Shown one piece after another: positions 1 to 64,000 of a stretch of 64,000 nucleotides of DNA. The translations under genes were made by a program, and so were the position numbers. Below the pieces are notes generated by a model, which was not told where the DNA came from, made no database searches, and was given only the letters and a program-made list of their open reading frames with translations. The stretch spans positions 9,930,917 to 9,994,916 of the forward strand of contig OY727101.1 in assembly GCA_963402885.1 (NCBI GenBank), read 5' to 3'. The stretch is from Antedon bifida. Its lineage: Eukaryota; Echinodermata; Crinoidea; Comatulida; Antedonidae. Each line of letters begins with the position of its first letter. Position 1 is the first letter of the stretch.

Positions 1-689
1 TGGAAACTGTAGGCCTACGTCCCAAAACCGCATACCGAATACAAAGGAGGTATCTGAAGGACCTACGTTATGCAATAAGTTAAACAAAGATTAAATAAAC
101 CACAAAGTCAATAATACTATGGAGGTTCCTCCATGATAAGAACGTAGGCACTCTTGAAAGTACATAATTTATAAGCAAAAGAGCCAATAGTAGGCCTACC
201 TCAGTGCACCATTACAAAATTACAATGCAATATTATATTTTGAAAACAATATCATATTAAATTAAATCTTACACTGTTTTGAGTTGGTATTTTATTAATT
301 ACTATGCATTTTATAGGGTCTACAAATGCGATTTTAAACCAATTTGTTTATGTGTTTGTTATTGTCACTACATTTTTTCCCATATATGGATATAGGCCTA
401 TTGTACTCTTAATTAACCGTCGTCGAGTATAGATAAATTGAAGTGAATAGAACAACCAAATAACGGTTTTTCTGAAAAAGTGATCAATAAATCATGAACT
501 CAATTATGTTTATACATAAATATTTTCATTTTTACTTAATCTTTTAACTACATTGCTGTATTAAATAAATTGAAAAGGGGATGAATGATGACGTTTTGGG
601 ATGGGGTGAGGGAAAGTTTTAATATTAAAAGTTTTTTAAAGCCCGGCGCACACTAGAGCTATCGGCTGAGCCAATTGCTGGCAGCACCA

Positions 690-715
690 AAGATTGTATA
701 GAGATACAATCTTTG
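690..715. repeat. Perfect hairpin, 11-bp arms
   Basis: AAAGATTGTAT and ATACAATCTTT are exact reverse complements separated by AGAG. Weaker complementarity (TTGCT...AGCAA) continues outward, so the hairpin is probably the core of a small palindromic MITE. The surrounding 640-800 bp is richer in GC than its flanks. Confidence 0.6.
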
Positions 716-2885
716 CTGGCACGAGCAAACACTTGGCTCACTAACAAATTTACCGCAAACTGTGATCGCGTTCTATCGGACGCACACTAAACGCCTTCAG
801 TACGCGATTACAGTCAACTGAGAGGCATACACAATTTTCGACTCAGAAAAACATTCTCGGCAATCATCAAATATTGATATGTCAAAGAAAAAGGAAATTC
901 AAATTAATTAAACAAAATTGAAAGAGATTTAGAAAAAAAGTGTAGTAGGCCTATAGTGTAGTGCAAATTTGTTTTCTCTGCAATTTACTCATCTGAATAA
1001 ATAAGATAAACACTGTATATAACAAAAAAAATCCACAAATTCCAAATTATAAATTTGATCCTCATATATTTATTTATCTGAATACTGTATTACTTTTGTT
1101 TAAATCTATTTTATATTTAAAAAAAATGACAATTATAATATACACAATTTAAGGTTAAACAATAATATTTGCAATTTAAATATAAAACCCAATACAAATA
1201 CTGTCAATGTCATTCAAATCAAATTGTAACAATCATTTTAAATGCAATGTAACAAAGTAAAATATAGAAACAGAATATTTGACAGCTAAAATTGTATACA
1301 AAATTTAAAAGAGAATATCCACAATATTGCACTGTAATGTATTTGAAATGCAAAATATTATAAGCCTCAACAATTAATTTATTTAAAAATTAATTTATTC
1401 ATTCAATCAATCAATAGGGTCCTTATGACAGGATCATTAGTGAAAAAAAATACAATATGAACAAATTCAACGAACAATCAATATATGCACATTTATGAAC
1501 ATTACTTCTTCAATAATTAATAAAACTTGCACTAATACATTTTTTTCATTATAAAAAGTGCTCTGATATCTATGTTTTTATTAATACAGTATACTGTACT
1601 ATAATATATAAAAAGAGAAAACAAAACCAACAAGGCAATACTGCAACGTACATGGAACAAATTCAACTATCGATTGATAACATAGACAGAATTAATGTTC
1701 TTTGCCTGCTGTGTTTATATATATACTGTAGTATATAATTATGTCACAATATATATGTATAATATATGTCTACACATGCACATCTATAAACATTACTTCG
1801 TAATATCATTTACCGGCACCTTTCAATTCACGGCATCTGATTAGTAAATAGTTATTCCCATGCTCTTGAACTATACCCATTTGCTATGCTAAACTGCTCA
1901 TGTCAGGAATATACACACAGTGTGGCAGATCCAGGATTTTGAAATAGGGGGCCCAGGGTCTAAAAATAGCAAATTTTAGGTGCCAAACTGAAATATGCTT
2001 TGCAATACATTTAGCAAAATTTAGGGGGATCAGGGGCGGCTGCCAGCCCCACCCCCTATTTGCGTGCGGTTTCTTGGTCCAAGTCCAATGAATTGATGAC
2101 TAAATATCAAAAAGTATCAAATTGGTCTTTTTACGTACAATGTTACTAATCTAGATATACGCTTTTCATCAGAGTTTTCATCTCAGTGTGATAATTTGAC
2201 ATTTTTTATCGTAATTTAAAGGGTTCATGTGGGTTTTTTTTCCAATTTATCGACTTGTTTTTTATTCTGTTTTTTTGAATGATAAATAAAGAACAAATAA
2301 AGTATGCTTTGGAACTATTAGGAAGTTTTCGCACAAGCACCTAAATAAGCTACTTAGCACCCAATCAATTTGTTTTTAATGTGAGTGGTGTACGTTTTGT
2401 GCATGACACATGCGTTATGTTCTATACTTCAGTCTTGCAGCAAAATCTAAATGAACAAGTACACTAACGCAAGTGTTGGCTAAAGTATGTTGTTATGCTA
2501 AAGAATAGAATAGAATTGTCAAATGCAGTATAAAGTTAAAATAGTTACACAAGCACAGAGAAAAGGAGAATAGGTAAGGACATCAGTAGAGTGCTACAAT
2601 GAGAGAAGATGATAACAGATGACTGCAGATGATTACCATGATAACAATGATTCTTGACTTGACATTTAAGTGGTAAAAATAATAATTTAATAGAAAGTGA
2701 AAAATGTTTAGAGCTGCCATTGCACTAATTTGACAGTTATACTTATTATTTATTTTATTTCAACAATATTTTATGAGGGTGGTCCATCCAGCATCAGCTT
2801 GACAAAGTATTATACTATTTGTATCACTACACCTTTTGGCCAAATTATTGAAGAGAATTTTGCTAATTCCAAAAACACAAACATG

Positions 2886-2891
2886 TTTATT
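2886..2891 (-). terminator. Polyadenylation signal of the cpRAS gene
   Basis: TTTATT on the plus strand is AATAAA on the minus strand, 39 bases past the stop codon at 2930-2932. It is the first canonical hexamer downstream of the gene. The cleavage site cannot be fixed from sequence alone. Confidence 0.5.
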
Positions 2892-2929
2892 AATGACAGA
2901 AAGATAAAGTATTGTCAATGTACATGTAT

Positions 2930-5226
2930 CTAGGACTTGTAACCATAATACTGCTCTTGTACATCTTTAGAAACCTTCTTCTTTTTCAGATAGGCAAGCT
3001 TGCCTCTGCTGCTAACCATACTCTCCACAGTTGGCTTGGCACTGCTGTATACTGGGCTCTTTGTCTGTGAAGAAAACAATGCCAGCTAACATAGTAACTA
3101 TTTTTTATTTATTTTTGTTGTAGCCAATATATATGAAATGAAATATTTTCAGTGACTAGAGGCTAATTTGATCAGGGAAGTGTAAAATTAATTTTACTTT
3201 TACCAGATTTGATTGATATCTCTATCTAAAATATAATTATAACACTTGTAATAGTTGGTATTATATAACACCTAAATAAATTCCTGTCATTTGATTGGAC
3301 GATTGTTGATCACATGGCATGCAATAGTACACATTTTTAATTTTTTTGTGAATGAAAAAAAAAATCTTTTGGTTTGGACATTTTTTTTAGACCATTACTT
3401 TTAAAATCCAATGATGATACGAGTGTATCATTACGAAAGTACATTTTTGGACCAAATAAAAGCATTTAAATTAGCTTTAGATTATTTTTATGATTTTGAT
3501 TAATTAATGGGAAAATCTCGAAAATGACGTGGAATCGTTGGAAATAACAGAATTAGCCTAGGTCAGTTCCAGTTGCCTGTCAAAGTTTCGTAATGCATTT
3601 AGAAATAGCCTAAAAAACATATTTACCTGAGGTCCAGCATAAACAGCTGAAAAATTTGCAAAGCTTCCTACAGCTTCATAATCTTTGGTCGTAGCACAAG
3701 TTCTTCGAAACAAAGCATTTGTCTTATGTCTTCAATTAAAACACATAACCATAATGATTAATTTTTCAAAAAATAAATAAAATGAGAAATATGTCATTAA
3801 TATGTAAATATTTTTCCCATCATATAAAACATTTCTGAGATGGTTGATCTAATGAATAGAAGAACATTTAATGTGATTACTATCTATCACATTAAATATT
3901 ATTAAGATAATTGTAGTTATATACATTTGTAGCTACAACAAGTAAAACAATCTTACATGTTTAAGCGTGCTAGCGTGGCATTTTTATCACTGGCTAACTT
4001 GGAAGATATCTGTAATGCTGCGGTACCAGCAACAGTAATATCCACATTCTAAAAAATGAAAGTAGAAATATGAATGGAGTTGGAATCATTAATCTAGGGC
4101 TATAACCAAAGAAGAAAATGAAACAATAATAGTTCTGTTCACATATTCTGTTCTGATATTTATAACAATTTAAATATTATATATTAAAAAAAACAATGTT
4201 TCACTTTTCAGAACTATCATTCAAGAAAAAATGAGAATATAAAAAGTATTATATGCCAATTAATGACAGGAAATACAAAACAATAAGCACTAAATTTGTG
4301 ATATGTTTTTTTCAGGTGACGTCACAGATCAGATTGGAGATCACACCAACAGTCTACACGAGAAAGCGCAATCAGCCTATGCAAAACATAGTTTTTGTAC
4401 TTTAATTGGATCAACCAAAAAGAACATCACATTTAAATTAATAATTTTAATTGTGAAAGAATACATTTTATCCCATAATCTGGAATATTATGAATTGACA
4501 TTATTGAAGAATATTTTTAATGGGATGCATTGTACTACTGTAGTGTACAGTGTCATTTGCATTGCATTATTAAATACAATAATGGTTACCTCTTCAAATT
4601 CTTTAGTACTTTTGGTGACTCCACGTTCGTCACTGATAACACGTAGCATCTTTCTCCCATCTTTTTTTGTGTATTTTATTTGAGTCTAATATCATAAAAG
4701 CAATTTTGTTAAAAGTTATGTTTTGATTTATTCTTTCTGTATTCATTGTAGGTTTTACATGGAAGGCTTAAGATGAAATACTGTAATTTGGAAGTCAAAT
4801 TTTAAGACAATTCTTATCTTACATTTTTTCTATTTGTTACAGTGCCTGTTCAAGAACATGGAACACCATTCGAAAAGAGAAGTGGATTGTCTGGGGCCTA
4901 CTGATCTCGGTAGGCACTTCACTGCTGGCTTCTGTGGGTCGGTATATAGCCTAATCTAATGTTTTGTTCATTTTAGCTTGGGGATGATTATATAACATTT
5001 ACATTCACTATGTGTTTCTAATGCAGTTGTTTAAAACTTAATTTCAAAAAATGATAAATTAATAAAAACATTTTTGTCTATTGAAAGAGTGTACCAATAT
5101 CTCAGATAATGATTTTACCTGAAATGGTAACTTTGTCAAGTTAAGATCATTCTTTTGCCTGAAACTGAATGTCAGTGTACTCTTGCTTGTTACACAGCCT
5201 AGTGTTTGCTGGATCTTGCTTGTACC
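2930..5226 (-). CDS. cpras1: Exons 14-18: C-terminal region of the cpRAS protein
   Basis: Residues 615-791, exons 5119-5226, 4590-4685, 3957-4048, 3627-3729 and 2930-3064. No known domain was recognised. The first part is rich in beta-forming residues; the middle ([16 protein letters not shown]) looks helical; the end has a basic run (KKKK) and finishes with tyrosines (EQYYGYKS). All joins keep the frame and the last exon ends with TAG. Confidence 0.85.
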
Positions 5227-8200
5227 CTATAAATATAATAGTTAAATCAAAGAAGAATTATTTTGATTAAAACAAACTACAGTATTGTGTTTTAGAATAC
5301 AGTATTAGGCACTTTTCTTTCCGATAAAAACATGGCCATTCTTCCACAAAATATTAGGGACTTTCAGATTTGCACGTCCACTAAGATGACTGAGCAAAGT
5401 GCATTGTGTAAGAGATACTAGGCTTATGTTCTTACGCATATTTCTTCTTCAATATCGAAAACAAATAAGTATGTTAATGCAACTATGCACGCTGCCTTAT
5501 AAATGAATAGGATGACATCATATGTTGAAATTAATTACTTCTTCTGCTCCTTAGCTAATAAAAAAAACACCCTCCTACTTTTGAGTTAGACTGTTCATCA
5601 ATAAACTCCAGGCAAGGATGAAGGATCATATTGACTTGAACATCAGTTGCTATGATGACATTTTGTGCTATCTCTCTCAGCTGTCTGGTTAATTCTGTAG
5701 AATGTAAGATATTTGTTTCTCCTCCTGAAATGGCTGCAGCCTCACTAACAACTTCCATTTCATGTTGATTCTCTTTAATTTCTATTCCAATGATGGATAT
5801 TTTAGTCTGTTGCTCATATGCAATGTTTCCAATCTGAAGTTGAAGAGTCAATACTAAAGTTGAAAATGTATTTGTAGTTTGTTGATGTTATTATCCCGGA
5901 TATACCCAAAATACCCAACTTATTCTTTCAATAAACTACAATTTGGGATTTAAAAAAAATAGAATCAGGGTAGAATGCATATGTTGACAAATTTCAGGTT
6001 TGTAACATAATGCTATTATTATCAATGGAATGGATAATTAAAATGGAGAATGTATAGGTCATACCTCATTATAGAATGATGTTCTCAAATTAGTTCTTTC
6101 CATGCTACCAACTCCAACATTTGGAATTCCATCAGTACAAAGAACAATTTCAGAACCTGGAATCTTGGATACCATACCAACACAGATTGCCAAAGCAGGC
6201 CCAAGAGCTGTTGAACCTGCAACCTTCAGATTTTCAACAGTAGACTTCAGGGAACTGGCAAATAAAGATTATATTGTCCACATTAAAAATGTATTGTTCT
6301 TCAAAACATGAACAATTAATATGAGTAAAATGAAACTTTGAATAGACTATTTTGTAGTTTTAATAAAATTATCCACTTTCAGAAAAAATGTATGATTTCG
6401 CTTAGAAAAAACCAGTTAAATTAACTAGAAATGCTGTTTCTTCTATTTACAACAAATTATCTTTTAAGGATGTATTGTACTGGGGGATGGCAAGATTGCA
6501 CAAAAGTACACATACTGAAAAACCATACACACATTATCAAACAAATACACAGTCATTAAACACAATTAACACAGTTTATCAGTACATATTAATAATACAA
6601 TACAAACCAATATTATCATCAAAATACAATAATTGGAAAGTAAAGTATATTATATGGTATTGAATATTTTAAGCATCTCTAAATATGCAGCATGAGATAC
6701 AGATATAAACAAAATGCCAAACCAAACATTTTTTATTGTTTCATTACCTCAAGGAATGGTCAATTTCTTTAATATCGGTCATCAAACCCTTTCCCAGGTT
6801 CAGAAGTTGTTGTACATTTACTCGCTCAAGATTACGTTGAGTGGTACTTGTGTGAGGATTTGTGGCATCACCATAAATAATTACAGTGTTGTTGAAGGCT
6901 ACCAAACTAACACGCTTTTTAGGATTTTCCAATTGCAAACGTTCAAGTTGCCTGTCAGAAAAACAGTACATAAATATATCAAGAGCAGGCAGATACCACG
7001 ATCACAAAAAAGTGTGATATTGTATAATATGTGAGTGGTAGCCGAATTTCTTATAAATACAAACTCGCTCATGACCTGATTGGCTCAGATTAGGAGCGTC
7101 TAACCACGAACACGGCTAAAATCATTGACAATAATTTCTGTAATATTGAAGATATTTTTTTTCTTCCACTTCAAAGATCAACAAATACCCATCAAATGTG
7201 AAGCTTTAATTCTGTAAGACATTACTTGTGAAGAAAGAAAACATGATCTTTCCTACCTTACAATAGCAATCCTCATACAATCAATACGGTTAACAGATAC
7301 TTGTCTTTCACTACCAGACTTTACTTCATTCCACAATCCTATAACAAAAACCATCAAACTTACTACATAATATAAGATGTCATCATATTGCCCACAATGA
7401 GCCATTTACACACCATGGGTAGTGCTACAACATTTATACAGTGAGATACAATATATTAATATTATACGATACAATATTATTTATTGTCATTAAAGTAACC
7501 AGGTACAAATGAAATTTGGTTGGTTGGTTTACATTTTGATTTACATCAATCATACAATACAAAAAAAAAGCGGGTAATCAATGAATATAAAGAGATCTTA
7601 CAAACTTGCAATTAAATATGTTAACATAATTATAAACAAATGATTGTTGGCAGTGTTTAGTGTTTTGATTCAGAGTGATCAGTCTACCAGTTTGACAAAC
7701 AAACAAATTTATTTAGTTAGGGTAAAAAATTACACAGAGAAACATTTCTGAACAAAAGAATGACTTGCCATGATTCATCATTTTCACTTCAAACTAAATT
7801 ATGGTAAAATTCAATGTAAGGCAACAAAGAAGGAAAAAAAAAGTTTTTTTTATTATTTGTGGAATATTTATTATGGAATTTACAGTTTTTTCTAAAATGT
7901 AATTGTTTTACCTTGAAGATCAGGCATTGTAGTCTGTGATAGCATAGACGTGCTGATATCAATACAGTAAATAACAACACCTTGATTACTTTCAACTGAG
8001 GTGGCATTGTCAGAGACACTACTGGCAAGGTGCGGTGATGCTTCTAGCAGAAAATCAACTGAATTTTCTTTTGAAATCTAAAATAAATTATATACACCAT
8101 TAAATAAATACAGTAGGCCTATCCACAATATTTGTTCATGGAACTATTTTCAGAGCTGGAAAAATGATAATCACATGAGATTCAGTAGTTTTTAATTAAC

Positions 8201-11200
8201 TGTTACTACAAAGGCATTATAATATGGTACTGAATGAAAACTATGAGACTAGAAGTGCATCTAGTTACTCTAGAGTCAGACAATGCCTACAGTATAATTT
8301 TCCTATATAACAAAATTGTGGCCTCTGGACTGTTCACAGAAAGAAAAAAAAAAAAAAAATACCTCTTCAACATCCATACCGATATCTTTATTCTCACTTG
8401 AACAGAATTCACTGATAGAATAAAAGAAAGAAAAATATTTTACAATTTACATTTGAAACGACATTAAATCTACATACTGTAGTTCCATTGATACATATTA
8501 TTTACCTCCGCCAAGGAGGTATATGTAATCGATCGCGTGTGTTTGTTTGTCTGTCTGTTTGTTTGTTAGCAGGATTACTCAAAAAGTAATTACAAGATCT
8601 TTACCAAAATGAATATACATAGATATGTGGTCAAGGACCATTCCATTAAATTTTGGGACCATTTGGGACCATGGTCCCAATTCTGAACCATTTTTTAGTA
8701 TACTTTTCAGACCTGCTAGTGTTAAAAGATAGGACAGAATTTTTCAAAAGCCGGCGAGCAGTCTTAAAGTAATAAGTAAACTGAAATTGCATTTTCTCGA
8801 GAACTACTTGTCCAAAAAACTTCATTTTTGTACAAGAGGCAAGAGTTATAATTGGTGATTTGTAATTCTAAAACACAATTTGATTTAATGTGCACCGTTT
8901 TTGATGCGAGTAGTTTAAAAAACCTATTTCTTTTCAAATTCACTCGTTTGATTTTCGCGTTGCTTTTTGCACATGCTTGTAGTGAAATTAGCCTAAATCA
9001 CAAACAGCATTAAGACACACACAAATATATATATTTTTTCCCGGAGAAATCTTATGTAGGAGAATTTTACAGTAGGCGGAGGTATGCACTCTCGGAGTGG
9101 CTTTCTAGTTATTAGTTTTTTTTCATCCCATTGGGTTGGCCACTCTTGTGCTTGCCATAACAAAGTGATTCAACTGGTAGGGTTGTTAGCCCAATGCAGT
9201 TATAAACTTCAGAACACAAGGGTATCTTTCTAGAAGATGCACTGGAAGTGCACACAAGCCACATGTACACTGAACCTCATGTCTTATACACAAGACATGT
9301 ACCATAGGAATAATGGCCCAGGAGTGCCTTGAAACTGCACCGATATTATGATTGCAGTTTGGATTACCCCTGCCTTTACTGCACTTTAGTCAACTTCACA
9401 TACAAACAATATTCTAATAATACTGTTAATAACTGTATGAAATCTTAAAAATTAAAAATCAGGTAATTAAAACACTTGGAAAAAAAGTTGACGGTTAAAT
9501 AATTTCAAATATAAAAGTATTTATTACCACTTCCAAGTTGTGGTTTCATCTGCTTTTTGAAGCTGTGATAAATGTGATAACACAACATTACATTTAATAC
9601 AATGCATTGGCTCTCCAGCCATGATAGTAGGTTCTTCTTCCAATGTACTCAGTGATAACACCACAACATTAACATTCCTGTCTGAAGATTTCATTGGCTG
9701 TGAATCTATTTCAAGAAAAATTAGAAAAAGAAATGTTAACTCCAAATAGAGAGACAGAACACACAAAATTAGAAGTTTCGATATATTTGATCATGACTCA
9801 TTTTGGTGTCAAAGACTAATTACTGTAAACACTTAAATGGACTAGAAAAATCCCGGCAAATACAAAAACATTTATGTTAATCATTGCTATCATTATAGTC
9901 TGTAAGAATGTATAGTTCACATGGTTTAAGTAGTTTTGTTTTTTACAAATTATTTTTATTTGGTCGCACCTTCACAAGTTGAAGTCTGTCACTGATATAA
10001 AAGTGCAGTACCAATATAGTATTATAATGGACTGTGATGTTTTTTATGACAAAAGAAGTTTTTGTTCTGTTTGTTAAAGGCCCACTTGTACTAGGACGAT
10101 AACTATCGGCAATGATGAGATAAATGTGCATTTTCCCTTCATAAAATAAATAGACTAGTTTTCATCCCAGAACTATGATAACCACATGCTGCCTTTGATG
10201 AAAATAATGTTTTCACAAGCTTGATCAAATGACATCATTATAAGAAAGAGCAATAATATAGTGATGATATAACAATTTTATTGTTCTTATTGATCATGGC
10301 ATCATTTGATTAGATTTTTATTATTAGTTCTATTATTTTTATCAAAGACTGCATGCATTATTGGTTATCTTGTAGTTTTAGGATGAAAAGTGTCTAATTT
10401 CTTTGGTTTTATTTATGTAAGAAAAATGTATGTTTATCTATTTATCGTCATTCGTTATCGTTCGTAGTATAAACAGGCATTTAAATTAACTGAATCAATA
10501 TAGTGAATTTTTAATCATTTTGATTCATTCAAAGCAATACAACTGATACTACTTACCCATCCTATGTTTCCCAAAGGCTGAAATTTAATTTAAAGGTAGT
10601 TCTTTAATGAATCAAAACAACAAAATAATATTTTCTCTTGGGGCATTTCTTAATTAATAATAATAGACTGCTAATTCTTAAAAAAAAAAGGAACTAAATT
10701 AAATATCATACCACATGCATCAAAACACAACTGCGCTGAAATGATCGGAGTAATAATGTTTACCGTGCAATGAGAGCCTGCTTATGAATTATATAAGAAT
10801 GAACTACTATTAGGTGATGCAAGGTACTACATATCACCTATTGTTTTTCTTAACGTTTTTTTTTCCTGTATTTTGTGACGGCCTTACAATTACAACTTTT
10901 ATTACTAGAGGGTTCGCTCGCGCACCCTCTAGTGGGTGTACCCGAATGGTCCTCGAAAACATGACCAACGCCTCTGGAATTTGAAGCCCAGGTGACACCT
11001 ATGCATATGACTGATAAGTATTGTATGTTTATTTTGTGATGTTTCATGGTGGTCCATAAATTAGGTACGCCAAAAATATCGCTTCCAGGGTAATGTAGCA
11101 AATTAGAGTTAAAAAAATGTACGAATAGAGAACAATATAGGCTAATTATTATATTCGGTCTTCCGCCGAATGTGTGTGTGAGATTTGAACCTGTACTGAA

Positions 11201-14200
11201 AATAAGTTTGGTAAGATGCGAAATGTATACCAATTATGATTGATTACGTCCCCTGTCAGTAATGATGTATGGACACTTGACAGCAATCGGTGGTTAGGAA
11301 CGTAAAGGGGAAAAGTTACTCAATAGATTTATTTATTTGTAAACAAAATGTACATTAATTCTCCCTGTAATGATGTAAAAACTTTCAACAATAGGTATTA
11401 CAACAATTGGTATTAATCAAATAATATAATTGTAAAGAACAGTATATGTATAATATACATATTATATTATTATATATATTATCTGAACGTTACACACAGG
11501 AGGAAACCGTTAATAGGGGTCATCAATCACTGAAACAGTCTCTAACATGACCGTACCAAGAGACCAAAAGCATAGTTTATCAACGTAGGTGACAGTGAGC
11601 GGGGCTTTAACATTTGTATCACAATATATCATGACAACAGCATCTTGTTAATTTTGGAACAAAATGATCAAATAACAACTTTCGTAGCCTACTTATTCGG
11701 TCGTAGTAGACACCATTTATAATTATATATAGAGCAAGCAACAGAAATAATCGATAAACAGTAAAGGTGTTTCCCTGGTAGGCATGGCCTCCTATAGTAA
11801 CATTGAATCGCACCTAAATTTGTTAAAATGATTAATAAATAGCATAAATAATTAGTTAAATTACTAAAACAAATTGTATTTCACGTAAAGTAAAGGCCTT
11901 TATAATTGATATTTGAATATCTAAAACAAAAAGTGTAGTTCATGATTCAGTTGAATCACTAAAATCACATTGTAGTTCACATAAAAGTAAAGGCCTTCAA
12001 TAAAAGTTAAATTACTAAAACAAATTGTAGTTCACGTAAAGTAAATGCCTTTAATCAATATAATTGATTAGTTGAATATCTAAAACAAATTAATTTCAGT
12101 AGTTCACGATACGTTGAACCACTAAAATATTTTTTTTATTTAATATTGAATGGCGCCACCAACGGCCATTTTGCCGGAAGTGACGGACCCAAAAGCCAGT
12201 TGAACAACAGCGCGAGTGTGTGAAAATAACCCTGTGATATCCACAAATTTCAATAGGTAACGCTAAATTTTGTCTTTGTAAAAGACAAAAGTGGAACAAT
12301 AGCGTCGATTTGAAAACTAATGTTATCAAATCTACGTTTCGCGGTACATCTGAGATAGATAAGGTAGGTATCCATGGCGGAGATTTGTACCGAAGTTTTT
12401 GCATTGTGCTCGCCTATGTCAGAATTAACCATAATTTATATATAGATTGTATATGGAAGCTGTTGAATTGTAGAAATGAATTCATATAAAAATTGTGATA
12501 TATGGTTTATAGACAAATTTAAAAAGTAGCATTTTCATTTCTTTCCATTTTAGTATAAAGTTTAAAAGAGCGCACTACAAACATATTTACTTCAGGTGAT
12601 ATAGGCTAGCATGGCATAGTCAATTTTCTTTGCTCTAACATGTGCATGTTACGCTTGCGCCTCATTGCACTGACGCATACCACCTCAATATTAAATTATA
12701 TATCTTTGATATTTATTTGTTTGATGTTTCTTACATTTTTTTTCCTTCTTCTTGCCAACCATTTTTCCTTTGTCACTAGCTGATTTTAACTTGTCTTTAG
12801 GAATGTCCGATACTGTGATCTGCTTACGAAAGCTGTCCTCAATAGTTGGATCATATTCTTCAAGGAAGTTATCACAGGTAAATCGTATTGTAATAGCAGA
12901 TTTGCCAACACCTCCATCACCGAGTACCACCACCTAAACACAATGTTGACAATGTACAGGTCATATTTTAACTTAAAATGTTAGAGAGTAATGACAATGA
13001 AATCTCCACAATTAAAAATAGAAAAAAGTAATAACAAATGTTTTAATATAGTTTATTCTTTCCAATTATGGGGAAGGGTACCATACTTTAGTACCATATT
13101 CAATTATTATAAACTAGAAATGTAGCTTGGGTACGTTTGGAACTAATTTTATACACTTAGTCCAGTTCATTATATAAAAAGACAGTTAAGCACATTATAA
13201 ATTTGTTATTACTAATTTTGATAATTCTTTCATACCTTGTATTCAATACTTGTACGTGGTGTTTGACGAATAAGAGTCTTAAAAACTTCTTGAATGTTTT
13301 CGCCTGTTTTTGCAGAAGTTTCCAAAAAGGGAAGATTAAATTGTGCGGCAGCAGCCATTCCTTGCTCATAACTGACTTCTCGATTCTGATCAAGGTCTTT
13401 CTTATTTCCACAGAGCACCTAGAAAAAAAAATATACAAATCTAAAATTATGCATACATTTTTTATATTACAGATTTGAGTAATGCTTTAAAAAAATGATT
13501 CTATCTGTAAGATGTTAATATTTGACTGCTAGGATATTGAATCTAAATTTTGGACCATTCTTATATATTTGCATTCATTTGCATCAGTACAACATTTTAT
13601 GAAAATGTATTAAATTACTGCTATACAGTTCACCATAGCACAGCTGCACAAAGCGTAACCTTTAGATATGAGTAGCCATTATCTGATTCGGTACAAAACA
13701 ACACTGTACTTACTGCTGGGACAGATTTCGTCTTTCTGATCCTTGTCGTAAATTCATATATTCTTTTCGCAGCTTCCAATGAGGCTAACGATGTGACAGA
13801 ATACACAATTAGAAATGCCTGTCCATCTCTCATATACTGTAAAACAAAGCAAACAAACGGTTAACACTCTTCCCCCACTTCACCTCTCCACAACAGTTTT
13901 AGATCTGTGACAATTAATTTTCTAATAGAAGCAATTGTTGAGTCCGATAGAGGGATACAGACCAAATATTGTATTCTTACACTTACAGTACCTAGTGTGG
14001 ATATATAAATCACATGGCATGTAAACTCTAACCAACACTTCCGTATCTTACATTTGTCATATTTGATTGAGACTTTACAATTTTTTCGTTTTTGACTGGA
14101 ATTGTTTTCAACAAAAAAGCTTATGTTGTTGAACATTTTCAATTCAAAATATTTTCAGTTGAGCACAATTATTTTAATTTAGAATTTATCAGTTGAATAC

Positions 14201-15156
14201 AAAAAGTAATCAATGAATTATTTTGACCTGCCATGAAATATGCCAATGTTTTATTCATTTGTATTTATGGCACAAATGTATTGCTTAAATAAAATGTCTA
14301 TGGTATAATCGTGTCAATATAATTTCTTATGATGAGCATGATGTCAAAACAAAAGTTTGTTTACCTGATCTCTCAACTTAGAGTACTCTTCTTGTCCTGC
14401 TGTGTCTAAAATATCAAGTAGACAGGTCTGCAAAAAAATAAAACAGCTAAAATGAAATAATGAACTTTTTTTGATACATTTTTTTATACAGAAAACAGTT
14501 ATTAATATTATATGTTAGTGCTCCCTGTTTGAAAATCCATCCATACCCCTGTCAAATCAACTAGCAAAACTCCGGAGACAATCCAGAGTTTAATGGTAAA
14601 ATTAAACAACTCCGGAGTTCAAAACAGCGGGGTTGAACAGCTGAATGTTCTCCTGTGGGCGAACTGTGAAGACACACCGGGACGGTCAATGTGAAACACT
14701 GAAAGGTACCAACTTTAAACTTTGTTTATAGGGCAAAAGGTTATCTCATATGATCAATCATTGCTTTAGTTTACTTAAAAATACAAGATATATAGGATAA
14801 TAGGAGGCATGACATAAATAAATTAGCAGACTTGAAAATTGATTGTTTGAAATTTACACATTAAGTATCTTTTACAGTTATGAGTTAAAATCAAGAAAGT
14901 TTTTATTTTTAGATAGTGAACACAGATTAACGAACAATGATTACAAACAATGTTCTCATTATAAATACGCACACACATATACTTTTATTCCAATACTTAG
15001 TTTAGTGTCACAAAAACAAATTGTTACCTCACAATCATCACCTGCTGCGAATACTTGGTCTATAAGATGTTCGTCAAGATTTATCAGTTCCTCATCTTCC
15101 ACATCAACATCATCCCCTTTTTGTGCAACATAGATAAACTTATTTCCAAAATCCAT
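2930..15156 (-). CDS. cpras1: Circularly permuted Ras GTPase / Zn-finger / vWA protein, 18 coding exons
   Basis: Likely regulatory GTPase fused to a vWA module. Coding exons, 5' to 3' on the minus strand: 15028-15156, 14365-14427, 13714-13836, 13236-13418, 12735-12933, 10557-10577, 9528-9705, 8363-8411, 7912-8077, 7257-7338, 6748-6951, 6065-6254, 5579-5833, 5119-5226, 4590-4685, 3957-4048, 3627-3729, 2930-3064. All internal borders are GT/AG and phases agree; the total is 2376 bases, 791 residues plus TAG. Residues 44-200 are a Ras domain in the order G3 (DTAGQ 51-55), G4 (NKKD 110-113), G5 (ETSAK 138-142), G1 (GDGGVGKS 171-178), G2 (YDPTIEDS 193-200). A lysine-rich linker, a CxxC/CxxC finger (275-302), a vWA domain (about 349-585) and an unassigned C-terminus follow. 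Start chosen: first ATG of the exon, context GCCATGG. The cpRAS-vWA architecture is a described family (circularly permutated Ras protein 1); cellular role unknown. Length resembles the family. Confidence 0.93.
5579..8077 (-). CDS. cpras1: Exons 9-13: von Willebrand factor A domain
   Basis: Exon 9 (7912-8077) contains [12 protein letters not shown], the first strand and the MIDAS motif DxSxS (Asp355, Ser357, Ser359). Exon 12 (6065-6254) supplies the other MIDAS residues: Thr481 in GSTALGPAL and Asp507 in [10 protein letters not shown]. Exon 13 (5579-5833) provides the last strand (ISIIGIEI) and closing helices. All five metal-site residues are present, so the domain should bind a divalent cation and a ligand. 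No signal peptide precedes it, which fits an intracellular vWA protein. Confidence 0.9.
8363..9705 (-). CDS. cpras1: Exons 7-8: Sec23/Sec24-like zinc finger
   Basis: Exon 7 (9528-9705) ends and exon 8 (8363-8411) begins inside the codon for Cys299. Together they give CIKC (275-278), about 20 residues, then WKCEFC (297-302). This CxxC...WxCxxC spacing directly ahead of a vWA domain is the layout of the Sec23/Sec24 zinc finger and trunk. The intron between the two exons contains a complete CCTCCGCC-type mobile element (8504-9110). Zinc binding is inferred from the four cysteines; a direct link to COPII is not implied. Confidence 0.75.
8504..9110 (-). mobile_element. CCTCCGCC-family non-autonomous element, intronic copy
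   Basis: One end carries ACCTCCGCCAAGGAGGTA and the other GGCGGAGGTATGCACTCTCG. The same two ends, in the opposite orientation, bound 36612-37202. No coding capacity. The copy sits in the intron between the two zinc-finger exons of the cpRAS gene. A further fragment of the family (TGTGGCCTC...CTGTTCACAGA) lies at about 8318-8345. Superfamily not assigned. Confidence 0.7.
10557..10577 (-). CDS. cpras1: 21-base micro-exon of the cpRAS gene
   Basis: Flanked on the minus strand by AAATTTCAG and GTAAGTAG. It takes one base from the previous exon and passes one base to the next, encoding SFGKHRM in the linker between the GTPase and the zinc finger. Without it the frame would still be kept (21 = 7 x 3), so it could be skipped without loss of frame. 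Supported by phase and splice consensus only. Confidence 0.7.
10904..10933. repeat. Hairpin with 10-bp arms
   Basis: ACTAGAGGGT and ACCCTCTAGT are exact reverse complements around a 10-base CG-rich loop, in the large fifth intron of the cpRAS gene. It is probably the terminus of a small unnamed repeat. Confidence 0.5.
11845..12120. repeat. Degenerate tandem repeat, about 70-bp period
   Basis: The motif CTAAAACAAATTGTAGTTCA, followed by GTAAAGTAAAGGCCTTTAAT, recurs about four times with substitutions and small indels. It lies in the cpRAS intron between exons 5 and 6. The rest of that intron (10578-12734) holds a GC-richer patch at 12150-12420 without a supported gene. Confidence 0.6.
12735..15156 (-). 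CDS. cpras1: Exons 1-5: circularly permuted Ras GTPase domain
   Basis: The N-terminal 43 residues are acidic and end with the equivalent of the Ras beta3 start. Exon 2 gives [16 protein letters not shown], the switch II region of Ras, including the Gln that corresponds to Ras Q61 (residue 55). Exon 3 (13714-13836) carries the core after switch II. Exon 4 has NKKD and ETSAK. Exon 5 (12735-12933) then brings the P-loop GDGGVGKS (Ras G12 and G13 equivalents both Gly; Lys177 and Ser178 for phosphate and magnesium) and switch I with Thr196 (Ras T35). The cut lies in the beta2-beta3 hairpin of ordinary Ras. All nucleotide and magnesium residues are kept, so an active GTPase is expected. No CAAX box follows; exon 5 ends in a Lys-rich stretch. 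Confidence 0.93.
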
Positions 15157-15177
15157 GGCAGAAGGTTCAGTTGCAAC
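15157..15177 (-). promoter_or_regulatory. 5' UTR portion of the first recognised cpRAS exon
   Basis: The coding exon is preceded at 15178-15179 by AG on the minus strand (tract TATTTCTACCTAG), so it is an internal exon with a short leader and at least one upstream noncoding exon should exist. The frame stays open across these 21 bases, so a start in a further upstream exon cannot be ruled out; GCCATGG at 15156 is the better-supported choice. Confidence 0.55.
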
Positions 15178-15179
15178 CT

Positions 15180-16728
15180 AGGTAGAAATATAATCAAATT
15201 TGGATAAACTTGCTTTTTCAGCATAAATATGCCATATTCAGTGAATTGCACTCCATGACAATGACATGGATAACCAACAAAAGTATCTGAATTATTCATA
15301 GTGGGTTGCATAGTAAATTTGGCAATATACCAGAAGTAGCTCCTGCTCTTTGTGCATTTTGAAAAAAAAAAATGAAGAACAGCAATGGACACAAAGGGTA
15401 TAAATTAAAAAAAAAACAAAATTTCACCGTCTAATGAGCAACTAATTCTTTCAGGATTTCTCAACCTGAAATCCATTTCCTTATAAAATTATTAAATCAT
15501 TGCATTGCATTTGCCAAAAGCAAACAACTCCTGCAACTATACTTTTATTAATACATTTTGAACAATGTGTAGTGTGTATTTTAAGCTAATGTAAACCTAA
15601 AAAATCACCTCACCTCTTGTTAAATAGAATGGTCAGGCTTTTAACCAATATTTCTGACATGTCAAGTTCAACTTTATTTGACGGAGGCCCAGATGAAAAT
15701 AGGTATATTCTTTCTGTGTGTTCTCTCCAATCATTATTTGTTTTATAATAACAGTCCTATAAGTGGGGCTTATGTCGACAGAGAACTCAACTAGAAGGAA
15801 CTAATTGTACAAAAGTGCGTATGTGGCCCCAATAAAGTATGGAACGCAAAATGTGCTAATAGTTAATATTAAAATGGCAGGATTAGTACGGTTAGGTCAA
15901 CACAATAGACAAAATAAAACAGAAAATTCAATATAAATTATAACACACCCCGTCGTTTTTCATTTAATTGATAGGTAGTAATTATTTATATAATATATTT
16001 ATTATTAGTTGTGATGAATAGTCTCAGTTATAGTTTGATACAAGGATGATCCCAGAATGAATCGAAATATTCTTAGATATAATAGGGCCTAGGCTAGATA
16101 GATACAAAGATAGTGTAGTAGGAAGATGTTACACTTCCTATTCGTTCAATGCAAATAAAAGCGAGACACTATGGGCGCCGAAGGGCGCCTCGCACGTCGA
16201 GTAGGGATACGAAAGTTATTGTATATGAAATAGAAAGTGCAAATGAATCATTATGTTTATGCTTTGGAATAAAAATATGTGTTTCAATTACCTGGAATTG
16301 TTTAGGCACTGAAATATCAACCATATTTTATTTCTTTTATTTTAATGTTTTTATTTGCAAATTAACTTAACTTTTTTTTAAATCATTAATTACATTTAAT
16401 TGTTTATCATTGGACAGAGATAGATAATTTATAACCTAGCTTTAGAAACACTTCTTCATCAGAGTGAATAAATATATTCTAGTAGTAATAATAATACAAT
16501 GTGTATGCCTATATAATAATCGATACGTGTGTTTATTTCTAAATGGGAAAAGAGAATAGGTAGTATGGTATGTGTAATCAATCAATCAATATTTATTACT
16601 TACAATCAATAATAATTTTACCCTCCTGTTATTGGCGAATTTATTTTGCTGTTGGTTGAGTTTGGAAATAAAATAGAAAATAAAAAAAAAAAAAATATTA
16701 TACAAATAGTCAGTGGGACCTGTCTATA
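15180..16728. other. Upstream region of the cpRAS gene, no coding exon seen
   Basis: Expected to contain the promoter and first noncoding exon of the minus-strand gene, but neither could be located. At 15826-15870 there is a fragment of the foldback family of 19.7-20.9 kb (GGCCCCAATAAAGTATGGAA). At 16170-16190 a short GGCGCC inverted pair is present. The remainder is AT-rich. Confidence 0.5.
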
Positions 16729-16729
16729 A

Positions 16730-16996
16730 AGCCTGGTTTCCATAAAATCGCTACACCGTGCCGCCGACTGCTGTCGCCGACAGAGCGTAGCGCTTCTATG
16801 GAAACGCTAGAAATTATCGGGGATCTAGTACGCGATCGCTAAATATTCTTTGGTACACGCGTATATACGATTCATCATGGTTGAACTTTGCTGATTTGTC
16901 TGCGAATCGGGGAGACCTCCCCGATGCGCGTCGGCGACATCTGCGCGTGTAGCGATTTCAATGGAAACGGTGTAGCGATTTTATGGAAACCAGGCT
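16730..16996. mobile_element. Harbinger-like MITE with 30-bp terminal inverted repeats
   Basis: The left end AGCCTGGTTTCCATAAAATC and the right end GATTTTATGGAAACCAGGCT match as reverse complements for about 29 bases. Both sides are flanked by TAA (16727-16729 and 16997-16999), the 3-bp TWA target duplication typical of PIF/Harbinger. At 267 bp with no ORF it is a non-autonomous copy. Internally it is GC-rich and contains CGCGCGTCGGCGAC-like sequence. Confidence 0.8.
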
Positions 16997-17020
16997 TAAG
17001 GGGAAACATGATGAATACAA

Positions 17021-17056
17021 TTAGGAATTTAGGACTTTTAAGTCCTAAATTCCTAA
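17021..17056. repeat. 36-bp near-perfect palindrome
   Basis: TTAGGAATTTAGGACTT is followed after two bases by its exact reverse complement, giving 17-bp arms. It lies 24 bp beyond the Harbinger-like MITE and is not part of its terminal repeats. Confidence 0.7.
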
Positions 17057-17708
17057 TGGAATGTACTTAAAAGTGTGCTTTTTACTTAAAAACCCATATT
17101 GTTAATTTGATTGGTTCGTGCATTCACCGTAATTTATATGCCATAATTATGTAATGTTGTGATAATATTATTGGTAATAATAATTATAAGCCGATGAGTT
17201 AATTATTGGTAAGGTATATCAAGGAAAAATATCTGTGGGGAGACCAGCACCCTTTCATGAATGCATCTACAGGCGCGCGTAGGCCTCATCCTGATCCTAG
17301 CTCAGTGTTTACAGTCATGTCATCCTAAAACTCACTCCAAAATGTATTGAAAATTAAAAAGATCCAAAAACAGTATGAAAACATCATATTAATTTTTATC
17401 TTTGTATAATAAAAACAAAAAATTAGAAGTTTGAAGTTGTTTGTGGCTTATTTTTACAATTTATTGCCGAAAACACCATTTTCGTGGTCACCTTTGCCAT
17501 TGTGACCCTCATGTTTTGGATTCGTCTATCCTTACTCGTTGTGAGAGGCGCTCTATCTCGAGCGGTTCTCTAATTTTTTTTTTACACTATCTTTGATAGA
17601 TATTATTATTATATTAGATTAATACAGTAAAATAAACATTTTTATAAAAAATAAATATATTTAAAATTATTTTATTTAACAATTCGCTTCGTGTGCACTT
17701 TTAATACT

Positions 17709-18743
17709 TTAACACTATGACTGCCAAACACGAAGATCTTCGTTTTTGGAAACACAACGCTTGACTGCCAAACACGAAGATCTTCGTTTTTCACGTTTTT
17801 TTACGAAATCTGGTAGATAGGTATATACTATAAACATGAACACTATATTCGGTCTGGACCGTCAATATTTTACAATTTGAAAGTAACTAATCTGGTTACG
17901 AACGACTGTCAAAATGGTACCTGTCGAAATAACAAACACTGCGCATCACAGTAGCGCGTAGAGAGCGATGGCTTGGCGCATTGTGTATCGGTCGCGCGCT
18001 AGCTATGCCGCCGAAGCATTACAAAGGTTTTTGTGTATTGACATGTTTGTTTGTTATCTGAATAAAAAATAATGGAGTCATTTTCAATATGAAGTCTTTA
18101 ATTTTATTATTGTATGTATACCCTAATTGTTTGGGTGTTTTACTGAAAGTGACCGAGTTTCACGCAACAAACTTGTTTTGAAATGGTATGGATATTATCA
18201 TCAGTTTACTATCTAGGCTAGTAGTACTAGGCTAGCCTAGGCCTAGTCGTAAAACGGTTCCGGACCAACTTTAGGCCTGGTTAACTAGGCCTGGTGTCTT
18301 TACTATGTGGATTTTGGCGAAACATTGATGTAAGATTTATGATTTATAAAATGTAATACATTTTTTGATAGTGATAACTTGTTTTTATAGGCCTATCGGT
18401 GCCGTGTAAGTAACTTTTTTGTTGTTTGTTGATCTCACCAGGCGATATTTTCATATTGTGATGTCTTGCACAAAATCGCGAATATCTCGACTTTCTTGCG
18501 CGAAACTACGAAAAACTCAAAAAGTGGGTTACTTTCATTTTACTATTACGATTTACATATTGCGATTTAAAAATCGTTCTTGGTACCATTGTAAAGCTAA
18601 AATCTTTATGATTATTTTAGTCTAAATTGCATATAAATCACATACATGGTTTCAATCAGCTTTAATAAAAACCTCGAATGGGGCTAAAAACGCTGGCGGT
18701 GGCAGTTTCTAACTGGAAAAACCTCTGGCAGTCAAAGTGTTAA
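17709..18743. mobile_element. piggyBac-like non-autonomous element with TTAA ends
   Basis: The left end TTAACACTATGACTGCCA (17709) and the reverse complement of the right end TTAACACTTTGACTGCCA (18743) differ at one base, and TTAA is the piggyBac target duplication. Just inside the left end, a unit containing the 12-bp palindrome CGAAGATCTTCG occurs twice (17731 and 17777). The 1035-bp interior has no convincing transposase frame. Confidence 0.75.
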
Positions 18744-18990
18744 TGGGGCCGAGTTCACTAATGCTCAGTTCCTACTAGAGATTCAACACGAGGATGTAAC
18801 GCAACGTAAATGAGTTGACCAATCACAAGCGATGGATTAATTCGAACTGCCGGTTGTAATTTGTCTACACGCTTTGCGTTGCATTGCGTTTACATCCTTG
18901 CGTTGCGTCCTAGAGTGGGAACCAAGCTTTAGGGCCGACTTGACTCTAGGGGCCGACTTGACTTGAGATGGTTTAGAGGCCGAGTTGGAT
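18744..18990. mobile_element. Foldback-element arm fragment interrupted by a small MITE
   Basis: Sequence of the GGCCGAGTTGACTTGA minisatellite type begins at 18747, is broken by a MITE at about 18763-18929, and resumes at 18931-18980 (GGGCCGACTTGACT). The MITE is a relative of 45096-45240: shared internal GATGTAACGCAACGTAA and shared end GGGAACCAAGCTT. Confidence 0.65.
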
Positions 18991-18999
18991 CGAATTCCT

Positions 19000-19735
19000 A
19001 GACCTACTAGGCTATATATATAGCCTAGCTAGGCCTAGTGCAGTAGTAACAGTAGTTCTAGACTTCTAGCTAGTAGAGTAGGCTAGTAGTAGAAAGTCGA
19101 TCCATTGGCACTCTGGATAGGCCTAGGCCTATATGATGATGGGGTCGCAACACTCAATCAGTAAGGCCCTAGCCTAGGCCTAGGCTAGTTAGGCTAAGAA
19201 GCGCAGCAAACACGACGCGCGATGGATCATCATAAATAATTGAAAATCAAAATTTGATTGAATCTTGCTTACCTTATTAAAATACCAAGAAGTCAATAAA
19301 CAGATCTAGGCTAGGCTATTATTATTGTTATGCTAGTCGTCAGTGAAGTAGAGGCTAGAGTAGTAAGTAGTTAGAGAACTGCAAAACCTTTGCTATTTGA
19401 CAGTTGCGCTGTGCGCGTACATCCGTATTATGTTTATTCTTAGGAATGATCACTGTGTTGTGATGGATTTGATTGGTCCTTGATGACCATTACGAAAAGT
19501 ACAAGAAAAGGCATGACTCTGTGGCATATGGTGAATATGGAATCGTAATAAGCAAACTCTTATTATTATTATTATGTTCAATATTTATTAGGGAATTTCC
19601 CCCTTTAAAAAAAAAGTGTATGGAACGCCAAAACGGCAATAAAAAAGACAACGACAACAATAATAATATTTATATTGTTGTTGTTTTAAATAAATTTGTT
19701 GACTAATATAAATCCTGAATAGATGGATCATGCAG
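19000..19735. other. Noncoding interval
   Basis: Dense in TAGGCCTAGG-type short palindromes (19010-19195). No exon or element end was recognised. The 77-codon open frame at 19473 has low-complexity AT-rich composition and no support as a gene. Confidence 0.5.
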
Positions 19736-20866
19736 GTCAAGTCGGCCCCAAACCGTCTCGGCCAAAGTCAAGTCGGCCCCACGTCAAGTCGGCCCCAAGT
19801 CAACTCGGCCTCAAGTCAACTCGGCCTCAAGTCAACTCGGCCTCACGTCAACTCGGCCAAAAACTAATCGGTCAACTCGGCCACAATAAAGTATGGAACG
19901 CAAAAAGTGCTTAATATTCTTATGATTAAGTTACTATCCACGCTTTAAAAAAAATGAAGAAATAAGAAAAATACTCTCATCTCATCTCATTGCCGATATG
20001 AATAGAAGTACCGGCCGCGTGTTACAAAACACGTGCAAGTACCACATTTTAGTAAATCGAAGACGTAGGTCTACGTTCCCCCATTTGGCCATAGAAAAAA
20101 TGATCGTAGCCTACATATCGTTTTTGTCCATTATTTGCGTTTAAAAAAAAGGGGAATTCCCCGGTCAGCGGAAACACGTAGCTGCCGAAATAGCTGCCAA
20201 AGGCGCAGGGAGGCGCAGCTACGAATTGGTTTCAGATATTGTCGCCTAAACAAATGCAAACACTGAAGAAATCTACGCGTGATTCAACCATGGAGTCAAC
20301 ATTATTTTATACCTCAAATGATTCAACCAAACAATCTTATTACACCTAATGAATGTCCTCGCATATCGGACAGGTTTATTGAATTTTGACGCACGAACGA
20401 ACATACGCGCCCACGTACGTGCATCATCATTATTGGGCCTACAATTTGTTCCTATTTATTATCCAAATGTTCATTGTAATCATTAATAATAGTATGAATG
20501 CTTATCAATCAATTGTTTGTTATGCGCAATTTGAACAATTTTCGCAATTTGAAATTTTATTAAACGTAAATATTAAAAGGAAAGTTTTTTTTGCTAAACG
20601 TAGTGTCTAAATATTAATATTCATTAAAATTCAGAATTATTCATAGGTAATAAAATGTGAAGAAATATTATTTTATTAATCCCCTTCCTTTACACTTTTT
20701 GCGTTCCATACTTTAACGGGGCCGAGTTGACCGAATATTTTTTGGCCGAGTTGACGTGAGGCCGAGTTGACTTGAGGCCGAGTTGACTTGAGGCCGAGTT
20801 GACTTGGGGCCGACTTGACTTGGGGCCGACTTGACTTTGGCCGAGACGGTTTAGGGCCGACTTGGA
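19736..20866. mobile_element. Foldback element with arms of 16-bp tandem repeats (TU-like)
   Basis: The left arm (19739-19911) contains tandem copies of CAAGTCAACTCGGCCT and a CAAGTCGGCCCC variant, then the inner sequence AATAAAGTATGGAACGCAAA. The right arm (20694-20866) is the reverse complement in mirrored order. The loop of about 780 bp has no convincing gene. Sea urchin TU elements are known to have outer inverted domains built of about 15-bp repeats, which this resembles. Fragments of the family lie at 15826, 18747 and 49925-49990. Confidence 0.75.
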
Positions 20867-20879
20867 TGAAATCTTTCGG

Positions 20880-22312
20880 GCACCTCGACTTGTATGGACT
20901 ATACCATTATAATAAGATGGGAAAATAGGGTTGTCCCATGTATTAGTTTAGTGTGCTAATGTGTTAAAATACTGCTGCTTTTGTTTAGTGCATTATGTTT
21001 CAGCAACAAAGGGAAAACAACTACGCCCTGCACGCTGCAGAATTAATTGCATTTTTCAATTAATACAGTAGGCTTATATTATGACTCTTTATTTCTATAT
21101 ACTTTTCACGCTGCTGCTTTAGCCAGCTATATCCCCAGAGGAATATTCATTCAGAAGCTATACCAAGCAGAAGTTATAGTAGTTCTAGAGGCTGACATTT
21201 TTTAGATTTTGTAAACCCCAAAGGACGTCTGGGAGAAGAGAGTCTATGAAAACATTTGCTGATAAATACAGTATTATTGAGATGCATGTAGACAGTAATC
21301 TGTAAAATCTTGTTCAATAAATAATGACTTTGTTCTTGCTGTCAACCTAGGCCAGTATTATAATAATTCACTATCAAATAATCAAAACATTATTTTGTCT
21401 GTCTAGGTTGGTATTTACAATAAGTCCCATCTGTCAATCTAGACCGATATTATAATACTGTAATTCGCTGTCAGATAATTATTGAATTATTATCAAAACA
21501 GTCCATATAATAGTAAAGTTTTTGTTTGTACTGTAATAGGATACAATTTGTTCAATCTGCTTGATTGACCCCCAGACTTGACCTTAGCAATAAAATAAAC
21601 TAAAGTGACAGAACGGAACCTTTAAATCATTCTACCCATCATAGTACACTATGCAGGAACCAGAATCTGTGCACCCTCTTATTTGAGAAGAGTGAGGTAT
21701 GGTTTTGTGTACATACCTCTGTTGTAGATCGCTGGTAGTGAAGAGAACATTACCGAAACTGTGTGTATTTAATGTATATTATTTCATTTTGAAAATACTA
21801 TGCTTTTATTTTAATTCCATACAATCTGTTATCAAAATAGAAACTAATATTTGGTTAATGTACTTAATTGTTTATTTAATGATATTGATATTCATGTACT
21901 GTTACCATCCACCACACAACCCACATGATTCTGCATGCGGTAGTTACGTGATCAAGCGAGGTAGCTGTAGTAATTACTATTACTACAATGACGTTTATTC
22001 ATATGTAAATGAGGTTCCCGTTGAATGGTCAGTTCCCAAACAACCGCCTCTATGCAAATTCTCTCAACTGCTAAGTGCGGTCTTTATAATATATTACAGC
22101 AACTACACTAAAATATTTAATTCATCAATGTCTACGAGTAAATTCTATTTAATATTGATAGTAGGCATAAAGACATGCACTAATATAATTATATGTAGCT
22201 CAAATAACCATATGTCCATCCATTGTTTTTGGAAATGCTATAATATTTTTTTATTTTTTTTTTTTTCTCTTCATAATATTATTCAGTAAAATAGAATGTC
22301 ACCTAATTAGTA
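20880..22312. other. Noncoding interval, possibly the 5' UTR of the following LINE
   Basis: A 196-codon frame at 21699-22289 is rich in Tyr, Ile, Leu and Phe and runs into a poly-T stretch; no domain was recognised and it is not called a gene. The GC-richer stretch at 21905-22085 may be LINE leader. A repeated AATCTAGACCGATATTATAA-like segment occurs at about 21350 and 21440. Confidence 0.4.
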
Positions 22313-22904
22313 ATGTTGATGGATAATCATTTAAATGTTATAACACTAAATGTACGGGGCGTATATAGGAGAGTATGTGTATGTATATGTATATGTATGT
22401 ATAGGAGAGTTGAGGAAACGCAAAAGTATATTTAATTGGTGTAAGAATTCAAAATCAGATATATTACTACTTCATCAGGAGACACATAGCACAACGCAAT
22501 CAGAACATCGCTGGCAGCAAGAGTGGGGAGGGAAAATTATATTCTCACACGGAGAAACAAATAGTAGAGGCGTAGCTGTAGTCATTAAGAATGAGAGTAA
22601 TATTACAGTTAATAATACTTATAGAGATGAAAACGGAAGGGTTCTAATTATTGAAATGATAAAAAATGATTGTCAATTTACAATAATAAATATATATGCA
22701 CCTAACACTGAGCAAATGCAGATTAAATATTATGAGAACTTAAAAAATATAATCATTGAAAAACATAACAATGGGTGGGAAAATATTATACTTGGTGGAG
22801 ATTTTAACTGTATTAAATGAAATAGATAAAAGGGGGGGATCTACCAAACAAAAACAAAATGTAGTCGATAAAATTATAGAAATTATAGATGCCTTTGACA
22901 TCTA

Positions 22905-23113
22905 CGGTATCGGGATAAAAAGTACATTATCTCAAATGCAGCTAAAACATTAAAAGGCAATCTGTTGGCGGGAAACAAAATATTCATATCGGACGACGTT
23001 TCTGCGAACACACGAGCAATACGCAAGGATTTAAGAGTGAAGTACTTAGACCAAATACGTGAAAAAGGGAACGTTAAATTCGCATATATCCCGATGTCTT
23101 TACCACCATGCAT
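22905..23113 (+). pseudogene. LINE ORF1-like fragment embedded in the endonuclease
   Basis: In one frame this stretch reads RDKKYIISNAAKTLKGNLL, then KIFISDDVSANTRAIRKDLR and FAYIPMSLPPCIRY. That pattern (DKxxI...LKG...IFISDDxS...TRxIRKxL) is the C-terminal nucleic-acid-binding part of L1/Tx1 ORF1 proteins and does not belong inside ORF2. The endonuclease stops at residue pair FD just before it and resumes with SRNERLIDIWRDMHP just after. Confidence 0.65.
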
Positions 23114-23533
23114 CAGATATCAAGAAATGAACGTTTAATTGATATATGGAGAGATATGCATCCATTGGAATGTAGGTATACATGGAGACAACGTAAACCC
23201 CTGGTACAATGCAGATTAGATTATTTTCTAATAAATAATAGTATGAAAGAATTTACTATAAACAGTGATATCTTTCCGAGTTTACGAACCGATCATTCGG
23301 CGGTTTCAATACAATCCAATTACAAAAAGAATCTGGAAATTCAATAACTCGCACTTAAATGATATTAATTATATAAATGAAATGAACACGCATCTAAGGG
23401 AGTGGATTGAAAACAACGAAATATCAGACGAGCAAGTCAAATGGGAGTGGCTAAAATTTAAATGTAGGGAAAAAACGATTAATTATCCAAAAAACAATGT
23501 AAAAAAAATAAAAATAAAATAGAAGAACTGAAT

Positions 23534-26500
23534 TTGAAAATGATCCAACTGGACATTAAAGTCGCAGGAGATCCAAGTGAAATAAATTTATTAGAATTAG
23601 AGAGAGTTAAACTGGAGCTAGAGGAGCTGGATGCACAGTTGATCAATGGCCTTATTGTAAGATCGAGGATTAAATGGGCAGAAGAAGGAGAAAAAAGCAA
23701 TAAATATTTCCTAGGTTTAGAAAAAAGAAATAATAGAAAAAAACAATGTAAAAAAATAATAACAGATGCAGAGATAGAAATAACTAATCCACAAGATAAA
23801 TTAAATTTACAAAAATATTATTACGAAAAAGTATACAAATCGAATACTCAAATAAATGAAAGTCTTACAGATAACAGTTTTTTCAATAGCGAAAGTATCC
23901 CAACTTTAACTGAAGAAAGTAATATAATCTGTGAAGGAGACCTGACAATTCGAGAATGTTACAATGCCCTTAAAAGCATGCCACAAAATAAAAGCCTTGG
24001 TAATGACGGTTTATCAAACGAATGGTATTTAAAATTCTGGGATATTATAGATCCAATAATGGTAAAAACACTTAATATAGGTTTAAATAGCGGAAAAATG
24101 AGTACCTCACAGAGACAGGCGGTAATAACTCTTATTGAAAAAGAAGGCAAAGACCGATGCAAATTAAAGAATTGGAGACCCATATCATTACTTAATGTGG
24201 ACTACAAAATAGCATCGAAAGCACTATCCACTAGATTGAGCCAGTTTATTCCTTCCCTTATCCACATTGATCAAACCGGTTTTGTAAAGGGCCGATACAT
24301 TGGCGAGTCAGTACGAACTATTGAAGATATTATGGAGTTTACCAAAATAAAAAATATTCCAGAATTTATGCTTTTTTTGGACTCAGTATGAAAAAGCATT
24401 CGATTCGCTTGAATGGGGTTTTTTGTTTCAGGTTTAAAAAAAAGTAAACTAAAAAATAAAATTTATTCAATTCATAAAAGCATTATATACTAATATAAGT
24501 AGTTGCGTGATAAATAATGGGCAGTCATCAAGTTATTTTCCAGTTGGAAGGGGTGTACGACAGGGTGACCCCCTCAGCCCTTACTTATTTATCCTATCAA
24601 TAGAATTACTAGCATGTGCCATACGAGACGATAAAACTATTAAGGGGATTGCAGTAAGTAATAGACAAATTAAAATAACTCAATATGCAGACGACTCCAC
24701 ATGCTTTTTGAAAGATGAAGTGTCAGCAAAAAATATAATTAACTTAATAGAGAAATTTTCAAAAATATCGGGCTTGAAATTAAATATAAGCAAATCGCAG
24801 GCTATATGGCTTGGTTCAAATAGGCGATGTAAAAACAAACCAATACATATGCAATGGCCACAACAACCAGTAAAAGCATTAGGAGTTTACTTTTCTTATA
24901 ATGAAAGACAACGGGAAAAATGTAATTTCGAAACGAAAATTAAACAACTAAAAACAATATTAAACATATGGAGAACCAGACAACTAACCTTAGCAGGAAA
25001 AATAATTTTAATTAAAACATTCGCAATATCCCAATTTATATATTTAGCATCTGTCATACATATACCGCCCCATGTAGTTAAATCAATTGAAACAATTCTA
25101 TTTAATTTCTTATGGAACGGTGGTAAAGGTATGATAAAAAGAACAACATTAATTGGGAATATTGAAGAAGGCGGCTTAAAAATGGTAGATATCAAAAGTA
25201 TGTTTAAAGATGTATTGTCCCTTGAAACACAAAAAAATGAAGGTCAAAATATTCTAAATTTAAATTGGCCATATCAAAGTAATATTAAAGTTATTCACTT
25301 TAAGTCGAAAATTCGAGCCAAAAACAAAAATTTTACGTAATTAACAGCTAAATTAATTTGATAACATTTCGTCTGGAAAATCGAAATTGAAAAAGTAAAC
25401 AAAGATTTCAAACCATGAGTATACATTATGCATGATGCTAATTAGGATTGTTTACAACTCGTCACGGTTGAGAAGGTGTTTTCACACAGATCGCGAGGAA
25501 GTTTTATGATTATGCATACAGAGTAGCCAAATAAGGGCGTTGCATTATGAGATATGTTTTGATCGAAAACTTTGACTGGAAGTCAAAGTTATTTTTTGAA
25601 CCAAAAAACGTCTGTATTTCAGTTAAATGATTTTTTTTCCCACTAATTTTTGGTGAAAGTTAATAACTATTATGATACTTCAAAATGACCCACTTTTTTT
25701 TCGAAATCTTTTTTTTTTTTTTTAGGAATTTGACAAAGGGACAATACATCTTTAAGGCATTAAAGATAAAATGGATACAACGATATAACATAAATGTCAA
25801 TGCAGCATGGAGATCTCTACTACATAGGTTCCTAAATAAGCAAGGAGGCGACACTATTTTTTATTGTAATGTACCGTAAGCGCGGACTGTGTCCGTAGTT
25901 GGAAAAATATTCCATTGTTTTATAAGGATATGTTAAACGCTTATTTCGAATTAATACATCCTGATACAGTAAACGAAGGGTCCCAATATATATGGTTTAA
26001 TAGGCACATGCATATACATGGCAAGCCATTTTATTACAAGAGCCTCAGAGATGTTGGGATATGTTTAGTAAGCGACCTTTTTTATGAAAACGGTAATATC
26101 ATTCCCTTTAATACGTGGATAAAGAGAGGCTTATCGACAAGTAATTTCATGCACTGGAGAATGACGATATCTGCAATACCCCCACAGTGGAAAGCAAACA
26201 TGAAGCTAGGGTTTTTACGAACAAATTATAAAAAGAGAGGGTTTATAGTGGAAGTAAAGAATGAATAAAAAGAATTAGAAAGTATGAGTACAAAAAATAT
26301 ATACAGAGCCTTAATTAAAAAAATATTTAAAATACCAACATCTCAAAGTAAATTGCAGGATGAATTAGGTGTAGATAGCGATAAATGGGAAAATATCTAT
26401 GTATTACCATTTAAATGTTCTCAGGAGGTAAGAACCAGAATATTTCAGTATAAAATTAATGTGAATTGCTTGTCAACTAATAGTAGACTACATAAAATGA

Positions 26501-26886
26501 ATATTGTACCGAGTAATATGTGTTCCTATTGTGAATCAAATATTGAAACTATGACCCATCTTTTGGTTGAATGTAACATTGCAACCAAACTATGGGATGA
26601 ATTCACGACTTGGTGGGAAAACATTTCAAAAACAAAGATTAACCTTGATAAAACCTCCATATTATTTGGTTACAATACAGAAAATCCTGATATGTTATTA
26701 AATCTATGTATTTTGTTGATTAAGAAAATTATATTTAGTTACAAATTAACTCACAAAAAGCCAGTTTTCCAGGTTTTCTTTAATCGGTTAAAATTTAATT
26801 ATAACGTAGAAAAAAACATTGCTTCTAAAAGAAGTACATTGTATAATTTCAGACAAAAGTGGAGATTAATAGAAGATTATATTTAA
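23534..26886 (+). pseudogene. Reverse transcriptase and C-terminal part of the LINE ORF2
   Basis: RT catalytic block YADD is at about 24694 (QYADDSTCFL); the FEKAFDSL-type block is broken by a frameshift near 24391. After YADD the thumb and linker (IWRTRQLTLAGKI, FLWNGGKGMIKR) are intact up to 25200, where the MITE enters in the codons for MFK; the frame resumes at 25757 with ALKIKW. The last 200 codons end with TAA at 26886. Coding remains are AT-rich like the rest of the element. Confidence 0.8.
25204..25755. mobile_element. TTAA MITE inserted in the LINE RT frame
   Basis: The ends TTAAAGATGTATTGTCCC and GGGACAATACATCTTTAA are perfect 18-bp inverted repeats including the TTAA target. Taking the element plus one TTAA out makes the LINE frame continuous, so the insertion and its TTAA duplication are directly supported. 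Length 552 bp. Shares ends and the segment GGTGAAAGTTAATAACTATT with the shorter copies at 27852-28196 and 41230-41569; the middle is longer and different. Confidence 0.85.
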
Positions 26887-27851
26887 TAACTTAATGATAC
26901 TGTTTCTCGAGGAAATGACTTACTTTTGTGTATTATTATTATTACGCTTGCTCTTTATTATTGTATTAAATTAAAATGTAAACCAGAAATTATTATTTGC
27001 ACTTGTTAGATATTTTTAATTATTTATTATAGGCATACTATTAGTTCCTTGGTTACAATACAGATAATTAAAAATATATATTTTATTAATATATATATGT
27101 ATTATTTTAAAGAAACAAAAATGGTTATGTTGTTAAATGTATGTATCTGATTTTAATTTAATTAGCACAATTATATTATAGTTTCTTGGTTATAGTACAG
27201 ATTAAGATATATGTGTGTGTATGTATGTGTATGTATATGAGTATTATTTATTATTGCTATGTAAAGACAAAAAAAAAATTAATATGTTAGTAAATGTATA
27301 TCTCTGGCTAATTTGATTAATACAATTATATTTAGTTAGATTAGTTACATAATTGTGGAAAACACAGCATTTACCAAATTAATTAATTATTTACTTTAAA
27401 AAAAAATGGAATTAATAATTTATAGTTTTTAATATTGTTTGATCACTGTAAGTTACTTTATTTAAACGTTCATATCATTTTGATACCTATTACTTTATAT
27501 AAGTGATTTTGTGTTATGGTTGTATTTTTTTAAATGAATAAAAAAAAAAAACCAAAAACAAAAAAAACAAAACAAATTTGAAATAAAAAATATTTTTCAG
27601 AGGGACAACATATCTTTAAAACTGTTACGTCAACAAGCGAGTGGCGTTTTTGTAAGAAATATTTCTTTTTTAGGTATTCTTCCCTAATATGGATATTAGG
27701 TGGATTTCCTAAGGTGGGTATTGAATAATTTGTAACGATTTTATAGATACAGAAAGTATAAAGAAATTAGTTTTTATTCCAGTTACAAATAACAAATAGG
27801 CTAATTTATCTAACGACAACAGTAGCATATTTAATAAAGATGACAGTACAT

Positions 27852-28196
27852 TTAAAGATGTATTGTCCCCCAAAACATGAAAAATGAAGATTAATTAAAT
27901 CAGACTTTGAATATGCTAATTTGTATTTTTGATAAAGTTAATCACTTCCATAGAAAAAAAACGAAAAAAAAGACTGTTTTCACTTAGAAAATGACAAAAT
28001 AAATGGTTAAATTCAACCAAAAATCCATTGGCTGGCAGCCAATTTGACCATTTTTAGCTTTAAATTAGATTTTTTCAGGTAAATACATTTTTTTTTCGAT
28101 CCAATTTTTGGTCAAAGTGGATAACTATTATGTTACATTAAAATGGACACAAATTTGTTTTAAAATTATTTTTTCAGGGGGACAATACATCTTTAA
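27852..28196. mobile_element. TTAA MITE, 345-bp copy
   Basis: Bounded by TTAAAGATGTATTGTCCCCC and GGGGGACAATACATCTTTAA. Nearly full-length homologous to 41230-41569 in opposite orientation (shared internal ATGAAGATTAATTAAATCAG). A further end-like fragment lies at about 27596-27625. No ORF. Confidence 0.85.
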
Positions 28197-28199
28197 TAA

Positions 28200-29034
28200 G
28201 ATTTACCACATACTGATTATTAGGTAATCAGTAAAACAAATAATATTATAATTGTGCCAATGAATCTGTACCATTTTGTTCCCAGCAACACAGAACGTTT
28301 GTTAAACGTAATCGAAATGTTTGAAATTACAGTTTTTAGGTTTGGTTTTTCTAAAACGTTTTAAACACGTTTTAATAAAAAAAAAAAATGCTTTAATTTA
28401 ACAACGTTTGCATGTTATAATTCCCATTGTAATGTTAGTATTTAGGATGTTTTAATCCCGATTGTACTGTAGATTTTAATATGTTTTGATTCCGATTGTG
28501 TAGGCTATTGTAGTATTTAGTTTAGTTGTATTGTAGTTTACATGTTTTAGTTCCGATTGTATAGTATTTAATATTTTCCAATTCCGATTGTACTAAAATG
28601 TATGTGTGTTTAAATCCAAATAGACATAACATAGTAGGCTATTTAATATTTTTTAATTCCGATTATACGGTAGTAACTAGTATTTCGTTTTGATAACACC
28701 TATTCTTTGAACAGAATGATTTTTGTAAATCACGGTTTGGCTCAGTGAGTAAAACGCCGTGGCCATTGATTTCAATGCTTACGTTCGAGTTCGAATCCGC
28801 GATAATAATTATTGAGTACCGCCGCTTAAAGCTTATAAAATCACTAGACAACCATTACAAAACTAGCAAAAAAGATACGAAACCTCTCACACAAAAATTG
28901 CAAAATTAGTAGAGTTTTTCAACGGATTTTGGTAGTATTGGGTGTACTAAATAACAGAAAAAAAGTCTCAAGAATTTCGACCACCGGAAAGTGGTTTTTT
29001 TCAAGATGGCCGCCAAAATAGATAAAAAGTGAAC
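28200..29034. other. Interval with a variable repeat and a tRNA-like SINE head
   Basis: From 28410 to 28670 a degenerate tandem repeat, period roughly 60-70 bp, contains TTTTAATTCCGATTGTA again and again. The SINE head at 28733 follows. No gene recognised. Confidence 0.5.
28733..28803 (+). repeat. tRNA-derived SINE head
   Basis: An A-box-like TGGCTCAGTGAGT (28738-28750) and a B box GAGTTCGAATCC (28787-28798) are separated by the spacing of a tRNA-type internal Pol III promoter. The arms do not fold into a complete cloverleaf, so it is not called a tRNA gene. Same head type as 39860-39920. Confidence 0.5.
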
Positions 29035-29711
29035 ATGGCCATACCTCCTAAACTACTTGGTCTATTGATATAGAACATACATATTTATATTCGCTATAAT
29101 AGAACATTTTGGCCAAAAATGACCGGAAATACCATTTCTGACAATTTGACCTTTGACCTTAATATGTTGTATCTTGGTAAACAAATGATGGCTCAAATTG
29201 TTCAGAATGTACATATTTACATTTATTGTAATGAGACATTTTGTCAAAAAATGGTTGGAAGTAAAGATTATTGAACTTTAACTTTATCTATGTAGAATTT
29301 CCATATCTCGGCAACTATGTGTGGTAGAGATTTAAAATTGGGCTCTAAATACTGATATACTTATTTATATTTACTCTAATGAAACAGTTTGAAATTGACC
29401 TTAATATGCTATATTTCGATAATGACTGACTGAGATACACCATTTATGGCTCAATTTGTTCACAATATAATTATTTTTATTTCGTATAATGGTCTAATCT
29501 ACCCATGAAATAGAGAGCTTTCCTTGGAATCAAGTAACTGTAATATTTATAAAGACTTTTAGAATATGAGTTCAAGTTCAAATTGTTCAGAACATACTGT
29601 ATACATTCTTAATAATAATAGTGAATAAAAAACCGAAAAGTAAACAAAAACAAATATAATAATAACTTTTAAATTTCTAATTACGGTGTAGCAGCAATTG
29701 ATTAGATATTG

Positions 29712-30560
29712 TGCATGTATTTAGTACGGCATCCTAAACAAATGTTCCAACTTCGTCTTCATCATCGTCATCAATCTTTCTATCTACGTTGTCCCATTCT
29801 TCTAGTTGACACACTCCACAAACTGAAGTACATGCCAATCCATAGCGTCTACAACTGCAACATATATCCAGTAGTACAGTTACAATGGATGATTTTCAAA
29901 GTTCTTCTGGAGCAGCAGTTTCCATCGTCATTATTGGCACAAATGTTTTATTACAAACTTTCCATCCCCACTTGGTAGCATCCATGGTATTATCTTTCTA
30001 TATCCATTGCATGATTTGACTGTGACATTTTGTAGCAGATGAGGTTGGTGGTAGTTGTTGAGGCTAGGTTTGACAAATGATTTACCCTCAACAACTTTCT
30101 TATTAAACAGCTTGCATCTGTAGCTATTCAGGAAATCCAGTGACTTGGCTCCAAAAAAAATAGACATGGCCTTCAGTCCAAACTCCTCGATAGTTTAAAG
30201 TTTCTGATGCGGTTGAGTGAAAATATGGGCACACATGTCATATTCTGGGTTACTTTTAATCAATTTATTAAATGCCACTTTCTTGCCGATTCCGAAAATC
30301 CTAGACGTCGAATCACAACCAGTGAATGCATGCACTATGGGTAATGCATTTCACATTTTATATCCTAAAACAGATTTCAATCTGGTTACATTAATCACTT
30401 TAGTAGACCCATCTTTTCCTTTGTCTGATCTGAAGTACACTTCTCGGTTTGTTGTATTTACATGAGTAAGTCAGTGTCTTCTCCAATCAAAGTTACTGTA
30501 TTATGTTCAGAGACCTCAACTGTTGCCAGAGCGATGTCAACAACGGCATCGTTTTTTTGT
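29712..30560 (-). pseudogene. Broken FEN1/XPG-like protein with C-terminal CXC module
   Basis: Reading the minus strand from 30560: DIALATVEVSEHNTVTLIG, EDTDLL, then HAFTGCDSTSRIFGIGKK, MSIFFGAKSLDFLNSYRC and, after a frameshift near 29990, a cysteine cluster. EDTDLL followed by GCDSTSRIFGIGKK resembles the I-region acidic motif and the GCD...GIGPK helix-hairpin region of FEN1/XPG nucleases. Frameshifts (near 30463), in-frame stops (near 30355 and 30196) and deletions in the cysteine part (near 29855) disable it. It belongs to an uncharacterised family that I know as strongly multiplied in marine invertebrates; the nuclease link is inference. Confidence 0.6.
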
Positions 30561-30790
30561 GTTTTTTTTAACCATATTTAATGAGGGTGATCCATCCAGC
30601 TATTGCTGATCATTAGGGACCCTCAGAGGTTCACAAGCCAAACATATACACAAGATGCTCTACATAAACAAAGTCTTATTACAAGTCTTTGGGAGTGTAG
30701 TAATTTGGTTCTGACATGTGACGGGACTTGAACTCAGGACCCTTGGAGTAGTAGCCAAGCATCATAACCACCAAGCCACAACTCCACTCG
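30560..30790 (-). repeat. tRNA-derived SINE inside the palindrome loop
   Basis: On the minus strand, GTTGTGGCTTGGTGGTTAT (A box, 30783-30765) and CTGAGTTCAAGTCCC (B box, 30737-30723) mark a Pol III promoter. The body runs to a tail with GGATGGATCACCCTCATTAA near 30580. The 3' part is shared with a fragment at about 2768-2800. Confidence 0.6.
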
Positions 30791-31056
30791 TTGGCTGCAT
30801 GTCGTACAGGACATTCTTTATTCTGTAGCTCATATGAAAGCATGTTGATAAATTTGTGTTTGTTCTCATGCCTTGACAGGAACTCTTCTTTCTTTCCATC
30901 AAATTCAGTTAGGACAAATCTCTCTAGACGATGATAATGAAATATGAACTAAGTCCGTTTCCACCCAACTACTACCACCAACCTCATCTGCTACAAAATG
31001 TCACAGTCTTAGAGTTATACTATCAAATCATGCAATAGATAAAGAAAGATAATACC

Positions 31057-31317
31057 ATGGATGCTACCAAGTGGGAATGGAAAGTTTGTAATAAAACATT
31101 TGTGCCAATAATGACGATGGAAACTGCTGCTTCAGAAGAACTTTTGAAAATCATCCATTGTAACTGTACTACTGGATGTAAAACTGTACGTTGCAGTTGT
31201 AGATGCTATGGATTGGTATGTACTTCAGTTTGTGGAGTGTGTCAACTAGAAGAATGGAACAACGTAGATAGAGAGATTGATGACGATGATGAAGACGAAG
31301 TTGAAACAGTTGTTTAG
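31057..31317 (+). CDS. CXC-module ORF, right-arm copy (86 codons, open)
   Basis: An intact frame with a cysteine cluster of the CXC (tesmin/TSO1) type: CNCTTGC, RCSCRCYGLVC and CGVCQ, then an acidic tail with DDDDEDE. Preceded by WEWKVCNKTFVPIM, the usual lead-in of this family's C-terminus. It is the mirror copy of the broken left-arm version at 29712-29985, which has two deletions. Probably the 3' end of a transposon-borne gene rather than a complete gene; no start upstream of ATG 31057 could be tied to the rest of the protein. Confidence 0.5.
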   Translation: MDATKWEWKVCNKTFVPIMTMETAASEELLKIIHCNCTTGCKTVRCSCRCYGLVCTSVCGVCQLEEWNNVDREIDDDDEDEVETVV

Positions 31318-32082
31318 GATGCCGTACTATATACATGCACAATATCCAATCAACTGCTGCTATACCGTAATTTAAAATTATTATTATATTTGTTTTTGTT
31401 TATTTTTCGGGTTTTTTATTCCCTATTATTATTAAGAATGTATACAGTATGTTCTGAACAATTTGAACTTGAACTCATATTCTAAAAGTCTTTATAAATA
31501 TTACAGTTACTTGATTCCCAGGAAAGCTCTTAATTCCATGGGTAGATTAGACCATTATACGAAATAAAAATAATTATATTCTGAACAAATTGAACCATAA
31601 ATGGTGTATCTCAGTCAGTCATTATCGAAATATAGCATATCAAGGTCAATGGTCAAAAATGTCGTTTCTGGTCATTTTTTGTCAAACTGTTTCATTAGAG
31701 TAAATATAAATAAGTATATTCTCAGTATTTAGAGCCCAATTTTAAATCTCTACCACACATAGTTGCCGAGATATGGAAATTCTACCTAGATAAAGGTTAA
31801 AGGTCAATGACCTTTACTTCCAACCATTTTTTGACAAAATGTCTCATTACAATAAATGTAAATATGTACATTCTGAACAATTTGAGCCGCAATTTGTTTC
31901 CCTACGGTCAGTTGTTACCAAGATACGACATATCAAGGTCAAAGGTCAAACATGCAAGAAATAGCATTTCCGGTCATTTTTGGCCAAAATGTTCTATTAG
32001 GGCGAATATAAATATGTATGTTCTGAGTATTTTGGTACCAAAATCATATCAATAGACCAAGTAGTTTAGGAGGTATGGACAT

Positions 32083-32614
32083 TTAAATTAGTTCTACTCT
32101 ACTAAATATAAAAAACCATGAAATAAAAAAAAATGTAAATTACCAAAAAAAAAAAAAAAGCACACACACACACACAAAATAAAACGAATCCAAATGGGTG
32201 TCGTGTGTGTTTCCGCTAAATATCAACGAAAAATACACCCAAAATGCTGTGTCCGAGCGCATCATCTAATTTCGACTACTTTTTATGTTGATTTCAGAGT
32301 CCGTAAGCATTATTATTATTATTCCAATACTTCTCATCTTAATTCGATAACTTACCAATTCATATTTTATCATTAAAATGTTTAAATCTATGCCGACTGA
32401 TTGACAGACTTCAACGTGCATGAGATGGACATACACGTTGTGCAAGTGCAAATGCAAGTCTGTCTGACTCATGAGGCGCACACTAGATTAATATTCACAC
32501 AGCACAAACTCACATATCCAGTATTGATTTCATTTTGTAGCTTACAAATATTTCAAAGTAAACGAATACTCCGTGTATAACAAAATCAATGGCCGTAAAT
32601 AGTTCCGAATTGTA
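32083..32614. other. Noncoding interval with simple repeats
   Basis: A-rich tracts and a short CA repeat at 32160-32176; an ATT repeat at 32310-32322. No gene or element end recognised. Confidence 0.5.
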
Positions 32615-33190
32615 TTGTTGACACAGCACTTCCCCATTCTGGACAGAAATTTCCCCATTCTGGACAAATCGGATATTGGAAAGCTTCCCTATTTTGGACA
32701 CAGAACTTCCCCATTCTGGACAGAAATTTCCCCATTTTGGACAAATCGGATTTCTCTATATTGGACAGCTTCCCTATGTTGGACACAGCACTTCCCCATT
32801 CTGGAGACAGTAATTTCCCATTTTGGACAAATCGGATTTCTCTATATTGGACAGCTTCTCTATTTTGGACACAGCACTTCCCCATTCTGGAGACAGAAAT
32901 TTCCCCATTTTGGACAAATCGGATTTCTATATATTGGACAGCTTCCCTATTTTGGAAACAGCACTTCCCCATTCTGGAGAAATTTCCCCATTTTGAACAA
33001 ATCGGATTTCTCTATCGGACTGCTTCCCTATTTTGGACACATCACTTCCTCATTCTGGAGAGAAATTTCCCCATTTTGGACAAATCGAATTTCTCTATAT
33101 TGGACAGCTTCCCCATTTTGGATACGATATAGCGCCACCTATCGCTTTTGTCGTTATTCTGGACAAAATATTTCCCCATGATTCTGCACA
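32615..33190. repeat. Composite minisatellite, CCCCATTTTGGACA core
   Basis: A sub-unit of about 20 bp containing TTCCCCATTTTGGACA is organised into higher-order units of about 90 bp (with AAATCGGATTTCTCTATA and GGACAGCTTCCC). About six higher-order units. Because the unit lacks stop codons in several frames, overlapping frames of 60-190 codons stay open on both strands; these are by-products of the repeat and are not genes. Confidence 0.85.
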
Positions 33191-33194
33191 AAAA

Positions 33195-33475
33195 TTTCCC
33201 CATTTCATTTTGTGTTGACAAAATTCATTTTGTGTTGACAAAATTCATTTTGTGTTGACAAAATTCATTTTGTGTTGACATAATTCATTTTGTGTTGACA
33301 AAATTCATTTTGTGTTGACAAAATTCATTTTGTATCGACAAAATTCATTTTGTATCGACAAAATTCATTTTGTATCGACAAAATTCATTTTGTATCGACA
33401 AAATTCATTTTGTATCGACAAAATTCAATTTGTATCGACAAAATTCATTTTGTGTCGACAAAATTAATTCTGTTT
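33195..33475. repeat. 20-bp tandem repeat array, left inverted arm
   Basis: About 14 copies of TTCATTTTGTGTTGACAAAA; after the sixth the variant TTGTATCGACAAAA takes over, showing block-wise amplification. It is followed by GAGCGTGTTACAGAACGTTT. Array and flank reappear inverted at 37225-37625. Confidence 0.9.
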
Positions 33476-33825
33476 TTGCTGAGCTACTCGAGCGTGTTAC
33501 AGAACGTTTTGACATACAAATTAGAAGGGGAGCATAAAAGTGAAAAAGGTCGTGACGGCGAGCGAATTTTTCATTTTTTACATCTTTCAGCAGTGCAGTC
33601 GTACCGTATATGATAGCTGCGTGCGTCTGTATTTAATATATTACTATAGTATTAATAATCTATTTTATAATCGGATTTAATCAGTAGTCAAAATTGACAA
33701 TTGAGAACGCATTTTGATATCTACATAGTCATTAATAATTAATTATGCATATGCTATTTCACAATATCGGAAAATAAAATTAGCAGAACTTCAGAAGTAC
33801 ACATTTTACAAGGATTGTTTAACTG

Positions 33826-35976
33826 TTATTAGGCCTATTTAATAATTTTATCTATAGAAATATTATTTATTAATCTTATAAAATGAATATATTTTAAGAT
33901 AAGGATAATGTACAGTCAGTAACATAAAATATAGTTCGGATATAAAAAGTTAAAGAAAATTAGAGATCACAACTTAAAGATAATAATGGATTAATAACTT
34001 CACCCGAAATAATTTTATAAAACTGTAAACTATACACTTCATAAATAATATAGGCCTAAATATAACTGTAGTATATTATATACATTCAATTACTACTGTA
34101 CCTTTTGATAAATTAGTTTTGACATTTTTAGTCGCGTGCAAACACGACTCTGTTGGTCGGTCGGTCGGTCGGTCGGTCGGTAAACACTAACTCAAATTTG
34201 AGCAGGCGACTGCAGCCATATATATGGCCTTCTTTATTTTTAGGGTACTCTGACTGGCATGTATACATTATCATGAGTGATTTATTGATTAGTGTAATAC
34301 TGGTTCAAAGCAGGCCTATATAGTGTGGTTGTATGGTATAGTAGATAAGTGTGGTTTTAAACGTGTATTATTAGGCCTATTTAATAATTTTATCTATAGA
34401 AATATTATTTATTAATCTTATAAAATGAATATATTTTAAGATAAGGATAATGTACAGTCAGTAACATAAAATATAGTTCGGATATAAAAAGTTAAAGAAA
34501 ATTAGAGATCACAACTTAAAGATAATAATGGATTAATAACTTCACCCGAAATAATTTTTATAAAACTGTAAACTATACACTTCATAAATAATATAGGCCT
34601 AAATATAACTGTAGTATATTATATACATTCAATTACTACTGTACCTTTTGATAAATTAGTTTTGACATTTTTAGTCGCGTGCAAACACGACTCTGTTGGT
34701 CGGTCGGTCGGTCGGTCGGTCGGTAAACACTAACTCAAATTTGAGCAGGCGACTGCAGCCATATATATGGCCTTCTTTATTTTTAGGGTACTCTGACTGG
34801 CATGTATACATTATCATGAGTGATTTATTGATTAGTGTAATACTGGTTCAAAGCAGGCCTATATAGTGTGGTTGTATGGTATAGTAGATAAGTGTGGTTT
34901 TAAACGTGTATTATTAGGCCTATTTAATAATTTTATCTATAGAAATATTATTTATTAATCTTATAAAATGAATATATTTTAAGATAAGGATAATGTACAG
35001 TCAGTAACATAAAATATAGTTCGGATATAAAAAGTTAAAGAAAATTAGAGATCACAACTTAAAGATAATAATGGATTAATAACTTCACCCGAAATAATTT
35101 TTATAAAACTGTAAACTATACACTTCATAAATAATATAGGCCTAAATATAACTGTAGTATATTATATACATTCAATTACTACTGTACCTTTTGATAAATT
35201 AGTTTTGACATTTTTAGTCGCGTGCAAACACGACTCTGTTGGTCGGTCGGTCGGTCGGTCGGTCGGTAAACACTAACTCAAATTTGAGCAGGCGACTGCA
35301 GCCATATATATGGCCTTCTTTATTTTTAGGGTACTCTGACTGGCATGTATACATTATCATGAGTGATTTATTGATTAGTGTAATACTGGTTCAAAGCAGG
35401 CCTATATAGTGTGGTTGTATGGTATAGTAGATAAGTGTGGTTTTAAACGTGTATTATTAGGCCTATTTAATAATTTTATCTATAGAAATATTATTTATTA
35501 ATCTTATAAAATGAATATATTTTAAGATAAGGATAATGTACAGTCAGTAACATAAAATATAGTTCGGATATAAAAAGTTAAAGAAAATTAGAGATCACAA
35601 CTTAAAGATAATAATGGATTAATAACTTCACCCGAAATAATTTTTATAAAACTGTAAACTATACACTTCATAAATAATATAGGCCTAAATATAACTGTAG
35701 TATATTATATACATTCAATTACTACTGTACCTTTTGATAAATTAGTTTTGTGCAAACACGACTCTGTTGGTCGGTCGGTCGGTCGGTAAACACTAACTCA
35801 AATTTGAGCAGGCGACTGCAGCCATATATATGGCCTTCTTTATTTTTAGGGTACTCTGACTGGCATGTATACATTATCATGAGTGATTTATTGATTAGTG
35901 TAATACTGGTTCAAAGCAGGCCTATATACTTAGTGTGGTTGTATGGTATAGTAGATAAGTGTGGTTTTAAACGTGT
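33826..35976 (+). repeat. Four-copy tandem array of a 543-bp unit
   Basis: Units start with TTATTAGGCCTATTTAATAA at 33826, 34368, 34911 and 35454 (spacing 542, 543, 543). Copies are almost identical; the last is slightly shorter, with a small deletion and fewer GGTC repeats. Each unit contains a (GGTC)n microsatellite after CACGACTCTGTT, and the inverted motif GCAGGCGACTGCAGCC. No gene. An (AT)n tract (35988-36017) follows. Confidence 0.95.
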
Positions 35977-35986
35977 ATTACATGAG

Positions 35987-36018
<32 letters not shown>

Positions 36019-36019
36019 C

Positions 36020-36611
36020 TGGTCATTTTAAGGTGATTCATATTAATTTTGTCAAATTAATGGCTTAAAAGCTATGATTCTTACTTATTTTACGATGAGA
36101 AAGGTCGGGAGGTTAATACACTAGTGGCAAACTACTTGAGAGGCTGCATGTCGGTGGTCAACAACCACGTTGATCAGTTACTTAGAAGTAGATTGTATCA
36201 GGTACTAATTATAGTAATAGTATATAAAACGTACATTTTATATCAATTTTTTTATAACGACAATTTAGAAAAAGAAACCATGGAATTGCAATAGCGCCAA
36301 ACTGTCATTTATTCAGGCAATTCTTAGTTTTTAATAGAGATATCTCTATTATCCCAATTAAAGAAATTAATAATTTCTTTAATAACAAGAACACTTGGTA
36401 TAGAGGACGCATGTGGCTTTTAAATAAAGATGAATCATTACACTTAAAATACGTGTCGTTCTTTTCAGTATCGGTCATCAAATTTTATTTTATTAAGACT
36501 TTCATAATTATATTAGACTGTTGCTTAAATAATCTGTTCTTGTATTCATGGTAAATAAATAAATTTTAAAGTTGTAGTGTTAGTAGAGAAGGTCGGTGAA
36601 ATAAAATTAAT
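36020..36611. other. Noncoding interval
   Basis: AT-rich. Short palindromes at 36338-36351 (TAGAGATATCTCTA) and 36358-36384 (ATTAAAGAAATTAATAATTT and its complement). No exon recognised. Confidence 0.5.
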
Positions 36612-37202
36612 ACTAGAGGGTACTCCGAGAGTACAAACCTCCGCCTACTGTAAAATTCTCCTACATAAAATGCCCCCTGAATATTTTTTTTTTACATTTT
36701 TTTTTATTAGTTCTAAGTGTAAATATGTTAACTGCACACTACAAAGTTGTGGATGACAGTGTGGTGTAATGGTTATGTATCCAGCCTCTCACAGTTGAGA
36801 TCGCTGGTTCAAGTCCCACTGAGGTTTTTTTTTTTTTTTTTTTTTTTAATTTCTTTTTTTTTTAGTTTTTTGTGGACCTTATTCTTTGACCCTGACCCTT
36901 CAAAATTTAACCACAATTATATGATGTGTCATTGATCATTGTGGCTAATCGGATAAAAACTGTGGTCTCTAGGCAGTAAAATAGTTTTTTGTTAGTTGTG
37001 ACCTTGACCTATGACCTTTTCCCCTCAAATTCGAACTCGTCCGAGCTTTTGGGGCATAGATCATTGTTGCCAAATTTGGTGAGAATCGGATAAAAACTGT
37101 GGCCTCCAGGCTGTTCACAGACACACACACAAACACACACACAAACACACACACACACACACAAACATACAGGGGTGAAAACATAACCTCCTTGGCGGAG
37201 GT
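36612..37202 (+). mobile_element. CCTCCGCC-family non-autonomous element, second copy
   Basis: Starts ACTAGAGGGTACTCCGAGAG and ends CCTTGGCGGAGGTA, the same ends as 9110-8504 in reverse. Inside are a tRNA-like stretch (36753-36825), a poly-T run, and an ACAC-rich tract at 37120-37162 followed by GGGGTGAAAACATAACCTCC. No ORF of its own. Confidence 0.7.
36753..36825 (+). repeat. tRNA-like sequence with strong B box
   Basis: GTGTGGTGTAATGGTTATGT (A-box region) and GCTGGTTCAAGTCCCAC (B box, 36806-36817) at tRNA spacing, followed by a poly-T run that could end Pol III transcription. The acceptor arm does not pair convincingly, so it is treated as a SINE or tRNA-derived piece. Confidence 0.5.
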
Positions 37203-37224
37203 AATAACTGTCAATCTCTGAGGC

Positions 37225-37625
37225 TCCATTAAAAACTCCGCCTTCTAATTTAATTTGCATGTTAAAACGTTCTGTCTCACGCTTGAGTAGGCTTAGCACA
37301 CAAAATGAATTTTGTCGATACAAAGTGTATTTTGTCGATACAAAGTGCATTTTGTCGATACAAAATGAATTTTGTCGACACTGAATGAATTTTGTCAACA
37401 CAAAATAAATTTTGTCGATACAAAATGCATTTTGTCGACACAAAATGATTTGTGTTGACACAAAATGAATTGTGTTGACACAAAATGAATTTTGTCGTCT
37501 CAAAATGTATTTTGTTGACACAGAATGAATTTTGTCTAAATAGAATGAATCATCACAGAATTGTTTTTGTTCGAATAGAATCAATTATGTGTCACATAAT
37601 TGTATTTTGTCGACAAAATGAGTAA
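37225..37625. repeat. 20-bp tandem repeat array, right inverted arm
   Basis: Repeats of the type CAAAATGAATTTTGTCGATA are the reverse complement of the array at 33195-33475. The inner flank (AAACGTTCTGTCTCACGC, AATTTGCATGTTAAAACG) mirrors the flank of the left array. The pair would fold back around about 3.7 kb. Open minus-strand frames across the array (FVSTKFIL repeats) are by-products of the repeat. Confidence 0.85.
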
Positions 37626-37639
37626 TGTCCCGAACGGCG

Positions 37640-38695
37640 CGCCCGTTCATACATCAAGAGTTCCACGTGCAATGTGCCTTTTTTTGTCTGAGAAATATTT
37701 ATTTAAGTGATATCATGCCTTTATTCTTCAAATCATTTAGAGAAAAAGCATGTACCTTTACATTTCATTTTTTATTAAATTTTGTGAATATACCGACTAC
37801 ATCAAAACCATGCCATTTGTGGTATGTCATCATAAGGTAAGCCAATACATGCAAAGCTTTCCGAGTCCGATTATGGATGGGGGAGGGGGGGTGTTGTGCC
37901 CGTGGCTCACAGTGACTTGGTGTCCGAAACCCCCTTGTCAGATCCTGCCACGGTCCTGATTTATTCGCAGACAAATGTTATGTCACCCATGTTTATCCAT
38001 GGACTAATGGTTTACCGGCGGAAAATGTTGATGTTTTGCTGATTGCTGTGCGATACAAAGAGTGTCATTAATATTGTTCTACTCCGGCCAACTAGAAGTG
38101 CCATTTGTCATTTTGTTGGATAGTACCATTTCCGACAATCTAATGGTGTCAAACAAAATTCGCTTCTATAGTAAGTGGTCTTAGTGCCTGGACTCCTACG
38201 CCTATAAATCCTGGATCCGCTCCAGACACTCAAAAGCAACAATTGCCTGTCAGACCTTGGATATATAATATAATAGTACTTATTTTGTTTGGCCTAATTT
38301 AACCGTTTATTTTGTCTATTTATAAGTGAAATCATTATTTGTGTGGCTTTTATTTATCATATAACGAAATTAAATAATCAAAATCTGATCTAAAAACGTT
38401 TTGGGGCACAGTACATTCTTTAAGAATAATACTAGGTAATCTTAGAAAGAAGCCGAGTTATAGATTGTAAGTAAAATTAAGATTTCAGTGATCGTCAGCA
38501 AAAATATCATGAGTACAATTCTGAGGACATTTCTGTATATAATGATTACAACCTGTTGTACTAGATTTCATCATTTTTGCCGTTTCTAAATTAATCAATT
38601 CAGATATCAACGGACGGTTATTCTGTGTCTCTACCAACGGTGAAGTCATTTTTGAATTGTAACAAACATGCAGCTGATGTCCTGAAAGATAGGCG
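37640..38695. other. Noncoding interval
   Basis: Contains a GC-rich patch at 37860-37960 and, at about 38281-38430, a diverged relative of the 345-bp TTAA MITE (AATTTAACCGTTTATTTTGT...GGGGCACAGTACATTCTTTAA). A 65-residue minus-strand frame ending at 38485 with an AG-like border near 38682 is an unsupported exon candidate. Confidence 0.45.
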
Positions 38696-39476
38696 GAAAT
38701 GAATAATTTCATAAACCGATTCAGAAAAACCAGTGCCACAACAGGGATTCAAAACTTATGTAATAATTCGTAGTTCCAATATTACTGTAGACCGAAAGTT
38801 TTCTTGAATCAATAAAAACTAACCAATTCAACTCTCAAACATGCAGTATTTGTTATGTAAAACATACTGGATGTAGTTGATGGTTTTCTAGCTCGGACAA
38901 ATAGAACTAGTATTTATGTTGAGTGGTTTGATAATATGATAAACAGATTCCACTTTATTCCTCGATGATCTTGAAATCCACACAATGAATTCAAAATTAC
39001 ACCAATTCAATTAACCCATGATAAATATGAATTATCAAGTACTATTTTCAACAAACATTGTAAAATATTTCTGACTATGCACACACGAAATGAATAATTT
39101 CACAACCGATTCAGAAAAACCAGTGCCACAACAGGGATTCAAAACTTATGTAATAATTCGTAGTTCCAATTACTGTAGACCGAAAGTTTTCATGAATCAA
39201 TAAAAACTAACAAATTCAACTCTCAAACATGCAGTATTTGTTATGTAAAACATACGGGATGTAGTTGATGGTTTTCTAGCTCGGACAAATAGAACTAGTA
39301 TTTATGTTGAGTGTTTTGATAATATGATAAACAGATTCCACTCTATTCTTCGATGATCTTGAAATCCACATAATGAATTAAAAATTACACCAATTCAATT
39401 AACCCATTATAAATATGAGTTATCAAGTACTATTTTCGACAAACATTGTAAAATATTTCTGACCATGAACACACGA
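38696..39476 (+). repeat. 391-bp tandem duplication
   Basis: Two adjacent copies (38696-39086 and 39087-39476) begin GAAATGAATAATTTCA and are over 90 percent alike by eye, with single-base changes and a few small indels. No coding content recognised. Confidence 0.9.
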
Positions 39477-39859
39477 AATGATATATATAATACAATTCCT
39501 TCTCAAACTTAATTTTGTACATCTCTTAGTTTTTAATCTTTCCCAGTTTACTTTAATATTTAGTTTTTACTATATATGTTTTATATTTGAATACTTTTTC
39601 AGTGGTTTGCCATGACAAAGCATACTTTGTAAATGTTTGTAATTTGTTTTTCTGTCTAATTTATTTACTGTATACTTGTTGCACATCTCATTGAGACTGT
39701 TCCTCTGATATAAAAGAGATAAAAAAAAAGTTCAGCCCACACCGTCTTATTTTTCATTAATATTATGAGAATTGTCAACAAAGGGAAATTATTGACTGTC
39801 GTCAGGTGAAAACAAATATTGTTCAGGGAAAAAATTTATACGGTTAAGAAATCAAATGT

Positions 39860-39920
39860 TCATCATTGGCTCAGTCAGTGCAGACTGTGTCTAAGAGAGT
39901 TGTTAGTTCGAATCCTATAC
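39860..39920 (+). repeat. tRNA-derived SINE head
   Basis: TTGGCTCAGTCAGTGCAGAC (A box) and TTAGTTCGAATCCTATAC (B box 39905-39915). Same A-box wording as 28733-28803, so both probably come from one SINE family. Confidence 0.5.
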
Positions 39921-40570
39921 TATTCGTTTGAGTGTTGGGATATCCAGGGGTTAGGTTATTATTATGTATATACAGTATGAATGTGTATGTTTACATGTAT
40001 GTGGGTGTGCAGGTTAATACTTGAAACTATAAGTGTACACTATACAATGCATTTGATGTATGTAGTTAAATATAAAAGCACAGTCAATGAGTAAACAATA
40101 AGTTTGTAATTATAATTAATAGGCCTATACAATTGGATTTGTAAATAGATGATATAAACAAAAAAAGAATGTTAAGAAGTAATACTTTGTATAATGTTCA
40201 GTAACTATACAGAAAACAATGCAAACAGATGGTTTAACAAAAAATGCTAAATGAAATATAAATGAATGTGATTTAACAAAAATAATGCCAGTAATGGTAG
40301 GTTACTAAATGTTAAAATTATAAATGATATTAAAGAAGAAAAATAATGAAAAAAAGTTAGAAAATTATTAATCATTGAATGAATAAAGGTGGTGGTGAAC
40401 CACAAAAGATAAAAGGGGTTAGGTTTTGGAAGCACAGCAATATGAAAAATATTGCTTCCGCACACATAATTAATTTAGCCATGTCGTGTATTTAAACAAA
40501 AAGACACAACACACACATGTTGAAGTTAATAAGTAAACATTTTTTATTAAAGAAAAACACTGACATTTTT

Positions 40571-40690
40571 AACTTTAACGTTGAACCTAAAAAAAGTTGG
40601 TATGTTTTTTATGACTTAAAACAAGCATTTGACCTAATTAATCATACTATGTTCCTCTTATATAATGCTTATTTCTTAATAATAAATTTG
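40571..40690 (+). pseudogene. Reverse transcriptase fragment
   Basis: The frame reads WYVFYDLKQAFDLINHTM, the metal-binding strand (F-x-D-L-x-x-A-F-D-x-x-N-H) of a CR1/Jockey-type LINE reverse transcriptase. Nothing else of the element is recognisable around it. Confidence 0.6.
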
Positions 40691-41229
40691 GTAAATGTAG
40701 ATTAAATTACTTCTATAATTATGTAGAAATGATGATAAATCCAAACTGATAACACAGTGCTTTTTTAAATTAAAATAATACAGTTTATTTATCATACTGA
40801 AAATGGTTGCTTTCCTCTGTGACCTCTTTATAGTAATTAATGTAATTATATTTAAACATTCAACTGATTTTACTTAGTAGCAGTGAATCAACACTTTCTT
40901 ATAAGAAATTGAATATAACTAACATTATACATTAAAGTATGTTAAACAGAAAAACACAACATAGATTCTGGCATTTTTTCTTATTTCATTTTATACATAT
41001 TGTCTACATTCAATCATCATTTTTTTTTAATCATGTGTCCCCAAGAGTATTCTTAAAATTGGAGAAATAGCCATTTTTATGGAATCTATTCCCCACACAA
41101 TATTAAACTATGCTGGATAACTTTTTTTTCCATATAAAAATTTACCTTAAAAAAAATAGTTTATGGAATATTACAAAATAAATTGTAGCACTGCATTCTT
41201 TAATTTGACAAAACCTTCAGAGCTTTGGG

Positions 41230-41569
41230 TTAAAGATGTATTGTCCCCCTGAAAATATAATTCTTAAAAATTTTGTTTTGTTTTGTTGAATCTTCCATTT
41301 TAATGTAACATAATAGTTATCCACTTTGACCAAAAAAAATTGGATCGAAAAAAAATGTATTACCTGAAAGAAATGTAATTTAAAGCAAAAAATGGTTTTT
41401 GGTTGAATTTAACCATTTATTTTGTCATTTTACAAGTGAAAACATTATTTTTTTCGGGTTTCATTTCTATGGAAGTAATTAACTTTATTAAAACTACAAA
41501 ATAACATATTCAAAGTCTGATTTAATTAATCTTCATTTTTCATGTTTTTGGGGGACAATACATCTTTAA
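41230..41569. mobile_element. TTAA MITE at the 3' end of the RNase T2 gene
   Basis: 340 bp, ends TTAAAGATGTATTGTCCCCC and GGGGGACAATACATCTTTAA. Inverted relative to the copy at 27852-28196. It starts 44 bases past the RNase T2 stop codon (on the minus strand), so it forms most of the predicted 3' UTR. Confidence 0.85.
41484..41489 (-). terminator. Candidate polyadenylation signal of RNase T2, inside the MITE
   Basis: TTTATT on plus is AATAAA on minus, 124 bases past the stop codon at 41613-41615. No AATAAA occurs between the stop and the MITE. A second hexamer is at 41413-41418. Confidence 0.45.
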
Positions 41570-41612
41570 AAAAAAAAAGGATGCATTTCTTTGGTATTTC
41601 ATCTTGTTTCTT

Positions 41613-44600
41613 CTAATGTACAAAAAACCTGTACTCATTCAAAGGTGGATAGTATATATCTTTCTTTGAGCTGCAGTTACTTAGGTATGTCAATCTCTTT
41701 TGTGTTGAGCCTGGGCAATTCCTCAGAGTGAAGTTCATGTTGTAACATATCTCAATTTGCTGCAGAACCACTTGTTCTTTATTCTTAATTCATAAACAAA
41801 AAACCACAATAATTATTTAAAATAGTATTAAAATATACGGACATCTGATAAAAATAACAACACCTTTAAAACTTACAATGTACATTTTTATTGCTGTACT
41901 TAAAACATGTATAAACATATTTTTTTAGTTACCTATCTTCATCAGTGATAAATTGATTTGTTATACACATTAAAAACTGTGATTAAACGTCTCCGGAGAC
42001 AACAACAATAAGAATAATAATCAAACATTTATAAATAATATAAATATATTTATAAAGTCCTCAAAATTGTTTTATCAAAGGCACGTCCTCAAATTTGCTA
42101 AATAAGTAAGTTATTAAATTAATTTTAGATGAATCAAAAGTGGGTGAATGTTTTAAATACAGGATATTTTTGCAGTAAAAAAAAGTGTAATTTGCTCAGT
42201 ATTTCTGCATTGAACTTTCATTGTAAAATTATTATCAGATACTTTAGTTGTGCTTGCTACATTGATTTCAAAATATCTAATAATCTTAGAAATTAAAAAT
42301 TGGTGATATATGAAAATATTGATTTACTTCTAGCAAGAGTCATTTATAGTTCAAATGATATAATATAAATTTTGGAGCAATGATGATCAATTCAAAATGT
42401 TATGTATAATGTTAATTACTGCGAAGCAGTTTTGCATCAGGGGGTTAAGGAATTGGTGAGGTGTTTGCCTTACTCTGAACACAAAAAAAAAGGGCTCAGT
42501 AGTAATAGCATGGAAAACATCTGACCAATTATCTAGCTCCCTGATGCAAATCTACATTGAAGTAGTATTATCATGCTGTTTGTGCAGTACTCGCTGCTTC
42601 CTTGGGATCAAATCTAACCCTAAGCATCAGTGTATGCCTGATGGTCTAGAGGTATGAATGCCAGGCTGGTGATCTTGAGGTTTTGGGCTCGTTTCCCAAT
42701 TTCGAATGATTTAAATCAAATTCAATTAAAAATTGTTGAACTTACATAGAAGCACAATACTTTTGTTGTTACATTGAACGCCTTAAACAAAACACTGTTA
42801 ATATTCGACAGTGAATAATTTCTTCCAGGCAAAATATGTCCAGATTCAAGGACACTGAAAAAAAAAAACAATAATCAAACATTTATATAGCGTTAAAACA
42901 TTAGGTATTCAGGTGCGGATAAACAGGCTTTAACCCCTTAAAATGTCTTTTTACCTCTTTAAAAAAAAATAGAACACTGACTAGGCTACACATTGAATGC
43001 AAATCAAATCAAAACACCATCGACTCTGTCAAACAATCAACGGTTCCCGGCAAAAACAGTATGATCGTATTGTTTAATTACTCTGCAAGTGATACATAGG
43101 AGTGTCATTTCCGGGCCTAGTCATTTGGGAGGTGCCATTTCATCCTGAATTTTATTTGTACCATCATTTACCTAAATTCACTTAGCCACAGACCCCACTA
43201 TACTTACTGCCCCTGGGTATTGTACAAGGAATCATTGATGAAAGTTTGCATTATAAATATATACCTAGTTGTAAGTTAATAAATTTCTTAATCAATTAGT
43301 ACTACACTTAGGGTGTAAGCTCCCGGATCTGTTAGTTGTATACTGTATTCAAGAGACCAAAAGGTGGGTGTTTGTTCAAAAGCAAGCATGCAACAACGGA
43401 AAATTAAACTAGATTTGAACTCGTCACTATGGACGAGTTAGGTTATCCCGCCGCGCAAACGCCACGTGCAGGTCATACGTTAGAATATTGCGCACAAAAA
43501 AACGATTATGCCATTGTGACTGAAGAAAATAAAATGTTAGTGTGCCCTCTATTTTGTGTCAGTATACACTATATACTGTATACATACTACATACAGTGCA
43601 GAATAGGTGGAAATAAGGGAACCCGCCTTTTATTTCAATTTTTAACATGATGACGTCATCATAATGAAACACGTAGATAACAATTTTGGAAGGAAATTAT
43701 CTGAGAAACAACATATTAACGTGTTGAAGAAATTTAGATATGTAGAATATGATGCGCGCTCTTTTAAATGTCATGAACTATGACGCAAAATATGAAAATA
43801 CGACTGTTATAATTCAACTGGCCATATGATGGCGTCACAACATCCGATGCGCAAAATGTGTACATGAATTCGTATCTACAATGCAACAGTTTCCAGAAAA
43901 TGTTTTTATCACGAGTATCACTTTTCATTCTGAGGAGCTATAACATATTGAAATTTATTGAAATGATGAAAATAAGTGACCAAAGTTATTCATGCTTTTG
44001 CACATGATGACGTCATAAAAATGTTTAAATTGTTAAATCATGTGAAAGATAATTGATTGACCTAGACAATTTCAAAATATGAGGGAAAATGGAATATGGA
44101 TAAGTGGAGATGCGCTCTATTAAATGTGATGAGCTATGACGAAAGAGACAAAAATCCTATATTTTATATTCGAGTGGCCATACGATGACATCACAATGTC
44201 CGGTTAGCCATATTGATTCATGATCCGATATCTACAACTCATCAACTTCCAGAACATGTAATTAAAAAAAAGTTCACCATGTAGTTTAGAAACTATGACT
44301 TTTTTTAAAAAGGCATAATTTTGACGAATTTTTTAACTTTTTCATCAAAAACGTGTGCGAATTGTTAAATTCGAAGTGCTCGTATGACATGGTTTTAAGT
44401 CGAAATTGTTTAAAAGTTGGTAAAATTACTAGAAAGGCTGAAAAAACATAATTCACCCGAAAAAAGATGTTTTTAGCGTTACAGGCTCGTAAAAATTTGC
44501 TCTCGCTTAATTAACTTGCTTAAAATGACATGAAACGTGTAGAAAGTTGATTAGAAATTGATTTTTCGCATTTTTAATTTTTAAACTTTCTGTGAAGCAT

Positions 44601-47600
44601 GCCATTTTTTTTCCACAGAAAGTTAGCGCATGATATAAATTAAAATTTTGCTAAGTTTCAATTGAAATTGTTGTATGGTTTTCGATCTATGTTAAATACG
44701 CGAAATTCATAAAATCATGCGTAACTTACGCTGCGCGACGCTAAAGTCATATAACGAAGTTTCTTGCACATCTACAGGTCAATCTTATGACAAAGTTATA
44801 CAATTTTATATTGGCCAGAATTAGAGATACGCTGCGAACAAAATTTGTGGAAAGAAAAAAGAATATAGAAAAAAAAAAGAAAAAAGATCCTGACAAATAA
44901 CAAGGGGTTATCCGCCAAGTGCGGATAACCAATGAAATGTTTAAAGTAATCATTTAAAACCGATTGAAATTGTATGACTAGAAAAATATCATTTAAAAGT
45001 GTCTTTAATGTAGTTTCGCTATGTCCAGCTTTGTAGGCAGATTAAAAAACTTCAGTAATGATAATAAACTAAATTATGCTTTGATAATGTACCAGTTAAG
45101 CTTGGTTCTCACTACAGATGCAACGAAAGGACGTAACGCAACGTAAGCGATATATTATTCGAACATTCGCTTGTCATTGGTCAACTTGCTTGCATTGTGT
45201 CTACGTCTTCGTGTTGCGTCCTAATGGGAACCAAGCTTAAATAAGTGTATCAATATCAACATGTTAGTGTCAATATAGCAAATTCCATTCATGATATGAT
45301 TTTCTGACCAAACATATTGTATCAATGTGATGAACTGGCCTGGGAAAGGTCATTAAGGCAAAGGTGAAACGACAATGTTTCCTTTGCATTTCCTTCTGAT
45401 TTGAAAATTAACCAATTGATTTGGAACACAGGGTTATAAACCTAAAGGATAAATTACAGCAGTACTAAGTGACACAATAAAATGACATTGAACAATTTCC
45501 CTATGATCCAATGGCCTATTTAAAAGATATTCATTCAAATACAATGGGAAGTTTACGCCCTAGGTCATATCATGGATCAGGTTCATGGTCATACCTTGTG
45601 CTGGGCTAGCCTGTGTTTTCCTAATTTGATGATGCAAAATTATCCATGAATTTGTGAGAATGTTTCCCATGTCGCTCCAGTATATTTACAAAAGTTAGAG
45701 GTTGTATATTGCTGTTATTTTAAACAGCAATATACAAGAATATACAGCAAAACTAGACTAATGTCTGGTTTAAACAATTCAGAGAGTTTCAAGTCATCTA
45801 AATTTAGAGAAATTACTCTATTTTTTATTTTAAAACAAAATTCGCCCAAGGCCATATGCTAGGCCTACTGACAGAATAAACAATTCAGAGAGTTTTTTTT
45901 GGGAACAGAAATTGGTCTAAATATCGTGATTGTTATATTATATTATACGGTATATTCCAATATAATGTAACCCATTTCTGCTGCCTTCAAAATATACCAT
46001 ATATTTTTTGACCCATGACATGAGGTGATAGTTTGCTGTGCTTTCCTTAAATTCCTCCAGCACACGTGGGTAGCAAGGGACAACATGTGGATGGAGAATA
46101 CTGTAAAAACAGTTTATACTATACAAATGTGCGGAGGACTAAAAAGGGACACCAAAGTTTATAAACTCAAATGGAATGGCAAAATTCGGGATTGACTTGT
46201 CCCCAAAACATGCTAACAGCAAACTATTAAAAGAATAATGTCTGTAAGAACCTAAAATTAAAAATGAAAAGATAGGTCAAACAAACTTCCAGCTCATGAA
46301 TGGTAGTTTTGGTAAAAAAAGTACAATTTTAAGAACACCACCCAAGAAGTACTTTTAGCAGAAACGGGGTAGCTTAAAATAAGGTATATAATAATAATAA
46401 TACCATATTTTGAGTCATTTTCAGCAGAAACAAGCCCAAAGAGTTATTCGAATTTTAGAGAAATTATTTACTTGCCAACCTCGGCCAAGGCCATAGGCAA
46501 GGCCTACTGTATGTATGAGAGATGCTTGTATGTGAAAGTGAATGTAATCAGGGTGGGATCATACTCAAGGTGGTAGTACCTGAGGGATATGGGTGTGTGC
46601 ATAGTACATGAATAAACAAGACATATTGGTGTAGCCTGAATGGCAGATTTTAGGCAACCTGGATGGGAACATTGCCATAGAGGAACACATTTTGAGCTTT
46701 GATTCTATTGCAGTTGCCAATCTAGTTCTTTATTACATTACATAGCAGATTTGCAAAAAATGTGCATACTTAGTCAGACTCAAGTTATTATGTAGATCAA
46801 TTCCTTTCTGGAAATAGTTGAGTTCACCATTTATTGTTGAATTGTTCTCACCACAGGTTCCGTGTTTGCACCACTCATGTTGCCTAGAAAGTAAGAACAT
46901 CTAAAAATCAACTAAAATCCTTTTTAAATTGTATTGTTATATTTGTATAATTATTGGGATGACATAACTACAAAACACAACAGGAACTCCTGTCATTAAT
47001 TACTGTATTTTTGTATTTTGTTAAAGTTAAAGTTAAACTTAACAATACATAGCCTGTAATAAAAACAACCAACAAAAGGAACTAACTGCTAAAATTTGAA
47101 AATAGTTCCTTTCTGTAAATTAATGGATAAGAAACTTCCTCACTGAGTTTGTTAAAGCAAACAAGATCCTCAAAAGTAAACAAGTAGAAGTTGTAAGCAA
47201 ATATGGTAGCGAATAACACAAACCTCAGTTCAATACCATAATTAAACATAGATCAATTATTTGTAGGTCTACGTGCCCATTTTTGTTTTTATCGATTTAT
47301 TCTAATGTTAAAATTTATGAATTCATTTATCTAATTTGCTGGTCTGTTTTTTTAATTGTGAAGGGCATATAGGCTTTTGCATTGCTCCTATCAATCAAAT
47401 TATTATTTTTATTTTTATGTATTTTATACTATGATGCGTTGCCAAATATTATCAAATGAAAAAAATGAAATAAAAGCCTTTATGAAGAAATAGTTACCAG
47501 AATACTGTAAATGGATTCTCCAATATTAGATTTGGCCATGTTTGGTTCAGTTGTTTTACCAAAGGCTGCCAAAAAAATATATTATAAATTAAGATAGCTT

Positions 47601-50600
47601 TTAACAATGTGTTCATGTATTTATATTGACAGTTGGCCTTGTGATCTAAATATTGAGTTTGATAATAGATGTCATTCAAATTATTGACACACAACTTTTA
47701 ACAAATATCTGCATATTGCCCGGCTCTTCATATTTAAATTCAACTAAATTCATTTGTCATGTACATGAAGCATTAACTACAGGTCACATGTAAAAAGCAA
47801 ACAATGCACACACACACCTGACATAATTCCAAATACAGTTACACAATATGTTTCAAAAATTGAAATTACACTGAATAATTCTGAATCAGTTCATTACTTA
47901 CAGTTATAGCCGAATCATTAAATATTTGTGGAGAATAGCAGTATTCTGGATTTATTCCATTTTCCAGTGATGGCCTATAAAAAAACAACAAAATTTACCA
48001 TTCAGGCAAATATAAATAAACAAAACTCCATTATCATTATGAAAAATAATAACCCCCATCAACTATGCTCCAAATTAACGCAACCCCACGTCAACTTGGT
48101 ACTCAGACGTTTTTTGCGACCGGACAATTCTTCGACAGGACATTTGACCAACAGGAAACTTCGCCTACAGTACATTTAGCCAACAGGTCAATTCGCCAAC
48201 AGACCATTGGCCAACAGACAATTTGCAGACATGGCAATTTTCGCCGAAAACCTTACGCAGTTCATTAGCACATACTATTACTTACAATACTATTTCTATA
48301 ATATTTAAAATGCATTGATCCGGCACTCACAATAGTTTGTGGTAACAAAGGATTGTTCGCTTTGTTGTTTCCCATCTTGTCATCTTGTATTATGTGTGTC
48401 AGTATATCGAAAAGTGTATTCCCCCGCACATAGCAAAAGAACTGGTCATATCGACTCATGTGTTGCCGCGTTTTTGATTCCGCGCTTCGATGGAAAGTGT
48501 AGACGCAATTGTTTGCTAAACTACGTTGTTATGCAAATGAATAGAATGTTGCCGTCATCCGTTATTGTTTAGGTGCTCATGTGGAAACTCCCTATTTCAT
48601 AATTTGATGATGCTATGGCTTTTTCTGCTGACATTTTGCAGGTATGCACATGTTCAGTGGTGCTTTGCCTCTTGTGGTACAGGTTGCTTGCCTGCTTGTG
48701 TTGCAGGGATATGTTCATCTAACCTGTCATTTGTCCTATTTAGTAAACATATTGCTAATATTTTCCCAAGAACCGACAGAAGTATGATGGGCCTGTTATA
48801 TTTTGGTGGACCCTTTTTCTTGGCTGGTTTTGGAATTGGGTGTAATATGACTTGGTTATATAGTTCTGCTATGTGATTAAAAACATCCATATGTGCATGT
48901 TTTGCCATTTCATCATATACTTGGTCACTTCCTGGACTTTCATTGTTTTTTAGGCTTTTGTCTGCTTTGTCGGGTGTAAATGGAGACTTCAACTCTTGTT
49001 TTCATTTAATTTTAGATTTGTTACTGCCTGGTACATTCTGTTTAAGTCGTCTAATTTTTCAATTTCAGCTATCTTGTCTTTTAGTGCGTCTTCTTACTCT
49101 TTGTTAAGTTCAGTATGAATATTCTTCATGATTTTATTTCTTTCTTTTTTAAGTTTAGTTTTCATTTGTTTGTCATTTAGTTTAAACATCCGGACATATT
49201 GCATCATTTTTAATGGTTAATTACATGTGCCAGAAATTGTTTATATATATATTGACAGTTCAGTAGTAACACAGGAAGTTTCTCATGTTTTATAAACGAA
49301 AATAAATTTTAAATTGGAATGAAATGCATCAAACTAGTCCCTTTTACAGTTGGAGCATAGTGCATGGTCCACTATCATCTTCAAGAAGATCGGACATTCA
49401 TCATAAGTAAATTTAGTCACCATATTATCTCACTTTGAATTAAAATTTTTATTATATTCTATTCAAGGAAGTAATATAGTAATAATGTGTTGAATTGAAT
49501 TGGCAGTTTCAAATGGACGGTTTCAATGTCTTAATACCAAAATATATAAAAGATATATTCCTAGTAAAGTTTAAATCATTGTTATTGCTATTTTAATGTT
49601 TCCGGTGTTCGTAACATGTTTAAACGTTTTCAATTTAGTTCAAAACTCATATTATAAGTGTATTGATGACCATAAATATTGTCGGAAAAGTATCCTGTCT
49701 GCAAAATGTAACCTTTCGAGCTATTGTCTGCCTAGTTATCAATTGTATGTCGGCCAACCGTATAAATGACAGAAAAATAGCATCAGCAAAGTTGTCTGTC
49801 TGTTGTCTGTCAGTTGAGTGTCTGTCGGCCAATTGTTTGTCAGCAAAATGTCCTGTTGGCAAAATGTACGGACGGTGAAAAGTCTGTCGGTCAGTAGTAT
49901 GTCTGCAAACCCAAAATGTCCAGTCACCCGTCAACTCGGCCTCAAACTAAACAGTCAGCACGGCCCAATAAAGTATGGAACACATAGAGTGCAACAAAAT
50001 GAAGGGATAAATATCAACAGTATTACATTTTCTTTGAAATTTTTGTCCTGTATGCACAGAAATAATATGTCCCATAAAATAACGTTAATAATATAATAAG
50101 TATTGTAATTTGACCAATCTTTTTTTTTAAATGGACTAAATTATTTTTAAAACGGATCCACTTAGACTAATATAGGTGTAGGCCTAAATTTATTAGCCTA
50201 TTCACATTTTTAATTTATTAGTTAATAATGGTTTACATTGTTATTATTAATCATAAGCTAATGATTTAATAAGTACTGCATACTACAATACTTTACACTT
50301 CAGTATACTGTATTATACATTTTGTAAAATTGTAAATATCTTTGCCTTCCATAGTTCCATCATAACAGTGTAAAATTAGTACTTACCAAAGGCCATGTAT
50401 AGTCCAGGTTTTTACATCACTTGGTATAACACATTTGTTCTAACAAAGAGACAGACATATTCAATTTGAAGTAAATCCTTACTTTTTTTGTATCTACCTA
50501 TTTAATGAACACATTTACTGCACTTTCACTGTGAATCCCACCTCTGTGCAGAGATTTTTTTTAAAGAAAAATCATAACAAATTTTTAAATACATTTTAAG

Positions 50601-52263
50601 AAAGTACTAAAAAGGTTTGATTTAAAAAATAAAAAAATAACTTTTACAATTGATTCGATTTTGTTTGGAGATATTTTCGCAATGTTTTTCTGTTAATACA
50701 ATTATTATTCTTACAAAGTATTTAATTTATAAATGTAGAATTGGTAAAACTCTGCCAAGTATTAAGGCTTTAAATATTTGTTTAAGAAATTATTTAATGA
50801 TTTTAAGGTATATTGCAAGGCAAAATGGAGAATCAAATGATTTTGAGAAACAATGGTTAGACTTTATTAATTTATTGTAAAAAAAAAAAAAAAAGGTTTG
50901 ATTTTTTTCAAAAGGAAAATCATAATACACAGCCTTGAAGTAGAAACTAGGACATTTGGGCGTTTTTGTTTTAACAAGATCCTAATAGAGAGGTTTCGCA
51001 ATCTTACGAATACGATAACGAAAACGGATACGTCACGCACACGTATTCGTTTTCGTAAGCCAGTAAAAATCTGTTTCGCATGGCAACGAAATATTGAGGG
51101 CGCCGTCCAAAATATGACTGCGATAAATTTGAGCGAAGCGCAGGTACGTGTTGCTTGGTGCTTGGCTACCTAGGCCTAGCGTAACATCAAAGCGAGTGAG
51201 GACTTTAAAAACTGCTATTTATCAAAATTGACCTGGCATTTTAGTAAATTACTTTAGTAAATTACTTTCAATAAATCTATAATTATATTATAATCATGAA
51301 TCATTCCTGATTCAAATGCAAAATGTGCAAAATAGATCAAAAACTATATTCGTTTTGTAGTTACGAATATGACTGGTGATATTCGTCAACACGAATACGC
51401 TTTACGAATATGAATTGGGGATCAGCTCAAAAGTTTCACAAATGTGTGACGTATCCGTTTTCGTTATCGTATTCGTAAGGTTGCGAAACCTCCCTATTAA
51501 CAATCAATTTACAGTTACAAAAAACATTGAACATTGTATTATAATTGAAACAGTCCTACTAAACACCACCAGATACCTACCAGAGCAACAAATCCTACCA
51601 CCAGAGAGCAACCATCTGCTTGGAATTGATTATTAATGTTATATTATAAATTTCAAAGCTTAATTATATCAGAAACTGATAAAAAATTGAAGTTAAAAGT
51701 GAATTTCTCGCATCACAATTCCAGAATCGAATGCGTTTGATCATCATAATAATAACGAAACGAATACGTTCATCCGTGTCTCTTGTGTATTGTATTCAGT
51801 GCTGTATGTTCACACAATTTTTCTTTTTTGTAGTAGAAATGTATTCTTTTTTTTTAAATGTATAGTGTACAGAAAAGAATTTCTGATTTTATTTGACCAA
51901 ATAAATGCTGTGAGAGTGTTATTTATTTTGAAATGTTATAGTGTACAGAAAATAATTTATTTAACCAAATAAATGCATCGGTAACGCCTCACAGTTGACC
52001 ACTGAATACAACACACAAGAGACACAGATGAACTCGTTTGTTTCGTTACTATTTATGGTGATCAAATGGATTTGATTCTGGCATTGCGATGGCGAGAAAT
52101 TCACTTTTAACTTCAACTTTATACCATTAGTAATCAATTCTGGTGGTAGGATTTGTTGCTGTGGTAGGTATCTGGTAGGTATCTGGTGGTGTTTTGTAGG
52201 ACCCTATGAAATAAAACTTACATTTTGAGCAGAAACTGATATGCAAAATGATGGTGGCCAATG
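41613..52263 (-). CDS. RNASET2: RNase T2, seven exons, N-terminal exon not found
   Basis: Acid endoribonuclease of the T2 family, normally secreted or lysosomal, cleaving single-stranded RNA through a 2',3'-cyclic phosphate. Exons on the minus strand: 52222-52263, 50387-50439, 47902-47974, 47498-47565, 46770-46883, 42746-42854, 41613-41783; GT/AG borders, phases agree, 209 residues plus TAG. Order of motifs: HWPPSFC; CAS-I WTIHGLW (catalytic His, exon 2, continuing with P in exon 3); NPEYC; LNQTWPNL; CAS-II HEWCKHGTC (Glu and His, exon 5); NYFQKGIDLHNNL; CFYNKEQVVLQQIEIC; a final Cys-rich part ending in IYYPP. All catalytic residues are present. The first 30-40 residues (signal peptide) should lie upstream of 52263 and were not identified; they may be beyond the LINE at 54.8-63 kb. 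Confidence 0.92.
42625..42700 (+). repeat. Weak tRNA-like sequence
   Basis: TGATGGTCTAGAGGTATGAA resembles an A box, and GGGCTCGTTTCCC is a poor B box at about the right distance, in the 3' flank of an RNase T2 exon intron. Probably a decayed SINE head. Confidence 0.3.
43640..44280 (+). repeat. Diverged tandem duplication, about 340-bp unit
   Basis: Both halves contain, in order, GATGACGTCAT, ATGCGCTCT-TTAAATGT, GAGCTATGACG or GAACTATGACG, GGCCATA-GATG-C-TCACAA, and a CATGATTC/ATCTACAA end. Similarity is partial, so the duplication is old or the two are separate members of a dispersed family. Confidence 0.6.
44906..44930. repeat. Hairpin GGTTATCCGC / GCGGATAACC
   Basis: Exact 10-bp arms with a 5-base loop. 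GC-rich stem in AT-rich surroundings. Could be the 3' hairpin of a Helitron-like repeat, but the CTRR end is not seen. Confidence 0.6.
45096..45240. mobile_element. 145-bp palindromic MITE with TTAA flanks
   Basis: Ends GCTTGGTTCTCACTA and the complement of AATGGGAACCAAGC, each bordered by TTAA. The whole element is nearly self-complementary (ACGTAACGCAACG opposite GTGTTGCGTC). A relative is embedded at 18763-18929. Confidence 0.75.
45702..45737. repeat. Perfect hairpin, 15-bp arms and 6-base loop
   Basis: TTGTATATTGCTGTT, loop ATTTTA, then the exact reverse complement. Lies inside an RNase T2 intron. Too short for a standard animal miRNA precursor, so most likely a MITE core. Confidence 0.6.
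46770..46883 (-). CDS. RNASET2: RNase T2 exon with catalytic block CAS-II
   Basis: Reads QHEWCKHGTCGENN and then LNYFQKGIDLHNNL, ending in the donor GTATGCAC. An internal GTGAG right after the Cys codon looks like a donor, but continuing past it gives family-conserved residues and the correct phase to the 42746-42854 exon, so it was not used. Confidence 0.92.
48062..48255. repeat. Degenerate 16-bp repeat array (foldback arm)
   Basis: Repeats of the form GACATTTGACCAACAG / CAATTCGCCAACAGAC, about eleven copies with many changes. An inverted counterpart is at 49680-49930. Located in the RNase T2 intron between exons 50387 and 47902. Confidence 0.65.
48650..49210 (-). pseudogene. LINE reverse transcriptase fragment
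   Basis: Minus strand from 49210: a lysine-rich pre-RT linker with stops (KTKLKKERNKIMKN), then SLKNNESPGSDQVYDEM, ILHPIPKPAKKKGPP, RPIILLSVLGKILAICLLNR and DEHIPATQAG. These are the first RT blocks of an APE-type LINE different from the L1- and CR1-type copies elsewhere in the window. The catalytic half is missing. Confidence 0.7.
49680..49990. repeat. Degenerate 16-bp repeat array with foldback-family end
   Basis: GTCGGCCAATTGTTTGTCAG, GCAAAATGTCCTGTTGGC and similar units run to 49920, followed by CGTCAACTCGGCCTCAAAC and CCCAATAAAGTATGGAAC, the inner sequence of the 19.7-20.9 kb foldback family. Two repeat families are therefore joined in one arm. Confidence 0.65.
50387..50439 (-). CDS. 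RNASET2: RNase T2 exon with catalytic block CAS-I
   Basis: Reads NKCVIPSDVKTWTIHGL plus the first two bases of a Trp codon. Acceptor TTTGTTAG, donor GTAAGTAC. The His in WTIHGLW is the catalytic base of the family. The next exon (47902) completes W and supplies PSLENGINPEYC. Confidence 0.92.
50640..50895 (+). pseudogene. 5'-truncated L1-type LINE, 3' end and poly(A)
   Basis: The frame at 50700-50880 reads LTKYLIYKCRIGKTLPSIKA and ends FEKQWLDFINLL with TAA, immediately followed by about 15 A. It resembles the ORF2 ends of the LINEs at 26.8 kb and 59.98 kb (short basic region, then a Trp and Leu-Leu end). A target duplication was not identified. Confidence 0.6.
50983..51499. mobile_element. 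MITE with 54-bp terminal inverted repeats
   Basis: Left 50983-51036 and right 51446-51499 match in inverted orientation at 52 of 54 positions (AGGTTTCGCAA, TACGAATACGATAACGAAAA). The flanks allow a TA duplication, as in Tc1/mariner, but this is ambiguous. The 410-bp interior contains no transposase. In the RNase T2 intron 1 region. Confidence 0.8.
51554..52201. mobile_element. Foldback repeat with about 200-250 bp arms
   Basis: Left arm 51554-51800 and right arm 51999-52201 are inverted copies (TCCTACTAAACACCACCAGA against TCTGGTGGTGTTTTGTAGGA). The left arm has an extra segment of about 60 bp. The loop contains a short direct repeat (TATAGTGTACAGAAAA twice). It ends 20 bases from the RNase T2 splice donor at 52221. 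Confidence 0.8.
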
Positions 52264-54842
52264 CTGTGAAAATGTTAGGTAATCCCAATCATTTCTTAAA
52301 GAAGAAGAAGAGAAGAAGATAACATAAAAACTTTAGATCGATTTTAGGATTTTGATTAATTAATGGGAATATTTCTAAAAGACGTCGTGGAATCGTTGGA
52401 AAAAACATAATTGACTTGACTGTCGAAGTTTCGTATTGCTGCCTGGCTGTCGCCTTGTTGATATATAACCTTTCATCATTCACCTCATGCCATTATTTGT
52501 ACCACTACACTCATAAACATCATTATTTGTATACTGTATTACTTGAAGATGAAAAATGAAGATTAATATTTTAATCAGCTTTTTGAAAAAAAAAAAAGAT
52601 TTTTCCAGGACAATATGGTTTTTTAATTTTGAAATTTCTTCAAATTGCTCATAACATTAAATAATGCTGTGTATAAAGTTCCGGCAGAATGAACACACAA
52701 TTTTTGACTGATTAGCTGGCTTAGTCTTGTGGTACTGCGGATAGGGATCTAGTGGTTTTGTAGGTTCAATTCTCAATCATCATCTTTACTCATCATCGTC
52801 TTTACCCACCATTCCTAGAGATTTTTTTTATAGGTTTTTGGCCCGATCGTCTCAGAGTCAGCGTAGGCCTATGTTGGATTCTGTGTATGTAACAATGGGC
52901 AGTTGAGTTCCAGTGCCAGAACCCTAACCCCACCATTATTAATATTATGATGTGCAGCGATTTTATTTTCAAGTTAGGTGCGAAATACAGCGTGTATACA
53001 GTGTAGTAGTCGGATTCTAGTCAAGGCACCCCATCGCAAAGTTGCCCCTCGCAAAGTCGCCTCTAAACGTTAAAATAGTTTACAAGTGCGTAAAATTACA
53101 CAATTCATATTCTTGGGCAATTTGAACACAAAATAACACGGAACGTGTAGGCATAAAAAGGGTAAGCCCCGCCGTGTATTACCAGTAGTCTCAGTTCACA
53201 GTACATTGATCGGCAACGCTCCCATCACAGAGAGGAAGCCCCGAAGTAATTACTTCACTGTCGCGCACACTTAAACGATGCGCTAGCTCACCAGCGGGGA
53301 AAACCCGTAATTGCTCTGCATTGCTCCAAATTTTACAATGATGTCGATCGCATTCGAAAGCGGTCTCGTTTAATTTTGGTCGCGATAAAATCTAAATTAT
53401 TTTTACTTTGGTATGAATATTTATTATTAATAATTAAATTTTTTTTATTTTTTATTTTACAGGTCTAGGAGAAATATGTGTGCCTTCAAAAATGACAATT
53501 TGTAAACATAGTTTAAGATAATAATATTATTCGGCATATGTTAACAGTACAGGTAGGTACAATTATAAGTAAGTAATTATTTAAATGTGAAATTTTATAG
53601 GGACCGAAGGTTAGCGCATAGAGACTATTTGTATTTTGCGCTATATAAATTAAAACCATTAAATCATTATGTCTTTTTTTTTTATATGCAAAAAAATATG
53701 TAAAACAATTCAGTTTACTTTTATTAAGTGGGTATTACAATGATGGAAACAACAACGGAAAGGCAATCCCATCATTATCCATTATAAAATTGCATCATAT
53801 CACCAAATATGTCGTAAAAATGATGATGTGTGTGTGTGTGTATTCGTCGTATGTCCGTGTATGTATTATTCCGTGCCTCTTCACTGTCTTGTTTAATTTA
53901 AAATTAAATAAACACCCGATATGAGGATATTTATTAGGTTTGATAAATAGAATGTTCTATAACCAAAATAAAATGGTTGAAAGGAATTTGTTCAGTAAAA
54001 TGATCATTATGCTGTTGATTAAAAGGCGACTCACAATTTCTGAAACCAGTCGGAGCTACGGTGACCTTTGACATAGGCAACATTTATTTATAATGCAACT
54101 TTTCTTTTAAATACAAATGATATTATATATAATTGACTGGTCTGTGTCTGGTGTAGATGTTTTAATTTTTGTATAAATAGACAGCCTTCACATCTCTTCA
54201 GATGTACACCAGACATGTGTTAACAAGTGGTACAAATTTAATGTGGGTGGGTAAATATTGTCTAGGTAAAAATGAAAATGTTGATGCTTTTTCACAATTT
54301 TCTGCCTGTAACCAAATTTAGAGCCATGTAAGACACAGTTAAAAAAAGTAAAAGGTCTAATATTTCTTTTAGGCAACCACAAGTGCTTCAACAATACATA
54401 TGTACAATATACAGCATTTCTAATTGTTATTAATTACCTTTTAAGGGGGTCTAAAAATATAAATTAATTAGTTTGGTACAAAATTTGGTATTGACGTTTT
54501 CAGGGGTTTTCAGTATCATAGATACACTTATTATGAGGTAAGCTTTGGATTACGTTGTTGAATTTGATACTAGGGCATCAAGGGGATAGTTGCAATATGC
54601 TATTTAGGGGGTTACAGTACGCCACAACGAAATGTCCCATAGATCACTTAAATTGGCAAAACTGTCCTAATTAAAATTTTCAGCCAAATCCGTGATGTGA
54701 CCCACACCAATTTTCAGAATATTGGTTGATTTGACACGGAATGACCCCATAGCACTCGCACATAGAATCGTCAGCCAATTGTACGCACAACCATAAAAAC
54801 GTACAAAGCCTGGATTTTTTTTAAACTAATGTTGAGTTTGGA
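52264..54842. other. Interval upstream of the first recognised RNase T2 exon
   Basis: Expected to hold the signal-peptide exon unless it is further away, but no convincing exon was found. At 52348-52440 there is a stretch similar to 3490-3595 (GATTTTGATTAATTAATGGG). A weak tRNA-like piece lies at about 52725-52790 (GGTTCAATTCTC). The stretch 53160-53400 is GC-richer and CpG-bearing and is a candidate promoter region. A TG repeat is at 53827-53842. Confidence 0.5.
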
Positions 54843-55283
54843 ATGGCATGTGTCAAACATATGCATAGTACCGGCTCTCTGATTTTTATGGATGAAATCG
54901 ATCCTAAGCTACAATCAATCAGTGTGAAACTTAACGATACACCGTCTATTCATGTCAAGACCAATCTAATCAGTGAATTCACTTTTGATGAATTATTACA
55001 AGCCAGGAAAGTCATATTTGAGGCTGCCAAGTGTAAGCACCGTGACCATGAAGTTACTCAGCATGGCGCCGGGACCGATACGGGGACGGACACCACCGGG
55101 GCAGTGAATGGTCCTACAAGCAAAACGCTAAGTACCTTTTCAACTTATAACTTAACTTTAAAGTCACGTAGATCAGTGGATATTGCAGCTGATGATATTA
55201 GAGAGCTCTGCCTATTTGGTCATCGTAATAGTTTTCCAAAATCTTGTTTGAGCTCTACAAGTCAGCCCAAATCTAAGATGTAA
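54843..55283 (+). pseudogene. N-terminal part of the CR1-type ORF1
   Basis: Starts MACVKHMHSTG and contains EFTFDELLQARKVIFEAAKC, a helical segment. The frame ends at 55283 and the remaining ORF1 continues in another frame from about 55286, so one small indel separates the two. No domain name assigned. Confidence 0.5.
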
Positions 55284-55353
55284 ACAAACTACCACTGTTA
55301 CCATAGGGACTGACGCCATTATACACGAACCCGTCACAGAACCTACTTTAACC

Positions 55354-56721
55354 TTGTCGACTATACTCAAAGCCATATTAGATGTCAAATCGAATATCAA
55401 ATCACTTGATTGCAAATTGTCAGAACAAATATTAACAATTAATGAACAAATTTCTGTTCCATTATATGAAAGTGAAAAAATGGACAAATTAGAAAAGGAA
55501 TGTTATGAACTCCATTCTACTATTGATATGCTTATGAGGTTTTCTCCTTTAACCGAAGAAGCTCTCGAAACAAAACAACATCCAACCATTGATATGGTAA
55601 TTAGGTGTCCAAAGTGTACCGATCCTTGTAGATGCATGGACAAAACCAATCAAGCTGAACCACCGAGTAAAGCTAACAATAGCCCTATTGTATTAGTATC
55701 AGACGATACCAATGTTCAACCTGATATTGATCCTCGTACTGCGACCAAACAGTTGATTGATACTTTCTTTGATTTCTTAGATCCAGATGATCTTGATGAC
55801 GAACAAAGAACAGTACCTATCCCGTCCACAACCGATAAATCAGTTGCTAAACCGATCTCATATTTGCAACAGCTTGATGAATATAGAAATAAACATAAAC
55901 AGCTTAACACGGAAATGCTGACATATGCCGCTACTTTAGATGTCGCTTCTTCAAATCCTGCTATTGCAGATGTTCTTATTATCGGCCACTCGATGATCAA
56001 GCGACTTCAACCAAGAAAACTAAATAGAGCAACAAACATGAAAGTGATTTGCCGGACTATGCGAGGAGCAAAAGTCGAAGATATAGTCCTAAACGCCAAA
56101 AACCTGTCTAACAAGTTCGGTACTGATAAAGTAATTATACATGTCGGCACTAACAATACCTACGACAGTCCGGAGTCTATTGCTGCTAAGATCTCCTCTC
56201 TTTGCGAAATATTACAACCAAAAGGAGTAACAGTCTCATCGATGATCCATCGGAAAAATGAGTCGGCCTCTCAATGTAAGAATGTGAATGACACAAATCA
56301 TCTACTGAGATCCATCACGAAGCGGAACAACTGGGGCTTTATCGATAACCGCTATATAAACCCTGATCACTTAGTCTCCGACGATGTACATCTCAACTCA
56401 AGAGGTGTCAGTTTGCTGGCCCAGAACCTAACCCGACACATCGCTAATCCGGATGAAGTTACGCAATGCGAAGCCACTTCAACTCCGCTTGATGGCGAAT
56501 GCGCGTTCGACACCGATGTCCGGAAGGAAGCGATCGCGAAGCAATCGCGTAGTTGTCCTTTTCGGCTATCCCACCAGTATCAACCGACAAGAAACTGGAC
56601 CCGATATCATCAACCAACACCGTCGATGATTCAGCCAAGAAAGTCGTATCGACACGCGAGACACCAAGACATCGAATGGAACCAACACCTCTCAACGGTC
56701 AGGAACCTGCTCAATCCATAG
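55354..56721 (+). pseudogene. CR1-type ORF1 with SGNH esterase domain (455 codons open)
   Basis: Residues 1-60 look like a coiled coil; CPKCTDPCRC (85-94) is a small cysteine cluster; 205-360 is an SGNH/GDSL-type hydrolase: block I DVLIIGHSM with Ser213, block III HVGTNN with Asn268, block V DDVHLN with Asp343 and His346. Such an esterase domain is known in ORF1 of CR1-group LINEs. The catalytic residues are intact although the element as a whole is broken. Confidence 0.8.
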
Positions 56722-56748
56722 GATCACGGGGGTTCAAAGTAAACCTAA

Positions 56749-57030
56749 ATGATGGTATTATTTTAAACCAAAGTTCGGGTTGTTTGCTCATTTGCTCATA
56801 TCAATGTGAGGAGCATAATTAACAAATTTGATCATTTTAAAATATTGTTATCTAAAAATCCATTTGACATCATCTGTTTGAACGAAACATTTTGCGACCC
56901 ATCTATCTCAGACGATGAGATTAATCTTTTCGGCTTTTCCATTGTTAGAAAAGATAGAAATCGCCACGGTGGTGGGGTTGCCATACGTACGAAATAGTCT
57001 GACGTTCAGTCATCGAGACAACTTAGAAAC
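56749..57030 (+). pseudogene. ORF2 endonuclease, 5' part of the CR1-type LINE
   Basis: Reads FAHINVRSIINKFDHF, FDIICLNETFCDPS and DRNRHGGGVAI, the start of an AP-like endonuclease. A frameshift after GGVAI moves the sequence to the frame VRNSLTFSHRDNLET, which is cut at 57030 by the inserted LINE and continues at 60425 (LETDDVECIWIEIK). Confidence 0.8.
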
Positions 57031-57080
57031 CAGAGAATAATAAGTTAAATCTAACTATAAATGACCAACTATTTTTTGAG

Positions 57081-59984
57081 GTGTTGCTTTGCAATATTCG
57101 TGGAGGTACAATAAAATATAGTTCAAGAAAAAATAAAGCCCTTCGTAATTTGGAAAAAGAATTAATTAATAACATAGAAGAGATGGAAAACGATCTCGCA
57201 CAACAAACATTAGACATTACAGTCACAGAACACCGAGTAAAAGAAATTGAACAAAAAAAAGCACGCCTAGAAGACATTCGAAACGAAAAGCTAAAGGGAG
57301 CATTTATTAGATCTCGTGCTAAGTGGATAGAAGAGGCTGAAAAGCCAACCAAATTTTTCTTAGGTCTCGAGAAAACTAACTTTACGAACAAATTAATAGA
57401 CGAATTAATAGATGAAGAAAAAAAAACTATATTGGACAATAAACTTATAATAAAGGAAGTTGAGCGTTTTTACAGTTCTTTATATAAAAAAAAAGATATA
57501 GAGCAAATAGATTTAAACGTATTAATAACAAACCAGAACTTCGAAAAAGTTTCAGAAGAAGAGTCTCAAAAGCTTGAGAGTGAATTGACCTTAGCTGAGC
57601 TTACAAATGCACTCAACAAAATGAAAAACAACAAATCACCTGGAACAGACGGCTTTACGTCTGAATTTTTCAAGATTTTTTGGGGGAAACTGGATGCTCT
57701 ACTTCTTCGTTCTTTGAAATATGGCTTTAAAACTTGTAACCTTTCAGTCACTCAAAAACAGGGAGCAATCACTCTAATCCCAAAGGCGAATAAATCAAGA
57801 AAAGAATTAAAAAATTGGCGTCCTATATCTTTATTAAATGTTGCTTACAAAACTGCTTCATCGGCCATAGCAGAGAGGCTAAAATCTGTCTTTCCAAATA
57901 TCATTAATGAAAACCAAGCGGGATTTATAAAAGGTAGATATATTGGTGAAAATGTTCGTATTTTATATGATATCCTCTCACTCTATGACGAACAAAACCT
58001 ACCTGGTCTCGTATTACTGGTAGATTTCGAGAAAGCTTTTGATTCCCTGGCGTTCAAATTTATTGATAAGTGTTTGACCTTCTTTAATTTTGGACCAACT
58101 CTTAAAAAATGGTGTAGACTTTTTTACACGAATATCTCTTCATGCGTTCTAGTTAATGGACACCCCAGCAATTTTTTCAATATTGAAAGAGGTTGCAGAC
58201 AGGGCGATCCGCTATCTCCATACCTATTTATTCTGGGAGTGGAAATTCTAAACATAATGGTACGCCAAAATATTAATATTAAAGGAGTAACAATTGATAC
58301 CTCTGAGATTAAAATGTTACAATACGCAGATGACACTGCATTTCTTCTGGACGGCTCACACAAATCACTTACTGAATGCATGAGTACACTTTCAAAATTT
58401 GAAAAGATGTCTGGTTTAAAAATTAACATTTCTAAATCCAAAGCAATATGGTTTGGATTAAAAAAGTTCCCGAGTGAACAAATTAAAACTAATTCAAATC
58501 TTGACTGGTGTGATAAAGGCCGTTTTGATTTTTTGGGTGTTACATTTGACTTAGAAATAAGCAAAATGACTAAAATAAATGTTGAAGAGATAACGGGTAA
58601 AATTAGGTCTACTATCAATGTCTGGCGTAAGAGAAATCTTACTGTGTTGGGAAGATTAACTGTGTTAAAATCTTTAATATTATCAAAACTTAATTATATT
58701 TTTACAATGTTGCCAAACCCTACTACAGCTTATCTAAGTGAACTTAATAGGATGTTTTTTAATTTTGTCTGGAAGGGAAAGGATAAAATCAAAAGAAATA
58801 AGCTAATTAGAGAGTATAAGGATGGCAGAATTAACATGATTGATATCTTCAGTTACATAAAGGCAGTTAAGATTAGTTGGATGCGAAGAATTCGTAACAA
58901 CACTGGAATTCTCAATGTAGTTTTCAACAAAATATGCCATGGTAAAAAAACTGAATCAATCTTTGAATACGGCTCATGCATGATTCAGAGGCTGTCGAAA
59001 AATATGAACAATTTGTTCTGGAGAGATGTTCTCCATTCATGGTCCGAGTTTATTGCTATTCATAATTCAACAGCATCTGCAAACTATAACGTACTAAAAG
59101 AACCAATATGGTTGAATGATTCGATTCTAATCAATAACTTTCCAATTTTTTACACCAATTATTATGAGTGTGGCGTAAGGTTCATAAATAATTTAATCTC
59201 GGATAGAGGAACCTTGCTTAGTTATGAAAACTTCAAAACACACTATAAGGTGAAAAAAAATAATTTCCTTAAATACTATGGAATAATTGATGCAATTATA
59301 ACTAAATACCCTTCTTTGGGTACAGAAATAAATACTAAATTACAAAACCCAATAAATTTACCCATACTTGAAACCATAACCAAACCCCAAACAGGATGTA
59401 AAGCTTTTTATAGTAAGTTTATTCAAAACAAAGACTTTAACTGTAAAGCTAAACAAAAGTGGGGTAAAATCTTAAATGTTGAATTCTCGGAACATGAATG
59501 GGAAGGAATTAATGCTGCAACTTTTAATGTGACCGACAACATAAAATTACGATGGTTCCAATACAGACTTAACAACAGTATCCTCACAACTAAAGTCTAC
59601 CTTAAGATTATTAAGTACATCGACGAAGATAACTGCTCTTTTTGTAACATTAGAAGAGAAACAGTTTATCATTTATTCTGTAAATGTAATATCAGTAGAT
59701 GGATAAGCAATTTTTTTTTTCAATGGTGTTCTCGAAATCTTGATATTCGCATATGTGTTTCGGAAAGTGAACTGCTTTTTAGTAATACACCATCCAATAG
59801 GATTAATTTACTTTTGTCAATACTAAAGTTGTATATATATAAGAGTAAGTTTTCGGGCCTCCTCTCACCCACCGGCCTCATAAGCTTTGTAAAATATTAC
59901 TTTACAATTAAAAAGTTTAGATGTTTGATTAATAATAGAGCCGAAGAATGGGAAGAGTGGAGTGCCTGGGATAATCTTCTGTAA
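57081..59984 (+). CDS. LINE ORF2 remnant with full reverse transcriptase, 967 codons open
   Basis: N-terminal 90 residues form a charged coiled linker (NLEKELINNIEEMENDL). RT blocks: NKSPGTDGFTSEFF, NWRPISLLNVAYK, GFIKGRYIGENVR, VDFEKAFDSL, GCRQGDPLSPYLFIL, YADDTAFLL (Tyr415, Asp417, Asp418), then thumb and linker, and a C-terminal CxxC...H..C cluster (Cys852, Cys855, His864, Cys867). No stop in 2.9 kb, so the insertion is recent, but without the endonuclease it could not mobilise by itself. The true start is lost; ATG 57081 is internal. Confidence 0.85.
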   Translation: MLLCNIRGGTIKYSSRKNKALRNLEKELINNIEEMENDLAQQTLDITVTEHRVKEIEQKKARLEDIRNEKLKGAFIRSRAKWIEEAEKPTKFFLGLEKTNFTNKLIDELIDEEKKTILDNKLIIKEVERFYSSLYKKKDIEQIDLNVLITNQNFEKVSEEESQKLESELTLAELTNALNKMKNNKSPGTDGFTSEFFKIFWGKLDALLLRSLKYGFKTCNLSVTQKQGAITLIPKANKSRKELKNWRPISLLNVAYKTASSAIAERLKSVFPNIINENQAGFIKGRYIGENVRILYDILSLYDEQNLPGLVLLVDFEKAFDSLAFKFIDKCLTFFNFGPTLKKWCRLFYTNISSCVLVNGHPSNFFNIERGCRQGDPLSPYLFILGVEILNIMVRQNINIKGVTIDTSEIKMLQYADDTAFLLDGSHKSLTECMSTLSKFEKMSGLKINISKSKAIWFGLKKFPSEQIKTNSNLDWCDKGRFDFLGVTFDLEISKMTKINVEEITGKIRSTINVWRKRNLTVLGRLTVLKSLILSKLNYIFTMLPNPTTAYLSELNRMFFNFVWKGKDKIKRNKLIREYKDGRINMIDIFSYIKAVKISWMRRIRNNTGILNVVFNKICHGKKTESIFEYGSCMIQRLSKNMNNLFWRDVLHSWSEFIAIHNSTASANYNVLKEPIWLNDSILINNFPIFYTNYYECGVRFINNLISDRGTLLSYENFKTHYKVKKNNFLKYYGIIDAIITKYPSLGTEINTKLQNPINLPILETITKPQTGCKAFYSKFIQNKDFNCKAKQKWGKILNVEFSEHEWEGINAATFNVTDNIKLRWFQYRLNNSILTTKVYLKIIKYIDEDNCSFCNIRRETVYHLFCKCNISRWISNFFFQWCSRNLDIRICVSESELLFSNTPSNRINLLLSILKLYIYKSKFSGLLSPTGLISFVKYYFTIKKFRCLINNRAEEWEEWSAWDNLL

Positions 59985-60296
59985 CATAGATTTGTATCAC
60001 TCTACTGACTTGATGTACACAATTGTATTTATTTTATAAGTAATACACCATCCAATAGGATTAATTTACTTTTGTCAATACTAAAGTTGTATATAAATAA
60101 GAGTAAGTTTTCGGGCCTCCTCTCACCCACCGGCCACTTACGCTTTGTAAAATATTACTTTACAATTAAAAAGTTTAGAGGTTGATTAATATAGAGCCGA
60201 AGAATGGGAAGAGTGGAGTGCCTGGGATAATCTTCTCTAACATAGATTTGTATCACTATTTTCTGACTTGATGTGCACAACTGTATTTATTTTATA
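59781..60296 (+). repeat. 258-bp tandem duplication at the end of the inserted LINE
   Basis: AGTAATACACCATCCAATAG occurs at 59781 and 60039. The first copy covers the last 68 codons of the ORF and the start of the 3' UTR; the second, with a few indels, lies entirely in the 3' UTR and its reading frame is broken. Confidence 0.9.
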
Positions 60297-60424
60297 AGAA
60301 GGTGTTTATATAGGAGAATTGATTATGTATACTTTTTCTTTTTTTACTCTGTCTGCTTTTTTTTGTATTCCGATGTATTAAAGAAAGATTGAAAAAAAAA
60401 ACAAAAAAAAAACCAAAAAAAAAA

Positions 60425-61250
60425 AACTTAGAAACAGACGATGTCGAATGCATTTGGATAGAAATTAAGTATAAGCAAACGCGGCCTATACTAATCTGTT
60501 CTGTTTATAGACCTCCATCAAGTTCTACTGAATTTATAAACAAATTGAGTAACATTATGGAAAAAGCCGTTTGTGAATGTAAGCAAATAATTGTATTGGT
60601 GATTTTAATATCGATATGTCAGATGACAAAAACAGTGCCAGTCCTTTATCCACGTGCTTCGATCTGTTCCAAATGACGCAGCTTATACGCGATCCAACCC
60701 GTGTCACTAATTCGACCAAAACCACAATCGATCTTATTTTTAGTTCGAAACCCGAGCTAATAGATGAATGTGGTGTATTGCCTGTACTTATTAGTGACCA
60801 CTACATGGTATACGGTATCCAAAATTGGAAACTTAATAAAAAAGAAAGCCGTTCTGTTGATTTTAGATGTTTTAAAAATATAGATTATGATTCGTTCCAA
60901 TATGATCTCTTAAATACCCCATGGCAAAATGTTTTAAACTGCTATAGGGTTGAGGAAGCGTGGACTCTATGGCATTCCCTATTTATGGGTGTCATTAACA
61001 AACATGCCTTGGCTCGATGTTGAAATAACCCGACTTATGCGTCAACGTGATTGTGCACATGAAATCGCAAAACAATCTAATTTAGAAATAGATTGGATTG
61101 CATTAAAAAAACTACGGAATAGTGTAACCAACAACATCAGTATAAAGAAACAGGAATATTTCACATCAGCCATTGAAGCTAACAGAAGTGATTCTTCCAT
61201 GCTGTGGAAGAAACTAAAAGAGGTTCTTCCGAACAAACAAAAATCTATCT
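60425..61250 (+). pseudogene. ORF2 endonuclease C-terminus and linker of the CR1-type LINE
   Basis: Contains LICSVYRPPSSS, a GDFNIDMSDD equivalent broken by a frameshift near 60600, TTIDLIFSSKPELI and LISDHYMVYG, the last endonuclease blocks including the catalytic SDH. It is followed by the linker RDCAHEIAKQSNLEIDW. A frameshift near 61020 and one near 61250 interrupt it. Confidence 0.75.
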
Positions 61251-61328
61251 AAAGATGGAAAGAACATTGACGATCATGTTGGCATTGCTGATACGTTCAA
61301 TGAATATTTTTCCACAATTTGACATCGT

Positions 61329-62813
61329 GTGGCAAATAGTGACAACTTAGCACCGGAATTTGATATGGACAACAATGTCCGTAATTTACCACGTTACGAA
61401 CCACCTCAACCGTGTATACCGCCTAATATTACGGAAGATTTTGTTCGAAAGCAAATATTATCCATGTCTGCTAGTAAAGCAACAGGTCCAGATGGAGTTA
61501 GTGTGAAAATGCTTAAAATAGCATCTCCGTATAATAGACCTATCATACAATCGTTAACGTATTTATTGAACCGCAGATTGGAAACATGCATTGGTCACAC
61601 CCATTCACAAGGGGGGGGGGGGGGGGGGGTTTAGACAAATGCAATACAAACAACTATAGACCTATTTCAATACTACCGATTATATCGAAGATTTTAGAAA
61701 GATGGGTGCATGATTTGACTAATGCGTGTTTCCATGCTATGGAACGGGGAGAAATGAACGGCACTGTTTTCATTGATCTCAGTAAAGCGTTTGACTCGGT
61801 AAATCACGCAATCCTAATAGATAAACTTAAAAATGTACATATTTCAACTTCTGTAATTAAATGGTTTACGTCGTACCTAAGTGATCGAAGTCAATCCGTA
61901 ATTATCGGTGGTAAAATATCAAAACCTCTGCCATTGAGCATTGGCGTACCACAGGGATCCATTCTGGGACCACTGTTATTTATCATTTATACCAGTGATC
62001 TGCCACATTGTATCCCTGTAAATTGTAATTTATTTATGTATGCTGATGACTCAACGTTAACGTACAGTTCCTCCAGCGTTGAAGATATTGAAGATAACTT
62101 AAACATAGCACTGGACAAAGTTAACAGTTGGGTCATTAGAAACAAACTTACAATAAATTCAAACAAGGCTAAATCCATGCTCATTGGATCCAAAAAGAAA
62201 ATTTCCAATGTACAATTTAATGTTGCTATTGACAATACTGTAATTGTAAGAGAAACGAATTGTAAATGCCTAGGGGTAATTATTGATGAGACATTAAGTT
62301 GGACGCCACATGTTGAACATGTTAAGAAAACAGTTTCATCTAAACTGGGTATGTTAAAGCAGAGTACAGGGCTGTGTCCCCCGACGCAGTTTAAACACAC
62401 TCTATGTAAGTTTAGTTTATAGGCCAACGTTGGACTACTGCTGTACAGCATGGGAAGGTCGGTACATATCCCACAATACTTTGCTTAACAAGTGCATGAA
62501 AAGAGCAGCTAGAATAATATTAAAGTGTGATTTTTTTACCCCATCATCTGATATGTATTCAAAATTGAACTGGCTCCCGTTTTCCGAAAGAGTCACATAT
62601 AAAAAAGCCATACTCGTTTTTAAATGTCTCAACAATTTGGCACCCCCAGGCATGACAAACCTATTCAGTCCATTACCTCAATCTCGTGAAACAAGGCAGT
62701 CAACAGTTATGAAGTTAAGTGGGGCAAATATAAGGAACGATTTGCATATCGACTTGAGAACCGAGACGTCTGTAAATTTTTTCAAATCTAATTTGTATGA
62801 TACAATGCATTAA
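61329..62813 (+). pseudogene. Reverse transcriptase of the CR1-type LINE, broken
   Basis: First RT blocks: SASKATGPDGVSVKML. After a run of 18 G (61611-61630) the frame changes: NYRPISILPIISKILERWVH, then VFIDLSKAFDSVNHAIL, GVPQGSILGPLLFIIYTSDL, MYADDSTLTYSS and CLGVIIDETLSWTPHVEHVK. Residues normally between ISKILERWVH and the catalytic strand are largely deleted. Another frame change near 62420 leads to LDYCCTAWEG and RAARIILKC, and the protein ends at 62813. Confidence 0.85.
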
Positions 62814-63060
62814 GTACAATTAAGACCTTACTGTGTTCAAAATGAGAGGAGCTACGTTGCCCTCAAATTGTAATTGTATCCGAATTTATTGCTGTATTTT
62901 TATAGATTTTTTTTTTTTTTTTTTCAATATTTTTTTATTGTAATATATATAGTATACCGAAAAAAAAACAAAAAAAAAAAAACGTAAAATGCAGGGCCCC
63001 AATGGAAACCAGTTTTGACCTGTTTGGGCTACCCTGCGTAAATAAATGTAAATAAATAAA

Positions 63061-63528
63061 TATATTGTTCAAATGTGAAAATAAATTAGACAACAATAAA
63101 ATACATTTTTGTACTTATTTTGATTGTTTTGAGCAACAAATAAAGCATTAACTAATGATTTAAACATCACAATCAACAGCTGCGCTGTTAGACACGATAA
63201 CCGAGCAAGAAATTGGATGCTTTTACAGTATCGGACACCGCTATAACCTTTTTATTGTGACGGTTTCCGGTACGATGCTGACAACCTTCGAACATAGGAA
63301 TCTATTTTTAGACTAGGGGTACAATGTTGCCATGCCGAAAAAAATCAAAAATGGCAACTTATAAGCGGAAAACGATAATCTGATAAATAAACATAAATTG
63401 TGGAGAATAGCAACATTTCGGATAGTATGAAAATATATAATACGAGTTTTATTTTGATGTGCTGTTTGGTTAACGTTAGTGCATCGTAACATTGTGATAA
63501 AGTTGGGCTATTTTCATTATTTCAACAG
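63061..63528. other. Noncoding interval between LINE and the candidate last exon
   Basis: AT-rich with a GC-richer patch at 63180-63300. No element end or exon seen. Confidence 0.4.
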
Positions 63529-63689
63529 AATCGCCACAGGCGGCAGTGCAAGTAGCGTTGGACAGCGAGGAGTGCAACTTAACGCTGGATGGAATTCCAA
63601 AAAAGTCATGGTTGATTTTAATTGCCATGATGGAAATACTGTTTATTATTTTAATTATTATTAATATTTCATTGTTTTACAAAAAGTGA
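63529..63689 (+). CDS. Possible last exon of a single-pass membrane protein
   Basis: An AG acceptor after a pyrimidine-rich stretch (TTTTCATTATTTCAACAG) is followed by a frame reading SPQAAVQVALDSEECNLTL, then KKSWLILIAMMEILFIILI, a hydrophobic helix, and a very short basic end (LFYKK) with TGA at 63687-63689. The layout (extracellular part, membrane helix, short cytoplasmic tail) fits the end of a type I membrane protein. Earlier exons were not found and no family is recognised. Confidence 0.4.
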
Positions 63690-64000
63690 ATTATTGCTAC
63701 AGTAGGCCTAAAGTTAGCTAGACCCACAGTAGGTCATTGCGTTTTTCAGTTAATAATAATTAATATACATATAGAATAGGCCTAGAGGCGAGGCCTAGTA
63801 TTAAATTAATTGATTAGGCCCTGTACCAAGGCCTAAATATTTTCATAAAACATGCATATTTTTTGTATATTAGTTTAAAAAAATTATTAATAATTATATT
63901 AGGTTAGATTACACTTTTATAAATATATAATGTTTATACCAAGTTTGATGGTCATGTGTTATTGAATTTTCCAGTTACATCATTTATGCATATTTAATTA
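63690..64000. other. Noncoding end of window
   Basis: AT-rich with several TAGGCCTA-type palindromes (63704, 63777-63835). No feature recognised; an AATAAA for the preceding exon is not obvious close to its stop. Confidence 0.4.

Follow-up and report, generated by a model that had tools for sequence, protein, structure and literature searches.

Annotation of a 64,000-nucleotide window of the Antedon bifida genome (contig OY727101.1, 9,930,917 to 9,994,916; exon coordinates below are those of the window) revealed an antisense-strand gene, 15156..2930 (−), that is close to certainly an intact member of the cpRAS-VWA (CPRas type 1) family. The encoded protein opens with a circularly permuted Ras GTPase and continues into a half that resembles the core of Sec23 and Sec24, and we lean towards reading it as a Ras that is switched by GTP and linked to a Sec23/24-like platform whose binding depends on metal.

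Gene structure and the permuted Ras domain

Exon positions were assigned by eye and the sequences concatenated by script, giving 18 exons that encode one 791-aa open reading frame closing with a TAG stop, with GT-AG ends at 17/17 introns (partly by construction). The spliced frame contains no stop ahead of the final TAG; the remaining five frames of the joined sequence hold between 26 and 84, and for first-order Markov copies of it (n = 500) the mean was 54.5 and the minimum 35. The intact 18-exon copy proposed in an earlier note on this DNA was recovered, and the genomic evidence showed neither an exon order other than high to low coordinate nor the absence of a P-loop exon, the two outcomes that note had named as speaking against its reading. 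The following exons were assigned:

15028..15156 (−), exon 1: start codon, N-terminal 40 residues and first residues of the beta3 half (from the spliced model and the Ras profile alignment)
14365..14427 (−), exon 2: G3 DTAGQ (aa 51-55, 14392-14406)
13714..13836 (−), exon 3: Ras beta4-helix3 portion
13236..13418 (−), exon 4: G4 NKKD (13395-13406), G5 ETSAK (13308-13322) and the permuted joint helix5-PRTS-IEYK
12735..12933 (−), exon 5: G1 GDGGVGKS (12898-12921), G2 YDPTIED (12835-12855), then basic linker
10557..10577 (−), exon 6: putative frame-neutral linker microexon, weak
9528..9705 (−), exon 7: start of the Sec23/24-like half, zinc finger Cys275 and Cys278; 5' intron of phase 1
8363..8411 (−), exon 8: zinc finger Cys302 and Cys299, the codon of the latter being divided between exons 7 and 8
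7912..8077 (−), exon 9: VWA/Sec23-trunk region, MIDAS DISTS (aa 355-359, 7946-7960)
7257..7338 (−), exon 10: VWA/trunk
6748..6951 (−), exon 11: VWA/trunk
6065..6254 (−), exon 12: VWA/trunk, MIDAS Thr481 (6209-6211) and Asp507 (6131-6133)
5579..5833 (−), exon 13: end of the trunk region
5119..5226 (−), exon 14: Sec23/24 beta-sandwich match (aa 615-668, together with exon 15)
4590..4685 (−), exon 15: Sec23/24 beta-sandwich match (with exon 14)
3957..4048 (−), exon 16: lies after the region matched by the Pfam beta-sandwich profile; its sequence is conserved in the paralogue
3627..3729 (−), exon 17: C-terminal region, without family match
2930..3064 (−), exon 18: C-terminus and stop codon

Exon 6 (21 nt) is weakly supported, and the model without it encodes 784 aa. 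Directly 5' of the ATG there is a TAG in frame as well as a candidate acceptor, so the gene may have a further exon upstream.

The Ras motifs are read in the spliced translation in the order G3-G4-G5-G1-G2, as the earlier note had stated, and the Pfam Ras profile matched in two pieces from residue 41 onwards (E 7.6e-49, whole-protein scan), while in an NCBIfam scan only the generic small_GTP model matched. Since the pieces corresponding to KRas 2-46 and 47-163 abut exactly in the alignment, the cut falls in the beta2-beta3 turn, the hairpin to which it had previously been assigned. The old Ras ends are rejoined, helix 5 to beta1, via about four residues (PRTS). Of the five in-frame exons described before, the extent of the domain (exons 1-5) stood, but the five motifs are confined to exons 2, 4 and 5. 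Identity to KRas amounts to 85/162 aligned positions, with 8/9 in the effector loop (32-40) and 10/10 in residues 53-62. The P-loop (a 15-residue stretch), the switch I Thr and DTAGQ with the switch II Gln, whose preservation had been reported, are all present in the translation, together with NKKD and ETSAK, and the G2 motif YDPTIED is of the RAS-family TIE type. Because the nucleotide-binding, switch and catalytic residues are kept, as in canonical Ras, the domain is predicted to be likely to bind and hydrolyse GTP as Ras does. Unlike canonical Ras, the chain order is changed, the C-terminus shows no lipidation box and the Ras part lies within a large protein.

Given that the evidence consists of genomic sequence only, an assembly artefact that reordered an ordinary Ras gene was considered. 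The 183-bp exon 4, however, contains the whole junction of helix 5 with beta1, so the permutation does not stem from misordered exons, and exon 5 continues unbroken into the linker at the other cut, leaving the artefact a vanishingly small probability. Two neighbouring genes, one Ras-like and one VWA, might also have been wrongly joined by the exon model, as the boundary between the halves coincides exactly with intron 5, which is 2.1 kb long, and the weakly supported microexon 6. The exon 5 donor is nevertheless of phase 1, exons 6 and 7 continue the frame without a stop, and the same fusion is described for several species in the family paper (Elias & Novotny 2008, PMC2430557), and we regard such a misjoin as very unlikely.

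Sec23/24-like features of the second half and a Ras-less paralogue

The putative Sec23/24-like nature of the second half, predicted from profile comparisons, goes beyond the earlier note. In a segment scan, the zinc finger (E 1.7e-3, below the Pfam cut-off), the trunk (Sec23_trunk PF04811, E 9e-7, 29.2 bits against a cut-off of 27, residues 388-540) and the beta-sandwich (E 8.5e-7, below the Pfam cut-off) of Sec23/24 were matched in native order on separate segments. The whole-protein scan gave E 0.02 for the zinc finger, and taken singly the Sec23/24 matches are weak. The zinc finger cysteines (C275, C278, C299 and C302) lie upstream of the VWA.

A paralogue of this half was found elsewhere in the Antedon genome (C1, 9200361..9181376, minus strand), for which no Ras part was found. 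It shares 178/528 identical aligned residues with the cpRAS second half and resembles it in its zinc finger (E 3.2e-4), MIDAS VWA trunk (E 2.8e-8, 34.1 bits, over the cut-off) and beta-sandwich match (E 8e-4). According to residue comparison, the MIDAS metal site is complete in both genes and incomplete in 3/3 Sec23/24 genes found in the Antedon genome.

Matches to the zinc finger, VWA-fold trunk and beta-sandwich follow each other as in Sec23/Sec24 of the COPII coat, whereas the complete MIDAS and the covalent joining to a RAS-family GTPase, where Sec23/Sec24 is partnered with Sar1, set the protein apart. Helical and gelsolin domains, which Sec23/Sec24 possess, were unlisted both for the whole protein (up to E 10) and for the last 108 aa; a coat role is therefore doubtful, and we did not file the protein as Sec23/Sec24.

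An ordinary VWA protein that resembles Sec23/Sec24 solely through the common VWA fold would account for several observations: VWA_2 (E 7.7e-6) comes close to the trunk value in the segment scan, the whole-protein scan lists VWA_2 (E 2.7e-4) and no Sec23_trunk up to E 10, the 13 stretches returned by a genome-wide Sec23_trunk scan all belong to the three Sec23/24 genes, with none from cpRAS or the paralogue, and an intact MIDAS is found in many VWA proteins, unlike Sec23/24. Searches of PDB sequences with single segments gave no Sec23/24 for the beta-sandwich (2/2 matches were Spc24) and, for the zinc finger, a designed protein as best match (E 0.02), ahead of Sec23A (0.15). This reading is nonetheless unlikely in our view, as the zinc finger before and the beta-sandwich after the trunk match Sec23/24 models in both genes, and a profile built from cpRAS and the paralogue retrieved from the PDB, at E<=1, 6 sequences that are all Sec23/24 (four Sec24, 0.0015-0.0025; two Sec23A, 0.15 and 0.21). 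Of the six stretches found by a genome-wide Sec23_BS scan (E<=1), the three Sec23/24 genes account for five and the paralogue for the other (E 0.077); cpRAS itself gave no match. It is also conceivable that the GTPase is a structural remnant that no longer cycles while the Sec23-like half does the work. The Ras-less paralogue with the same second half in the same genome indicates that this half can act alone, and the permutation has been argued to impair folding (Anand et al., as cited in PMC2430557); yet none of the five motifs has been lost, nor have the catalytic Gln or the effector loop, contrary to what would be expected of a decaying domain, which makes a remnant quite improbable.

Family context and origin of the fusion

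The published cpRAS-VWA family already included sea urchin and lancelet members, and the cpRAS type and the spread over a few metazoans and scattered protists given in the earlier note agree with PMC2430557. Shared with the family are the G3-G4-G5-G1-G2 order, the beta2-beta3 cut, the RAS-family TIE motif, a short unconserved N-terminus (40-66 residues in the family), the four-cysteine zinc finger (in most members, four conserved cysteines precede the VWA) and the VWA/Sec23-trunk half. The gene model is shorter (791 aa vs about 840-970, a range that the paper gives as description) and, unlike Naegleria cpRAS, lacks a RING finger. The beta-sandwich match and the MIDAS state are not mentioned in the parts of PMC2430557 consulted and add to its family description. 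YRG/YlqF GTPases are likewise circularly permuted; according to PMC2430557, they have the order G4-G5-G1-G2-G3, from which the Antedon order differs, a different cut and a position outside the RAS family.

The 315.6 Mb Antedon assembly yielded one cpRAS gene; with 57/83 candidates scored, assembly counts are lower bounds. Viral contigs and prokaryote genomes (two scans each) were searched with six short peptides per scan, which constitutes weak evidence of absence; 1/4 scans turned up a relative (E<=1e-3), namely a canonically ordered small GTPase from a bin named Oscillospiraceae (L001).

One intron position is exactly shared by cpRAS and the paralogue, a phase 1 intron 5' of exon 7 at the start of homology, which would fit attachment of the Ras part at this point. 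Within the Ras part, the introns lie after KRas-equivalent residues 49, 70, 111 and 5 (Ras numbering), all of phase 0. None of these four positions was seen in L012, L014 or L015, intron-bearing Ras-family genes read by eye with partly approximate boundaries (for L014 only the G3-G5 part was found), and this comparison, covering three of many Ras-family places without statistics, speaks against a recent local origin by rearrangement of an ordinary Ras gene. Ras-less relatives of the second half are also described in sea urchin, mollusc, annelid, Dictyostelium, Entamoeba and ciliates (PMC2430557).

Proposed function

Domain architecture was said in 2008 to give little clue to the role of cpRAS (PMC2430557). 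For the Antedon protein, we infer an adaptor role, its gating, localisation and partner as follows. A RAS-family GTPase, rejoined at its old ends and opened in the beta2-beta3 turn, would recognise Ras-type partners in the GTP state through its Ras-like effector loop. From the opened turn the chain would exit via the basic linker into the Sec23/24-like platform; in H-Ras, the beta2-beta3 loop together with helix 5 constitutes switch III, which is coupled to reorientation on the membrane (PMC4563131). The platform may replace the lipid anchor: by binding a ligand, cargo or membrane protein through the MIDAS metal site it would keep the GTPase in place there, and the nucleotide state may either gate platform binding or recruit effectors to that site. 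An unlikely, further-reaching version would make cpRAS a self-contained GTPase-plus-coat module. Exon shuffling would here have linked Ras to a Sec23/24-core platform whose metal site is functional, and the product would act as a GTP-gated adaptor for cargo or receptors, sensing its own nucleotide state in cis without recruiting a separate Sar1/Arf.

With the crinoid gene, an intact animal example is available of a GTPase permutation that had been argued to hinder folding, and the same genome contains a Ras-less relative of the gene's second half. The intron at their common boundary offers a concrete hypothesis for the origin of the fusion, and the Sec23/24-type half with its complete metal site suggests a testable role for the family, that of a GTP-gated adaptor.

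Gene model of the permuted Ras gene

The cpRAS exons were set by eye along the minus strand (15156 to 2930) with GT-AG introns required, and the spliced frame of 18 exons encodes 791 aa with a single stop, located at its end. Between 26 and 84 stops occur in each of the five remaining frames of the spliced sequence, in agreement with the intact 18-exon copy proposed in the earlier note, and 500 first-order Markov copies of the frame had a mean of 54.5 (minimum 35). GC at codon positions 1, 2 and 3 was 0.48, 0.37 and 0.31. As an in-frame TAG and a candidate acceptor site precede the ATG, the gene may have a further 5' exon. The 21-nt exon 6 has weak support and leaves the frame unchanged.

Permuted Ras part and family assignment

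On the whole protein, Pfam Ras gave a match split into two stretches (E = 7.6e-49); the first half alone covered profile positions 46-160 (E = 7.4e-37) and the second positions 1-45 (E = 9.9e-13). Comparison with the PDB (800 distinct sequences at E ≤ 1e-3, best 60 of 800 viewed) aligned residues 41-158 with residues 50-166 of KRas chain 9g0y and residues 163-207 with 5-49, which we take to be KRas 47-163 and 2-46, respectively. The pieces abut on KRas with zero gap and zero overlap, while on 5wdr, the best among the matches listed, both cover the same two chain residues; the original Ras ends are linked through about four residues (159-162). Identity amounted to 85/162 with KRas and 88/165 with 5wdr, and KRas residues were conserved at 8 of 9 positions in the effector loop (32-40) and at 10 of 10 in residues 53-62. 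The two Pfam stretches and the order of the KRas pieces thus confirm a circular permutation cut between beta2 and beta3, as had been claimed from the sequence. Misordering of exons in the assembly is excluded, because the helix 5-beta1 joint lies within exon 4.

PMC2430557 described the identical permutation in 2008, which bears out the proposed cpRAS type. The parts consulted list sea urchin, lancelet, sponge, a choanoflagellate, Capsaspora, amoebae and Naegleria as hosts, report that the permuted Ras is most often fused to a domain termed VWA or Sec23/Sec24 trunk, mention that four cysteines may form a zinc finger and that the second half has relatives lacking Ras, and leave the function open; parts 1-3 of 4 contain no mention of a beta-sandwich. 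The consulted parts of PMC8296547, PMC4082629, PMC11764893 and PMC3505798 list the gene in tables or refer to the description of 2008. In the limited collection searched, Sec23 together with cpRAS or permuted Ras returned PMC2430557 and PMC6446729, whose title concerns the ATP supply of the endoplasmic reticulum. We conclude that the gene is a real, intact member of a known family.

Sec23/24-like second half and its Ras-less paralogue

A whole-protein Pfam scan of cpRAS yielded Sec23_BS (E = 6.9e-6), VWA_2 (2.7e-4) and zf-Sec23_Sec24 (0.02), with Sec23_trunk absent among the matches. Scanning the second half in separate segments recovered Sec23_trunk over its cut-off (residues 388-540, E = 9e-7), VWA_2 (7.7e-6) and, below the Pfam cut-off, Sec23_BS (residues 615-668, 8.5e-7) and zf-Sec23_Sec24 (1.7e-3), while the last 108 residues gave zero family matches. 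Sec23 and Sec24 have their zinc finger, trunk and sandwich in this sequence, and the cpRAS matches follow the same order. Against the PDB, this half as a single sequence gave 8 matches at E ≤ 10, the top four being Sec24 (E = 0.018-0.03) and the other four unrelated.

Searching the genome from which the window comes (27 contigs totalling 315.6 Mb; part of the candidates scored) returned at least 42 matches at E ≤ 1e-3, including at least one cpRAS gene and a Ras-less paralogue on contig C1 (minus strand, 9200361 to 9181376); most others are Ras-family genes. The paralogue was assembled from 15 exons into 614 aa without internal stop, with one GC donor instead of GT; the exon preceding its first was not found and its single base is a placeholder. 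It shares 178 of 528 aligned residues with cpRAS and matches trunk (E = 2.8e-8), VWA_2 (2.1e-5), zinc finger (3.2e-4) and sandwich (8e-4); of these four matches, only that to the trunk exceeds its cut-off. A profile built from both sequences gave six matches at E ≤ 1 among all PDB chains, four Sec24 and two Sec23A.

Genome-wide profiles count against the Sec23/24 reading: all 13 Sec23_trunk stretches fell in three Sec23/Sec24 genes and none in cpRAS or the paralogue, and five of six Sec23_BS stretches fell in the same genes, one in the paralogue (E = 0.077) and none in cpRAS. These misses may stem from exon-by-exon scanning of split domains. Despite them, the trunk missing from the whole-protein scan and the weak zinc-finger match, we retained our estimate for the Sec23/24 assignment, as the claim rests on the paralogue and the two-gene profile.

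The MIDAS metal site of VWA domains consists of DxSxS, Thr and Asp. cpRAS has the complete set (Asp355, Ser357, Ser359, Thr481, Asp507), as does the paralogue (DISGS, GQTALG, CTDG), whereas the three Sec23/Sec24 genes that the genome search identified (trunk exons, by eye) keep DxSxS in 1/3, Thr in 2/3 and the last Asp in 0/3. Yeast Sec24 in the two-gene-profile alignment lacks both Thr and Asp.

Other features of the window and genome

19738-19909 and 20693-20864: inverted repeat, arms of 172 nt, 96% complementary, 783 nt between
32623-33473: dense minisatellite arrays, periods 173/86/22 bp and 20 bp
33840-35525: tandem repeat, three to four head-to-tail copies, unit roughly 543 bp
57081-59984, 23534-26886 and 60389-62813: long ORFs with YADD motifs, one of 967 aa

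The inverted repeat, upstream of cpRAS and with 16-nt GGCCGAGTTGACTTGA-type tandem units in each arm, resembles a mobile element of the foldback or miniature kind. The minisatellites give rise to repetitive ORFs. The 543-bp unit exceeds the period limit of the tandem finder; ungapped identity to the first copy was 427/543 for the second and third each and only 230 for the fourth. By eye, the YADD ORFs look like reverse transcriptases of non-LTR retrotransposons.

Within the paralogue's 11.5-kb intron, two long open frames on the opposite, plus strand (277 and 196 aa; locus L010 8259-9743 on C1) are probably a nested gene and by eye resemble a PTB-domain adaptor. A Ras-family gene of canonical order (loci L009/L013, G000:C10:7304276-7304761) is contained in one open frame (187 aa), as a retrocopy would be. 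Locus L001 2782-3423, in a bin named Oscillospiraceae, encodes a small Rab-like GTPase whose motifs follow the canonical order. By eye, its start resembles a signal peptide and its C-terminus carries a CC pair; it represents either contamination or a transferred gene.

Origin of the fusion and proposed mechanism

Comparison of 13 intron positions in the second half and linker of cpRAS with 15 in the paralogue revealed one exact coincidence, a phase 1 intron directly before xSxPMK, at the start of the homology; one more pair shares a codon in differing phases. A Ras cassette joined at an old intron would leave such a boundary intron; as the two genes share a single intron position of this kind and the exon before the paralogue's first was not found, this origin is suggested but not proven.

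In the parts consulted of PMC4563131, switch III, comprising the beta2-beta3 loop and helix 5, is coupled to H-Ras reorientation on the membrane. In the permuted protein the new tether is attached in the beta2-beta3 loop, and the Ras switch could be anchored by a Sec23/24-like platform in place of lipid. Beyond domain matches and residue conservation, the entire reading of cpRAS is what we infer. What the analysis adds to this known family is modest: the Sec23/24 assignment, the metal site and the boundary intron.
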